The notes below the pieces were generated by a model. The model searched no databases. It saw only the letters and a program-made list of their open reading frames with translations, and was not told the DNA's origin. A program made the translations under genes and the position numbers. Positions 1 through 64,000 of a DNA stretch of 64,000 nt are shown piece by piece. Position 1 is the first letter of the stretch. Each line of letters begins with the position of its first letter. This stretch comes from Whitmania pigra. Its lineage: Eukaryota > Annelida > Clitellata > Hirudinida > Haemopidae. Where the stretch lies: the NCBI GenBank assembly GCA_021613335.1, contig JAJTWR010000042.1, positions 62,001 to 126,000 of the forward strand. Direction: 5' to 3'.

Positions 1-589
1 TTTTAATATAGCAATAATAATAATAGTAATGGTTCAGTCGAATAGTTGCTCTCTGTAACAGGACTAATTTTGAATGTGAAAAGGTCATCATTAATGCCTT
101 ACAAACAAAACTACAAATGCAGTTAAATTGGTTCATTGGACTGCAAACAGTTATGAGTTTGTTTTAGGTTTATTGATGAATATTTGATCAAGTGATTTGT
201 TTTGGTATATTTATTTATTCATTATTTTTAAATTTTATTTTATTTTTTTATATTTGAAATTATGTATTGATCGTTATTTTTTTGTAGTTTTTGTCCCATT
301 ATCATTAATATCACTAACAGTTTATCATAACTATAGTTATACTGTATTTGAAAGATTAAATTAAAATTTAAATTAAATTTGTTTAATGTTATTAATATTT
401 TTAGTACTGCTCTCAATGCTAGTAATCAATATAATTATTATAAGTACTAATGTAAAAGTCATCAATCAATACATAATTAATGATAATAACAATAATATTT
501 TTAGTTCTATTGTTATCATTGATTGCCATTATTATAGCAATTTATGCCTTTGACTGATTTTGATAATAAAAATTCAAAATGGAATAAAT
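1..589. other. AT-rich sequence, no feature seen
   Basis: Low-complexity AT-rich DNA with many ATT/AAT runs. I find no exon, transposon end or repeat unit here. Missing 5' exons of ADAM copy A were sought and not found. Confidence 0.5.
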
Positions 590-960
590 ATGCAACAGTC
601 GGCTTACACTTTCCTCACCAAGATTGATTGATGACTGTCTAGTCGAGAGAACAAGGATAAACAAGGCCGCAGAAGTGGCATCTTTCTGGATCTGGTACAA
701 GAAGAGCCAGACGTCTTAAGAAGCCACTTCAGGAAAGCTTGGGAAAGCCGTCGGTTTCCGGTATAAATGATATACCGAGCGACGGGGCCAAATCATTGGC
801 TGAGACGCGGTTTTGTCCGAAGAAATGGGCAGACCGCAGGCTCACTAAGCACTATGAGCGGTAGACCAAACCGCGGTTGAGTCCAGAAAATTTCTATCTC
901 TGGCTGCCGCTGCAAAAAAATTGTAAGACCCAGTTTGCATATGTATGTAATATGTATATA

Positions 961-2394
961 TAGTCGAACCCGGTTATGTCGCCGGCTAGGGTTTTGCCAA
1001 AAAGCGTCGAGACAACCAATGATCTAGATAACCGAAAATCAGTGTGGCGAAAGTATATTAACATGTGTTTGCATTTTGTTTATGTACATAATGTGCCTTA
1101 ATAAATAAGAATGTACATGCATGTGTTTTTAATGTTTTTTTTACACAACAGCAATTGATATTTGATATTGGTAATAGTACATGCATGTTTGCTATCAAGA
1201 AAAGGCTTATGAAGGCTTAGGTTGGAGCTTACTTTTAGATGGGAGATAAAAAATCTTAATGGCCTTGAGACCAGGATCATCCGGATGAGCTCTACAGTTG
1301 TCCACGATACTTTTTTTCTGCTTTCTGTCCCACTTTTTCACCCACGCCCTGAATAGATCCAGGATCTGTTGGCCATCGTCATCGCATGAGAGTACTTTGA
1401 TCTGCATCTGGGATTCTTGGATTTTCCTATAATGTAGAGCGAGCTTCTTATCCATGTTAGCAGGAACTAGCACAATTAGTCGATAATTCGATTTTTTCCA
1501 CCGTGACAAACCTCCCATTGAAACAACATAGTCTTGTATGAAAGGCATTTTCAAAACACCCCAGTTTCATCAGCATTAAAAATGTTCCGACTCTCATAGG
1601 TAACCAAAATTGTGAGCATTTGAGTGTTGAGCCATGAATCCACTTGCTCCTGTTGAACTGTAGATGTCTCTTCACAAATTGCTTTGAAGGCAATGGTTGT
1701 GACTCTTTATGATACGACCCAGCACCTCTGACTTGCTTTAAAGTCCTAGCTTGGCGGCAAGGATGTCCACCTTCCCCGTCAGGAAGGGACCATTGACGAG
1801 AAGTTTTGTTGCTCTCGAATTTGTGAATCATTGAAGCACTGCATCGTCGACATGTTTGTGCTCAGCCATTCTACGTTTTTTCTTACTGGATCAAATACAA
1901 ATTTCTCGTACATTTGCTTTATCAACAGCCTTCATTTTCGATCCTGAAATGGAGTTTGCTGGAATACCGTGATGTTTGCTGGTTTTGTTCCTTTTCCTAG
2001 CTGCCATTTTTCTCCATTGGCTGATTATCCAGTTTTTTCTTAAAACTTCCAGACATTTTAGAATGAAAAAAAACAGTAGCATGTTACCCCTCAGACTAAA
2101 TCAGCAAGAGTGAATTGGGTTCGGCGAAATAAAGGATTCAACATAACCGATGAGAAAATGTTACAACAACATGGGAATTTGGGCATTTCCACTTCAAATT
2201 CGGCGATTAGTCAAGGGGTCGAAATAACTGATGTAAAGTGGCGATTTTGGCCCTCTTTTGTGCTCAAAATAATATGTTTCGGCGACATAACCGATGACTA
2301 AATGATATGATAAAGAGGGAATCTGGCGGTTCCACTTCAAAAGCGACGAATTAATAGGGTTGGCGAGTTAACCGAGGTCGAGTGGGTTCCACTG
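961..2394 (-). mobile_element. Tigger/pogo-type DNA transposon, decayed
   Basis: The left end reads GTCGAACCCGGTTATGTCGC; the reverse complement of the right end reads CAGTGGAACCCACTCG; both ends abut TA. The minus strand carries transposase fragments: a catalytic-domain piece at 1207-1554 (DNCRAHPDDPGLKAIKIFYL) and N-terminal helix-turn-helix-like pieces at about 1457-2082. They lie in different frames with stops, so the element is inactive. Confidence 0.72.
1207..2082 (-). pseudogene. Decayed Tigger/jerky-type transposase
   Basis: Frame-broken transposase. At 1207-1554 the fragment contains KVLSCDDDGQQILDLFRAWV and DNCRAHP, typical of the DDE domain of Tigger/CENP-B-related transposases. 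At 1891-2082 residues KTSKHHGIPANSIS resemble the N-terminal DNA-binding helix. Continuity is lost by frameshifts and stops, and no start-to-stop frame exists. Confidence 0.65.
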
Positions 2395-3343
2395 TATTAT
2401 ATAATATATATTAAGTACAAGGTATGTAAAATATGCATAGTCGAGGTTTGATCCGGTTCAAATCAGATAGTATGCGACTTGAAGAAGCCATTGAGAGCTT
2501 TCGTGGTCGCTCCAGTCCGGGCAGCAGTGACCGACATAAGAAGGCCAACGAGTGTCTCTCATAGCTGGAGGTTAGCATTGGGCCAAGATGGAAAAAACCG
2601 ACAAGGACAACCGTCTGATCAACGGATGCTGCCCTCCCCTCGAAAACGTAAGAAGATTCAATTGGCCGTAATGTTTGAAGACGGGGAAACTCCTCTGAGG
2701 GTCCCAGTTGGAGCTCCGCGAAGTAGTATTAAGAAACAAACTGACATCTTTTACTTGCTAGATATCAGATTATTATTAGTAGTAGAAAAAACAAATTGTA
2801 AGTATTCAATTTTAAAAATAACACATTGTTATTAAGAGAAGATGATGCTTCATAAGCACCAGCTTTGCATACTGTAGTCAAACTGTTAATATATGTGTGC
2901 AATTTTTCATTTATTGGAAATTTTATTTTGATTAAATGTTTTATTTCACAAAATACAATAGTGGAACACATTGACACATTGCAACTACATTTTCATATAT
3001 AAAATGACCATTGGTGTTGGAAATGTAAAATAAAGCCATGTAAGCCAGCCGATTTTGGTTACTAAACCATAAGCCACATGGGATGTCACTCTGCAGCTAG
3101 CCAGCTAAAATTCTTTCAAACCGAGCTGGTTTCTTGAAAACCCTCGGCGTCCAAGGTCTATCTCGGGTGACATCTGTAAAAAATAAATTGGGGTGCTCAG
3201 GCATGAAAATGAGCCGCTCAGACACTATGCTTTTCCGCGCCCACTGAAAACAAAATAGAGTGAACATGGCTAAACGTAAGAATGGATCACAATGTTTGGC
3301 AAACACAAGTATTGTTGGACGACACACTTTTTTACGCGGGCAG

Positions 3344-3770
3344 TGTTGCAAACGAAAATTAGTGTGTTGAAAATCCTGCTTGTGAATCTTGAACTAAAAT
3401 GATAATGACATATTAAAAATATCCACAAAACAACTATTAACCTAACAACAAAAGCGCCTTATTCGTAATAATTTCCTTTTACTTTTTTTACCTTCAACTA
3501 ATTAGACTTTGCAAACAGCAATCTATTAAGTGTCTCCCGAGGTTAACAAGTAACTGGTTTTTTGTTATCCTATTTTGATCGTGATGCCTTTCCAAGATCT
3601 TTTATAATATATGGCTGAAATAAATATATCATAAATATAGAGATCCAGTAATTTTTCTCGCTTTTTGTATAACATAAATGAATGTAGTCACCGATTCTCT
3701 AATTGAACATTCTTTCAAATTGGCTTTGATAACATATTGACGAGTTTTTCCTGGTCCTGTTTTATTTTAG
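3344..3770 (+). other. Intron block homologous to copy B (left duplication edge)
   Basis: From CAGTGTTGCAAACGA at 3344 onward the sequence aligns with copy B intron 4 from 22349 (CAGTGTTGCAAACGAT, then TTGAAAATCCTGCTTGTGAA and TTGAACTAAAATG). In B the alignment is interrupted at about 22715-25235 by repeats and resumes at ATTCTTTCAAATTGG. Left of 3344 and 22349 the two differ completely, which marks a breakpoint. Confidence 0.7.
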
Positions 3771-4681
3771 GTGAGCCTTCAACTGCTAAGTCGCATGTGT
3801 ACTGGGAGGATGAATTTATGTTTGCAACAATTAACACAAGAAATGAGACTTACTTCATAGAAGTATGTTTACGTATTTTGAAATGAAATTTAAAATTTTC
3901 GTAATTTTTGTGAAATGTACAGATTGGGATTTATTAGATCTCTTTAATGGTACATCATTAATTTCTGCCTCAATTAGCTCGATATGTATCATTAGTGGAT
4001 TGAGTGATTAGATGGATTTTGAGACATGTTTCGACTTAGCAGTTACCAGTTTTATATGGCTATTTGAGAAACCTAGTTGCTGTTTATTTTGTCAAAGAAA
4101 AAAGGATTTATGACAAGGTTTTTTGTTTGGTTTAGATATGATTTTTTTTTTAAATTCTTTAAAGCCGGCTAAAAGGTATATTCAGTCAATGAATGACGTT
4201 ATGGTAGCTTACAGATTATCGGACATGAAGGAGGAACTTGTTGGTTCCGTGTGAGTGCTTTTTATTTCGCTCAAAAAATAATTTGTGAAGATTTATTTTT
4301 GTCTATTTCTGAGATAAATAACATTTTCAATTCAGAGATTTTTGCCGAATGGTTTATGCCCCAAAGTTGCGGAAAGTTAACAGAGGTTTATAATAAATTG
4401 TGCACCGATTAATTATTATTCAATTTATTATAACCAAGTATTAATCGGTTTATTATAACTAATTATTTGTCAATTTAATAATAATGCAAAGAATGATTGA
4501 GTCGAGTTTAAATTTTATTTTTTAAGTGAACTCCCGAACCAAGCATGACACATCACATAAAAGGACAAAACGAAGCTATGCTCATCCGCATGAAAAGGCT
4601 TGCACATTAGTTATTGTGGCAGATGTTAACTATTTTGTTAATGTCGGGGAAGGAAGTTACATGAAAACAACGAAGTCGCTG
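3771..4681 (+). CDS. ADAM copy A, late prodomain, furin-type site and first protease strand (4 exons)
   Basis: Exons 3771-3862, 4165-4250, 4336-4385 and 4527-4681. The first reads [16 protein letters not shown]..., matching the conserved GE(P/E) region of ADAM10/17 prodomains. The second opens with PAKRYI, like the PAERYI motif of ADAM10. The third carries DFCRMVYAP; its cysteine is the best cysteine-switch candidate. The fourth contains RTKR, a furin-type site separating prodomain from enzyme, followed by [19 protein letters not shown], the first strand of the reprolysin fold. Exon 3771-3862 is base-for-base identical to its copy-B partner. Confidence 0.87.
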
Positions 4682-7600
4682 GTGAATATCCTTTATTTGC
4701 TAGGATTGTTTACAAGTACTTTTACGAAGTAAAAATGTCAATACCATTACTTTGTTTTAAAAGTTTTTTGTGCAATTTTTAATTGCTATTGGCATTATTT
4801 TTGGCAATTCTTTGTCCTCACATTTAATACCATATCTCACGTACCAAAAAATTTTATTGAAATTTGAAATTATTTGAAAAAAATGATTACATTTATTTAT
4901 CATTTTGCTTGACACAGAAATAGTAATATTTCGAAATATTTAAGTATCTTGACACTCAGCATCAGTATCAGTATCTATCCATTGTTGCGGTAGCGGATAA
5001 TCCAGTGTTGAGGTCTGCATGCAACTTTTTTATGCGGAGATATCGATTAAGAGACTATTACTCTGGTGTTGTATGGCCAAATATCTGTCGACTTCTTGCA
5101 AAACTGCAAACCAACAGCAAAGTTATTTGTTGTAAAACGCAGTGAAGACATTTGTGGTAAAAACATTCTGTTTCTGGCTCCAGCGTTTTATTATCTGAAT
5201 TTTTGCCACCTTTTTTGTCTTCTCTCTGTATCATTGAATTTAGTCATAGAAACTCTTGCGAGCGGCAAGGACTTGAACTCCTGACGGAGCTATACCAAAG
5301 CAAAAGCTTTAACCATTCGCCCACGGATGCCAAGCGGACGCCGGATTTATTGTCATCACAAGGCTTGCTTTCTGGACTTCATCACTGATCCAGTAAATTT
5401 ATATTGAGGGTGGACTCCAACTGCCAGTTAAGCATCAGTTTTCTATTTCGTGTCATCAAATCTTTATCCCAGCTCTCAATCCATTAATCAGTGGTAACGC
5501 TAATGGTAATGGATTTGTCGTGTCTTCCGATAGACCATTCAGATGGTTCGTCATGACTGCCAGTGTTGGGAGTAAATACCTTAAACCTTGCCTTTTCCCT
5601 CGTAAATGTCTAGGCCGCATACCAATATCGATTCTCAAAAAGAATCGTCGATAGTATCGCCGCGATACCAATGCTGCGGTATTAACAACCATGCGTGTGA
5701 TATATCCTTATAGGTTTGCAATGTTGCTTAAAGTAAAACTTGTAAATGTCAAGCATCGTAAACATAGCATTATGGACATTCCCAAGGACGCTTTTACGTC
5801 TAGGATAGCCAGATTGAGAGCATTATGATTTTTCCTTTTTACTTCATTTGACGTCTTTTGACAGAAATGAGATTCTCTTTGAGCACCTTGCAGTTTATTG
5901 AAAGATCACTCCGACAATATCTTGTTTTCCAATTTCTCTCCACATATCTTTCAGATTGCAATGTTTTCCAGAATAAATGCCATTTATCTGGAAACAACAT
6001 TTCATAACTTCACCGAGTATGGATTACTTGTGAAAAAGGTTATCTTTTGAATATTAAGTTTTTAAATCTAAAGAATAACCATAAAAGTTTACATAAATAT
6101 ATATTTACAGATAGTAATACACAAGGGTGACGCGGGCGATGGCTATTCTTATAACGAGCGTGGGAGGCGGTGGACCGCCTATTCGCTTTTATTGGTGAGA
6201 ACTTTTCCATATGTTATAAGTGGCATTGTCGCAGAAGTATTAGTTTATAACTAGAATACAACATTGGAATAAGACACTCACTAAACTTAGTTTAGTTACT
6301 AAGTATCATATTAATCCCAATTATTGTTATGACTTTAGTTATAGGGAAATTATGAATTTTAGCGAATGTAAACAGAAAATGTTAACATTTTGAGCAAAAA
6401 ACCGAAATTGCGCAAGAAAAGCAGTGGCGGTATGACAGCAAAAAACTTTTATTTATCAGGATCAATCAAACTTTCAAATTATAAAAATAGTAAAGTTAAG
6501 GATGTGTCTTGTCATTTCGTTTGAATTACCTACGAATTCGCTTTTTTATTGAATTGAATGTTTATTGTTGAAGGATTTCATACTCTGTAAGTCAACTCTC
6601 TCCATGCTTTTTCAGAACTTTTTCCAGTGTCTTTATGCCAGAATATTGTTTGATATTGATATTACTTTGTTAGCAAGCAATCCCCACATATTTTTTATCG
6701 GACTTAAGTATGAGGATCGAGTAGAGAGCTTCTAGATTTGAATATTCCTCCTGAAAGAACAAACGTACGACTTTTGAGGTGCTTATCTTGTGAAAAATAA
6801 CTTAACCGACCTAGATTTTGTTACACAAACGTAGGATGTAGTTGCTCAGAGTTTCAATATGATTTGAGAAATTCTTCATTCCCTCTACGACCATCATTTC
6901 TGAGGAACCGAGAGAAGGAAATGGATCTCCAAATTTTCGACTTAAGAATGAGGTCCCCTAACCTCATGCTAACAATATTTTAAGTCATTTAGATTACACA
7001 ATTTAATTTTTTCCATTAGAGAAAATGACAAAACTCCTGTTCACCTCCAGTTTCACCACTTACCTGTCCCGGTTAAGCCGATCTTTTTATGAACTTCTGG
7101 AAACAAAGACTTGCAAAGAAATTAAAAATTGTACTTTGCAAGTGTATCTGCACATTATAAACTTGCTCTGATACAAATTCAGCTCGTTTTAAAGTTTCAT
7201 TGAAGGTCAATTCGCTTTGGAAGCTTCCTGTCATGGATTCTCTTCTGACGATGATCCATTTTTCACGTCTTCCTCACACGTCCATATTGTCTTGAAACTT
7301 TCCAAAACCGTATGACAACATCTCTGGAACGTTTAATTCTATTTTAAATTTTAGACAACGACTTACAAGTATTTAGCTGGTTTTTATGCCTTTCGTTGTC
7401 CTCAACATATCGCTAAGAAGCTTTCCTAAAAATATCTATATAAACTTAAATAATCCTATGAAGAGCTAATAAAATTTATAACAATCAAAAAGTTAACTAA
7501 CATTGTTCATTACATGCGGAACCTTATTATAATAGCCAGACTTTAAGATCCCTGTAAAAAGCGCTGTCGAATGTAACCATACGTAAGCGATTATTTCCCA

Positions 7601-10600
7601 CCAAGAAGCCTGGACTAAAACATCTGAGCTTTTATTCTGCGCCAATTCAACACCTTCTTTAGAACACATCACTGAATTATCAAGGATTCAGGACAAAATC
7701 TGGGGGAGGCAAAGTTATGAGACACAGAAAGAGTCAAGCCATTATCAAAAGTTTTTTTTTAGTTTGTATAGGTTTGAGTTTACTCATAGTTTAACATAGA
7801 TACCTTGATATAGGTCAACACCGCTTATAGGTTCATTTGTTTGATGCAATGTTAAACTGTCTTTATAGGCAGTATTTTAGAGCAGCGGGATTATTCCACA
7901 AAGTTGCCACAAGTATCGGACGATTTTGTTTATTATTATAAGTTACTATGAGTTATCATGAATTATTAATACCAGGAGTCGATAGACCAGTGAATAAGAC
8001 TTTGGCCTTGTTGTTCAAATCCCAGCTTCTCTCAAGAGTTTTTATAACTAATACCTGCTGATGATTTTATTCCATCAAATGACAGATTTATTTTATGACA
8101 ACTTGGATCCAGACATGGAATAGACATTCGCATTTAAAAAAAGTGTCTAAATTTCTTATACATGGTTTGCGACATTCCCGGCTAAAATTTTCCGTGTCAC
8201 GGGGTCCCCGGTCGATTCCCATTCTGAACGAATTTTCTTGGATTTTCTAAGATATATTATTCATAATCAAATTTTACTGTACAAACCTTTTGAGATATTA
8301 TTAAATGTTACTAGAAGCATAAAATAATCGAAACTTTATGTAAATATACGTAGCCGTTTTCCGATAACTAATTTCAGATAGCTAAAAGGCCGAATTTTTG
8401 AGTGCTTGGAGTTTTTGAGTATCTGGACAGGATGTCATGGTGGTTATTTTTATAAAGCCTTTATTTATTTATTATTTATTTGTTTGATTAAAGTCAGATA
8501 CATGACATAGATGATTTTGACTTTTAAAATGTTTTGAATTTTTTGGCTGAAAGGCACTTCTTCAACGATCTATAATTTATATGGCGTCCCTGCCCGAGGG
8601 CGCTCCCTGACGGTGAAGGCTGGGTTGCGAACACGACACGTAACGCCATTTACTAATGACTATTGCTTTTACTGTCGTTCTCAGAAACGCAAACATTTTT
8701 ATTGGCCAACTTGCTAATATTCTTACAAGTGTCTTATTCCGATGGCAGGCACCGTGAAATGATTCTCGCGCGTCTGCTTATATTAATGCTGGAGTTGTTT
8801 CATTTGTAATATAAATCGACTTTTTTAAGGAATTTTCCAAGAAAGTGCTCGGAAACTATTGTTTAGCTCATCTGGTAACATTTTCACCTATGGATGACAC
8901 GCTCGGCCTCGCTTATGTTGGCCGCACTGGGGACAGAGGTGGAGTGTGCTCTGTGTGTTTAGGCATGTATTTTGATTGATTATATAAATATTTTAGGGAT
9001 GCGAGCAATTAAAATTTGTTTGATCTATTAATTATAACACACATATATTCTAACTACTTTTATCCAATCTTGTTGCGTCTTGTATGTTGTCTTACTGACT
9101 GGCTGTTGCCCCCTCCCCGACTTTAGGATAGAAGGAAAATGGTCACTTCTTAAAGTCTTGCGAGGGTTTGCCTCTTGGAAAAAGCTGAATTGAAGTCCTT
9201 GTATCTGAGAGGGCAGAAACATATGGGTGCCTCAGATAACCCTTTCCATCTGGATGGTGTGCTCCACTAAGCTGCCATCCCAATTAATAATATAAGGTAG
9301 AAATGTGAAGAGCATTTATAAAGACACGGTGAGACTTTTGCCAGAGAATGTGGAAACATTACTGTTTCTTAAGTGTAAGTATTTTAAGACCAATGGGTCA
9401 TTCTACAACGTTTCCCTAAAGGCAGTTTTTACTGTAATTCATTTTCAGCCTTCTTTTTTTTTTTGAAAAATCTAAAATTGGAAATTGCTTGATCCTAATC
9501 CATTTATCTCTGAAGTTGATGTGCTTGATTTGTCAAGAGGTCTCTATTTTGTACTAATTATTTTTGTGATGCTTAATATTGGTGCATATTGCGACTGAGT
9601 AATTCTTTGATTCAATTATTCATACAATAATTTGGACTTAATTTATGCAAAAGTTATTTTATTTAAGCTGAAAAAAAAACTGGGACACTGTGTATGAACA
9701 CCGGGATATCATCACTACTTTTTTCTGGAAAATTGCTACCGTCAGTTCAGGCAGATCTGGTTGTGGCTCATGGTAATTTAGTTAGCTCCTGCTTAATTGA
9801 ATTGCTAATTTAAATTTATGTAACATTTTTATTAAACAGAGATTGGTAAGTACAATTTTATTTTGTTTGGAACCTGTTTGGAATCAGAATAACCATAGTT
9901 TCTCAAAACGTTTTTTTAATTTTTGATTGTTTTTAACACATTTAATCTTAACCAATCAAGACTAATCAATATCCAGAAAATCTTCCTTTGACATTTTAAA
10001 ACCTCTGCTTTCTAAGAACTAGTTCCTGTGAGTTGTTGTGGTGACCATATATAATATACTGGTGGCCGATTAGAAAGCGCATTATTGAAACTTAATAATC
10101 AAAGTAAATATAAAACGTTTAATGTTTAGTGATGAATAGGGTGGGTCAATGCGATTTTGTGGCTCAATTGACTTTGGATAACAAAATAATGTTGTTCTAT
10201 CATCTAAATTACATTATAAAAATAAGTTCGTCAAAAATAATTTTGCCTTGCATTGAAAATCAGTCTTTATTCGATATTGAAATATATAAGGAAAATGCAG
10301 TAAATTCTCAATTCAGGGCTTATAACTTCAGTTATGTATTAATAAATATAAAGTAATATACTATGACTTTATTCATTTGTTTACTAACACTCTATCAATT
10401 TACATGAATGTGACTGCACACAATGAAAATTATTTAAACATACAAATATTATCAAAGTACATAACTCTTGCCGAGTCAGTTTTCTGAGTTGTACAATCTT
10501 TGAAACAAAATGTGGAATATACTTTCTAGATAGAAGCTCTAATATATCGTATCTTCTCATTTCTACACAAACTGATGCTGCGGCTTCTTTGACCAATTTG

Positions 10601-13600
10601 ATAGATCTTTCTAAATTTTGGGTGTGGCACCTGAAGGCATTTAATGTCCATTTTTGCGGTATTTTTATTGCATTTTCAATTTCGTCATCACTTACATCCT
10701 TCAACATAGGTAGGTGAATACTCAGAAGATCTTGCCAATTTACAAGACTATGGTAATCCTCTGCATCTGGTTCATAGGATGAATTATGAATTTACTTACC
10801 TCTGCAGAATCTGCGGCGATGGATTATCTGTCACATTACCTGGTAACTGTAGGAAACTTCATCGCAATTCTACCAGATTCATTTTCTGTGCCTTCATTTG
10901 AGTCCTCACCAGACACTTCCATAATATCTAAATCAGTATCATAACTTTTGCCAAATGATGCTTTACTAGGTTTGCTACCAGGAAGGGAATTACAGTATTT
11001 ATGTCTATCTCAGTTGCTTTGGTTAGCTTGTAAGTAGTTTCCTCGTCCAAAGGACCAATAACCATATTTATTTCATTTCTTTGCTGACATCTTTGATTGT
11101 CTCGGACATTATAATAGCCATAATAGCCCGGCGACAAAATAGCCTCAACAACAAGGCCATGTGATGGTGCACACTTCTGCAACCATTACATTGAACAACT
11201 AGCGTTGTTGATCTTTTGTTCAGCTCTGCCTTCACTATAGCGGATGATACTGATCGTCTTTGTGTAGACATCTGAGCTATTCAAATCTAGGATCCAACGC
11301 CGTGGCAATGTCTAACCATGATAAATTGCAATTTTTATGACGTTGCCAAAGTCATCAGTACAAGCCTTCTTGAACCTAACCATACAGACGGTCATAATCA
11401 AATCGTCATGGAATGAAAAGGTGACAGAACAACGGAACAAGAAATGTACCTTTTTCCACCCAAGAGCTACAAGGCTCCATATGAGTTTCCATTATTCTTA
11501 GTTTTTCCCACTCTTGATCATTTAGGAGAAACAGATTTGTGATGTGAATTATCAAAATCTGCTGAGTCTGTTGCTTTATTTCTTACAAGCCGCTGGATCA
11601 ATTGCAGAGTGGAGTGACATGTTGTATCAGAGACTTAGATTTCTGGTCGAGTGTGCTTTGTTCAATTTCAAGCTCCACATCATCTGCGGGGCTATGCCCG
11701 AAATGGCCAACTATTTTTCGTGCTTTCATAAACCTATATGAGATTCAAGTTCCTTCCTGAATGATACATAGACTCGCTTTGATGTATGCTGCAAGCTACA
11801 GTAGAATTTTATATATTTGAAACTGAATTTCTCCCAAAATCGAGCTATCAGTGTTGCTTGTGGCCATCAAAATGAAAGTAGAGGGCAAAACGAAGAATTG
11901 ACATATTTTCATTAGAAATATTTAAAATTTATAAAATTAAATGAAATTGACGGGTTAATCTCCCGTTGACGCACATAAATCTGCAGCCCTACAAAATATC
12001 TATTTTTTAGATCATTTTGTGAGATATTAACTAGACAAACTAATGGATCTATCTTATAATAAGGTTATTATGCATTAAGCGTGCCTGATTTTCGAAAAAT
12101 TAACACATTTTCTAGGTGATTTTTTTGGATTATGGGTTAAAGTACTTTTCCAAATATTTGATTTGTTGTGAACCAATGTTAGAACTATCGAGAAAAAATG
12201 TTGGTCATCCTTGCAGGATACATAGCACTAAAGATTGTGGTATTTTGTATTTTTGCCTAATTTAAAAACAAAAACTACCGATCGTATTCCGAAGAAGCCT
12301 AGCCTGTAATTTAGTGGTAGTTTAGACAAATTGACAATTCGTTATTGAATAAATGAGCGTAGTTTTAAAAATATTTAATTTGATAGATTTTTTGAACCGC
12401 ATAACTCAAAACAAAAAAGAATTAATTTATAGATTTTCTGATATATCTAAAAAACCCACCAAAAATCATTTTTCTGACCTCACTTACCACAATAATCGAG
12501 ATACATAATATGTGGCTGATTTAAGGAAAAATACAAAATTTGAATTGATTTGATCTGACATCCACAGAGTCGTTGCGAAAGTTGTTAGGTTTATTTGGGT
12601 TAGTTCTGAGCTTTATAGCATTTCAAATTGAAGATACAATAAATTACCTAGAATAATAAGAAATTTCATAGACTTAACTGCCTTTTAAGGTCACGGGTTC
12701 GGATCAGTTCACGATAGTGAGATATGCGCACCTTCAAAGATCCAAGGTGGAAGGTACTTGATGTATTCTCAAACCAATTCTGGAAAAGATCCAAACAACA
12801 GGGTATTTTTCCGCAACAACTTCTGAAGTAAATAGTTACTTGAGATGACTATATTAGCGGTACTTGATTTCAGAAATTTTCCGACTGCAGTATTGAAACT
12901 ATGGGTTATACTTTGAGCACGAACGGTGGATGTTTTGTAGGTGAGAATAGTATGTCTAAAATGGGTTACCGCTCAAAATGTTTTTTTAACTTCATAACTT
13001 ACATAAATGTGTTCGTAAAATAAAAAAAACAAAAGTCTTGCGAAATTCTTAAGTATTCTATTAATATTTACTGATCGCTCAACGCTGACAGTTTTATGTG
13101 AGTGGGATATTATGTTTACAAAAAAATACTTCAAAAATAATCAACGATTCGAATTATCGATTTAACGCAGTTACTTAAAATGTTGTGATATCTATTATTT
13201 ATCTGGTGCGTCTGCAAACATGGTCTGGGTTCCATGTTATGTTCGTACCGAAGTAGAACGGAGTAGATATAAATAGATGGATAGAGCGCATCTATTCTTT
13301 CCCGAATTTTCCTTTCATTCAAGAGTTCACTTATGGACAGATTTGACTCTAATGGCGTGCTCCTTTAAATGTCCTCCTCCCTTGGCACCAACTTATGGGT
13401 TTCCTTCTTCCTCATCAAAGGATATCTAATCCATTAAATATTTCTGATTGGTCGAACAACCTTACCTTACTTCTTGAAACATACTTAAGCCAGATGTTGT
13501 TTGCCGCAGTAGTTGCATCTGCTTGACCTGAAATGACATTTGTTTGCCAATGGTCTTTTCCCCACATCTAATGCAGGCACCTTTTTAACAAGATCCTGAT

Positions 13601-16600
13601 AAGGAGAAAAATTTGAACATGAGTCTGATTGGTTGAACAAGGTCTTCTGACTTCTAGAAAAAATTACTTTATATTATATTGGGGCTGCGAACGCTTAAAA
13701 TTTTCTTAGTTGATTAATCGAACATCGATTAAATTCGATTTATTATAACACATATATTCCAACTAGTTTTAGACGATCTTGTTGCACCTCTGCATTAGTC
13801 GGTATACACCACACAAAATCATCCGACCTTAATTAGCCAAAACAATCGTATCGCACAAACACAAATTGTGTCACTTTTGTAAATTCGCTTATTTGTTTAA
13901 AAAGTTATCGTCAAGAAACGTAACTGGGCATAGTGATGTCGTGACCGGACAATTCGTCCCGAACAATTCGTCGCAAAAAAACGAACAATTCATTTTATAT
14001 TTATATATTTTAAAATGGTTTCATTATTTTCAGATAAGAAATAAATCATCAAACGTAAAAAATGAACTGAAATAATGATGAAAATCAAAATAAAAAAATC
14101 ACTCGAAAGATGTTATTTCGTGATTTTATTTTATTTTATTTGAAATACTGCCCATCACTGATTGCCTTATTATAACGTTGCAGTAGCGTCTAAATGAACG
14201 GACTTGCCCCATTTGCGAATTTGTGGTTCCTGAATATAAGATGATTATATAACGTATTATATTTTACTTAATACTAATTCTTGACATAACTTTGAAGTAA
14301 CATTACAATAACTAATAATATAATTATTTTAATGGTAAAAATATTAAACATATTGTGGTAATAGTTATATTATTATATTATTGTCATAATAGTCAAATGG
14401 CACATTTTTATTAAAATAAATTTATTTTAAATGACTTGTTCCAATTGGTCCTAGGCCCATATTTAGGGGAGGGTCACGGGTTTCCCTCGAAATATTAAAA
14501 AAAAATATTTTAATTATAAATTTAATTTATTGATTTATACAACATAAATTTATAAAATCTTAAACCATCTTTATTTATTTATTATTATTATCATTTTATT
14601 TTGATTTTGATTTTGAAACATAATAAAATGAACCTCCCAAATCAATTTCTGGCTACGGGCCTAATTGAATTGTCCGCGACGAATTTCCCGCGATGAATTA
14701 TCCTAGCAATCTAGTAATGTATCTATTAACATGACGTGCTTGATTTTGTTAGGCATATGCGGATAAGATATTTTATTTAAATAGAAATGGAGGAAGACTA
14801 TTGTGGAAATGGTATAGTTGAAGAGGGCGAACAATGCGATTCTGGTTTTTCGATCGGCATTACCGATCCTTGTTGTACAGCTGAATGCAAGCTCGAAAAA
14901 AACGCCATGTGCAGGTTATCGAAAGCACAGTTTTTTAAAGCGATTTTTTGATGCCTGGTTAATATTTTCAATGTAACAAATGATTCTTTAAAATCTCGTT
15001 GCGTGAATAGTCCAGCAAACTCGCCGTGCTGTTCAATACAGTGCGGTGCTGCAAAACTTGGAGTAGAATGCAGAAGCGCCAACCCTATCAAATGCTTGAA
15101 GCAGTCAATTTGTGAATATCCTTTTTCTTTGTTGGGAATATATAATTTCATATTCTAAAAGACTTTTGCTTTACATTAATTTTCTTAATAATTTGTTGAT
15201 ACTGGGGTTTCTTTCGAATGTGAGGACGAGGAACATATGGAAGATGGGACATCCTGTTTAAATGGGTAGGGTTGTGATTATTGTTCGTTGTACTAATTTG
15301 ATTTAAAATCACTTCCAACAACTTTAACAGGGGCATCTGTTCAAATGGTACTTGTCATTCTTTGTGCGAAAATGACAATCTCGAAGAATGTACTTGCTCT
15401 AATGAAGGTTTGACTTGAAAAGTATTACTGACTTTTAATGGATTAATGGAAACTCCCCTAATTAGAATTTGTTTTATCAATCTTTGATATTTCCATCTAA
15501 CGTCTCACCCAATTGATTAATTGATTATGTGTTATTATTCAAGGGTGCCTTTGGGTTACTATGTTTTGGTTCACAGTGTGTTTACGTTGACTGATACAAA
15601 TTTGTGTTTAGCGGTCGTTGACTTTTCAATTTGGAAACAAAAAAATAAATACCATTAAGTCCTGCGATTTTATCTATACTTCAGGTGAACCTTGCGTCCT
15701 CTGTTGCAAAGGCGACGATGGAATCTGCAGTCCTTTCCATAAAAAAATAATTTTGGTGGATGGTTCATATTGTGCTGCAGGAACATGTTTGGAGGTAAAA
15801 CATTGATTAGATATCTATATTTCAGCTCTTACAATTGTTTGCAAGCATGTCTCATTCAAAAGAATCTAGAATTTCATTACACTGCTTTAAAAATAGCTTA
15901 TTTTGAAGTATTTCTGTGATTTACTGAGAAAGTCATTTGATGGATGCAAGTACCCTATTACTTTATTTCAAATTTTCACTTAATTGCCTTTTAAATTTCG
16001 TAATGTTTGTGATTTGTATCATATTTGTTAAGCATCTACATTTGACTTATCATGTGAGCAAATATTTAATAAAATAAAAAGCGAGTTAACTAAATGAGTA
16101 TTAATTATTAAACGCTAAAGTTGACTTAACGAATTGATTTGAGGTCAAATCAAACAAAGATGCCTTTTCTCAATGATTACAGGGGATCTGCTCAACAGCA
16201 TTGGAATCTCAGATGAAAACAATTAGGGCATGGGAAGTAATAACTAAAGAATACTTTAGCAGCATAAGTGAATTCATTTGTTTTTATCTATCCTTTTACA
16301 ATCGTTCATAGGTAAAGGCTTCATTTTTCAGGGAAATTCCTGAAGGACAACGTGATATTGGTGATCCTAGTGGTGACCATCATTCCGTATCTCTTCGCTT
16401 CTTTTTATATTTGCAAAATGGTTAGAGCCATAAACTGACTTATACATTTTCATAAATGTCTAATTCAGCTTAACATAAACTAATATATTCATATACTCCA
16501 CGGATAAATTACGTTTTATTGTGCTTATTTATTAATGCAATCTTACATTGTGACTAGGATTATTACGCGGTGGTTGAAGAAAATGAACTCAGAGAGTGGT

Positions 16601-16776
16601 ACAGCACGAGGGTAATATGTTGAAGGATATGTTAGATGTTTGCTTTAATCAAAGTTAACATAAGCAACTATTTTATAACTTCACAGAGCAACGAATTGTT
16701 CTGGAAGAACTCCACGGTGATTGTGAGGGTTGTTCCTGGAGTTAAAGTATTTCGTCGTGACGAAGTACTCTCTTGA
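3771..16776 (+). CDS. ADAM10/ADAM17-type metalloprotease, copy A (exons 5-24 only in window)
   Basis: Membrane-anchored zinc metalloprotease of the ADAM10/ADAM17 (kuzbanian/TACE) subfamily, a class of cell-surface sheddases. Twenty exons join in frame: 3771-3862, 4165-4250, 4336-4385, 4527-4681, 5955-6038, 6111-6194, 8830-8962, 9668-9772, 9840-9845, 12690-12802, 12874-12940, 14785-14914, 15011-15115, 15203-15265, 15331-15407, 15685-15794, 16183-16267, 16332-16420, 16558-16611, 16687-16776 (TGA). Every exon has the same length and phase as its partner in copy B, and none contains a stop. Together they give late prodomain, protease, disintegrin/membrane-proximal region, transmembrane helix and tail. 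The first exon opens in mid-codon, so upstream exons are required. None is visible in 1-3770, so this is either a gene starting left of the window or a 5'-truncated duplicate. The intron after 8962 would use a GC donor. Confidence 0.88.
5250..5340 (-). repeat. tRNA-like SINE head (tentative)
   Basis: On the minus strand the sequence has a D-arm-like GGGCGAATGGTTAAAGC and a T-arm-like AGGAGTTCAAGTCCT at plausible spacing. The acceptor stem does not pair, so it is not a functional tRNA. It lies in intron 8 of ADAM copy A. Confidence 0.4.
5955..12940 (+). CDS. ADAM copy A, metalloprotease domain exons
   Basis: Exons 5955-6038, 6111-6194, 8830-8962, 9668-9772, 9840-9845, 12690-12802 and 12874-12940. 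The residues include CLAHLVTFSPMDDTLGLAYV, then ADLVVAH, and the zinc site [12 protein letters not shown] assembled across three exons (HExxHxxGxxHD complete). The Met-turn is YLMY. The protein ends this domain with FSDCS...GGCF, as in ADAM17 (FSNCS...ECF). The glutamate codon of HExxH is finished by the 6-nt exon 9840-9845. All residues expected for an active enzyme are present. Confidence 0.88.
6195..8829. repeat. Large intron of ADAM copy A with dispersed repeats
   Basis: Intron between protease exons 6111-6194 and 8830-8962. About 7880-8240 matches 23730-24070 (GACATGGAATAGAC, GGGGTCCCCGGTCGATT), a dispersed repeat. About 8575-8660 has the GGCGCTCCCTGACGGTGAAG type motif, related to 24640-24760. 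I see no coding sequence. Confidence 0.5.
8963..9667 (+). other. Intron with putative GC donor (copy A)
   Basis: The exon ends TGTTTAG and is followed by GCATGT, where copy B has GTACGT. The next exon begins after TTTAAG at 9668 and the phase (1) is kept only with this boundary. A GC-AG intron is therefore inferred. About 9105-9430 matches 23245-23750 (dispersed repeat). Confidence 0.6.
9840..9845 (+). CDS. 6-nt micro-exon AGATTG (copy A), part of the zinc-binding motif
   Basis: The preceding exon ends GCTCATG followed by GTAATT. The six bases AGATTG lie between an acceptor (AAACAG) and a strong donor (GTAAGT). The next coding exon starts GTCACGGG at 12690. Only with these six bases does the frame read H-E-I-G-H: CAT G|AG ATT G|GT CAC. 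The upstream intron is 67 nt and the downstream intron about 2.8 kb. Copy B has the same arrangement at 33260-33265. Confidence 0.87.
10384..11271 (-). pseudogene. Relic of an unrecognised transposon-like gene
   Basis: Minus-strand fragments. The 107-residue frame 10384-10707 contains FRCHTQNLERSIKLVKEAAA followed by CVEMRR; the CHTQ...ER..KLV pattern recalls uncharacterised transposon-associated proteins of invertebrates. Two overlapping frames at 10928-11271 may be more N-terminal pieces. Frames do not join without breaks. It lies in the intron after the micro-exon of ADAM copy A. I cannot name the family. Confidence 0.35.
13940..14705. mobile_element. Non-autonomous DNA transposon (MITE) with a nested MITE
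   Basis: The left end has GGACAATTCGTCCCGAACAA and the right end, reverse-complemented, GATAATTCATCGCGGG then AATTCGTCGCGGACAATTC, giving degenerate terminal inverted repeats. Inside, about 14450-14660, GGCCCATATTTAGGGGAGGG faces AACCTCCCAAATC...GGGCC, a second short inverted-repeat element. No coding sequence. Lies in intron 15 of ADAM copy A. Confidence 0.5.
14785..15794 (+). CDS. ADAM copy A, disintegrin and membrane-proximal domain exons
   Basis: Exons 14785-14914, 15011-15115, 15203-15265, 15331-15407 and 15685-15794. They encode the cysteine-rich disintegrin segment ([35 protein letters not shown]) and the membrane-proximal segment ([23 protein letters not shown]), whose cysteine spacing follows ADAM17 more closely than ADAM10. 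Exons two and three are separated by an AT-AC intron (15116-15202); the join gives C-D-G-V-S-F-E-C in frame. Confidence 0.88.
15116..15202 (+). other. U12-type AT-AC intron (copy A)
   Basis: The intron begins ATATCCTTT, an exact match to the U12-type AT-AC donor consensus, and ends in AC. TTTCTTAAT at 15181-15189 fits the U12 branch-point consensus TTCCTTRAY at 8 of 9 positions and lies about 14 nt before the 3' end. No GT-AG alternative restores the frame: there is no AG in the roughly 45 bases before the downstream coding sequence. Intron length is 87 nt. Confidence 0.9.
16183..16776 (+). CDS. ADAM copy A, membrane-proximal helix, transmembrane segment and cytoplasmic tail
   Basis: Exons 16183-16267, 16332-16420, 16558-16611 and 16687-16776. 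The second encodes a hydrophobic run ([20 protein letters not shown]) followed by CKM, the stop-transfer helix. The last two give a tail of 47 residues ([18 protein letters not shown] then SNELFW...RRDEVLS) ending at TGA 16774-16776. I see no proline-rich SH3-binding tail of the ADAM10 kind. Nearly identical, introns included, to 45980-46573. Confidence 0.87.
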
Positions 16777-17724
16777 CTTATGTTTTTTTTAGTTGCTCTT
16801 GTTCTACGCTTGTTAATTCTTAGGCGTTTCATTTCAATTTCAAGAAAAGCTTGTGGTGATTAAAATCAAAATTTTAAGACTTTGTAAATGAAAATAACGG
16901 ATGTCCTCGTAAAGATGGAAGGTCCTTTAAAAACGGATTAGTTCGGACAGGGTAGGGGAGGGGTACTAGCTTTTGCTTGATCCACGCTTTAAAAATGTTG
17001 AGTAATTTTTAGATTTTAGAAATTTAATTTTTTTTTAAATTATTTTATTTCCATAATAATGGATATTTAAATATTATTTTATTTGCATTTATTAAAATTT
17101 GCAAAAACTCCGGAACGAGTTGAAAAAAAAATAAGCCTCAAATTAAGGCAAGCATTTTTGTTACAGTCTACGGTAGAGAGAAATTAATCAATCACCAACA
17201 ATCAAGAAAAATTATTAGTTACATATTTTACAGATCGGATGCAATCCCAAATTGTCAAAAATTGGCAATTCTCCAAACTTACGACATTATTTCATTAGTT
17301 TGTCCAATTATCACTTAATCGATTAAAAAACCTGGTGAAAGTCTATTGTTGTTCTTATTTATTCAGATATGGGAGTATATTAGGTTTTGGTATTGCGATA
17401 CCTTGAACTTATTCCGAGGAGGTAACAAAGACTAAGAAATAAAGAAAGCTATTAGGGTTACCTACAATTTAGAAGGCAATTAAATTATTAATAATTATAG
17501 TAATGCGCAAACCGCGTTGGAAAAGCCATTTGCCTAAACTTAAGCAATAATCATGTTTGTAGGTTAATCCCGTCAATGGTTGCATAATACGCACATCAGG
17601 CGTGTCAAACTCAAATGGCACCGAGGCCACATATGACAATTTGAGTATATCGGCTGGCCGCACCAAACTTCAGAAAGCTACACTGTATAAGACGCATGCT
17701 AAAACCGCTGCAGTAAGCTACAAT
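16777..17724. other. Intergenic region downstream of ADAM copy A
   Basis: Homology with copy B ends about 15 bases after the stop codon. I see no AATAAA in the first 150 bases, unlike copy B. The remainder is AT-rich with no exon or transposon end that I can support. Confidence 0.45.
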
Positions 17725-17732
17725 TCTACAAG

Positions 17733-17899
17733 CAGAGGTGGGCAGTATACCAAATAAAATATTTATTTTAAATATTCCAAGGATGTATTTTGTATTTTGG
17801 TATTTTAAAATACCTTTATAAGAGCATTTTATAAATTTGCAAATACTTTTTCTGAAATTACTTTTTTTTTAGAATACTTTTGCTTTTTTACATTTTAAG

Positions 17900-17932
<33 letters not shown>

Positions 17933-19429
17933 GTTTATTTCTATGGCGCCTTAAGCGTAGCGTCAGAGGCGCCTTGGGTCTTCAAGGAACTTTTTGAAGA
18001 GATGGGTCTTCAGCTGGCGCTTGAAGAGCTCGAGCGTGGGCTGAGACCGGATGATGGGGGCAGGCTATTCCAGACGGCGGGCGAGGCATGAGAGAAGCCT
18101 CAGTTGACTATGGATGATTTGTGAACAGGTTGGTGGAGATGAATTATAGAAGATGAGCGGAGATAAAATTAAACACTAAAAAAAATCCTGTTTTACTGTC
18201 TTTGTGCGCTCTTTACATTTCCTTATTGAATTTAATGGTTAACTTCCTACTTTTTTGGTCAACAATGATCGAAAGCGATCGTACTAGAAGTATTACAGAA
18301 ATTGAAAGTGTGGACGATCTTCTCAAACGTACTCCTCCTAATCTAGTAGCCAAAGTTCAAAACTAAAATGGCTCCATAATGGCGAAATGCTGTCTTTGTT
18401 CGTCTAACAAGATTTTGAGTGGAAGTTTGGATGCAACATCTAATTTCCTGAAGCATTTACGGGTACCATGAGCTCACAACCGATTTGTCCATACCCCCTC
18501 GAGATGGAATTCATTATACGTCAGTGTCTATAGTTTGATCAAACATTTTGAAGGATTTGTGTGCTGCTCTTAATGTTTCAGTTTTTAAAGAATATGAAAC
18601 TTAGTTTTTACAGGAGTTTATTTAGAATGCATGAAGCCCTTTGCAGATAGTCTGGATCACTTGCATTTATTGCCAACATTATTCAACATTCAAGAGAAAT
18701 TGAATTGTCTATGCAATAAGCAAACGATTTCATACAACTGTGCAAAGGACTGATGCAGTGCTTTGTCAAACGATTGGGTAGCTAATTGAATCTTGCATGT
18801 CAGTGTTGTTGAGTACATATGGGCAGCTGTATCCCATCCTTTTTTCAAATTAAGATGGGTTCCAAACAACTGAGTGGAGATATTAAGAAAGCTTTTCATC
18901 AAATGAGCTAAAACAAAAAGTGTCATTTCCAAGGAATATAGATAGAAAGAATTCATCTGTATCAAGCTCAAACATTGGAGAATGTTAATGCTAATTTTTT
19001 TTTCTTTTGAAGTATTCAATTCACCGATAAAAGATAAATGATTCAGATACAGAAATTCTTCAATACAGGGGTGACAAGTCTATGGATCTATCTATGGATA
19101 GTTTGTACAAGTGTTCCACAGTGTAAAATACAACACTGGCATACCATGATCTGCACCGGTTGAGCTTGACCATGAGCTTTTCATATGCAAGGATAATACA
19201 AAACAAAATGAGATCATGTATGACCGAGAATTTTTAACCACAGCTGATTTTAAAAGCAAGCCATGACCTTATACCGTGAAATTTTGTGATATTTTGTATT
19301 TTGAATAAATTTTAATATTTTGAGCACCTCAAGGAGGTATTTTTTATTTTAGTATTTTAAAATACTTTCTTAAATATTTTACTATTTGGTATTTCAAATA
19401 CTCAGTGGGCAGTATTTTGACCACCTCTG
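17733..19429 (+). mobile_element. hAT transposon, decayed, with BED-finger remnant
   Basis: The left end is CAGAGGTGGGCAGTATAC and the right end, reverse-complemented, CAGAGGTGGTCAAAATAC. Flanks TCTACAAG (17725-17732) and TCTATAAC (19430-19437) look like a diverged 8-bp target duplication. At about 18371-18470 the plus strand encodes AKCCLCSSNKI...NFLKHL, a BED zinc-finger pattern used by hAT transposases. The interior holds an ATA microsatellite and a GGCGCC-type repeat (17898-18165). Confidence 0.72.
17896..17934. repeat. ATA/TAA microsatellite
   Basis: About a dozen tandem ATA units, followed by GTTTATTTCTATGGCGCC, the start of a dispersed GGCGCC-type repeat to about 18165. Confidence 0.9.
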
Positions 19430-19849
19430 TCTATAACGCCAAAATTTAACAGTTGTAATTATTTATTCAAGACGATTAAAATAAATTTGGTTGATCAGAA
19501 TTCACAAATATATTTTGTATTATATTTAAATAAAGTCGTTACGAAGTTTAATTTTTTAAATTTCATTTTGGATGTATTTTTAGGTTTTTAGTTTTTTTCC
19601 AGAAATTATATTTCTAATGTTATGCTGGCAATATTTGTTATGCATCTTGATATCGATAATTATATCTTTCAGTTGGTAATCACTGGGCTCGCCGCTGATT
19701 TAAATTATAGTTATGTATATTTAAGCAGGAAGGGCTATATTATTTTAAAATGTAATAACTTACAATTAAGGAGCTTCAAATTAAAAACGGTTAAAATTTA
19801 TCATAGCAACCGCCCATCATTTATGGCTTTAGACAGCGTCGCCGCCGCC

Positions 19850-20234
19850 ATGTCGTTGATTGCCTTTTTTCTGATTTTCGAATTGTTTAAAAATGGTATG
19901 CTGTGATTTACTACTTCTATTCATGATTTTTAATATAATATAATAATTACGGATTGTTTTACTCAGTTTTAGCTGCTGAAAACGCGTTTTCGTTTGTCAA
20001 GTATTATGAAAAGCTAATGCCCAAGGATATTAAAGTAACTTACTTTTAAATACTCTTCATAGGTTAGTCATTGATATTCTTATTGAAGGTGATGAGTCCC
20101 TTAAGACATGGAGAAATCGCATCGATGGTTAAAAACATACCGCAAAGAAACAGGAGAGATTCCCAGTTTAGACATCTCTTTAACATGTATTCTCCTGTTA
20201 TGGTCAAATCATTGTCCTTCAATGCATTTGGAAG
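19850..20234 (+). CDS. ADAM copy B, signal peptide and N-terminal prodomain (exons 1-3)
   Basis: Exon 1 encodes [15 protein letters not shown], the hydrophobic core of a signal peptide. Exon 2 continues [20 protein letters not shown], with likely cleavage after [11 protein letters not shown] resembles the YIRHYEGL of ADAM10. Exon 3 (20089-20234) ends LSFNAFGR, equivalent to the DFHAHGR / TFSALKR segment of ADAM10/17. The introns are only 71 and 54 nt. Start choice: ATG 19850 has the stronger context; 19823 is the alternative. Confidence 0.78.
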
Positions 20235-23200
20235 GTTGCATATTTTTAAGCTACTATTTTGTTTGGAAATGGGGTACTTCATACCTGTACTTGTGTTCGG
20301 TATGCTTATCATGTGACGTTAGACCTGGGAGCCAAGGCTTTTCAAGAAACCAGCTCGGCTTGAAAGAATTTTAGCTGGCTAGCCGCGGCATGATAGCCCA
20401 CCTGACTTACGACTTAGTAAACAAAATTGGCTGGCCTACATGGTTTGATTCTACATTGCCAACACCAATTGTCATTTTATGTATGAAAATGAAGGTTCAA
20501 AGTGCAAATATCTTATTCTATTGCATTATCTTCAATGTCTCATATAGATATAGACATACTGAGTATCGAAAATACATTATTGTTCCTCATATGTCGCATT
20601 TTGCTTTCAGATAAAACATGTAATCAAAATAAAATTTCAAATAAATGAAAAAATGCACATATATATTATCTGTTTAATCGCAGTATGTAAAGGTGGTGCT
20701 TAATGTTTACAAACATAAATTAATTCTTACCATGAGAAAAATGTGTTTTCTTTTTTTTTGCATACTTAAATTTTGTATAAGCTTATTTTTAAATCCAGTA
20801 TCTAACAAGTAAATTTTAAAGATAACAGTTTGTTTCTTAACACTCCAACTTGGAGTTACGACAGGGATCCCCACAGGAGTTTCCTCGTCTTCAAACGTTT
20901 CGTCCCTTTGAATCTCCTTACGTTTTCGGGGGGGAGTCCGCATCCGGTGATCAGCCGGATGTCCCTGTCGGTTTATATCTTTCGGGACCCAACGCTCATC
21001 GCCGGCTAAGAGCGACACTCGTTCACTGGGTCATTGCTGTCTAGACTGAAGCGACTGCGATAGTTATCAATGGCTTCTTCATGTCGCATGCTACCTGCTT
21101 TGCACCGGCAAACCTCGGCTATGCGAGGCTCTCTTAGACCTTTTTATGTCGATTGCATCCACCCCAGTTGCCTACAGCGGTCATGAAAGCTCTCAGTGCT
21201 TCTTCACACCGTATACTTAATATATGCAAACTGGACCTTTTAATTTCTTTGTAGCGGCAGCCTGATAGAAATTTTCTGGACTCGATAACAAGCCTTTGCG
21301 CGACCCCAGTTTGGTCCACAGTTCATATTGCTTTGTGAGCTTGCGGTCGGCCCATTTCTTCCGACAACACCGCGTCTCTCAACCGATGATTTGGCCCCGT
21401 CGTTCGGTATATCATTTAGACCGGAGACTGACCTAAACGGCTTTCATGAAATAGCCTCTTAAGATTTCCTCTGGCTTCTCATGTGCCAGATCCAGAATGA
21501 TCCCGCTTGAGCGAACTCAGACATCCTTGTCACTTAGCCTTTGTTCTCTCTAGAGAATTAGAGAAATGGCTAGACAATCCAATCTTGGTAAGCAAAGCGT
21601 AAGTGGACCTGCGGACCTATTTTAAATATTTAGATACCGGACCGATAACAATTTAAGCGTGTCGTGATATTGACAAGTATGAACCATCCTGCTGGAAACT
21701 GGCACATATTTATGTTAATGAGTCAAGCGCTTAAAACTGGCCGTTATGAATTCAATCGAATTTGACTTTTCTGTAAAATCAGCGGCAACTTAGGATTTAA
21801 AAATCGGCGGCGGCTGCGACATTATTCAGCTTGACTCGGTTTAACTACAAAACGGCTGGCGGCTGCCGGATCGGATCGGCTCGGCGGCTCCCAGCTCTAG
21901 GTGGTTGTACTTGGACCCCCAAACTTGTACTGGGTCCCATGTCTGTATTTATGTATTCCTGGTTAATTAATACATTTATGTTTCAGGGAATTTTTAATGT
22001 ATTTGCACAAAGATACAAAAATTATTGACAAAGATCTCATACTCATCGAAGTCGATGATAGGACAAGTAGAAATGTGGAAAGACCAAGCGGACTAGATTT
22101 TTACGTCGGATACGTACATGGTTTGATTTTTTATTAATTCAAAGGGGCGTCCATTAGTTGTTGCATTGGGAAACTAAAACAGGTCCTATAATTTTTGGCT
22201 TTAGAAGCTCTATAAATTTATTTAGTTAGGAGTTCTAACTTTTATGTTAAGGGATACAAGATTCGATCCAAAATAAATAACGTCAGTTTTGGACAACTTC
22301 CAAAGACCAAAGACATATCACATTAAGTTTTGACGATACTATACTAGGGCAGTGTTGCAAACGATAATTAGTGTCTTGAAAATCCTGCTTGTGAATCTTG
22401 AACTAAAATGACAATTACGTATTAATATAATTCACAAAACAAATACTAACGTAAGAACAAAAGCGCATTATTAGTAATAATTTCCTTATACACTTTTTAT
22501 CTTCGACTAATTTGACTTGACAAACAACAATCTACTAAGTGTCTCTCGAGTCCACAGCTTAAAGGTGAATTTTTAAGTTCTCCTATAATCATAATCTTTG
22601 ACCTTCCCAAGATCTTTCCATTTTTATCACTGAAGGCCATAAATACTGAAATCCAGTAATCCTTCTCGCTTTCTGTATGGCATCCATTAATAAATACCTC
22701 CATTCTCTAATTGTACATGAGGTATTTGGTACTTGTTCTTGTACTTAAGTAACGATTTCAGGTACTTGTACTCGTACTTGGACCTCAAGTACTTGCTCCC
22801 ATTTTAATGAAAAGCATGTTTATTGACGCTTATTTACACAGTTGGACTCGTGAAATTAAACTTAGCAAGATTGAAAGTTACTTCTCATTCAGATTGTTTG
22901 ACAGTTGACAGGAATTTGGCCACCTCGAGAATTTTGCTCAAAATGCACCTTCTATCTATATTGGACCTAGGAATCGACCGGGGTCACTTTTATTTTACCG
23001 GGGTACAAAATGCATGCCTAGATATGAAACGTTCTAACAGATTAATAGTGTAATTTTCTGTTTTTCTTCAACTTTTTAAAACTAATGCAATGCTATCATG
23101 CAATTATTTGGCTGTAATCCCATCATTTCAAGACTCATTTGCACATAACACAAGTGTTTACTATTGCTCCATTAACTGTCTTTGGTTATCAACCTTACTC

Positions 23201-26200
23201 AAAATCTCAAAAGAAATTCGGTCTTTTTGAATCAATTGATTTTAGGATAGAATGAAAATGGTCGCCTCTTAAAGTTTTACGAGGGTTTGCCTTTTTTGCC
23301 TTTTTACGAGGGTACAAGAGAGCAAGTATAAGAAGAAACTTGTTGATGGATCCTTTCTTTCTAGAAGGTGCGTCCTAACTAGCTGCTAGCAGAGCGGCAA
23401 ACCTGGAGTGGATGGGTAGACGAATGCAACCCTAGATGGTTTGGCGGCGCACTGGATTCGGGTTGAGGTCTGGCGAGGAACTTCCCTCAAACGGCCTCGG
23501 CCTGAAGGGAAATAATGTTTGGGTTCGTGGACCATGAGGGTCCCCTTCTAAAAAATAAGCAAAAAAAAATCGGATGCAATCCGCAAGAAATAATAATAGC
23601 GGTTGGATGGATGGCCCACCTGCCAGCCCAAGTGATGGTGAAAGCAGTTCTAAATGGCATTCGTGGTCAGTCGTTTGCAAAAGTATGAGGAAACATTACT
23701 GTTTCTTAAATCTAAGTATTGTAAGAGCAACATTACTCCACAAAGGTGCTCTAAGTATCAGACTATTTTGTTTATTATGATGAATTATTACGAGTTGTTA
23801 TGAATTATTATTACCTGGAGTCGGTAGATTAAGACTTTGACCTTGGTGCGACTCCATTAGGGGTTCAACTCTTCAACCAGCCTGTCTCAAGGACTTTTAT
23901 AAATAACACCTGATGATTTTATTCTATAAAGTGAGAGATTTTATGATAACTTGGATTCAGACATGGAATAGACGTTCGCATTTTATTTAAATGTCTAAAT
24001 TTCTTGTTTTCCGACATTACCCGGCTAAAATTAGCCGGGACCGGGGTCCCCGGTCGATTTCTAATTGGACCACTACACCTACTCGTTGGCGTTCCCCTAG
24101 AGTTGGCGTCATTATTATGGTGTTATTATCATCATCGTTATCATCATTATCATTATTATTATTATTGTTGTTGTCGTCGTCGTCCTTGTTGTTGTTATTG
24201 TTACTGTTATTATTATTAATATTATCATCTGGTAACATCTTTGGTAGCCCAAAATTTGACAATCAAAAAAATTTGTCAGTTAGTCGGTGGAGGCTAACCT
24301 GTTTTTGTTGTTAGAGAAGATGAGCTGACAAAAAAAAATGTTTATATCAGAAAATATAGGGATTAAAATTTTGGTATCACCTGGGTGCAGCCCGCACCCC
24401 CCAATGACGCCACTGCATAACCGTCATTTTAGGGGATTGTTGGAGATGTAAGGAGAAAAAGCCATTGAGTTTCGGCACCCATTACTTCTCCACGATTTTG
24501 CTTCACCGCCTTCGAGTTGGCCAGGCTGCCTGCGAAGGCACCAAAAAGCTTTTCATCGATTAACTTACCAACTTTGGTTGTCTTCACTTCATGAGGTCCT
24601 AGATATTTACTTCGGAAATATACTTAATTGTAACTTCATTTATATAGCGCCATGTGCATAGCGTCAGAGGCGCTTCTTGTAACCATTTATATAGCACTCC
24701 TTCCCAAGGGCGCTGACGGCAGTGCAGTCTGGATTTCATTACGAATGTTGCCATTTTCGCCGTATACAGGCACGTAACCCATTCGGCTAACATGCACGCC
24801 CCAATCTTGGGCATATTCATTGATTAAAAATGCAAGTTATATTGGATTGAAAATGATCTTAGCATGACTAGACAAGCCATGAGAGCAATAGTTCTGAAAT
24901 GAAATCAAGAACCTTAACCTCTCAAACATTGATTGATAAGATTATTTTTGTCTATACTTTTAATATATAATCTTAATATTATTAAGTTAATATCAATTCT
25001 TAGCGCAAATTGTCTCTGAGTGCAGAGGCTTTGTCATTTTGTCTAAAAGATAGTTTACTTAAGGCTATTTATTATTTGGTAATAATAATACATTTGTTAT
25101 AGAATAACTTAATTGCACCTGAGACAAATATATACAAATAATGTTTCAGTTTTGGCAATTTAACAAAATTTAAAAAAATGGTGATTAGTTGTCCTTGAAA
25201 CTTGAGTACTTGGTCCAATGTCTGATTCTAACTTTGAAAATTCTTTCAAATTGGTCTTGATAACATGTTGAATTTTTCCTAGTCTTGTTTTATTTTAGGT
25301 GAGCCTTCAACTGCTAAGTCGCATGTGTACTGGGAGGATGAATTTATGTTTGCAACAATTAACACAAGAAATGAGACTTACTTCATAGAAGTATGTTTAA
25401 GTATTTTTAAATGCAATTTAAAATTTTCGTAATTTTTGTGAAATGTACAGATTGGGATTTATTAGATCTCATTATTGGTACAAATTTCTGCCTCAATTAG
25501 CTCGATATATATTATTAGTGGATTGAGTGATTAGATGGATTTTGAGACATGTTTCGACTTAGCCGTTTCCAGCTTTACCTTGCTACACATGGAATCCAGT
25601 TGCTGTTTATTTTGTCAAACAATAATGAATTGGGGTCAAGGTTTTTTTCTTGGTTTAGATATGATTTTTTTTAAATTCTTTAAAGCCGGCTAAAAGGTAT
25701 ATTCAGTCAATGAATGACGTTATGGTAGCTTACAGATTATCGGACATGAAGGAGGAACTTGTTGATTATGTGTGAGTGCTTTTTATTTCGCATAAAAAAT
25801 ACTTTGCATTTGAACAAATTTTTTTTTAGCTATTTTTAAGATATAAATATAAGATATATTTTCAATGCAGAGATTTTTGCCGAATGGTTTACGCCCCAAA
25901 GTTGCGGAAAGTTAACAGAGGTTTATAATAAATTGTGCACCGATTAATTATTAATCAATTTGCTATAATCAAGTATTAATCAGTTTATTATAACAAATTA
26001 TTTGTCAATTTATTACTAATGCATGGAATGATTGAGTGGAGTTTAAATTTTATTTTTTAAGTGAACTCCCGAACCAAGCATGACACATCATCTAAAAGGA
26101 CAAAAAGAAGCAATGATCATACGGATGAAAAGGCTTGCACATTAGTTATTGTGGCAGATGTTAACTATTTTGTTAATGTCGGGGAAGGGAGTTCCATGAA

Positions 26201-29200
26201 AACGATTAAGGGGCTGGTGAGTATCATTTATTTATCATTGTTAGAATAATGAAAAATGGTGTATGAAATATCCTTAGAGGTTTGCCTTTGTTGCTTAAAA
26301 TAAAACTTGCAAATGCCAAGCGCCATAAGAACGGATTTGGGAGGTATGGCTAAATCTATTATAAATCACAATTTAATAAAACATTTCAATTAAAACTTAA
26401 AAAATGTATTTCAATTTAATTTTTTTAACATTTCAATAATTGACCCACTTTTGACAAATATTTTTCTTGCTCTTCCCCCCAAAGTGTTCTAGATCCGCCC
26501 TTGGCCATAAACTTGGTCGGAGTAACGGGAATGACATAGGAATGAATAAGAACACTAATGCAATTTATTTTATTAAAAATAAATATTAAACCAAATTAAA
26601 TGTAAATTAGTTACATTAACTTAGTTAAATTGTGAGATTGCAATAAATTCCGCTGAGGTAATCGAGAGGTTTATCTGTGTTTAAAAAGAGTACGAAGACG
26701 TTTAGTTTCAAGTACTTAACCTTCGATAAGCTATATTAAATTTCAAATGCAAATCAAACTCTTCATTGTACACATTGAAATTACACTATAGGATATAAGT
26801 GTCTGATTCTCTTTGTGCAGCTCGTATATGCTTTGTCAATCGATAATTTTTATTAAGTGCCATTCTGAAAAGCCCATATATGGGATCACAGAAACAGAGG
26901 GATTAGCTGAAATCCTAATAATATTTTAGACGGTAAATCTTCCATTTTATGAAATTTCCTGTTACCAAAAAATCTAAAACAGTCATAAAAGCATTCAAAC
27001 CACTAAATTCGAATTAAATTTTTAATCATTTTCTTATAATGTAGTCAACTCATAAAAATTAATTTGTTTCAAAGTTACATTGATATATTTTGGGCTATTT
27101 TGACCAGCTTACATAATATCTCGGCAAGCCAGATTCAGAGCATTACTTTTCCACAGAGGTGTTAACCTTATGAGCAGTTTATCACTCCGACAATATCTTT
27201 TCTCCCCTTTTCTTTCAGATTGCAATGTTTTCCAGAATAAATGCTATTTATTTGGGAACGAAATTTATGAACCTCACCAATTATGGATTACTTGTGAAAA
27301 AGGTTATCTTTTGAATATTAAGTTTTCAAATCTAAAGAATATCTTTAAAAGTTTACATAATTAATTATTTATAGATAATAATACACAAGAGTGACGCCGG
27401 CAATAAATATTCCTACAACGAGTTTGGGAAGCAATGGACCGCCTATTCACTTTTATTGGTGAGACCTTTTGTCACTTTATATATAATAACTACAACCGCG
27501 AATAACAGGCATACTTTATAACAACAGTCTCAAAAACTCGTCTAAAAAACTCAATTCAATACAACCGCAAATAGCACCGATATAAATTCAAAACTAAAAT
27601 TGAGCTATTCAGGTCAAGCTAGGTGGAATAACTCTCACTTGTCTGCCTCCATTAATGTTTGAGATGTTTTCATTTGTAATACGATTTGACTTTTAAGGAA
27701 TTTTCCAAGAGAGTTCTCGGAGACTTTTGTTTAGCTCATCTGATAACATTTACATCTATGGATGACGCGCTCGGTCTCGCCTATGTTGGGCGCACTGGGG
27801 AGAGAGGTGGAGTGTGCACCCAGTGTTTAGGTACGTACTTGGATTTGTTTCATAAATATTTAAAATCATGCGGTTAAGCCTCGAATTATACTTTCTCAAT
27901 TGTTGATTGGTAGAATAAATTACATTTTTTTGCGATATGAAAGAAATAAAGATTAGGTTTCGTATTCATTTATTAGCTTCTTATATTTTATGAACAATAA
28001 AAACTACGAATGTGAACATTTAAATTTGCAGAAAAACTTTGACCAATATGCTAAACAAAAGGAAATCGTGAATCCATAAAATAATTAAATAGAAAATATA
28101 AGAAGTAACTGCTCAACTGTTGTCATGGTTGTGTGAACACCCACCCATACAATTTCTCAAACATTAGTTTCCCATGATATGTAGATTAGCTAAAGTCCGG
28201 GCGGAGTTAAACGAATGACGATTATCGTATAAATTTTCATTGCACATTAATGTTCATCGTATGACTGTCATGCTAAGAAAGCGAGAGAATCCAGGAGGGT
28301 CGTGAAGCTCTGTTGAATGTTAACTAGTTTGTGTTCTAATCGCCTTTAGTTTGGGCAGTTGCTGTTCGATTATTAATAAAGTTATTCAAGATGCTAGTTA
28401 TAGAACTTGTGGTGACAGCAGTTACGTGCTCGAGAGACAGAGATGTGACAGCTATTGTAAATTATTAAAAAGTTTTGACAGTGATTTGTTTGGGTCTTTC
28501 TGTGTTCGTCAACCTTACTTGTCCTGATTCAAATTGTAAGTCTTTTAAGGGAACCATTGAATTGGCATAAAATAATAGTCCAGATATTATATTCCAGGAT
28601 TTTGGATGAGAAAGGACAACAGTTACAAGATCAGAATCGACAGTTTCATATATAGCTTCGTTGATACTAGTAAATAGGACAATTACAAATTAGTGTTAGG
28701 GAAATAGTTGATTCGGTATAGGAAGCAGCCAACAATATTAAAACAGCTACTTTTCAATTTTTACCATGGTCACAGTACAAGATATACCTGAACAACCAAG
28801 GAAAATCTAAGAGGTTGAGATAATACTAGATATTGTGGAATTCTCAAAAACAGAAACAATTTAGCAGCTGAATAATTGGAAAGTAGAAAATTTGATAAAA
28901 AGACAAAAGCATAGATAACTTATATCCAAGACTACTGTATGAGACAAGAACATTAATTATAGAAGAATTAGCAAACTTACTTGTCAAATCCTTCGAAAAT
29001 ATACAGGGAGAGAATAAGCAAGGAGGATGTAACAAAATTTTTTGGAATAAATGAAGTGATTGTGAAGAGCCAATATGGATTTATTTAAGCATGTACCGTA
29101 TTTTCACGAAATAAACACGCAGACGAATTTAACACGCAATTTTTCCAATTTATGTAAAAAATCACTTATAAAACACGCAAACGATTATAACACGCACCAA

Positions 29201-32200
29201 TAGACGCCTTTTTTCTTTTGGCTAAAATAATTTAACATTTAAATTAAAATTATATATATTAAAATATTAAATTGAAGAAGTTTTTAATATATAAAACAAT
29301 CAAATATAAAAGTTGTAAAAAAATCTTCCGTTGGCTGAGCGGCCGATGCTTGAAGTGATAAATACTGTGATATATAGATAGAAGTGCTCTTGATTGAAAT
29401 ATAAGTCAAAATCATTTTAGTCATGCAACGGACTATAATCAAATAAATAAATAGATTGAAATTTCGACGTCGTTAAGAAAGTGGCTGATAAACGTAACTC
29501 GTACGCTGTTGTCTACAAGCTTCAAGTCATTTCTAGAGCAAAAGGCAAAGGTAACAGAGCAGCTGCTCGGGAGTTCAACGTTAATGAAGTGTCGGTTCGC
29601 GAATGGAGAAAGAAGGAATGATTGCTTGAGAAACTGAACCTGAGAAAACGTGCATGTCGTGGCCAAAATGCGAAATGGCCAAAGTTAGAGTCTGATCTAA
29701 AGCTATGGGTCTTGGAACAAAGGAAGAGATAGCTTTTGACATTCCCGCTAGTGAAAGCATCTGGCGCCAGAACTGTGGCAATAACAACAAGTGGTTACGA
29801 ACGGACATGTTTCACAGTCATACTTGGATGCTCTGCGGCTGGCAGCAAGTCAAAACCAATATTGATTTTCAAGAGAGTGCGAAAATTTTTCAGCACTAAG
29901 CTCTGGATTCAGAAATGTTCTCAAAAGAGGGGATTCTTTTCAAAGAGCTCGCGGTTGATCATGAATGCAATGACTGCTCATAAAGATGAGTCAGTTAAGA
30001 AGATGCTCAACTTAAGCGGATGTCACATTGCAATCATCCGAAAATGAATATGAAGACTGTTCGACTTTTGACGTATTTGAAGGCTTAGCTGATGATGAGG
30101 AATAATTACTGGTCTTATGATTGATTTTTTGAATGTCTGTTAATAAATTGTTTAAAAACTTCAAAGAACTGGTTAAGGATTCATGAGCTCGCTGCAATTG
30201 ACCAAAATTGGTCACGAGTCGCTTCGATATTGCGTTCTCTCTTCAATTCTTCCTCGAAACTATTTTTATCTTAAGATTTGCGTCAACTTCCTACTTTGGA
30301 ATGCAGACAGTTCACGCATAATAATTTGTAAGACAAAAGTGAAGCAATACTTTAAAGGACGGTATCGAACTCGTTAACCAATTCCACGCTGCAAAGAGTC
30401 CGCTTAACAAGTCTCTGTGTCCAATAACTCCCTAAATATGGAAATCACATATTTTAAATGTACAAATCTTAAGAGACATTTTTAAATATTTGAGATCAAT
30501 TCTTGGAGTAGATGATGAAGTAAATCAGATGCATCATGCTGTGAGACACATCTTCAATGGAAAGTATAGCATTGTTGAGGTCCAAACCGTACATCAATTA
30601 TAACATGAAATTTCACACGACGGTGAAGTTAGCAAGACTTCAGCAAGAACTTTGACATCCAATAACTCTGGAACACGTAGAGCTAAAAATATAATTAATT
30701 CAAGGTTAAAGCCTCCCTTTCAAGAACCATAAATGGATCATTGATCTGAGCATGAAATGCAGCTCATGTACAATAACCTTTATAATTGCATTGAAAGAAA
30801 CAACGTTTTTTTTTAAATAAATTGAGATCAATTCTTGAAGCAAATACTGAAGTTATGCATTTGTACCATGCTCTGGAACACAGCTTCACTGTGAAGATAT
30901 GGCATTGTTGAGGTTCAAACAGTGCATCAACTATAACATAAAAGTGTGGCCAAAAGCTGCATATAACTTATACCATCCAATGGGTTTCATGATTTTCTCT
31001 TATAGCAATGTAGAAAATCAAGTAACTCATCACCAGAAAAAGCCAAAGCAGTGGTGGTAATTCATTACAATTACCAATTTGAATCTTCATAATGAGTTCC
31101 AAGAGAATGGGCTAAGACTTCCATTTTGTTTTCCAATAAAGAAAAATGATAACTGACACTATTACCAAGATTGTATCTATTTTGTTCCATGCTTTTGATA
31201 AGTGTTCAAAGAGTTTTTATAGCAAGACCATTAAGAAATTGAAGACATTTGCTACAATAAGTCCATGCATGTGATGTTTGACTATTAAAATATTAAACAG
31301 CACTAACCAAAGCTGTCTGAACCACCAGTGCTGAAAAAAACATTGTCACACAAACTGAAAACATTAGCTCCAATTATAATTATGAGTAACAAAGGGTTGA
31401 AAAATTATGATGAAAATTCATAAAATAGTACAACACCCTACAAGTTTCCTATAGTTACCATCAATTAATTTATGTTAAATTCAAGTTGACGTCATAAATT
31501 CGAGAGCTGGACAATGCAATGATTAGCGTGAACGTTTTGTCACATGCTTCTGTAAGCATATATCGAAAGTTCTTTATGCAATGCACTAACGCCCAATCAA
31601 TTATAAACTATTTATAATAAAAAATATAGTCTAAAGCTTTTACAAAAACAATCAACAGTCTGTGCTATCATTTAAATGTTTTTATTTTTTGTTGGTCGGA
31701 AATCAAATTCATGTAAATTTAATCTAGCATAACACGCATACGATTATAGCACGCATAGGGGGATGCGTGGTAAGTAAAATCGATCATAACACGCGTGTAA
31801 TATGGGTGAAAATACGGTATTTGAAATACACGCGGTGCATCTTTCTTTGGTACCATGTGGAGAGGACTTGCATATGGGCTTTTGATTGTTTTATTTATAA
31901 CTTATTTGTAACGATATGTGACGATAGGGGAGGGGTTACTAAAAAATATCACGTCACATCGATTAAATATTTTTGAACATTATAAACATTAATTTTAATT
32001 ATTCGACGCATTTATTATAAATTGGCCAAAGGACGGCCCTTAAGAACAATAAAAAGAAACTTGCATCGATACCAAATGTAATGACGTAGAAAAAGATATT
32101 TGCAGATTTTAAAGTGATTTTGTGTTTTTCGATGAGACAAAATCTTGAAATCATCAAAAATGAATTTGAATAACATATGAAGCGATGATCTCAAATCGAA

Positions 32201-35200
32201 ATTCACAAAATTGATTTCATGTTTTCTAATCATTTGATTTCAAATACTACCCATCACTGGCTTCGGGAAATTTAAAAAATAACTTCACGCAAATGTAGTT
32301 TCCCTGTGAAATAAAGTAGATAAGGAAACCATGCGGATACGATAGACAAATTTAAGATACTTTGTCCGGTATGGATATTACTGGTAGATTTTTAGAGATA
32401 AGCAGATCCATTCGAACTCTGTCATTAACTTCCTAATGACGTTGCTCTTTTACTCGCATGGTTTGACTTGTTCCTCAATTAACAATTTATTTTTAATTTT
32501 TTCCTTCCTTGCTATGATGATTAAACAGGAAATTTGAAAAGCACAAATACAAAATACATTTTTACACTTTTTTGTTTAAAAATGCATTTAAAATGTTTTA
32601 AATTAACAAGTTTCGGAACCATTCCGGACATGCTTTTATTAAAGTTTCACAGGTTCGCAATTTAGCATAGTCAATTAGGGTCAAATTATATTATAAATAA
32701 AATTATATTTTAATATATTCAAATAATAATTAAAATTATATTACAAATAAAATTATATTTTAATATATTAAAATTGTATTATAATTATATTATATTAGAG
32801 AAAAATTAGTTCTGGAAAAAAATGCATAGACCTAATTTTTCGCTATTTCAAGGTCTCCTTATAGGCCTTTTTATAATTCGTTTTTCGTCACTCTTTATTG
32901 TAAAATCTAAACTTTCACATAATTTGATCATAATCTATTTATCTCTGATTTTGATATGTTTGGTTTGCCCAGTAGTTTTATCTCTGTACTAATTATTTTT
33001 AAGATGCTTAATATTGTTGCATATTACGACAGAATAATTCATTGATTCAATTATTCATGCAATGTTTTGGACTTGCTTTGTGCAGTTGAACGTAAATCTG
33101 GGACATTTTGTATGAACACCGGGATATCGTCGCTACTTTTTTCTGGCAATATGCTACCATCAGCTCAGGCAGATCTGGTAGTGGCTCATGGTAATTTCGT
33201 TAGCTCATGTTTGATTTAAATGAATAATTTAAATGTATTTAAAATGTTTTACCAAACAGAGATCGGTAAGTACAAAGATTTTGTTTCTGGTTGAATCAGA
33301 ATAACCAAAGTTTCTAAAAACGTATTTTGAGGTTTTGACTGTTTTTGACACATTTAACCTTAACCAATCAAAACTTAACAATGTCTAAAACATCTTCCTT
33401 TGCCACTTTAAAACTCCCGCTTTCTAAGAACTGGTTCCTTGTGTGGTGACACACTGGGAGAACCATTGCTAGAAGCGATGTGAAAGTTATTATAGTTTAT
33501 TTTATTATTTAAAACCTAAAAGTTTGTTTTGGTTAGTTTTGAGGTTTATGCCATTTTAAGCTAAATTGACAACAAATTGCCTAGTAATAGATGGCCTAAA
33601 ATAATAAGAAATTAATTCTTAGAAATAACGGAATTTTAAGGTCACGGGTTTGGATCAGTTCACGATGGTGAGATATGCTCACCTTCGAAGGTACAAGGTG
33701 GAAAGTACTTGATGTATTTCCGAACCAACTCTGGAAAAGATCCAAACAACAAGGTAAAGTAATTTTAAATTTTCTATAGAGATATCTAATTGGTAAATAA
33801 TTACACCTAATGACTATATTGGCGATCTTGCTTGATTTCAGAAATTTTCCCTCTGCAGTATTGAAACTATCAGATATACTTTGACCACGAACGATGAATG
33901 TTTTTTAGGTGAGAATAACACATAAACAAATTTTTAGTTTTGAGCCACATAAAATGGTGTTTATGAAAAGAGCAGAAATAAGAATGACATTGCAATTCAT
34001 GGCAACGAACATCAACCCATGACGAAGTTTTATAATTTTGTGTAATTATTTGCATTGTTCTAGGCATGAAAACAATTTAATAAATAATTGCAAATATTTA
34101 ATTGCCAAACACTGCCCGATGTGATCAAAAATGTGACAGTCAGTTTAAACTGACACCAGCCGCGAAGGGTAGGGTGTTTTTTTTATATACATATTTATTT
34201 ATATTTGTTACTAAATACTCCGCCTTGGAGCTCCGACTGGGATCCTCAGAGGAGTTTCCCCCGTCTTCAAACGTTTCGGCCCTTTGAGTCTCCTTATGTT
34301 TTCGGGGGCGGGCCGCATCCGGTGATCAGCCGGATGTCCCTGTCGGTTTGGTCTTGCTGGACCCAACTCTTACCGCCGGCTTTGAAAGGCACTCGTTGGC
34401 CTTGTTATGCCGGTCACTGCTGCCTGGACTGGAGCGACTGCGAAAGCTCTCAATGGCTCCTATATGTCGCATGCTGTCTGTTTGTCGCCGGCTACTCATT
34501 GGCCTTGTTATGTCGATCGCCTCCACCCCAGTTTGCCTATAGCGGTCATGAAAGCTCTCAGTGGCTTCTTCACACCGCCTTAACATATGCAAACTGGGCC
34601 TTATAATTTCTTTGTAGCGGCAGCCGGAGATAGAAATTTTCGGGACTCGACCGCGGACCTTTTCGAAGCGGCGGTTTGGACCGCAGTTCATGTTGCTTCG
34701 CGAGTCCGCGGTCGGCCAATTTCTCCCGACAACACCGCTTCTTTCGGCCAATGGTTTGGCCCCGTCGTTCGGTGGATCGTTCGTTCGGCTTTACCCGGTT
34801 TCCCGTAGTGGCCTCTTCTGGCTTCTCATGTGCCAGATCCAGAATGAAGCCGCTTCTGCCGCCTCAGACATCCTTGTCATAGCCTTTGTTCTCTCCCGGC
34901 TTGACAATCCTTTCTTAGTGAGGAAAGCGTAAGTCGACTTGCCGACCACGCCCCTTGCGCCAATCTCGATGGGGTAGAGGTCTGTGCGGTATCTTCTTGC
35001 TTCCAGGTCCATCGTTAGATCTGCATACTTGTCTGCTTTGAGCGCATTGCTGTATTGCAGCCTGTCCTCCCACGCAACCGTCAGCTCCACCAGAATGATG
35101 GCATCCGTCGACGGCGATACGAGCACTAGATCCTCTCTTGGCCTCTTGCCACTTTTTATCAGCACCTGGGGGTAGTGCCTCATCCCTTCTAAGTCGGCTG

Positions 35201-38200
35201 CGATGGTCCATTCGTTTGCCTCTGCATGAATGTCTCGCCTGGGGGTTTGACATCTCTTTTTGCAGAGGTGTGCGAAGCCCTCGCACAAGAAATAAATCTT
35301 TCGCTGATTTGCGATCGTACGCGAATTTGCTTTGGAGACTGATGCTTTTGCGGCTTCGCACACTTCTCGAAGGACCTGGTTATGTCGCCATGTGTACCGA
35401 CCGTTGGCAAGGGCATACGTGCAATTGCTGAGCACGTGATGCAGTGTCTCAGTACCGCCGCAGAGCCGGCATTCGGTGTCTTCTACCAGACCCCACTTCT
35501 GCAAATTGTCCCTGGAGGGCAACTGGTCGTACACTGACCTTATCGCGTAGGCAAGTCGGGGCGGGGACATTTTCCATATGTCGCTCAGGTAAGGGATCGT
35601 TGCATCACGTTGTCCACTTACCCTGCTGTGACTGCTGAACTGCCCTCGTGACTCGGTCCTGTTCCACTTTTCGCCTCCTTTCCTGGATAATCATGGCGGC
35701 TCTGACTGATGAGCTCGCCTGGGACCATTTTGGCAGGTGGTTCCATCCTACTGCATGACGGTCTGGGTAGGACCTCTCACTTCCTCGAACATCAGCTCGG
35801 CAACTGATTCGTCGATCTCGTTCTGCGCTCGGAATTTCATTCCAGATCTAAGCAGTGGCTTGACTTGACGGATCCTGCTATCCGCGGAGTTGTTGAGCAT
35901 CCACTGCGTTCTTATTTTGGAGAGTTTGTACTCTTCCACGATGGACCTTAGTGGTAGTCGCAGGCAGTGTTGTGCAGTATCGAATTACATGTAATTCGTT
36001 ACTGTAATTAATTACATTTTTGGTAATTTTTACTTGTAACAATTACAAAAAATTTTTTGTACTCTTACTTGTAACAAATTACTATTTTTGGTCATACTTT
36101 TAATTCGTTACCTTTTTGGCGCAAGACGTTACAAAGTAACATAAATAACATTTTAAATTAGTTTAATTTATTTTAAAAAAATTTAAATTCTAGATTGTTA
36201 TTCTTTGGTTCGTTCGAGAACCTTCCCCTTCCCGATCATCGCTCTTTTGTTATTGTGGTTATCGCCGGTCGTTTTTGTTTTAAATCGGAAATTGTTGATT
36301 AGTCATACCGAAGCTTTTTATATATATAATATTATATACATATAATATAAGATTTAATATATCGTAGTATGGATTCATTTGAAGCCATTTTTAGTGTCGT
36401 TAGCGAAGATAAGAGGAACAAGGGTGAAGATAGTCCGTGGCCGTATTTGAACAAAATGTTCAGATTTCAATCAAAGGAAAATCATATAAGTATGCGTGCC
36501 TACTCTGCCAACAGAAACAAAAACTACATGTTCAGCATATGAAGGTTCTTCATCTAACTTGAAGTAGCACGTGGAACGCATGCATCCAACAGAATTTAAG
36601 GAATATGGGATATCTGTTGCCAACGGTTGTCAAGCTTCATGAGAAACTGGTAGCCAAAATAACATCTTCTAATGCAGCAAAGATGGACGAGCTTTGAGCT
36701 CTCGTTCATCTGATGATGTCATCCGATCAGATGACATGAACATTATTACTGGAAGCGATACCCTGAAGAAATTATTTATCCAGTTGAACACTCCTCTGCC
36801 AGCTAGTGCAGCTGTTGAACGTTTATTCAGCTCTTCTGGTATGACAAAGAACAGCTGAAGGACCATAATGAGTGACAAACTATTCGAGGACTTAGTTATG
36901 TTAAAAATTAACAAAAAATTGTGATTGTAATGTAATAAATAATAAAAACACCAAAAGAATGCATTAGTTCAAATGTTATTATTTAATGACTGTTAGTACT
37001 AGCAGTTAATACCAGTAATTGTTTTAACGATAAGAGAAACAATTCCTTTTAAATAATACGGAATGATGTATGATCACAATAATGGCGGCATCAAAGTTAC
37101 TTGTAATTTTTACTTAAAAGTAACTTTTGGACGCTGTAACTTTTAACTTTTACTTGAGTAAATTTTTGAGACAATACTCTTACTTATACTTAAGTAGCTT
37201 TTTGAGGTATTACTTTTACTTGTAACTAGTTACCGAAATGAGGTAATTTTTACAACACTGGTCGCAGGCTCGTGCTCCTACTGTAGAGGCCTACCGATGA
37301 CAGCGCTGGAGGAAGTCCTAGCCATTTTCTGGTGTATCGGTTAACTTTAATCTCTAGCTTCTCGACCACTGACAAGCCACTCTCATAGATGGTTAACGGC
37401 CAGAGAAGTCTTGGAAGGAGCACGAACTGGAGCAACCACACTTTGAACCGCCCTTGCAGCGGTGCCGCCTCAATCGCCTGCAGTCCCTTGATGATTTGTT
37501 GGAGAATGGCGTCCTGCATGCTCTTGTCGGTGAGAGACTTGTCGAAAACCCTTCCAAGGCTTTTCACCGGTTCTTCTGATACTGTAGGGATTCGCTGCTC
37601 CGCCACATCGAAGAACACATCCTCGCAAATTTTTCCTCTGACTAGAGCGAGACTTCTGAATTTCGCAGGTTTGAAAGCCATTCGACACCACTCTAGAAGG
37701 TTGTTCAACTTGAGCAGGGTATTTTGGACAACCTTCTTCCTGTTCATAATCAGGGTGGTGTCGTCCATGAATGCCTTTATTGGAGGCATGTACACACCTT
37801 TACCAACGTGCGCCTCTGCAGTACGAGACCCGGCTGCCTTCAGTAGGATCTGCATTGCCAGTACGAATAAGGAAGGAGAAATTGTGCACCCCATTGCTAT
37901 ACCAACCTCTAGAGCAGGGGTGGGCAAACTTTTTGACTCGAGGGCCGCAATGGTACATATATTGGACCCGGGGGCCGGACCAAGAGTAGATGGACGGTGT
38001 GTATGTGTGAATTAATATAAATTAAATTTATACTTGTAACATTAAATGTTTAGATTAATTTAAGGTAGAAAAGCATAAAAATAGTTATTTTACAAAACTT
38101 TTATTCAATGTATTTCTTTAATAAAATAGTATCTTCAATTTTAGTGGGAACAGTGTTGTTGGTCTCCCTTTTTTGTTAAGGAATCAAAGTCAGGCGTTAG

Positions 38201-41200
38201 CTTTGTTGAAGCGATTCGCAGAATAGATCTGAGGTGTTGGTCAGTTAACTGGGATCTGTGACAGGATTTATTGATCTTCATGACGCTAAACGTCTGTTCA
38301 CACACGTAGGTCGAGCCAAACAAGGCCAAAATCTTCTGTGCCATCCCCCGGAGGTTTGGAAAACAGTCATCTTTAAGTGAGGCATAGAACTCTTTTAATG
38401 GAAGAGAGCGGAAGTTCTCCTTTAAGATTGCATCAGATTGAAGATCGATTAGTTCCAATTGCACTTCTTGTGGGGCTGTTTCTGGGTCTTGTGACAAGGG
38501 ACAGGCCACCAGCTGAAGTGACTTTTCAATTTTTTCAAAATCTGAAAACCGACGGCAGAATTCTTCATGCAGGTCATTCAGTGATTTGCTATATTTATTC
38601 ACATTTTGGATGGTCTTTTCCTGTGTGGCTAGTGTGGGAAAATGAGAGAAGATTTTCTTTGAAATTTGCTTAGAAAATAAAGTCAACTTGGCTTTGAAGG
38701 CATTTACATTACTATACATGTCGTGCACATACAGGTCTTTTCCCTGTAGCTTGACATTAAGCTCATTCATGTGAGAAAAAATGTCAACAGCAAACGCAAA
38801 GTCACACAGCCAATTCTTGTCGCTCAGCTCTGGAAAATCATCAGACTTCCCCTTTAACTCCAAAAATGTATCAATCACTTCTTTAAGATCCCACACTCGT
38901 TTAAAGACTTTGTTTATTTTTCCCTTTTTCCCGCTCGTCGGGTTAGTTTTATATCGTTTTCCCAGAGTTAAATATTTAAATATATTCGTGCCCATGACGA
39001 CAGCCAATCATAAACCTAAGCACATAAATAATGACAAATCACAACACACGGAAATAGGCCACTGCGCACAAAAACTAACCAATTAAAATTTAGGAAAGTA
39101 GGTTCACAAAGGATCAACTAAGCGCCTCGCAAATAATTCTAGACACAGCATGAGGTGAATAAATGAATAAATTGTCTAGTGCTCCGCGGGCTGGTTTGAA
39201 ACGGCCGCCGGGCCGTAGTTTGCCCATCACTGCTCTAGAGGCACCCACCTTTTAGTGTACGTCTTGGTGGAAACCCGCATCATGAACCCGTTAAAGTATT
39301 CCTGAAGGATGTGAATAAGGGGCAATCACACGACGTACAAACTCAGCCGGTTCCTCTTGACACCAGCCGCGAAGTATGGTGTTTTTCTTTGATATAAATA
39401 TTTATTTATATTTGTATCTTTATATATAAAGAAAAACACCCTACCATTCGCGGCTGGCATCAGTCACATTTTTGACCACATTACTATATATACATATATA
39501 CATATTTATATATAAAATAACAAAATACAAAGACATGCTGAAGATAATTCTCATAAAAATTCATGGTAACATTTTGAGGGGAGATTCTAAGGATTTCAAA
39601 AAAGGAAGCTTGTCCACTTGTTCCCCCCTTAGGCGTCCAATAGTTAAGAGTTCAAGGTAGGGCATGAAATACATGATGTATCTAGTCATGTGGCAGGCTT
39701 GATTTATGTTATTATTACGTTAAACGTTTATCGATAAGGTGCTTCTAATCAAATCTAATCAATCTTAGTTAGTTGAAATTTAATATAATTTTGTATTTTG
39801 TTTAAATAGAATTAGAAACAGACTATTGTGGAAATGGTATAGTGGAACCTGGTGAACAGTGTGATTCTGGTGCTACGTTCGGCGTTGCCGATCCTTGTTG
39901 TACAACCGAATGCAAGCTAGCAAAAGACGCCGAGTGCAGGTTTTCTGCAAAAGCACGTTTTTAAAAGCGATTTTTTTATGCCTGGTTAATGTTTTCAATT
40001 AAATGAACCAAATGATTCTTTAAAATATCGTTGAGTGAATAGTCCGACAAACTCGCTCTGCTGTTCAACACGTTGCGGTGCTGCAAAACTGGGAGTAGAA
40101 TGCAGAAGCGCCAACCCTATGAAATGCTTGAAGCAGTCAATTTGTGAATATCCTTTTTCTGTGTTGTGAATGTATAATTTCATATTCTAAACGTCTTGTG
40201 CTTTACACTAATTTTCTTAATAATATTGATACTGGGGTCTCTTTCGAATGTGAGGACGAGGAACATGTGGAAGATGGGACATCCTGTTTAAATGAGTAGG
40301 GTTGTGATTATTGTTCGTTGTACTAATTTGATTTAAAATCACTTCCAACAACTTCAACAGGGGCATCTGTTCAAATGGTACTTGTCATTCTTTGTGCGAA
40401 GTTAACAATCTCAAAGAATGTACTTGCTCATATGAAGGTTTGACATGAAAAGCATTACTGACTTTTAATGGATTAATGGAAATTCGCCCTGTTAGAATTT
40501 GTTTTCTCGATCTTTTGTCACTACTATGATATCTGTAGAGAATTTTGATAAGTTAAGACAAGGTATTTTATCAAGGGATACAGACTGATGAATTTATTCA
40601 ACAACGACTTAAGTCTTATTAAGTCTTAATTAAAGTCTTAATTACAACAGTGTTTACGGTTTTGCTCATTGCACCTTTGCCCAATTCACCGTTTTTCTAT
40701 AATGTTGGAACCCTGTGTTTTCCTTTTTCGTGAAGAAATATGAGCCAGTGGTCACCGACTGCTTTTTCTAGGTACCGAGTAACTTGGAATTTTTTGCTTT
40801 CTGATATCCTCTGGCATAGCTCTCTAAAGCTTTTTATCCTTCATGTCCGCCGATGACCTGTAGCAGACATCTTGTCAATTGATTAATTGATTTTGTATTA
40901 TTTTTCAAGATTGATTTTGAATTGCTTTATTTTTGTCGACAGTGTTTTGTTGTTGGCTGGTACAAATTTATGCTTAGTGGTCTTGGACTTTTTATTTTTT
41001 TGGAAATAAATAAATAAATAGCATTAAGATAACTCGTGTAATTGATCTCAGGTGAACCTTGCGTCCTCTGTTGCAAAGGCAGCAATGGAATCTGCAGTCC
41101 TTTCCACAAGAAAATAATTTTGGAGGATGGTTCTCAATGTGATGCTGGATTGTGCTCGAAAGTAAAATTTTGGCATTCAAAATAATCTCGATTTTTTCAC

Positions 41201-44200
41201 CCGTTCATTCTTTTATTGATTTGTCATCACACTGCCTTAAAAATAGCTTATTTTGAAGTATTTCCATGATTTACTGAGAAAGTCATTTGATGCAAGAACC
41301 CTATGTGATCACTTTCCTTCAAATTTGCACGCAAATTACCTTTTAAATTTTGTAATATTTGTATTTTGCACCTTTTTAATCATCTGCATTTAACCAGGGA
41401 CGTAATTTGGGGGGGGGGGCAACGGGGAAACATCTCCCTCACTTTAGACTTGACACATAAAAAGGCTATCTCATGTTATTCCCATTCCTTAATTTTGGCT
41501 AGAGGTAAAAAAAGATCGCTCTCTCAAGTTTTGCCCCCTTGGAAGAAGCTTAAATGACGCCCCCGTAGTTGACTGGTCAAATAAGCACAGTCGAAACCGG
41601 TTATGTCGACGGCCTAGGGGTTTGCCAAAAGGCGTCGAGATAACCGAAAATCAATACAGCGACTCTATTAACATGTGCTTGAGTTAAAAAAATTTCTTTA
41701 TATACCTAATGCGCGTTAATAAATGAGAACTTACAAGCACGTGTTAGGTTTTTTCACAACAGGAATTGATATTTGATATCGATAACCGCATTATGTACAT
41801 ACATGTTTACCAAATACAAAAGGCATGTGTAAACTTAGCTAACCACAGAAATTTACTAAATTGACGGGAAGTTTTGTTGCTCATGAATTTTTGAACTTTT
41901 GAAGCACTGCATAGTCGACACCTTTGCGCCCAGCCACTCTAGGTTTTTTTCTTGCTGGTAGTTGGTTGGTTGATAGTTTTTTAGCTTCCATTTCATAATT
42001 AGATGATTATGACAGGAACAGCAACAGAAAAACAACAATGACATCGATAACATTCAAAAAAATTGTTCTTACATAATATCCACAATATGTGATATGTACT
42101 GAGTTTTATATACAGTCAAATCAATCGGTCTACATCAGGTTTCGTTTCTTTTCTTGAACCCACCGTTAGATGAGATCTTTGCTAGCGTAATTGCTAAAGC
42201 ATAGTTCTCCAGCTAGAATCCAGCGTCTGTCTTGAGCTTTAACCTGATGTTCCGTCTGAGGATTTATTGGCTAGGATATTCCAGAAGGAAATGCCCAGTG
42301 GACTCCTCCATCTGAGGACAAGTTTGGCATTTGTAGCTGTTGTGCTTCTTCATTTGGAACAGGTAACGATTCAGATGACATCTTCCAAGCCAGAGTCTGG
42401 AGATGAGTACGTCCTTCTTCTCAAGGCGCATTGGATGAAGCTCTTTGTCGTTACCTGTTTCTGAACATCACAGTGGTGACAGCCAGGGAAGCAATCCCAT
42501 CTTCTCTGCCAGTTCTCTTCGATCTTCTTGGCGACTATCGTTTTGGCGTCCTTGATAGATGCTTAGATTTGGCTATCTGGCCTCGAGTTGTCGCTAGCTT
42601 CGCCAGGATGTCAGCCTTCTCGTTACCTGGAATGCCCACGCATTCCAAGACGGTCTAAAGAAAGTTTACTATACTCAAGATGCAGCGAGAGGGATCCAGT
42701 TCCAGACATGCAGCCACAGCATATCTTGAGAGCCTGGAATTGTGTACTATCATATACCATCTTGTTCTGCTTGTACCATAGGTCAAATGCTTTACTCCTA
42801 TAATTCATAATCACGGATCTTGTCGTTGCTCTGTAAAGCTGAAGCAAGCAAGATTTGCTGGCTTCCTAGGATTTTCCGACAATAGCTCGCAGACGTTTCC
42901 GGCATCTGATCTCAACCGCAGCCGTCTGAGCTTTCCAGTTCAGTTTCTCATCTAGGATTACACCTACAAACGTAGCGGTTGGAGTCACTGGGATTTGTTC
43001 CCCAGCTAAGCGCAGTGTTGTCCTGGAGGAATCCAGCCTTGATTTATTATTATGAAAAACATCAAAGCAAGATTTCAGTAATACGAAAACCGTTATTAGA
43101 AAAACCTTCTCTGTTCTGTCGAGCTGCCGTTGCATTCTGTGCGTCATGGTGGAGAGTGCTACCGATCGTCCGCTACCGAGGACTATGTCGTCGGTGTACA
43201 TAGACATCTTGATACCATTCTCTGGCTGAGGCAGACCGTCGAGCATCAAGATGAATAATAGAGGGCTTATGGCACTGCCTTGGGACACTTTCTTGCTAGA
43301 TTAAAGACAGACTTCTCGTACATTTGCTTTATCACGTTGGCCTTCTTGTGCCATTTTGAAATGGTGCTTGATGGAATGTCATACTGGCGATTAAGATCTG
43401 CCGGTTTTGTTCCTTGTTCTAGCTGCAGTATGATTTCATACTTTTTCTCTATTGACTGATTGTTTGCTTTTTTCTTAACACATCTATACATTTTTAGACG
43501 ACAAAATAAACAGAATAGCTGTAGAGGTTTACCCCTCAGGAAAATTCAGTATGAATGAATTGGCTTCGGCGACGTTAATGAATCGACATAACCGATGAGA
43601 AAATGCTACGACAAATTTGGGAATTTGGCGTTTTCACTTCAAAATCGGCGATTACTCTCGGGGACCGAGGTAACTGATGTAAAGTGGCGAAGACTAGTGT
43701 TCGGCGACATAAAAGTATCGACATAACCGATGAGAAAAGGATAAAACTTAAAATTTTGTGGTTTCACTTCAAAAGCGTCGACTTTTTTTTATTTTATTTT
43801 TATTAAGTGGGTAGAGGACCGAAGCCTCTTACCTGCCCACTATCAAACAGCAAAGCAATGATGAAAATTAACGAGAGGTTCAATCAGTAGTAAACGAGAA
43901 AAGGAGACAAGTCATATTCATTGAGAAGGGAGGTGAAGCGACTATAGGTGCTAGCTGAAACTAAGCTATTAGGTATTTTATTCCAAATGTTAATAATTCG
44001 ATTTGTGAAAAAATATTTGGTGTTGTCTATTGCACAAAAATATGACCTTAGTTTAAATTGATGACCTCTAGTGGATGAGTAGCTTGCAAAATGAATATGG
44101 TTTTTAAGGTGAGTTGATGTTAAATTATTGATGATCCTGTATAATAAGCAGAGGTCAGCTATTAAACGGCGATGTTCAAGCGATTTAAGTTGTAGAGCCT

Positions 44201-46573
44201 TGAGCCGGTCATGGTACTTCAGCTGTCCGACAGCAGGGATGGCCTTGGTAAATTTCTTTTGGATGTTTTCAATGTTCTCGATCAGGTATTTATGGTGAGG
44301 GTTCCAGACCTGACTGCTGTACTCAAGGATTGGTCTGACATATACGCAGAAAGCTTTGGTGAGAAGATTCTTGTCCCTGGAGGTGAATGATTTGAGAATC
44401 AGTCTTGAACGGACTGCAGCTTTGTGTGTGATGTTGTCAATGTGAAGCCGGAATTTTAAGTCAGAGTCTATGATGACACCAAGATCTCTGGTTTGATCAA
44501 CAGTGGTGAGCAGGATATCGTCGATGTAGTATTGTTGTGGGCAGGGTCTATTCCTGGAACTGGTTTTAATTGAGCAATTAAAGCATTTTTCCTTGGCTAG
44601 GTTTAGCTGCCATTTCCTGCTCCATGTAGTGAGTGAGTCGATGCCTCTCTGAAGATCAGAATCTTCCATTGGCAGAGATTTGTAAAGTTTAATATCATCG
44701 GCAAATAGTTTAATTGTGATATCCTTAGGTAGGGAGTCAACTATGTCATTGATGTAGATTAGAAACAAAGTAGGGCCCAAAACACTTCTCTGTGGCACAC
44801 CACTTGTTACGTCAATCGAACTGGATATTGAGCCATTTATGAGGACATGTTGTTTTCTTTGATACAGAAAATCGGAAAGCCACTGATACAAGTTTCCAGT
44901 AATACCATACGATTTAATTTTGTTCAGTAATTTCGGATGAGATACAGAATCAAAGGCTTTTTGAAAGTCAAAGTAGATTACATCTGTTTGCTGATGTTGT
45001 TGCTGGGAAGTGGTCCAGTCATAAACACACTCCAGCAAATTTGTGGTGGTCGATTTTAATGGTCTGAATCCATGTTGTTGAGGAGATATTAAGTCCAGAG
45101 AAATTAAATGATGTAGAATCGTTTTGTTAATTATTTTCTCCAGGACTCGACAGCAGGTACATGTCAATGAGATTGGTCTGTAGTTCGAGGGGCTAGATGT
45201 TGGACCTTTCTTGTGAATGGGAATGACATGAGCTGTTTTCCAGATTGTGGGTATAAGTCCGCTATTAAGGGAGAGATTAAAGATATGATAGAGTGGGTAT
45301 GACAAACTAAAAGCACAGCTTTTTAACAAAATATTAGGAATGTGGTCGGGGCCTTGTGAGCAAGAACGTTCCAGCTGTATCAAAGTCTGTAAGACAGCAT
45401 CATGAGTGATTAGGACTGTATCCAAAATTTTGGTAGAACGTCGAGTGAGGTCGTATGTAGTTCCATCATCAGCTGTAAAAACGCTAGAGAAATAGGTGTT
45501 GAATGTGTCAGCTATTTCCAATGAATTTGAAGTCATACTTCCATCCTGTTTTGTTATTTCTCCAATCGATGAGTGACAAAACAGCTTGTTATTAACATAT
45601 CTGTAGAAGCTGCCTAAATTATTCTTGCTAATGAGATTCATTTCCTTCTTGGCCCGATATGCCGCAAGTTGGTTGCTGCATTTTTCTGAAAACTTAGTAT
45701 ATTTGATTTTTCTTTGAAGATCAGGACTAGATTTCCACTCGCGCCAATATTTGAGTTTGATTTTATAAAGCTTTTTCAGAAGTAAGGTTTCATGTGGAAC
45801 TTTTCTGATATTTCCAGAGGGTTGTCGAGTTAATTAAGGTCGATATAAGTGGTTTCACTGCATTTAATAAAATACACGTATTCCCTTGTTAAGGGAATTT
45901 TAATTATTCAAAGTTTAGTTTGACTTGACGAATTAATTGAGTTCGTTACGTAAAGATGCCTTTTCTCGATGATTTGCAGGGGATCTGTTCAGCAGCAATG
46001 GAATCTCAGATGAAAACAATTAGGGCATGGGAAGTAATAACTAAAGAATACATTAGCAGCATAAGTAAATTCATTTGTTTTCATCTATCCTTTTACAATC
46101 GTTCATAGGTAAAGGCTTCATTTTTCAGGGAAATTCCTGAAGGACAACGTGATAATGGTGATCCTAGTGGTGACCATCATTCCGTATCTCTTCGCTTCTT
46201 TTTATATTTGCAAAATGGTTAGAGCCATAAACTGATTTATACATTTTCATAAATGTCCAACTCAGCTTAACATAAACTAATATACTCATATACTCCACGG
46301 ATAAATTACGTTTTATTGTGCTTATTTATTAATGCAACCTTACATTGTGACTAGGATTATTACGCGGCGGTTGAAGAAAATGAACTCAGAGAGTGGTACA
46401 GCACGAGGGTAATACGTTGAAGGATATGTTAGATGTTTGCTTTAATCAAATTTAATATAAGCAACTATTTTATAACTTCACAGAGCAACGAATTGTTCTG
46501 GAAGAACTCTACGGTGATTGTGAGGGTTGTTCCTGGAGTTCAAGTATTTCGTCCTGACGAAATACTCGCCTGA
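19850..46573 (+). CDS. ADAM10/ADAM17-type metalloprotease, copy B (complete, 24 exons)
   Basis: Exons: 19850-19895, 19967-20034, 20089-20234, 21987-22120, 25299-25390, 25686-25771, 25871-25920, 26062-26216, 27219-27302, 27375-27458, 27698-27830, 33086-33190, 33260-33265, 33641-33753, 33842-33908, 39810-39939, 40043-40147, 40233-40295, 40361-40437, 41052-41161, 45980-46064, 46129-46217, 46355-46408, 46484-46573. They sum to 2172 nt (723 codons plus TGA) with every junction phase compatible. Order: signal peptide, prodomain, RTKR, reprolysin protease, disintegrin, membrane-proximal domain, helix, tail. Such proteins cleave membrane proteins at the cell surface (family knowledge). ATG 19850 has GCCGCCGCC before it; an in-frame ATG at 19823 would add nine residues. 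AATAAA lies at 46591. Large introns host LINE, hAT, Tigger and MITE insertions. Confidence 0.9.
20330..21560 (-). mobile_element. R2-like LINE relic (3' end)
   Basis: The minus-strand sense sequence matches the 3' part of the LINE at 34211-39357: GTCTTCAAACGTTTCG, ATTTCTTTGTAGCGGCAG and GATTTGGCCCCGTCGTTCGG all recur on the plus strand here. No intact frame. It lies in intron 3 of ADAM copy B. The far end (20330-20660) matches 2820-3190 in inverted orientation. Confidence 0.62.
21987..22120 (+). CDS. ADAM copy B, exon 4 (prodomain)
   Basis: Acceptor TTTCAG, then G-completed arginine followed by [16 protein letters not shown] and later [11 protein letters not shown]. The latter matches the D(F/I)(F/Y)TGH..GE region just before the GEP motif in ADAM10/17. 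It ends phase 1 at GTTTGA and joins exon 25299 to give VHGEP. A decayed R2-like LINE separates exons 3 and 4. No equivalent of this exon is seen for copy A. Confidence 0.82.
22715..25235. repeat. Repeat cluster inserted in intron 4 of ADAM copy B
   Basis: The homologous intron in copy A lacks this stretch. It contains tracts of GTACTTG type (22710-22800), a dispersed repeat matching 9105-9430 (23245-23750), another matching 7880-8240 (23730-24070), an ATT/GTT/GTC microsatellite (24112-24235) and a GGCGC-type repeat (24640-24760). The open frames in 23990-24320 are microsatellite translations, not genes. Confidence 0.55.
25299..26216 (+). CDS. ADAM copy B, late prodomain and furin-type site (exons 5-8)
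   Basis: Exons 25299-25390, 25686-25771, 25871-25920 and 26062-26216, matching copy A in length and phase. They contain [32 protein letters not shown] (candidate cysteine switch), RTKR (furin-type) and [19 protein letters not shown]. Exon 5 is identical to copy A; exon 7 differs by one base. The 3' end of exon 6 and much of exon 8 have diverged. Confidence 0.88.
26329..26503. mobile_element. Short MITE with 7-bp target duplication
   Basis: About 175 bp flanked by GCCATAA (26322-26328 and 26504-26510). The left end is GAACGGATTTGGGAGG; the right end reverse-complemented is CAAGGGCGGATCTAG. It has no coding capacity. It lies in intron 8 of ADAM copy B. Confidence 0.6.
27219..33908 (+). CDS. 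ADAM copy B, metalloprotease domain (exons 9-15)
   Basis: Exons 27219-27302, 27375-27458, 27698-27830, 33086-33190, 33260-33265, 33641-33753 and 33842-33908. Key residues: [34 protein letters not shown], zinc motif [12 protein letters not shown], Met-turn YLMY, FSLCS...DECF. The donor after 27830 is canonical GTACGT. Intron 11 (27831-33085) holds a whole pogo element (29096-31817). Confidence 0.88.
27831..29095. other. Intron 11 of ADAM copy B, left part
   Basis: AT-rich, without recognisable exons. I see no clear repeat boundary before the pogo element at 29096. Confidence 0.4.
29393..29464 (+). repeat. Tiny 5'-truncated retroposon tail in the pogo element
   Basis: Compared with the second pogo copy (51250-51330, minus strand), about 53-60 bases are extra here, ending GCAACGGACTATAATCAAAT and AAATAAATA, flanked by GATTGAAAT and ATTGAAATT. 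The same 3' tail is seen in the SINE at 50613-50734 and at 46784-46825. Confidence 0.6.
29462..30110 (+). pseudogene. Broken pogo-type transposase
   Basis: The plus strand has a helix-turn-helix region ([20 protein letters not shown], then SVREWRKKE) followed by a stop, then [20 protein letters not shown], and in other frames [19 protein letters not shown] and SKPILIFKR, typical of pogo/Tigger DDE domains. Several frameshifts and stops break it. Confidence 0.72.
31818..33085. other. Intron 11 of ADAM copy B, right part
   Basis: AT-rich DNA. CCCATCACTG at about 32250, also seen at about 14150, resembles the terminus of a small hAT-like element, but I could not locate the other end. Nothing coding. 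Confidence 0.35.
33260..33265 (+). CDS. 6-nt micro-exon AGATCG (copy B)
   Basis: Flanked by acceptor AAACAG and donor GTAAGT. It joins GCTCATG (ends 33190) to GTCACGGG (starts 33641) to read H-E-I-G-H. Introns are 69 and 375 nt. One synonymous third-position difference from copy A (ATT to ATC) argues for purifying selection on the two codons. Confidence 0.87.
34791..35570 (-). pseudogene. LINE ORF C-terminus: zinc knuckle and restriction-like endonuclease
   Basis: An open 259-codon stretch, the C-terminal part of an R2-like polyprotein. The CCHC knuckle (C-x2-C-x7-H-x4-C) lies near residues 34-51, and the endonuclease core ([20 protein letters not shown], then TVAWE) around residues 145-170. 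Basic and aromatic residues follow, as in R2 endonucleases. Upstream coding (35571-35964) needs a frame change, so the ORF as a whole is broken. Confidence 0.8.
35965..37260 (+). mobile_element. hAT transposon inserted in the LINE
   Basis: Termini CAGTGTTGT and ACAACACTG; perfect 8-bp target duplication GTCGCAGG at 35957-35964 and 37261-37268. At 36369 the plus strand starts a BED-finger-like transposase N-terminus ([18 protein letters not shown]), and 36770-36920 encodes the hAT dimerisation tail ([20 protein letters not shown]). The middle is deleted and interrupted by stops, so it is a non-autonomous derivative. Long runs of GTAATTTTTACTTGTAAC flank the core. Confidence 0.9.
37250..37927 (-). 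pseudogene. LINE reverse transcriptase domain fragment
   Basis: A 225-residue stretch, with an insertion at each end. It holds RT motifs: [20 protein letters not shown] (palm/finger), [10 protein letters not shown] (YxDD-type active site) and [19 protein letters not shown] thumb sequence ([15 protein letters not shown]). Beyond the hAT at 37915-39232 the same frame continues as [12 protein letters not shown] and [13 protein letters not shown] (39241-39357). Confidence 0.8.
37915..39232 (-). mobile_element. hAT (Charlie-like) transposon inserted in the LINE
   Basis: The left terminus is CAGGGGTGGGCAAACT and the right terminus reverse-complemented CAGTGATGGGCAAACT. Target duplication CTCTAGAG is perfect at 37907-37914 and 39233-39240. 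It carries a 288-residue transposase C-terminal frame on the minus strand. The 5' half of the transposase is missing. Confidence 0.92.
38141..39007 (-). pseudogene. hAT transposase C-terminal fragment (GTF2IRD2/Charlie-like)
   Basis: An open 288-codon frame. It contains [20 protein letters not shown] and a [18 protein letters not shown] segment, ending [20 protein letters not shown] and the [18 protein letters not shown] tail, hallmark of Charlie-type hAT transposases and their domesticated relatives such as GTF2IRD2 and EPM2AIP1-like proteins. The N-terminal zinc finger and first catalytic aspartates are absent. Being inside clear hAT ends it is a transposon remnant, not a host gene. Confidence 0.85.
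39810..41161 (+). CDS. ADAM copy B, disintegrin and membrane-proximal domains (exons 16-20)
   Basis: Exons 39810-39939, 40043-40147, 40233-40295, 40361-40437 and 41052-41161. They encode [88 protein letters not shown] and [16 protein letters not shown]. Cysteines are conserved with copy A. An AT-AC intron (40148-40232) separates the second and third of these exons. Confidence 0.88.
40148..40232 (+). other. U12-type AT-AC intron (copy B)
   Basis: It starts ATATCCTTT, has branch-point-like TTTCTTAAT at 40213-40221, and ends AC about 12 nt beyond the branch adenosine. Length is 85 nt. The same position and phase occur in copy A. Confidence 0.9.
41395..41565. mobile_element. Short MITE, insertion specific to ADAM copy B
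   Basis: Ends CAGGGACGTAATTTGGGGG and, reverse-complemented, CGGGGGCGTCATTTAAGC. The homologous site in copy A (about 16028, CATTTGACTTATC) is empty; here CATTTAAC precedes and TAGTTGAC follows. Confidence 0.68.
42110..43291 (-). mobile_element. Jockey/I-type LINE fragment (RT and RNase H)
   Basis: The minus strand contains [20 protein letters not shown] and [13 protein letters not shown] (RT active site, YTDD), then farther on [16 protein letters not shown], the C-terminal RNase H motif found in I/Jockey-like non-LTR elements. Several frameshifts; both ends are lost. It lies within the Tigger element. Confidence 0.75.
43784..45835 (-). mobile_element. Jockey/CR1-type LINE, 5'-truncated, RT frame open
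   Basis: 3' end with a TAAAA-rich tail (43784-43805 on the plus strand), 5' truncation at about 45835 within the Tigger sequence. It contains one continuous minus-strand frame. The surrounding Tigger sequence can be aligned across the insertion to 2340-2370. Confidence 0.83.
43884..45835 (-). CDS. Reverse transcriptase of a Jockey/CR1-type LINE (no endonuclease)
   Basis: About 650 codons open; the first methionine often used is at 45641 (585 residues) but the frame runs up to 45835, reading [20 protein letters not shown] and similar. RT motifs in order: [90 protein letters not shown] and NLAKEKCFN. The GVPQ(R/G)S and FADD signatures are complete. The apurinic-type endonuclease expected upstream is absent by truncation, so it is not an autonomous element although the frame is intact. 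Confidence 0.85.
45980..46573 (+). CDS. ADAM copy B, transmembrane segment and tail (exons 21-24)
   Basis: Exons 45980-46064, 46129-46217, 46355-46408 and 46484-46573. Transmembrane run [20 protein letters not shown], then CKM and a 47-residue tail ending RPDEILA. TGA is at 46571-46573. AATAAA polyadenylation hexamers lie at 46591 and 46644. Confidence 0.87.
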
Positions 46574-46590
46574 CTTATGTTTTTTCAGTA

Positions 46591-46649
46591 AATAAATTAA
46601 TACATTTGCATTTTCTGTTAAAATTGCCGTCCTCTGTGTTTTAAATAAA
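46591..46649 (+). terminator. Poly(A) signals of ADAM copy B
   Basis: AATAAA occurs at 46591-46596, 18 bases after the stop codon, and again at 46644-46649. Copy A has no such hexamer in the same interval. Confidence 0.55.
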
Positions 46650-46783
46650 TGTGGCTAGTTGTTGGAGCTCAAAGAAATGATGCACTAAGGCAGCAAGGGT
46701 CAGAGTTAAGTCATGAGTGCATTAGGTTTTTTAAAGGGATAGTCCGTTAGTGAAGATATGCTGTAAATTTTGGATTGAAGGTA

Positions 46784-46990
46784 TTTTTTTTTTATTTTAT
46801 TTGATTATAGTCCGATGCATAACTGAGGTGATTTGGATGGATTGAAGGTAATCGGTGTAAAGCCAGTTCAGTGGAGCGCAGAGATTCTCGGATGCCCCTA
46901 AATTGTTCTTGCCCTAATTTATTCCCCCTCCCTTCCCACTGCGCTGTGCTACCCCCTTTCTCCCCATGAAATTTTTGAGAATTGCACGTT
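46784..46990 (-). repeat. Retroposon 3' end with A-rich tail
   Basis: On the minus strand the sequence ends ATGCATCGGACTATAATC then AAATAAAATAAAAAAA, the tail type seen at 29393-29464 and 50613-50734. The 67-residue frame here has no recognisable domain. Confidence 0.5.
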
Positions 46991-47129
46991 GCCATAGTAC
47001 TTTTAGCCTATTTTGGCGACCAGAAACCGAATCGTATTTTATGCTTAGGAAGTTATTCTGCTTTTACTAATCGTGACATAGCCTACATGGAAAAAAATGA
47101 CAACCTTATTCAAATTAAATTTATATGCA

Positions 47130-47300
47130 TATGTGTTTGTATTTATCCGATATTTGTAGCTTCTAAGATTTTGTCATTGCCAGCAACAACAGCTGTAATC
47201 AAAAGAGGTTTCAGTGCGTATTCATTTATCCAAAATGATTAACGGAACCGACTCACCACAATCAGGACTGGAAAACTGGTTTTTATTTCCCAAAACTTAA
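47130..47300 (+). pseudogene. hAT transposase C-terminal scrap
   Basis: The plus strand encodes SKILSLPATTAVIKRGFSAY followed by SFIQND and a stop, close to the (S)LPATTA..ERGFSAYSFIQN signature of hAT dimerisation tails. No other part or terminal repeats found. Confidence 0.6.
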
Positions 47301-48944
47301 AGCTGTAAGCTTCTTCAGAAGGTAATCACAACTCTAAAGCAGAAGGATCAACACAGTGAATTTGGTGAAATGAACTCAGAACTTGATTCAAATTAGCCCT
47401 ATTGTTCTAGTTTTGTATTGTTTTTTACTTATGTTTCAATGAATCTGTTTATCTAATCATTTTTCAACAAATTTGAAAAAAAAACATAAAAACTCTTAAA
47501 AAAACACATTAAAAACTCGAACCAAAAAACATGTTGTGCGATTTTACACCCCCATCTGCGTGCTATAATCGTATGGGTTTTATGCTAGATTAAATTTACA
47601 TGAATTTATTTTCCCGCTCAATAAAAATAAAAAATTTAAATGATTGTATTTTTTGTAAAAGCTTTAGAATATATTTTTAATTTTTTAATAGTTTATAATT
47701 GGTTGGGCGTTAATGCATTGCATAAAGAACTTCCAATATATGCTTACAGAAGCATGTGGCAAAGCGGTCACGATAATCATTGCCTTCTACGGCTCTCGAA
47801 TTTGGGTCGTCAACTTGAATTTATCTGAAATTAATTGATGGCAACTATAAGAAACTTGTGGGATGTTGTACTAATTTATTTTTGTCATAATTATTCAACT
47901 ATTTGTTACTCGTAATTATATTTGATGTTAGAGATTTCACTTTGTGTGACTGTTTTTCAGCACTGGTTTCAGATAGATTTTAGTAGTCAAACATCGCATG
48001 CATGGACTTATTGTAGCAAATGCCTTCGATCTCTTAACGGTCCTCTTATAAAAGCTTTTTGAACACTTTTCAAAAGCATGGAACAAAATAGATACAATTT
48101 CGATAATAGTGTAAGTTATCAGTCTTCTGCAATCTTTATTAGAAAACAAAATGAAAGTTTTAGCCCATTCTCTTGGAGCTCATTATGAATATTCAGATTG
48201 GTAGCTGTAATAAATTACCACCACTGCTCTGGATTTTGCTGGTGATGAGTCGCTTGATTTTTTACATTGCCATAAGAGCATATCATGAAACCCATTGGAT
48301 GGCAAAAATTATATGAAGCTTTTAGCCATACTTTCATGTTACAGTTGATTCATTGTTTGGACCTCAACAATTCCATACCTTCACAGTGAAGCTGTGTCTC
48401 ATAGCATGGTACGTCTGCTTAACTTCATCATCTATTACAAGAATTGATCTCAAAATGTTTAAAAATGTCTCTTAAGATTTGTACACTTAAAATATGTGAT
48501 TTCCGTATTTAGAGAGTTATGGGATACAGAGACTCGCTAAGCGAAAACCTTTGCAGCATGGAATTGGCTAACGAGTTCGTTACCGTCCTTTGAAGTATTG
48601 CTTCACTTTTGTCTTACAAATTATCGTGCGTGAACAGTCTGCATTCCAAAGTAGGAAGTTGATGCAAATCTTAAAATAAAAATAGTCTCGAGGAAGAATT
48701 GAATACCGAAGCGACTCGTGACCAATTTTGATCAATTGCAGCGAGCTCATGAATTGTTAATCTTTGAAGTTTTAAAACAATTTATTAACAGACATAATGC
48801 ACATTCAAAAAATCATTCAAAAGACCAATAATAATTATTCTTCATCATCAGCTAAGCCTTCAAATCCGTGAAAAGTCGAACAGTCTTCATAAACACTTTA
48901 GGCTCTTGCAGGATCGCAGGCTAGTTCAAAGTACGGGTGGTCAT

Positions 48945-50332
48945 CAGGGTTTCTTTCAGGCATACCTTCGGGGGGGGGGGAAATCCCCCCCGGAGCTCAG
49001 CCATCGCCCCCCGAAAATAAAGATAAATTTTTAAAAAATTCTGACTAAAAGTGTATGTAAAAACTCATAAATCTAAGACAAAAAAGTTTAAAAAAATTTT
49101 CCTACCATCCGTAGCGATCTAAAGTCTTATTTGTTAACAGGTCTTTGGACTAAGATATTTAGTATCTGGTTTGTTTGAATGTATTGAAGTGAGATGGCTG
49201 TCCCACCACAGGATTGTGACTGCTGTCTTCAGAAGCTTAAAATCAATTTTGATAGCATGTGAGCATATTCACAAAGAAGGAGAAAATTTGGCCTCATTAG
49301 CTGGCGGAATATTGCTTGAGATTAGAAATGAAAGTTTTATAATCACCTGCCAAGTTATGAATGAAATTCTCAGTGCACTCTCTTTTCCCAGCAATGCTTT
49401 ACAAAAAAAAAGATTTAAGTTTGACTAAAGTCATCCCATTGATTACTTCAACAAAATTGCACTTTAATGATATTGTGAAGCAGTGCGAAGATACAGAGAG
49501 TCATTTACAAAAGAAGATTAAATGCAAAGTTGATGAGATAAAATTAGAAACACACCTGGTTGAAGATGAAAGTGCTAAAAGCGTATTAACAGGAATGAAG
49601 AGGTATTGTGAAACTGGCATCAAAGAAATTTAAGACAGATTTAATGACAAATCGATTGAGATTATGTTATTTGCAAGTCAATTTGAAACTTTTGAATCAA
49701 GGTCAAATATTCAAGACGAAGACATCATAACTTTTTGTAACAACTTTCCCATTCTAAATGCAGAGAATGTACTCGAGGATTTAAAATCTTTTAAATTTTT
49801 CATAAAATCTATGGTTGAAAGCAAAAAGTACAAAACAGATGAAAACCCATTGAACAAAATATTGGAAGCTGAGTTGGGATACTGTGAACCACAAAGGCTT
49901 TGTGAAATTCTTGTAATTCCAGTAACAACTGCTTCAGTAGAAAGATCATTCAATGCAATGAACAGGATTCTAAGCAAAGCAAGAAATAGAATGCTACCAG
50001 AAACTTTAACTCATTGTATAACCATAAGCATTGAAGGTCCCAAAGTTCCAACGGAAGATTTTCTTGATAGAATAGCAGATTTACATGCTCTCAAAAAACC
50101 TCGGCGTTTAAAATTTCTTTAAACATTTCAGTTATTAAACATATTTTAAATTTTAGTTTGTATAAATGATTTTCAATATGTTTTTACCTAAAATATAATT
50201 ATTGAACTAATAACAACTGAGGTTGTGCGTGATTTGATTTTAAACTTGTATTTGGCACGAAATACTGCCCCCCCCCCCCCCCCCGAACTCATGAAATGCC
50301 CCCCCGAACAATAATGCCTGAAAGAAACCCTG
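48945..50332 (+). mobile_element. hAT transposon with perfect 19-bp terminal inverted repeats
   Basis: Termini CAGGGTTTCTTTCAGGCAT and its exact inverse ATGCCTGAAAGAAACCCTG. Perfect 8-bp target duplication GTGGTCAT at 48937-48944 and 50333-50340. G- and C-homopolymer runs sit just inside each end. The interior carries a hAT transposase C-terminal half with one frameshift and one stop. Perfect ends and duplications suggest a recent insertion. Confidence 0.94.
49150..50122 (+). pseudogene. hAT transposase C-terminal half (ZMYM1-like), frameshifted
   Basis: The first piece (FECIEVRWLSHHRIVTAVFR) is typical of the RNase-H-fold region of ZMYM1/TTF-type hAT proteins. A frameshift near the A8 run at about 49405 and a stop near 49631 split the frame. 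The last 152 codons (49664-50122) end with VIPVTTASVERSFNAMNRIL, RNRMLPETLTHCITISIEGP, the hAT dimerisation domain. The N-terminal zinc fingers are missing. Confidence 0.85.
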
Positions 50333-50612
50333 GTGGTCATTTTACTCCTTTTCTTTAGACTTAATTCCAGCCTTTCTAAAGCCACTCAGAATTAAATCAG
50401 GCGACACTTTGTCTCATGCTAGTGCAACCCACGTGCATACCTCAAAATACAAGGCCTTCCTGTCTCGCCCAGATGGTGTGTGAGTGTGTGTGCCATTCTG
50501 CATCAATTCATCCCTCTCAGATCTGTCAATTTCTCAACGATTTCTAGTTGCAGTTTGGATGATTGCAATGTGACATCCGCTTAAGTTGAGCATCTTCTTA
50601 ACTGACTCCTCT

Positions 50613-50734
50613 GTGTTCCCGCATGACCTAACGGTTAAGGCGGCGCCTCTCACGATTGCAGCGCGGATTCAAACCCCGCTGCGGGAGCACCGTCCTAATC
50701 GTCTTGCTATGCAACGGACGTTAATAAAACATTA
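50613..50734 (+). mobile_element. tRNA-derived SINE with 16-bp target duplication
   Basis: The element begins GTGTTCCCGCATGACCTAAC. Acceptor halves GTTCCCG and CGGGAGC pair, the D-arm is GACCTAACGGTTAAGGC and the T-loop is TTCAAAC within GCGGA...CCCGC; the anticodon stem is degenerate. It ends GCAACGGACGTTAATAAAAC. Flanked by CTTAACTGACTCCTCT at 50597-50612 and 50735-50750; the other pogo copy (about 29985-30005) shows the empty site. Too decayed in the anticodon stem to be a working tRNA. Confidence 0.88.
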
Positions 50735-51519
50735 CTTAACTGACTCCTCTTTATGAGCAATCCATGATCAACCGTGAGTTCTTTGAAAAGAATCCCCGGT
50801 CTCGTTTGAGAACATTTCTGAATCCAGAGCTTCATGCTGAAAATTTTGCGCATTGTCTCTTGAAAATCAATATTGGTTTGACTTGGTGCCAGCCGCAGAG
50901 CATCCAAATATGACTGTGAAACATGTCCGTTCGCGACCACTTCTTGTTATTGCCACAGTTCTGGCGTCAGATGCTTCCACTGTTTTCCTAGCGGGAAAGT
51001 CGAAAGATAGCTCTTCCTTTGTTCCAAGACCTATAGCTTTAAATCAGACTCTAACTTTGACCATTTCGCATTTTGGCCACGGCATACACGTTTACTCAGG
51101 TTCAGTTTCTCAAGCAAGCATTCCTTCTTTCTCCATTCGCGAACCAACACCTCATTAACGTTGAACTCCCGACAGCTGCTCTGTTACCTTTGTCTTTTAC
51201 TCTAGAAACGACTTGGCAGCAATGTTTATCATTGTTGCGTTTATCAGCCACTTTCTTAACGACGTCGATATTTCAATCAAGAGCAATTCTATCTATATAT
51301 CACTGTATCTACCAAGCACCGGCCGCTCAGCCAACGGAAAATTTTTTGACAACTTTTATATTTTATTATTTTATATATTAGAAATTCAGTTTAATATTTG
51401 AATATATATAATTTTAATTTAAATGTTAAATTTTTTTAGCCAAAAGAAAAAAAATGCGTCTATTGGTGTTATAATCGTTTGCGTGTTAATTTCGTGACAA
51501 TACGGTACATCTGTTTTTA

Positions 51520-51930
51520 AATGGGACCCAGAAATTCTGTTTTAGCATTTTCTCATCGGTTATCTCGATCCTCGTGACTAATAGCCGACTTTGAAGTGGA
51601 ACTGCCAAATGCCCACTCTGCAGGTAGCATTTTCTCATCGTTTATGCCGCTTCTTTTATGTCACCGAACCCAATTTACTCACTCTTGTTGATCTTGTCTG
51701 AGGGGTAACACACTGTGGCTATTCTGTTTATTTTTTTCGTTCTAAAATTGTTTGGGGCTGCTGAGAGAAAACTAGACAATCATATCAATCGCTTGTAATG
51801 CAAAAAAAACCGCCGAAAACGTGCATGTACATTGTCATTTATTAACTCACGTTATGTTGATAAGGAAATTTCAAGCACATGTTAATATACAGCCTCCATA
51901 TTGATCCGGGTTTTTTTGACAAATCTCTGG
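51520..51930. mobile_element. Tigger internal fragment
   Basis: Contains the inverse of segments at 2100-2300 (for example CATTTTCTCATCGGTTAT, TGAGGGGTAACA). No transposase or ends recognisable. Confidence 0.5.
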
Positions 51931-51996
51931 CCAGCAACGTTTGCTTCAGTTTGATTGGGCATTAGCCCTACAATTACTGATAATTTTAATTTATAG

Positions 51997-52298
51997 GTGA
52001 AAATAATTTTTTTCGGCTTAAGAACAATACGAAATTCGTTGCTTTCCATATTTTGCCAGGTATTCTGAGTCAGCAGCTAAATCCACAACAATATAAAGCT
52101 GGAAATCACTTTTTTAATATTAACTGGACTTCGAAGTTTACGGAGACGATTCGCCAAGCTCATCCAGCACTAAATGTACCATTATTATTTACTCCAAATT
52201 CTTTAAACAATTTCCCGTTATATTTGATTGCAAATGACAATCCGTTACTTATTAATATAACAATCAAGTTTTACTTTAAATGTTTTCTTAAAACGTGA
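51997..52298 (+). CDS. Putative terminal exon, unrecognised protein
   Basis: A 302-nt frame after a good acceptor (TTTTAATTTATAG): it opens in mid-codon with ENNFFRLKNNTKFVAFHILP and closes with TGA at 52296-52298 (99 residues). The middle part NFFNINWTSKFTETIRQAHP-like sequence (GNHFFNINWTSKFTETIR) has a possible N-glycosylation site NWT. I do not recognise the family. No upstream exon found to the left, where transposons intervene. It could be the last exon of a gene whose 5' part lies beyond the pogo/hAT cluster, or a chance frame. Confidence 0.4.
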
Positions 52299-52521
52299 AG
52301 AACATTGTGAGATTATTTGCTCATTTATTGACGCTTTTATCGCTCAAAAATAGAAATAAGCGGTGTAATATTTAAAATCCGATTTATTTGTGACTTTGCC
52401 ATATCATTTAAATTAAACAATTACGTTTGATAAAGCAGATTTTTACTACTAAAGAACGTACAAATTTTGCATTTAGTTTCAGTTATCTGTTCTTCCGAAC
52501 TCAGCAGCTCGTGATTTTGCT

Positions 52522-52893
52522 TTACTTGTGGAAGAAGGTTCTGATTATCTGGACTAAGTCAGAAATTTCGAGATTTTTGCCTCTTTTATCATTGTAGAGG
52601 TAGCTTAAAAAAGGCACTTGGTTATCTTTGAATCTGTTATCGGAATGATGGAAGCTTAAATCAGGCGATTCATGATTTTCGTATCCTTCATCAGTATGAC
52701 GATCAGGCAATGCATGATGTCTCCCAAAGAAAGGATTGCTTAAAACAGGCTCTTCAGGTCTTTCTTTTAATTCTTCAGTTTGGATATCTTGGTAACTTGG
52801 TAACTTTTGCACATGGTAACTTTTATCAGTGAGACAATAACATTGAAACATAAACATCACCAACAGTATAATTAGTTCTTTTGTCAAATTCAT
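52522..52893 (-). CDS. Small secreted protein of unknown function
   Basis: 123 residues from ATG 52893 to TAA. The first 22 residues (MNLTKELIILLVMFMFQCYC) form a signal peptide. The mature part is acidic-basic mixed and rich in H, D, P and N (for example FGRHHALPDRHTDEGYENHE), has no cysteine, and contains a single dibasic KR in YNDKRGKNLE. It ends TFFHK. No domain recognised; a secreted polypeptide or precursor is the best description. Upstream, TTTTGCAG precedes the 5' UTR GATATAAATCAGTGAAA, so the gene probably has a 5' non-coding exon near 53042-53059 under a TATA box at 53083-53090. AATAAA on this strand lies near 52384. Confidence 0.7.
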   Translation of the reverse strand: MNLTKELIILLVMFMFQCYCLTDKSYHVQKLPSYQDIQTEELKERPEEPVLSNPFFGRHHALPDRHTDEGYENHESPDLSFHHSDNRFKDNQVPFLSYLYNDKRGKNLEISDLVQIIRTFFHK

Positions 52894-53082
52894 TTTCACT
52901 GATTTATATCCTGCAAAATGTCAAAGCGTAATAATGTTGAACAATAACGAAATTATTTCTGTTAATATTTGAATCGTCCTCCTGTCTTGAAAATTGTAGC
53001 TATATAAGAAATATACATATATACATCAAAATAAACACTACCTCAAGAAGGAGTTTTGTCAGTTTTCTGGGTTCAGTATGAA

Positions 53083-53090
53083 TTTATATA
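53083..53090 (-). promoter_or_regulatory. TATA box of the small secreted-protein gene
   Basis: The minus strand reads TATATAAA. About 30 bases downstream a short leader ends CTTGAG followed by the donor GTAGTG at 53041, and the next acceptor is just upstream of the ATG at 52893. Order and spacing fit a promoter, but no transcript data are available. Confidence 0.45.
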
Positions 53091-53099
53091 CCTGCAGCA

Positions 53100-54737
53100 T
53101 CTCTATTAGTTCGTGACTTTAGTGCAGTTAGTAGTCAGTTCAATATTTTTAATTTGATTTAAATTGTACTCATTTTTGTAACATAAAAAAGTCAAAAGAT
53201 CAATGAAAGCCATCAATCTTTACTTCCCAGTGCATTGTTTTATTACAACAGATAATAAAGCAAGCAAAAGGAATTTCATCAATGCTCGGACCTTTTGCCA
53301 AAACAACTGTGGAAAGCTATCAGGTTTTTTCCTGAAATAAAAAATCCAAGAGCCCCAATTCGTTTAGAAAAAGCTAACATTTTCAGATTTTTCTGCTATA
53401 TATGTTTGTCCCGAGCGTATGGTGACTCGTTCAATGAAACCGGACGAAATCATATTCAGCATATGTATAAGATGCCCTTAACGACCTTAAATTTTGCTGA
53501 GCAAATATTTGCGGGGCTTTGCTACAATTTTATTTTAATTTTTTTTAGAACCACCTCGACATAGCTCCCCGAAAACAGACCGAAACCGCAAGCCCCCCCA
53601 GCCCCCCTAGTTGTGCCACTAATGTAAGAAATACTAAGTAATGTCGAGTAATGTACATGATTATTTAGAGTTAATAATAAAGTGTTTTAGTGCCTTCTTA
53701 AAAGCGTAAAGGTTTGGAAGGTTGGTGATACTACGTGGAACTATCGAAAAGACGAGGCAACATGTGGTGATCAATTTATACATAAGTATGGCCAAATGGA
53801 AATTATTTATTTGATGGATTTTAAGTATGTTTAAATTAACAAATGCATAATCGTCGATTATTAATCGGTATGAGAATTATATAGCAAACAAAGAGCAACC
53901 CATAAGATTTTTTTCTGAAGATTAAATAAAGATTTAAAAAATCTGTCTTGGGTGGATGAATTCATTTGTAGAATATTAAGGTAAAATGTTATCAACTTTA
54001 GAGAACTGATTGAAGAAAATGGATTGTAATCTGTGCAAGTTGATTTCCCAGACATTTGATGCTTGAAGGCCTTTGGCAAACTGGAATCTCTGAGAGAATT
54101 TCAAAATACATTTCTTCGAATTGACTGGCGACAATTCTCATCATTGTATTTCACAATTTGTATTGTCTAGTTCTTATGTGACTGCTCATCAAATCGGTAA
54201 ATTTCTTCCCACAACTTCAGACACTTCAGTATCAACCCAACAACTGTTAATAAATACGTTTTTTGATAATTTTTTGTTATTGTTTAATCTTACAATTAAA
54301 TAATAAATATGAACATCTGCTAACTGCATGTCTAGATGTTTTTGTGCGATAACATAATTAATTGCGATTACATAATCTAAGAAACTTATGTAAGAGTCTC
54401 TATACTATTGCCCGCACGATTAACATTTAATTTCTTCTAGTAAAATAATCTCACATGTTCCGTTGACAAAATTTATGGACGACCTCTGGAGAAAAGTTTG
54501 CTAATATAAAATTCAAATTACAGAGTATTTCTTGTATTATTTTAAAATTTTTATTTTTAATTTACTGTAAAAATGTAACGTTTTAAAAGAAACAAGCAAA
54601 AACATCGTCATCTGGTTTCAGGGAAATTTCCAGAAAGTTTAAATGACATTTCTGCTCATGACTTTAAATGTTTTCATAAAATAATAATAATTCTATTGTT
54701 CAGAAAGTAAAAGTAATATAATATTTTCTCATTACAG
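53100..54737. other. Non-coding stretch with one repeat end
   Basis: AT-rich. 53275-53625 ends in AAGCCCCCCCAGCCCCCCT followed by AGTTGTGCCACTAA, a sequence style typical of a transposon end; the 89-residue frame there has no recognisable domain. The rest shows nothing I can support. Confidence 0.4.
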
Positions 54738-54766
54738 ATTTTATTGTGTTGTTTAAAAGTTAATCT

Positions 54767-54949
54767 ATGTCAAACAGTTACACAAATTGGCTGGTCAGAA
54801 TGAGAGAGGCGGAATCGGTATTCACAAGGTTTATTAAAAGACATATCGTGGCTGTTGTTTTAGTTGGCCCATTGATAGCCTTTAGCTTCGGGTTTTATAA
54901 AAAAATTTATGTGCCTTGGATAAACAAAAAAGCAGTGAAAGCACAATGA
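54767..54949 (+). CDS. Small single-pass membrane protein, 60 residues
   Basis: ATG 54767 to TGA 54949. It starts MSNSYTNWLVRMREAESVFT, has a basic stretch RFIKRH, one hydrophobic helix IVAVVLVGPLIAFSFGFY and a basic C-terminus KKIYVPWINKKAVKAQ. The layout (short, one helix, basic flanks) resembles small inner-mitochondrial-membrane subunits, but I cannot assign a family. An acceptor (TCATTACAG) 30 bases upstream suggests a 5' non-coding exon. Codons are used evenly and the frame is not part of a repeat that I can see. Confidence 0.6.
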   Translation: MSNSYTNWLVRMREAESVFTRFIKRHIVAVVLVGPLIAFSFGFYKKIYVPWINKKAVKAQ

Positions 54950-55860
54950 GAGAGTTCAGCACAATCACGGTGATCAAGTCAGGGGAAAAGTCTGAGAAGG
55001 AATTGATAAATTTGTTAACATTCTGATTGGATATGTTTAAAAATTTGTTTTTTTCAAATTTGAAAAAGTCAAACTGTGTTGCTATTAAAATGCAATTGTT
55101 GGTTGCCTCCTTACTATTTAATACTTGTTGTGGTTTGGTGTCATGTCCATGTCTGAGATTGATACATTCTGAAAGTCATTCTACTAATTGGCTGATCATC
55201 TAGATGACCTAGGTGGTTTGCAGTTCTGAACAGGGAAATATTGTGTTCAGTTATGATAGAGCAGTTTTTAAAGTTATTAATGTGTCTTATCATTGCCTCA
55301 ATAACAATAATTATTATTTTATAGCTTGGCATCATCTGATGAAGTACTGATGCTTGCTGAACATCGAATTTTCAATGGAACAATTGGGAAACCGTGTTAC
55401 TAATTATGTTTTAATTGTATTGTCAGAAATCAATGGTTACACTGATTTTCTTGCTGAGGTCAAGCATTGCTTTTTGCATACACTTTTAACTGTTCATATC
55501 AGGATCAAGGAAAAGGGACTGAGCACCGATGTTGTTTAGAGTTATTAAGCAATTGAGTTATTTTGACTATCTCATCCCAATTTATGTAATTTGTTATAAA
55601 CAAATTTTTGTGTGACTGAGATTATTAATCAGTGTTGGTGTGGCTGTTGATTATTACATTTTCTAAATTTTAAGTATATGCATACCTTTGCACACCTAAC
55701 AGACACATATGCTCAGATAATCGTGCTTCAAGGTAAAACCGTCCGAGCTGCACACAGCCTTAATGAGCTGAAAATAAGGAAGATAGCTCCATCCCAGCAA
55801 CAAAATTAGCTCTGCCTACAATTATTAAAACTAAATAAATATTTAATTAAAGGTTTACTG
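54950..55860. other. No feature seen
   Basis: AT-rich sequence. Short frames only; none with a domain that I recognise. Confidence 0.4.
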
Positions 55861-55867
55861 ATATGTC

Positions 55868-56375
55868 ATGAGGTCTCTACTAAATTTTTTTTTTCAGCAT
55901 TACAAACATGTCAACAAAAAGTTGCACACTAGATCTGGAGTCTCAGAGGTTGCTCTCCCAGATGGCACCCTAACACGAGATCCATTGGAAATTGCAAACA
56001 CTTTTAATAACTACTTCTCATCAGTTTTCACAAATGATGATGGCAACAACCCTGATATTTCATCAAGAACGTCTACGGAGATGCCAAATATAGAATTCAC
56101 GCTGGATAATGTTTTTGTTATCCTTCTTGGCCTCGAATCTTCACTCTCAGCAGGACCTGATGGTATCCCAAACTTATTTCTAAAAAATGTGCTTCATCAC
56201 TGGCCACTCCACTATCCCACATATTTGATGTAACCTTCAAGGATCATAAATTAACTTTGGAATGGAAAATTGTTCTGGTGACACCATTCACAAGAAAGGT
56301 CCCACCATATCTTCTGAAAACTATAGACCAATATCAATTACATCTACTTGCTGCAGAGCTGTGGAAAAATAAACA
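55868..56375 (+). pseudogene. Jockey/CR1-type RT fragment
   Basis: The plus strand reads YKHVNKKLHTRSGVSEVALP, DPLEIANTFNNYFSSVFTND and LSAGPDGIPNLFLKN, followed after a frameshift by [20 protein letters not shown]. This is the segment before and at the start of the RT domain, related to the 43884-45835 element (same NTFNxYFSSVF motif). Truncated at both ends. Confidence 0.75.
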
Positions 56376-56519
56376 AATTTGTTATGAAATACTTAGTATA
56401 AGTATAAATAATAAGTCTTATTATGCCACAACTTAACTGAGTGCAGCCAGCTTCGACTCGAAACGTAGACAAATCCTTGATAAAGAGCAACTAAAAGTAG
56501 TCCACAATGTTCATGCGGA

Positions 56520-58370
56520 CACAACACCTCTCCTCCAAGTTAAAGTCCCCGGTTGGACTTTTGTTTGAGGCATTCTGATCTTCTCGGAAGAGTCCTTCGA
56601 CCGTGGTCTCAAAATTTTCAGGCTCTGCAAATCCCACTCTCTTCCTTGGTCCTAGGAAGCTTGATTTTGTCCGATGGCCTGATCCAGTTATCTTGGTCTA
56701 TTTTGTACCTGGGATGAATCTGCTCCACATGTCTCTTCCATAACAGTACATGAGGAACTGATTTCACTAGCACGTGTCTTCTGCCCAGTTTCTTGAAAAT
56801 GGTGGCAGGAACCCACCTAGGCTGACGGTACATAGTACTTAATGTAGCAGGGTTGTCCCATCGAATACTTGGCTGAATTCTGTTGCCTTTTCTCCTCTTT
56901 GTAAACGGGGCATAGCGCATCTATTTTCGTTCTAATTTGTTGACCATGCAGTAGTTGGCTTGGTGACTGTCCAGTAGCCAATGGTGTCCTTCTATATTGC
57001 ATCAAAAACTCTTGCAATGCAAAGTAGTTAGGAAGTAGTTAATAACTACTCTTAAAAAAGTAGTTAAAAAATAGTAGTTAACTACTTTTAAAGTAGTTAT
57101 TAACTACAAATAGTTAACTACTTTTTAACTACTTTTAAAAAAATTTTTAAATAAAATGAAGAAAAATAATTTTTTTCCAAAAGCCCTACATCGTTAACAA
57201 TCACCACCTCTGCTGACAATGCAATGCGGCTCAGAAAAGTGAATATGATGATTTATATGACTATGTGGAAAGTGTACCAAACTCTTGTGATAATGTGTTA
57301 GCTGAACAGCTTAATGATTATTTATCAAACTCCGCAAGAAATGTACAAACTCTACTTAATTATCCAACTGTTTGTGCTGCATTCATCAAGCTTAATTCAA
57401 CATTACCAAGTTCAGTTCGGCAGCAGTTGAAAGACTTTTTAGTGTAGCAGGGCCGGTTTTATGTAACAGACGATGTAAATTATAGGATAATCATGTTGAC
57501 ATGATGATTTTTTGAAGAGATCGACTGAAACATCCACTGAATACTTCTGTTTTTGATCAATTTGGATAATAAAATTTTGTTGAAAATGTTACACTTGTGT
57601 AAATAAATATGCTAATAATTATGTCTTGTTCAATAGTCCAGAAAATTAATTTTATCAAATGTCGACGGAAAAGTAGTTAAAATAGTAGTTAAAAAGTAGT
57701 TAACTACTATGCAAGTAGTTAAGAAGTAGTTACTAACTACTTTTTTATAAATGTAGTTAACTAAAGCCCATCACTGGCAACATACACAATGACATTTTGG
57801 ACAGGGCCTTTTTGAAAGTTTGGATAAATCTCTCTGCTTTGCCCATTTGTAGCAGGATGATAAGGAGCATCTGTCAAGTGTTGAATTCCTCTCTCCTCAT
57901 GTAAGTTTGAAATTCATCTCTGGTGAAAGCACGAGCATTGTCTGTTACAATCGAAAGGGGATATCCAAAATGTGCAAAATCTGACAGCTGAAGCTGTAAT
58001 TGCTTTAATAGGATGGATGCACGGATATTTGGAAAAAGCATCCACTACCACCAACCAGTTTGTGCCAAGAAAGTTAATGGCATGGTCAAGGTGGATACGG
58101 CTCCATGGCCTATCTGGAACAGTCCAAGAAAGGTTTGGTTCCTTTGGAGGGCTGTTTTGTTGTTCTTGGCACATTCTTGGCAAAGCTTCTCAATGTCTTT
58201 GTCAATATTGAACCAATAGACTGCTGATCTTGCCAACTGCTTCATGCGCTGCATTCCAAAATGTCCTGAATATAGGAGGTGTAATGTCTCTTTTTTTGAG
58301 TTCTGTTGTTTTTGGTGTATTTCTGAAAACCAGTAATTGTGAAATGCAAGCGCTATGATTGTTCCCTATT
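56520..58370 (-). pseudogene. Ty3/Gypsy-type integrase relic, interrupted by a hAT-like insertion
   Basis: Minus strand: zinc-binding region (SAVYWFNIDKDIEKLCQECA), catalytic core start (PWSRIHLDHAINFLGTNWL, VVVDAFSKYP), then after the insertion FLMQYRRTPLATGQSPSQLL and the C-terminal domain RQPRWVPATIFKK...RRHVLVK...WKRHVEQIHP. This is the usual order for Gypsy integrases. Frameshifts are present, no LTR or other pol domain is visible. Confidence 0.8.
57015..57775 (+). mobile_element. hAT-like insertion in the Gypsy integrase
   Basis: Dense GTAGTTA/TAACTAC repeats at both ends, right terminus CCCATCACTG as in hAT elements. Inside, 57265-57447 encodes NDYLSNSARNVQTLLNYPTV followed by FIKLNSTLPSS, the hAT dimerisation region. 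The left terminus and target duplication are not clear. Confidence 0.62.
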
Positions 58371-58379
58371 ATGACGCAC

Positions 58380-61014
58380 CTGAACTTTCAGCCCGCTACA
58401 TCTAGTAAAGTTCCTGTGGAAATTGTGATACACTCCTCCCGTTCCATGTCTTCCTAGATCACCTGTTGTAACAATCGTTTCAAGCACTTGCTATTGTATA
58501 AGTAAAAAATGTTGACAAAATACCCAGTAGTAGACATGTCCACATTGGTGCAAGTGGAACAAATATTTTCCGAAATGTCCTCACAAACTCCGGATAATAG
58601 AACCTATTCGGAACTGTTCCACTGCTACTTATGACTGCATTGTCCATCACTTTAATGAGTCTTTTTTCAAACGGTATAAAATGTCTGTTATGTTAAAACC
58701 AACTATTGAGATTAACGAAAAATGACATTGTCAGTCACCGCCACAAATTCGTACCCTATCTTTAAGCTCAGTCTCTAATTCTATTGGATCTGAGAACTGC
58801 TCAGAATCGTCTATAGCCTCATTTTCGAACCTAATTAAAAAAAAATTAAAAACAAACCATAGTTAAAATTGAAGTAACATTGCCGAAAAGTTGAATGCCT
58901 ACCTCGATTCCAGTAAGGACCAAGATTGTGACAGGAACGGACTACAAAAGACTTTTTGAATAATTCCCAAAATGATTTCGAGATCCTTCAGAGTAGATAT
59001 TTTTGCACTAGTCCAAAGATGTGCATCCCTACCTTAAAGTCCTCTTTGATCAACCTGAGATTAAAAACAGGTCAGTAAAATTTAATATTAACAAGTTAAT
59101 AGCACAATCCAATGTACCTACAATTTCCTGCACCACTGCTTTGCATTTTTCATTACGTGGCTTAAGCACCGGTGCAGAATCGGCAGACTAAGGTCTGAAT
59201 CCGTTGCAGAATTTGTGAAAATTCTGAAATATCCTCCCAAAACTGTTGATGAAAAAGTAATTTAGCATATATTGCATTTGGTCATTTGTATGGGAACGCC
59301 AAAGTCCTTACTTGGCGTTACTTCCATATAACCCAGAATTAATAGCAATGTTTTTAAAAGGACCACAGATCCATCCATTATCACCATAACCGGTTTTAAT
59401 TTATCTGATCCAAAATAACGGCTTAGATCGGACTTTAGGTCAGCGAAGACCTTTGTCAAGGAAGTAATAGACTGATCTTCGGTCACGACTGTCACGACGG
59501 GGAGAGGCGTTTGGCCCTGTTCTCGTATTTCTGACTACAATCTACAATGTTTGCGTTAGCGTAAGAGATGTATTGTAATCTATATCAATAAAACTTCTAC
59601 CTCGTAAACATAAAATTGTTTATTTCTGCTCCTCAAGACGCCACCAGTAGCATCGAAATATATAATATCCTCGCTACACCTTCTCTTGAGGATCGATAAG
59701 CTTGCTAAAGTCCACATTGCAGCTGTTAAGCGACGACAAAGTACACTACCCCTTAAGGCGTTCATGTCTTTAGGGTCATCCTCAATTAATATGAGGAGAG
59801 CTTCCACTTCGTTCTGATGAGCCCGTTCTTCCTTCTTGGCTTCAAACCTCATTTGGTCCAAAGCCTGTTATGTGATTTAAAAAAATTTATTTCTCAATGG
59901 CACAACCATAACTCAGTAAGGCATAGACTTACCCTAGACGTTGGAACGCCATCTCTGTTGCCCAGTTTCTTTGCGTCTATTGGCAAGGCGCCAATATTCA
60001 TAACTGAATGTCTCAATGATGATATGTTTTCTACCTGCTTCACGAATTGTTTCCTCAATTTCTTTCCTCGGATAGGTCTTCTACAAACTTGACCCTCAAT
60101 ATGTTCGCATACGTCTGAGGTAAATGTTGCAATGCCCTCGAAAGGTTTGTCCTTCTTTATGTAAAAATGGAACTTCACAGGACACCCTTGAATGTAGGAT
60201 TATGATGTCAGTTTGGATTCAATCTTCAAATATACATGTAAATGTGAATCAATGTTTTCTATAACAGCAAATATTTAAATGAGCATGAACCCCGGGCTGA
60301 AAACATCAAACCCACTCTTTTTGACCCTACTCTTAAAACTTCATGTTTTTGGAAAACAAATGACCAAATGGATTCGAAACCTTGAGAAGACCAGAAACAA
60401 CGTTTGTCCAGCTCAAGTCTTTCAGCCTGCGCCCGTGTTGGCTTTTAAGATTTGTAAGCCATTCCTTTTTAGGTACTTGAATTGGCGGAGGGTTTGTTAA
60501 GATATTCTGAACCAGTACCCTAGGTTTATCGTAGGCATCCTATAAGCAATTGTGTAATGTAAGATTTAATGATAATACTAGCACTATTAATACCAATAAC
60601 AAAAATGCTATATGTTATAATATTATGACATAAATAATTTAATTTATGAAATAACAGGCCATATATTACTCTGGTCTCGTCCCATAATTTCTGAAGATCG
60701 GAAAAATCACACTCTGAAATACCATCATTTGCACAGGACCCTTCTGGAGACCCCGTCAGCTGAAATAAATAAATTGCTGAAATTACTCACTTCCAAACTG
60801 ATATTAAGTCATTATTACTGTTTCATCGATGTCAGTGCCATTCTCCTCGATATCTTCAATGTGCGGACCCTCAGGTATTGCGGTTAACTAGTTTTGAAAC
60901 TTTACTTGTCATTTCTTATAGTATGCAAAATCATAATAAAAATCTTACATTGGCAACACTTTCATCAATCACACCGTTTGCGTCACCTGTATCTTTACTG
61001 ATTTCCACGGACAT
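58380..61014 (-). CDS. Multi-exon Mutator-like (MULE-type) transposase gene
   Basis: Exons in order: 61014-60949, 60887-60819, 60759-60670, 60539-about 60385, 60186-59933, 59864-59601, 59516-59312, 59242-59122, 59054-59033, 58985-58903, 58830-58755, about 58700-58524, 58462-58380. It starts MSVEISKDTGDANGVIDESV. Exon 6 has IIYFDATGGVLRS and exon 7 KPVMVIMDGSVVLLKTLLL, the likely first and second catalytic aspartates; exon 8 has ILHRCLSHVMKNAKQW. Splice sites are mostly strong (GTAAGT, GTAAGG). Phases agree except at exons 4-5 and 11-12, whose ends are uncertain. No stop disrupts the exons, unlike nearby transposons. The Mutator assignment is from motif pattern only. A 203-bp tandem array lies immediately upstream. 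Confidence 0.6.
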
Positions 61015-61022
61015 CTTTTCTT

Positions 61023-62090
61023 GTCTAGATAATGACTCGGATCTCTTAAATTATTCACAATTTAGAACTTTTAAAAACACAAAAATACTGCTGAATGTTT
61101 CTAGATTAATTATATGGCTTTTGTTTTAAATTTGATGAGTTCAGTTTGGAGATCAAGCTCTGAGAAGTTCAACCGGCTAGCTATTTTTAAACAATGGCTT
61201 TTTTCACCGTGCTAGCGGAAGTTGTGTCTAGATAATGACTCGGATCTATTAAATTATTCACAATTTAGAACTTTTAAAAACACAAAAATACTGCTGAATG
61301 TTTCTAGATTAATTATATGGCTTTTGTTTTAAATTTGATGAGTTCAGTTTGGAGATCAAGCTCTGAGAAGTTCAACCGGCTAGCTATTTTTAAACAATGG
61401 CTTTTTTCACCGTGCTAGCGGAAGTTGTGTCTAGATAATGACTCGGATCTATTAAATTATTCACAATTTAGAACTTTTAAAAACACAAAAATACTGCTGA
61501 ATGTTTCTAGATTAATTATATGGCTTTTGTTTTAAATTTGATGAGTTCAGTTTGGAGATCAAGCTCTGAGAAGTTCAACCGGCTAGCTATTTTTAAACAA
61601 TGGCTTTTTTCACCGTGCTAGCGGAAGTTGTGTGTCTAGATAATGACTCGGATCTATTAAATTATTCACAATTTAGAACTTTTAAAAACACAAAAATACT
61701 GCTGAATGTTTCTAGATTAATTATATGGCTTTTGTTTTAAATTTGATGAGTTCAGTTTGGAGATCAAGCTCGGAGAAGTTCAACCGGCTAGCTATTTTTA
61801 AACAATGGCTTTTTTCACCGTGCTAGCGGAAGTTGTGTCTAGATAATGACTCGGATCTATTAAATTATTCACAATTTAGAACTTTTAAAAACACAAAAAT
61901 ACTGCTGAATGTTTCTAGATTAATTATATGGCTTTTGTTTTAAATTTGATGAGTTCAGTTTGGAGATCAAGCTCTGAGAAGTTCAACCGGCTAGCTATTT
62001 TTAAACAATGGCTTTTTTCACCGTGCTAGCGGAAGTTGTGTCTAGATAATGACTCGGATCTATTAAATTATTCACAATTTAAGAACTTTT
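61023..62090. repeat. 203-bp tandem array, 5.2 copies
   Basis: Unit starts GTCTAGATAATGACTCGGAT recur at 61023, 61226, 61429, 61634, 61837 and 62040, so periods are 203, 203, 205 (an extra TG), 203 and 203. Units are almost identical; differences seen are C/A at the base after CGGATCT (first unit), one TG insertion and a T-to-G at about 61772. The sixth unit breaks off after about 50 bases (ACAATTTAAGAACTTTT). The array ends nine bases before the ATG of the MULE-type gene. Confidence 0.97.
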
Positions 62091-62680
62091 GTATCTTATT
62101 TATTATCTATTATTTCTTAATATTATTTATATTAATATTGATATTATTTTAATGTACAGCTTTAATTACTATGACTTAGTTAAGTTTCACTAGGTAATAC
62201 TGTTATATTTGTAAGTTGATTTTGAAAGCAGACAACTCGAAACCAAACAAGGCAGAATAAATTTTAATATAATGAAAAAGAAATGCACTTGAAGCAACTA
62301 GAAATCTTCCCTCGAATTCCGTACAACAATCTCAACAAACTAAAACAAAGTTCACATCTCAAATAGTCCGTAAAGCGCGGATACATTCACATCTTGTTGT
62401 ATCTTGTTGTGAATCAATAAATAAATAAATGCAAAATACTCTAAAGATTAGTCAAGAAGTTGAATATATTTATAAAATGGTTCCATTGAGAAAACAGATT
62501 TTTGAAAATTACTATAAACCTAAAATCTAAATTCTACTTGATATTGATAAATATACAATCTACTAAAAGTGTTTCAAAAGCTTTATTTTAAACTTTTATT
62601 TATCACAATAAAAGTGAATTCAGTGTCTGTGGGGAAAATTAATATATTATTAAAGATTTTTTAACGACCAAAATTCACAG
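62091..62680. other. AT-rich spacer
   Basis: Between the tandem array and the lectin gene. There is a short direct repeat CTTGTTGTATCTTGTTGT near 62393-62410. On the minus strand AATAAA-type hexamers (for example TTTATT at about 62586-62600 on plus) could serve the lectin gene. Confidence 0.4.
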
Positions 62681-64000
62681 TCAAAAATCACCAAAAACCT
62701 GAAATTCACAGAGACTCAAATAACCACCATTTTGCGGATCAACGGCCATTTGATGGACAATAACGTATCTGGCAGAGGGAGTGCCTACCTTGCAATAAAC
62801 TTCAAACCAATCACCATTGGGAAGAGGTCCCAGGTAGATGCCACATATGGGGTAGTTGATGGGTGTTCTGGTGGGTGTCTTAATCAACCAGGAATCATTC
62901 GTTGTTCCAATCGTCAGATTTTTGTATCTAATTCCTTAGTTGAATAAATTATTATTTTTTATTAATGTTATTGTTTATTTACGTTTGTTGTTTTTAACTT
63001 TTAATGATTGATTTAATATTTAAAAATTCAACAGATTAAAGGACAAAATATTCATATAGAATGGTCTTTGACCAGTATGTAAGTAAATAAGTAATTCAGC
63101 TCATTTTGGTCGTTTAATATAATTTACTTGAACGAGCATTCTCGATGGTTGTGCATAAAACGCATGCCTTAAGTGAATTGCCCAGCATTTTGATCCTGAT
63201 TTAAAAACAATTATTTAATTAGCTGCAAAACTCACTATCTAACTTGTATGCCATCCTGGCTAAGACGCGCACGTAGACGATGTTGACAGTGTACACCAAA
63301 TCCACCATGAACCAGTTATTTCCAGAATCATCTTCATTAGTATGAGTGCAAACACCTGCAGTTGCGTCTGTTAGTAACAGGCCATCAACGGCCAACCAAG
63401 AATAACGGACGTTTGTTCCCACAATGTACGTTGAACTTTGGCAAGTTTGGCGCTTTTCAGCCAAGTTTTCAGCTGTTTCAAATTCAGTTAATTACTTTTG
63501 AAAATTATGGTTTTGTGGCATTATATTTTAAAACAAATGATTGATTAGATGAAGCTCATATGCATTTTTGTAATACAATAATTTTCTAAGGTTTTTATTT
63601 TATTAGGAACGGCTTCAAAGCCTTTAAAATCCGTATGAATAATGATTATACTCTAATTAAAAAATATAATTATTGAAGTAGAAATTTTCTTACTTTTTAA
63701 ATAACAAATTTTTGGATAAGACTGCGGGATTTTAAAAAGTGTTTTTAGTCATATAAGCACGAAATACTTAAAATGTATACAACTTTTATAATAGACAAAA
63801 GTGAAAAATGTCAACTGAATGAATACCTGGTAATGAGTGCAAAGATTGCTTCCCTTAATTATGAAAGGTAAAAAATCAAATAATTGGCATAAACTTGTGG
63901 TTCTACAGTAGTTGAAACTGACGCAAGATGCTCGTCTGCTGCAATGAAAAGCGCAACTCTTGTAGTTAGCGATGACTTTTTCACTGTCAAATGGAATTGC
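62681..64000 (-). CDS. Secreted PAN plus FTP (fucolectin-type) lectin, 3' part
   Basis: Three coding exons seen: 64000(edge)-63827 (PAN/apple-like, KSCAFHCSRRASCVSFNYC then TTSLCQLF), 63472-63236 (ENLAEKRQTCQSSTYIVG, AVDGLLLTD, GVCTHTNEDDSGNNWFMVDL) and 62934-62681 (IRYKNLTIGTTNDSW, YVIVHQMAVD, YLSLCEFQVFGDF then TGA). The last two form one fucolectin/tachylectin-4/pentraxin (FTP) F5/8-type domain, which binds fucose-type sugars in known members. Donor GTGAGT at 63235 and acceptor AACTAAG at 62935 give a perfect phase join. The PAN exon ends phase 0 while the FTP exon needs phase 1, so one short exon between them is missing from my model. The 5' end lies outside the window. Confidence 0.78.

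Follow-up and report, generated by a model that had tools for sequence, protein, structure and literature searches.

A six-nucleotide exon predicted to supply the catalytic glutamate of ADAM17-like metalloproteases in the annelid Whitmania pigra

Background

The catalytic glutamate of a zinc metalloprotease lies within the HExxH motif, and an ADAM17-like gene of Whitmania pigra raises the question of where this residue comes from when the motif appears to be divided among three exons. The stretch of DNA analyzed here, referred to as the window (64,000 nucleotides; positions 62001-126000 of contig C26), contains an exon that ends in GCTCATG, and thus in the first base of the Glu codon, followed at a distance by an exon that starts with GTCACGGG. 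The original prediction held that six bases between them, AGATTG, constitute a micro-exon that completes the motif, and that its inclusion could turn the protease on or off.

Micro-exons of 6 nt are already known (PMC7821500, PMC4674806), and such tiny exons are often missed by annotation (PMC8831610). The accompanying statement that 6 nt is near the lower limit of splicing stands in part: according to a 2015 paper, 6 nt was until then the size of the smallest constitutive exon, but the smallest alternative exon measured 3 nt and the same paper adds a constitutive plant exon of 1 nt (PMC4674806). Among the literature matches listed, all of them open-licence papers, none described a micro-exon in ADAM17 or within HExxH.

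Results

Two ADAM17-like copies in the window

The partial spliced protein of the first copy (copy A; 192 residues) matched the Pfam families Reprolysin_2 (8.6e-18) and Disintegrin (PF00200; 1.5e-8, with a score of 35.7 bits vs the cut-off of 35.1), and its best PDB match was human ADAM17 (5e-31), with ADAM10 near at 1.3e-28, a small margin for copy A. With the micro-exon included, the spliced exons give the zinc motif HExGHxxGxxHD. Judged by these matches, the exons of copy A (Table 1) encode an ADAM17-like protease from its catalytic domain through the disintegrin region to the membrane-proximal region, resembling ADAM17/TACE (an M12B metalloprotease-disintegrin) in the catalytic domain with this motif after splicing, the disintegrin region, and the membrane-proximal region, and differing from it in that four close copies here form a divergent expansion. 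The second copy (copy B) occupies approximately 27.7-41.2 kb of the window.

The two copies are flanked by matching segments (3698-4698 with 25227-26233, and 16101-16788 with 45900-46585; 90% and 94% identical, respectively), which point to a tandem duplication; the 3' pair is better matched than most of the other segments. A 649-codon open frame on the reverse strand (43884-45833), located between two copy B segments, one at 41155 and the other at 45900, looks by eye like the reverse transcriptase of a non-LTR retrotransposon. Elsewhere in the window, a tandem array of a 203-bp unit (5.3 copies, 99% matches) spans 61022-62090, and no Rfam family reached its gathering threshold within the window.

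Table 1. Predicted features of the two ADAM17-like copies, in window coordinates
Feature	Position	Strand	Basis
Copy A, probable catalytic-domain start exon (45 residues); ends not fixed	4559..4693	+	Open frame 4526-4732, similar to C100/C381 segments; assigned by eye
Copy A, catalytic-domain exon core (26 residues); ends not fixed	8875..8952	+	Translation, match to copy B 27743-27820, human ADAM17 alignment
Copy A, exon ending GCTCATG (ADLVVAH and first base of Glu codon); donor GTAATT	9668..9772	+	Sequence, paralog match
Copy A, 67-nt intron 5' of micro-exon	9773..9839	+	Sequence, candidate scan
Copy A, micro-exon AGATTG (last two bases of Glu codon, Ile codon, first Gly base)	9840..9845	+	Sequence; same exon in five paralogs
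Copy A, 2844-nt intron 3' of micro-exon	9846..12689	+	Candidate scan
Copy A, candidate intronic splicing element AATCAGAATA, 37-46 nt 3' of micro-exon	9882..9891	+	Longest invariant run in downstream intron, four close paralogs
Copy A, exon starting GTCACGGG (38 residues); donor GTATTT	12690..12802	+	Sequence, copy B match, exon-pattern search
Copy A, exon after the GTCACGGG exon, KFSDCSIETMGYTLSTNGGCFV	12874..12940	+	Sequence, exon-pattern search
Copy A, disintegrin-domain exon (begins with 21 residues)	14785..14914	+	Sequence, copy B match, Pfam
Copy A, disintegrin-domain exon core (36 residues); 3' end not fixed	15011..15116	+	Copy B match, exon-pattern search
Copy A, membrane-proximal exon core (25 residues)	15332..15406	+	Copy B match, exon-pattern search
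Copy A, membrane-proximal exon core (35 residues)	15684..15788	+	Copy B match, exon-pattern search
Copy B, exon core ending GCTCATG; 5' end not fixed	33115..33190	+	Copy A match, motif scan
Copy B, 6-nt micro-exon AGATCG (synonymous Ile codon)	33260..33265	+	Sequence, candidate scan
Copy B, exon starting GTCACGGG	33641..33753	+	Sequence, copy A match, exon-pattern search

A single six-base candidate in copy A

AGATTG is directly preceded by AAACAG and directly followed by GTAAGT (longer flanks: TTAAACAG on the 5' side and GTAAGTAC on the 3' side), and the acceptor before the GTCACGGG exon is CTTTTAAG. Once spliced, the codons read CAT G/AG ATT G/GT CAC, that is, H-E-I-G-H. The whole 2917-nt span between the flanking exons was scanned for six-base units of the form A[AG]-[Ile/Leu/Val/Met]-G placed between AG and GT, and AGATTG was the single candidate. 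For the pattern scanned, then, the span holds no other intronic source of the Glu codon, and the objection that an alternative exon in 9850-12690 might supply EIG does not apply. The 21-base joined string GCTCATG-AGATTG-GTCACGGG had no match in the genome assembly (178 Mb, 381 contigs), as would be expected if it occurred in RNA alone. Joining of the flanking exons without the six bases keeps the frame and reads CAT GGT CAC, or H-G-H, with HExxH lost. The original prediction is accordingly supported on the position and frame of a 6-nt exon, on AGATTG as the sole source of H-E-I-G-H for the pattern scanned, and on the in-frame loss of the motif upon skipping.

Conservation across six genes

When the genome was searched with the peptide of the catalytic region, 16 matches were obtained, and of the genes into which these group, six are ADAM17-like: the two in the window and four on other contigs (C100, C381, C61, and C58), those on C61 and C58 being divergent. 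In all six, the preceding exon ends in CATG, the span contains exactly one 6-nt candidate at the same codon, in the same phase, and at the same place in the exon order, the candidate is bounded by canonical AG and GT, and the spliced codons give H-E-[I/L]-G-H. The context is AACAG/AGATCG/GTAAGT in both copy B and C100, AACAG/AGATCG/GTATGT in C381, CAG/AACTGG/GTGAGT in C61, and TAG/AACTCG/GTGAGT in C58; the exon that follows starts with GCCAT, not GTCAC, in C100, and is 48% and 39% identical to the query in C61 and C58, respectively. The variants AGATTG, AGATCG, AACTGG, and AACTCG thus differ by synonymous or Ile/Leu changes only, with E-[I/L]-G kept throughout. When used in a protein search, the assembled C58 peptide retrieved ADAM17-like proteases, and its best organism-named relatives among the matches listed were from the annelids Capitella (45%) and Paralvinella (39%), followed by the brachiopod Lingula. 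Because copies A and B, C100, and C381 are closely related paralogs, the six genes are not independent, and C58 and C61 bear most of the comparative weight.

Could AGATTG be a random match between an AG and a GT, with the real exon elsewhere or absent? At least one loose-pattern candidate appeared in 6.3% of 300 dinucleotide shuffles of the copy A span, a rate at which copy A alone might be fortuitous. At the other five loci, the same pattern arose in 0.3-1.1% of shuffles per span (1000 each), and no shuffle of any of the six spans produced the strict form YAG...GTRNGT. One candidate in each of six homologous loci, at the same place in the exon order, in the same phase, and with substitutions that preserve the protein, is by these counts far beyond chance, and the random-match explanation is already close to refuted.

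The introns on either side differ widely in length among copies A and B, C100, C381, C61, and C58 (67, 69, 69, 68, 169, and 271 nt upstream; 2844, 375, 373, 442, 211, and 154 nt downstream, in that order), which indicates that the introns drift around a stable 6-nt unit. In copy A, the downstream intron exceeds those of the other five genes (154-442 nt) by approximately 2.4-2.7 kb, probably through an insertion of at least about 2.4 kb; three reverse-strand open frames in 9846-12689 gave no convincing Pfam match. A search for relatives in viral contigs gave one stretch that fit a pattern and no confirmed relative. Across the four close paralogs, five of the six micro-exon columns do not vary and the sixth differs by a synonymous change in the Ile codon; nearby, 40.6% of 261 intronic columns are invariant. 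In the same four genes, Ka/Ks is 0.32-0.48 in all six pairs (178 codons from six exon cores, exons e1 and e6 being left out of the count), and by this measure they look constrained.

These values bear in both directions on a further alternative, in which copy A, perhaps with every other close copy, is a pseudogene in decay that keeps the micro-exon as a relic of a functional parent. A Ka/Ks of up to 0.48 is relaxed, the donor after position 12802 is GTATTT in copy A where copy B has GTAAAG, and the downstream intron of copy A contains the long extra stretch; together, the donor and the relaxed ratio suggest that copy A could be losing function. All the Ka/Ks values are nevertheless well below 1, the micro-exon and both its splice signals are intact in all four close genes, and six of the eight exon-core patterns match open frames in every one of them, the patterns for e1 and e6 having been too strict to match in any, with both exons open in alignments. 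Decay of copy A, or of all the close copies, therefore appears quite unlikely.

Other metalloproteases of the genome

The motif is split in none of 17 other distinct metalloprotease loci for which the DNA was read (a set that leaves out the PF13574 match C327:635869), which include two, on C356 and C274, that we take to be ADAM10-like from the motif HEVGHNFGSP. Hence, of the metalloprotease genes read in the genome, those of ADAM17 type are the only ones with a split motif. HExGH is contiguous within one open frame at 14 of the 17 loci, and locus L040 reads HELGH with a stop soon after. Loci L015 (G000:C183:2574-2666) and L016 (G000:C332:22898-22990) read HHIGH instead of HEIGH in a contiguous exon, and the replacement of the catalytic Glu suggests that they are naturally inactive paralogs. 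In addition, four COX1-like frames without stops were noticed on C115, C49, C360, and C47 (L045-L048); a 600-base sample of L045 appears GC-rich and of bacterial type, and the assembly may thus include contigs from a bacterial symbiont or contaminant.

Homologous proteins and a Paralvinella gene model

HExxH is present in 135 of 136 homologous proteins (16 from one search and the best 120 of 962 from another), as HEFGH in 118, HEIGH in 14 (P0016 among them), HELGH in two, and HEMGH in one. The sole exception, P0023 (LSH36_43g05043) from the annelid Paralvinella palmiformis, has a zinc site that reads VTAHGHNWGSEHD / LLVTAHGHNWGSEHD and is short by exactly the two micro-exon residues. This entry is labeled "hypothetical protein, partial" and sits on a 906-kb contig, and is thus probably a genome prediction, for which the simplest reading of the gap is that gene prediction missed the same 6-nt exon in Paralvinella. 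A search for further proteins with the two-residue gap had two candidates and gave back only its query, P0023, and so does not bear on how common the gap is. P0023 also holds, in series, two versions of the exon that precedes the zinc-site exon, GVLGLAYIGSPRTYSVGGVCSP and GTLGLSYVASRFRGDPGGICSHQ, perhaps mutually exclusive exons fused by the predictor.

Splice signals

The donor of the micro-exon is GTRAGT in five of the six genes, with predicted U1 duplex energies of -8.8 to -10.1 kcal/mol in five and -5.2 kcal/mol in C381, and upstream donors range from -3.6 to -5.1 kcal/mol. The micro-exon donor is the stronger of the two in every gene, and the downstream intron would therefore usually leave first. 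C381, where the margin is only 0.1 kcal/mol (-5.2 vs -5.1), counts against an order based on donors, its two donors being practically equal.

A UGC motif upstream is typical of neural (SRRM4-type) micro-exons; UGC occurs within 12 nt upstream of the six bases in two of the six genes (C58 and C61). A G-rich downstream enhancer has reportedly been described for cTNT; GGG lies within 60 nt 3' of the micro-exon in C58 alone, and a cTNT-like enhancer was set aside. The check for conserved intronic sequence proposed with the original prediction did yield a 10-nt block in the downstream intron, AATCAGAATA, which does not differ among the four close copies and could be an enhancer; an invariant run of 10 was reached in 5 of 2000 column shuffles.

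Discussion

We consider it highly probable, at nearly nine chances in ten, that AGATTG is a genuine internal exon of 6 nt, normally included by its ADAM17-like metalloprotease-disintegrin gene, that the exon predates the duplications behind the six genes, and that it is most likely spliced stepwise, with the downstream intron removed first. In the proposed mechanism, two introns would bracket the catalytic Glu, the strong donor 3' of the micro-exon would be used first, and removal of the downstream intron would leave the six bases as the head of a normal-sized exon, after which the intron on the 5' side, whose donor is weak, would follow. Such an order would prevent steric hindrance over so short an exon and disfavour the direct joining of CATG to GTCAC, and the product would have an intact HE[I/L]GH zinc site. 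A parallel is reported for potato invertase, in which the second intron leaves before the other (PMC4674806). Inclusion of the micro-exon in mRNA, the order of intron removal, and protease activity are what we infer from these genomic signals.

A regulated cassette, with skipping that yields an in-frame H-G-H protein acting as an inactive or dominant-negative sheddase, would instead make the six bases a switch, as the original prediction had it. The skipped product would probably be catalytically dead, since it lacks the Glu, its zinc ligands are no longer correctly spaced, and the E406A Glu mutant of human ADAM17 is called inactive (PMC12184519) and also inactive/dominant-negative (PMC7042727); skipping would be in-frame in all six genes. 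The alternative splicing of the potato invertase DPN mini-exon under cold (PMC3340406; PMC8483784), the invariant block 37-46 nt 3' of the copy A micro-exon, and the Paralvinella model that lacks the two residues fit such regulation as well. That model, however, is the only gap among the 136 homologs and a probable genome prediction, the donor strengths favour inclusion, UGC is found upstream in just two genes, and the exon itself is retained in all six. Use of inclusion as an on/off switch is thus unlikely, and so is the bolder proposal that tissue- or stage-dependent skipping, as a device common to annelids with P0023 as a real isoform, makes dead and possibly dominant-negative sheddases, which we regard as rather improbable. 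Regulated skipping, were it to occur, would turn an ADAM17-type sheddase on or off in a single step.

The closest precedent among known systems is a plant exon, the DPN mini-exon (9 nt) found in acid invertases and fructosyltransferases, which is likewise ultra-short and in-frame, encodes part of an active-site motif (WMNDPNG), has been kept through the expansion of the family, and is often missed by annotation (PMC3340406, PMC8831610). It differs in belonging to plants and to a glycoside hydrolase, in its length of 9 nt, and in its reported alternative splicing under cold. Animal micro-exons of equal length are found in chicken cTNT and mouse Dctn2 (PMC4674806, PMC7821500), that of Dctn2 being differentially included during brain development, and the excerpts of these sources mention no catalytic residue in either. 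The 1-nt exons of plant APC11 and VPS55 are extreme micro-exons too, that of APC11 constitutive, and stepwise intron removal has been proposed for them (PMC4674806, PMC8831610), but they are from plants and not in frame alone, and the corresponding excerpts mention no active-site residue. The 6-nt exon of the ADAM17-like genes, as predicted here, extends this known kind of micro-exon to a different enzyme class.

In the ADAM17-like clade of one animal genome, the catalytic Glu would thus be entrusted to an exon of six nucleotides. Gene predictors can drop such an exon and report a dead enzyme, as seems to have happened in the ADAM17-like model of Paralvinella, and claims of "pseudoproteases" in such genomes therefore need checking. 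With their varied intron lengths and donor strengths, the six paralogs are a natural test set for how the spliceosome recognizes a 6-nt exon.
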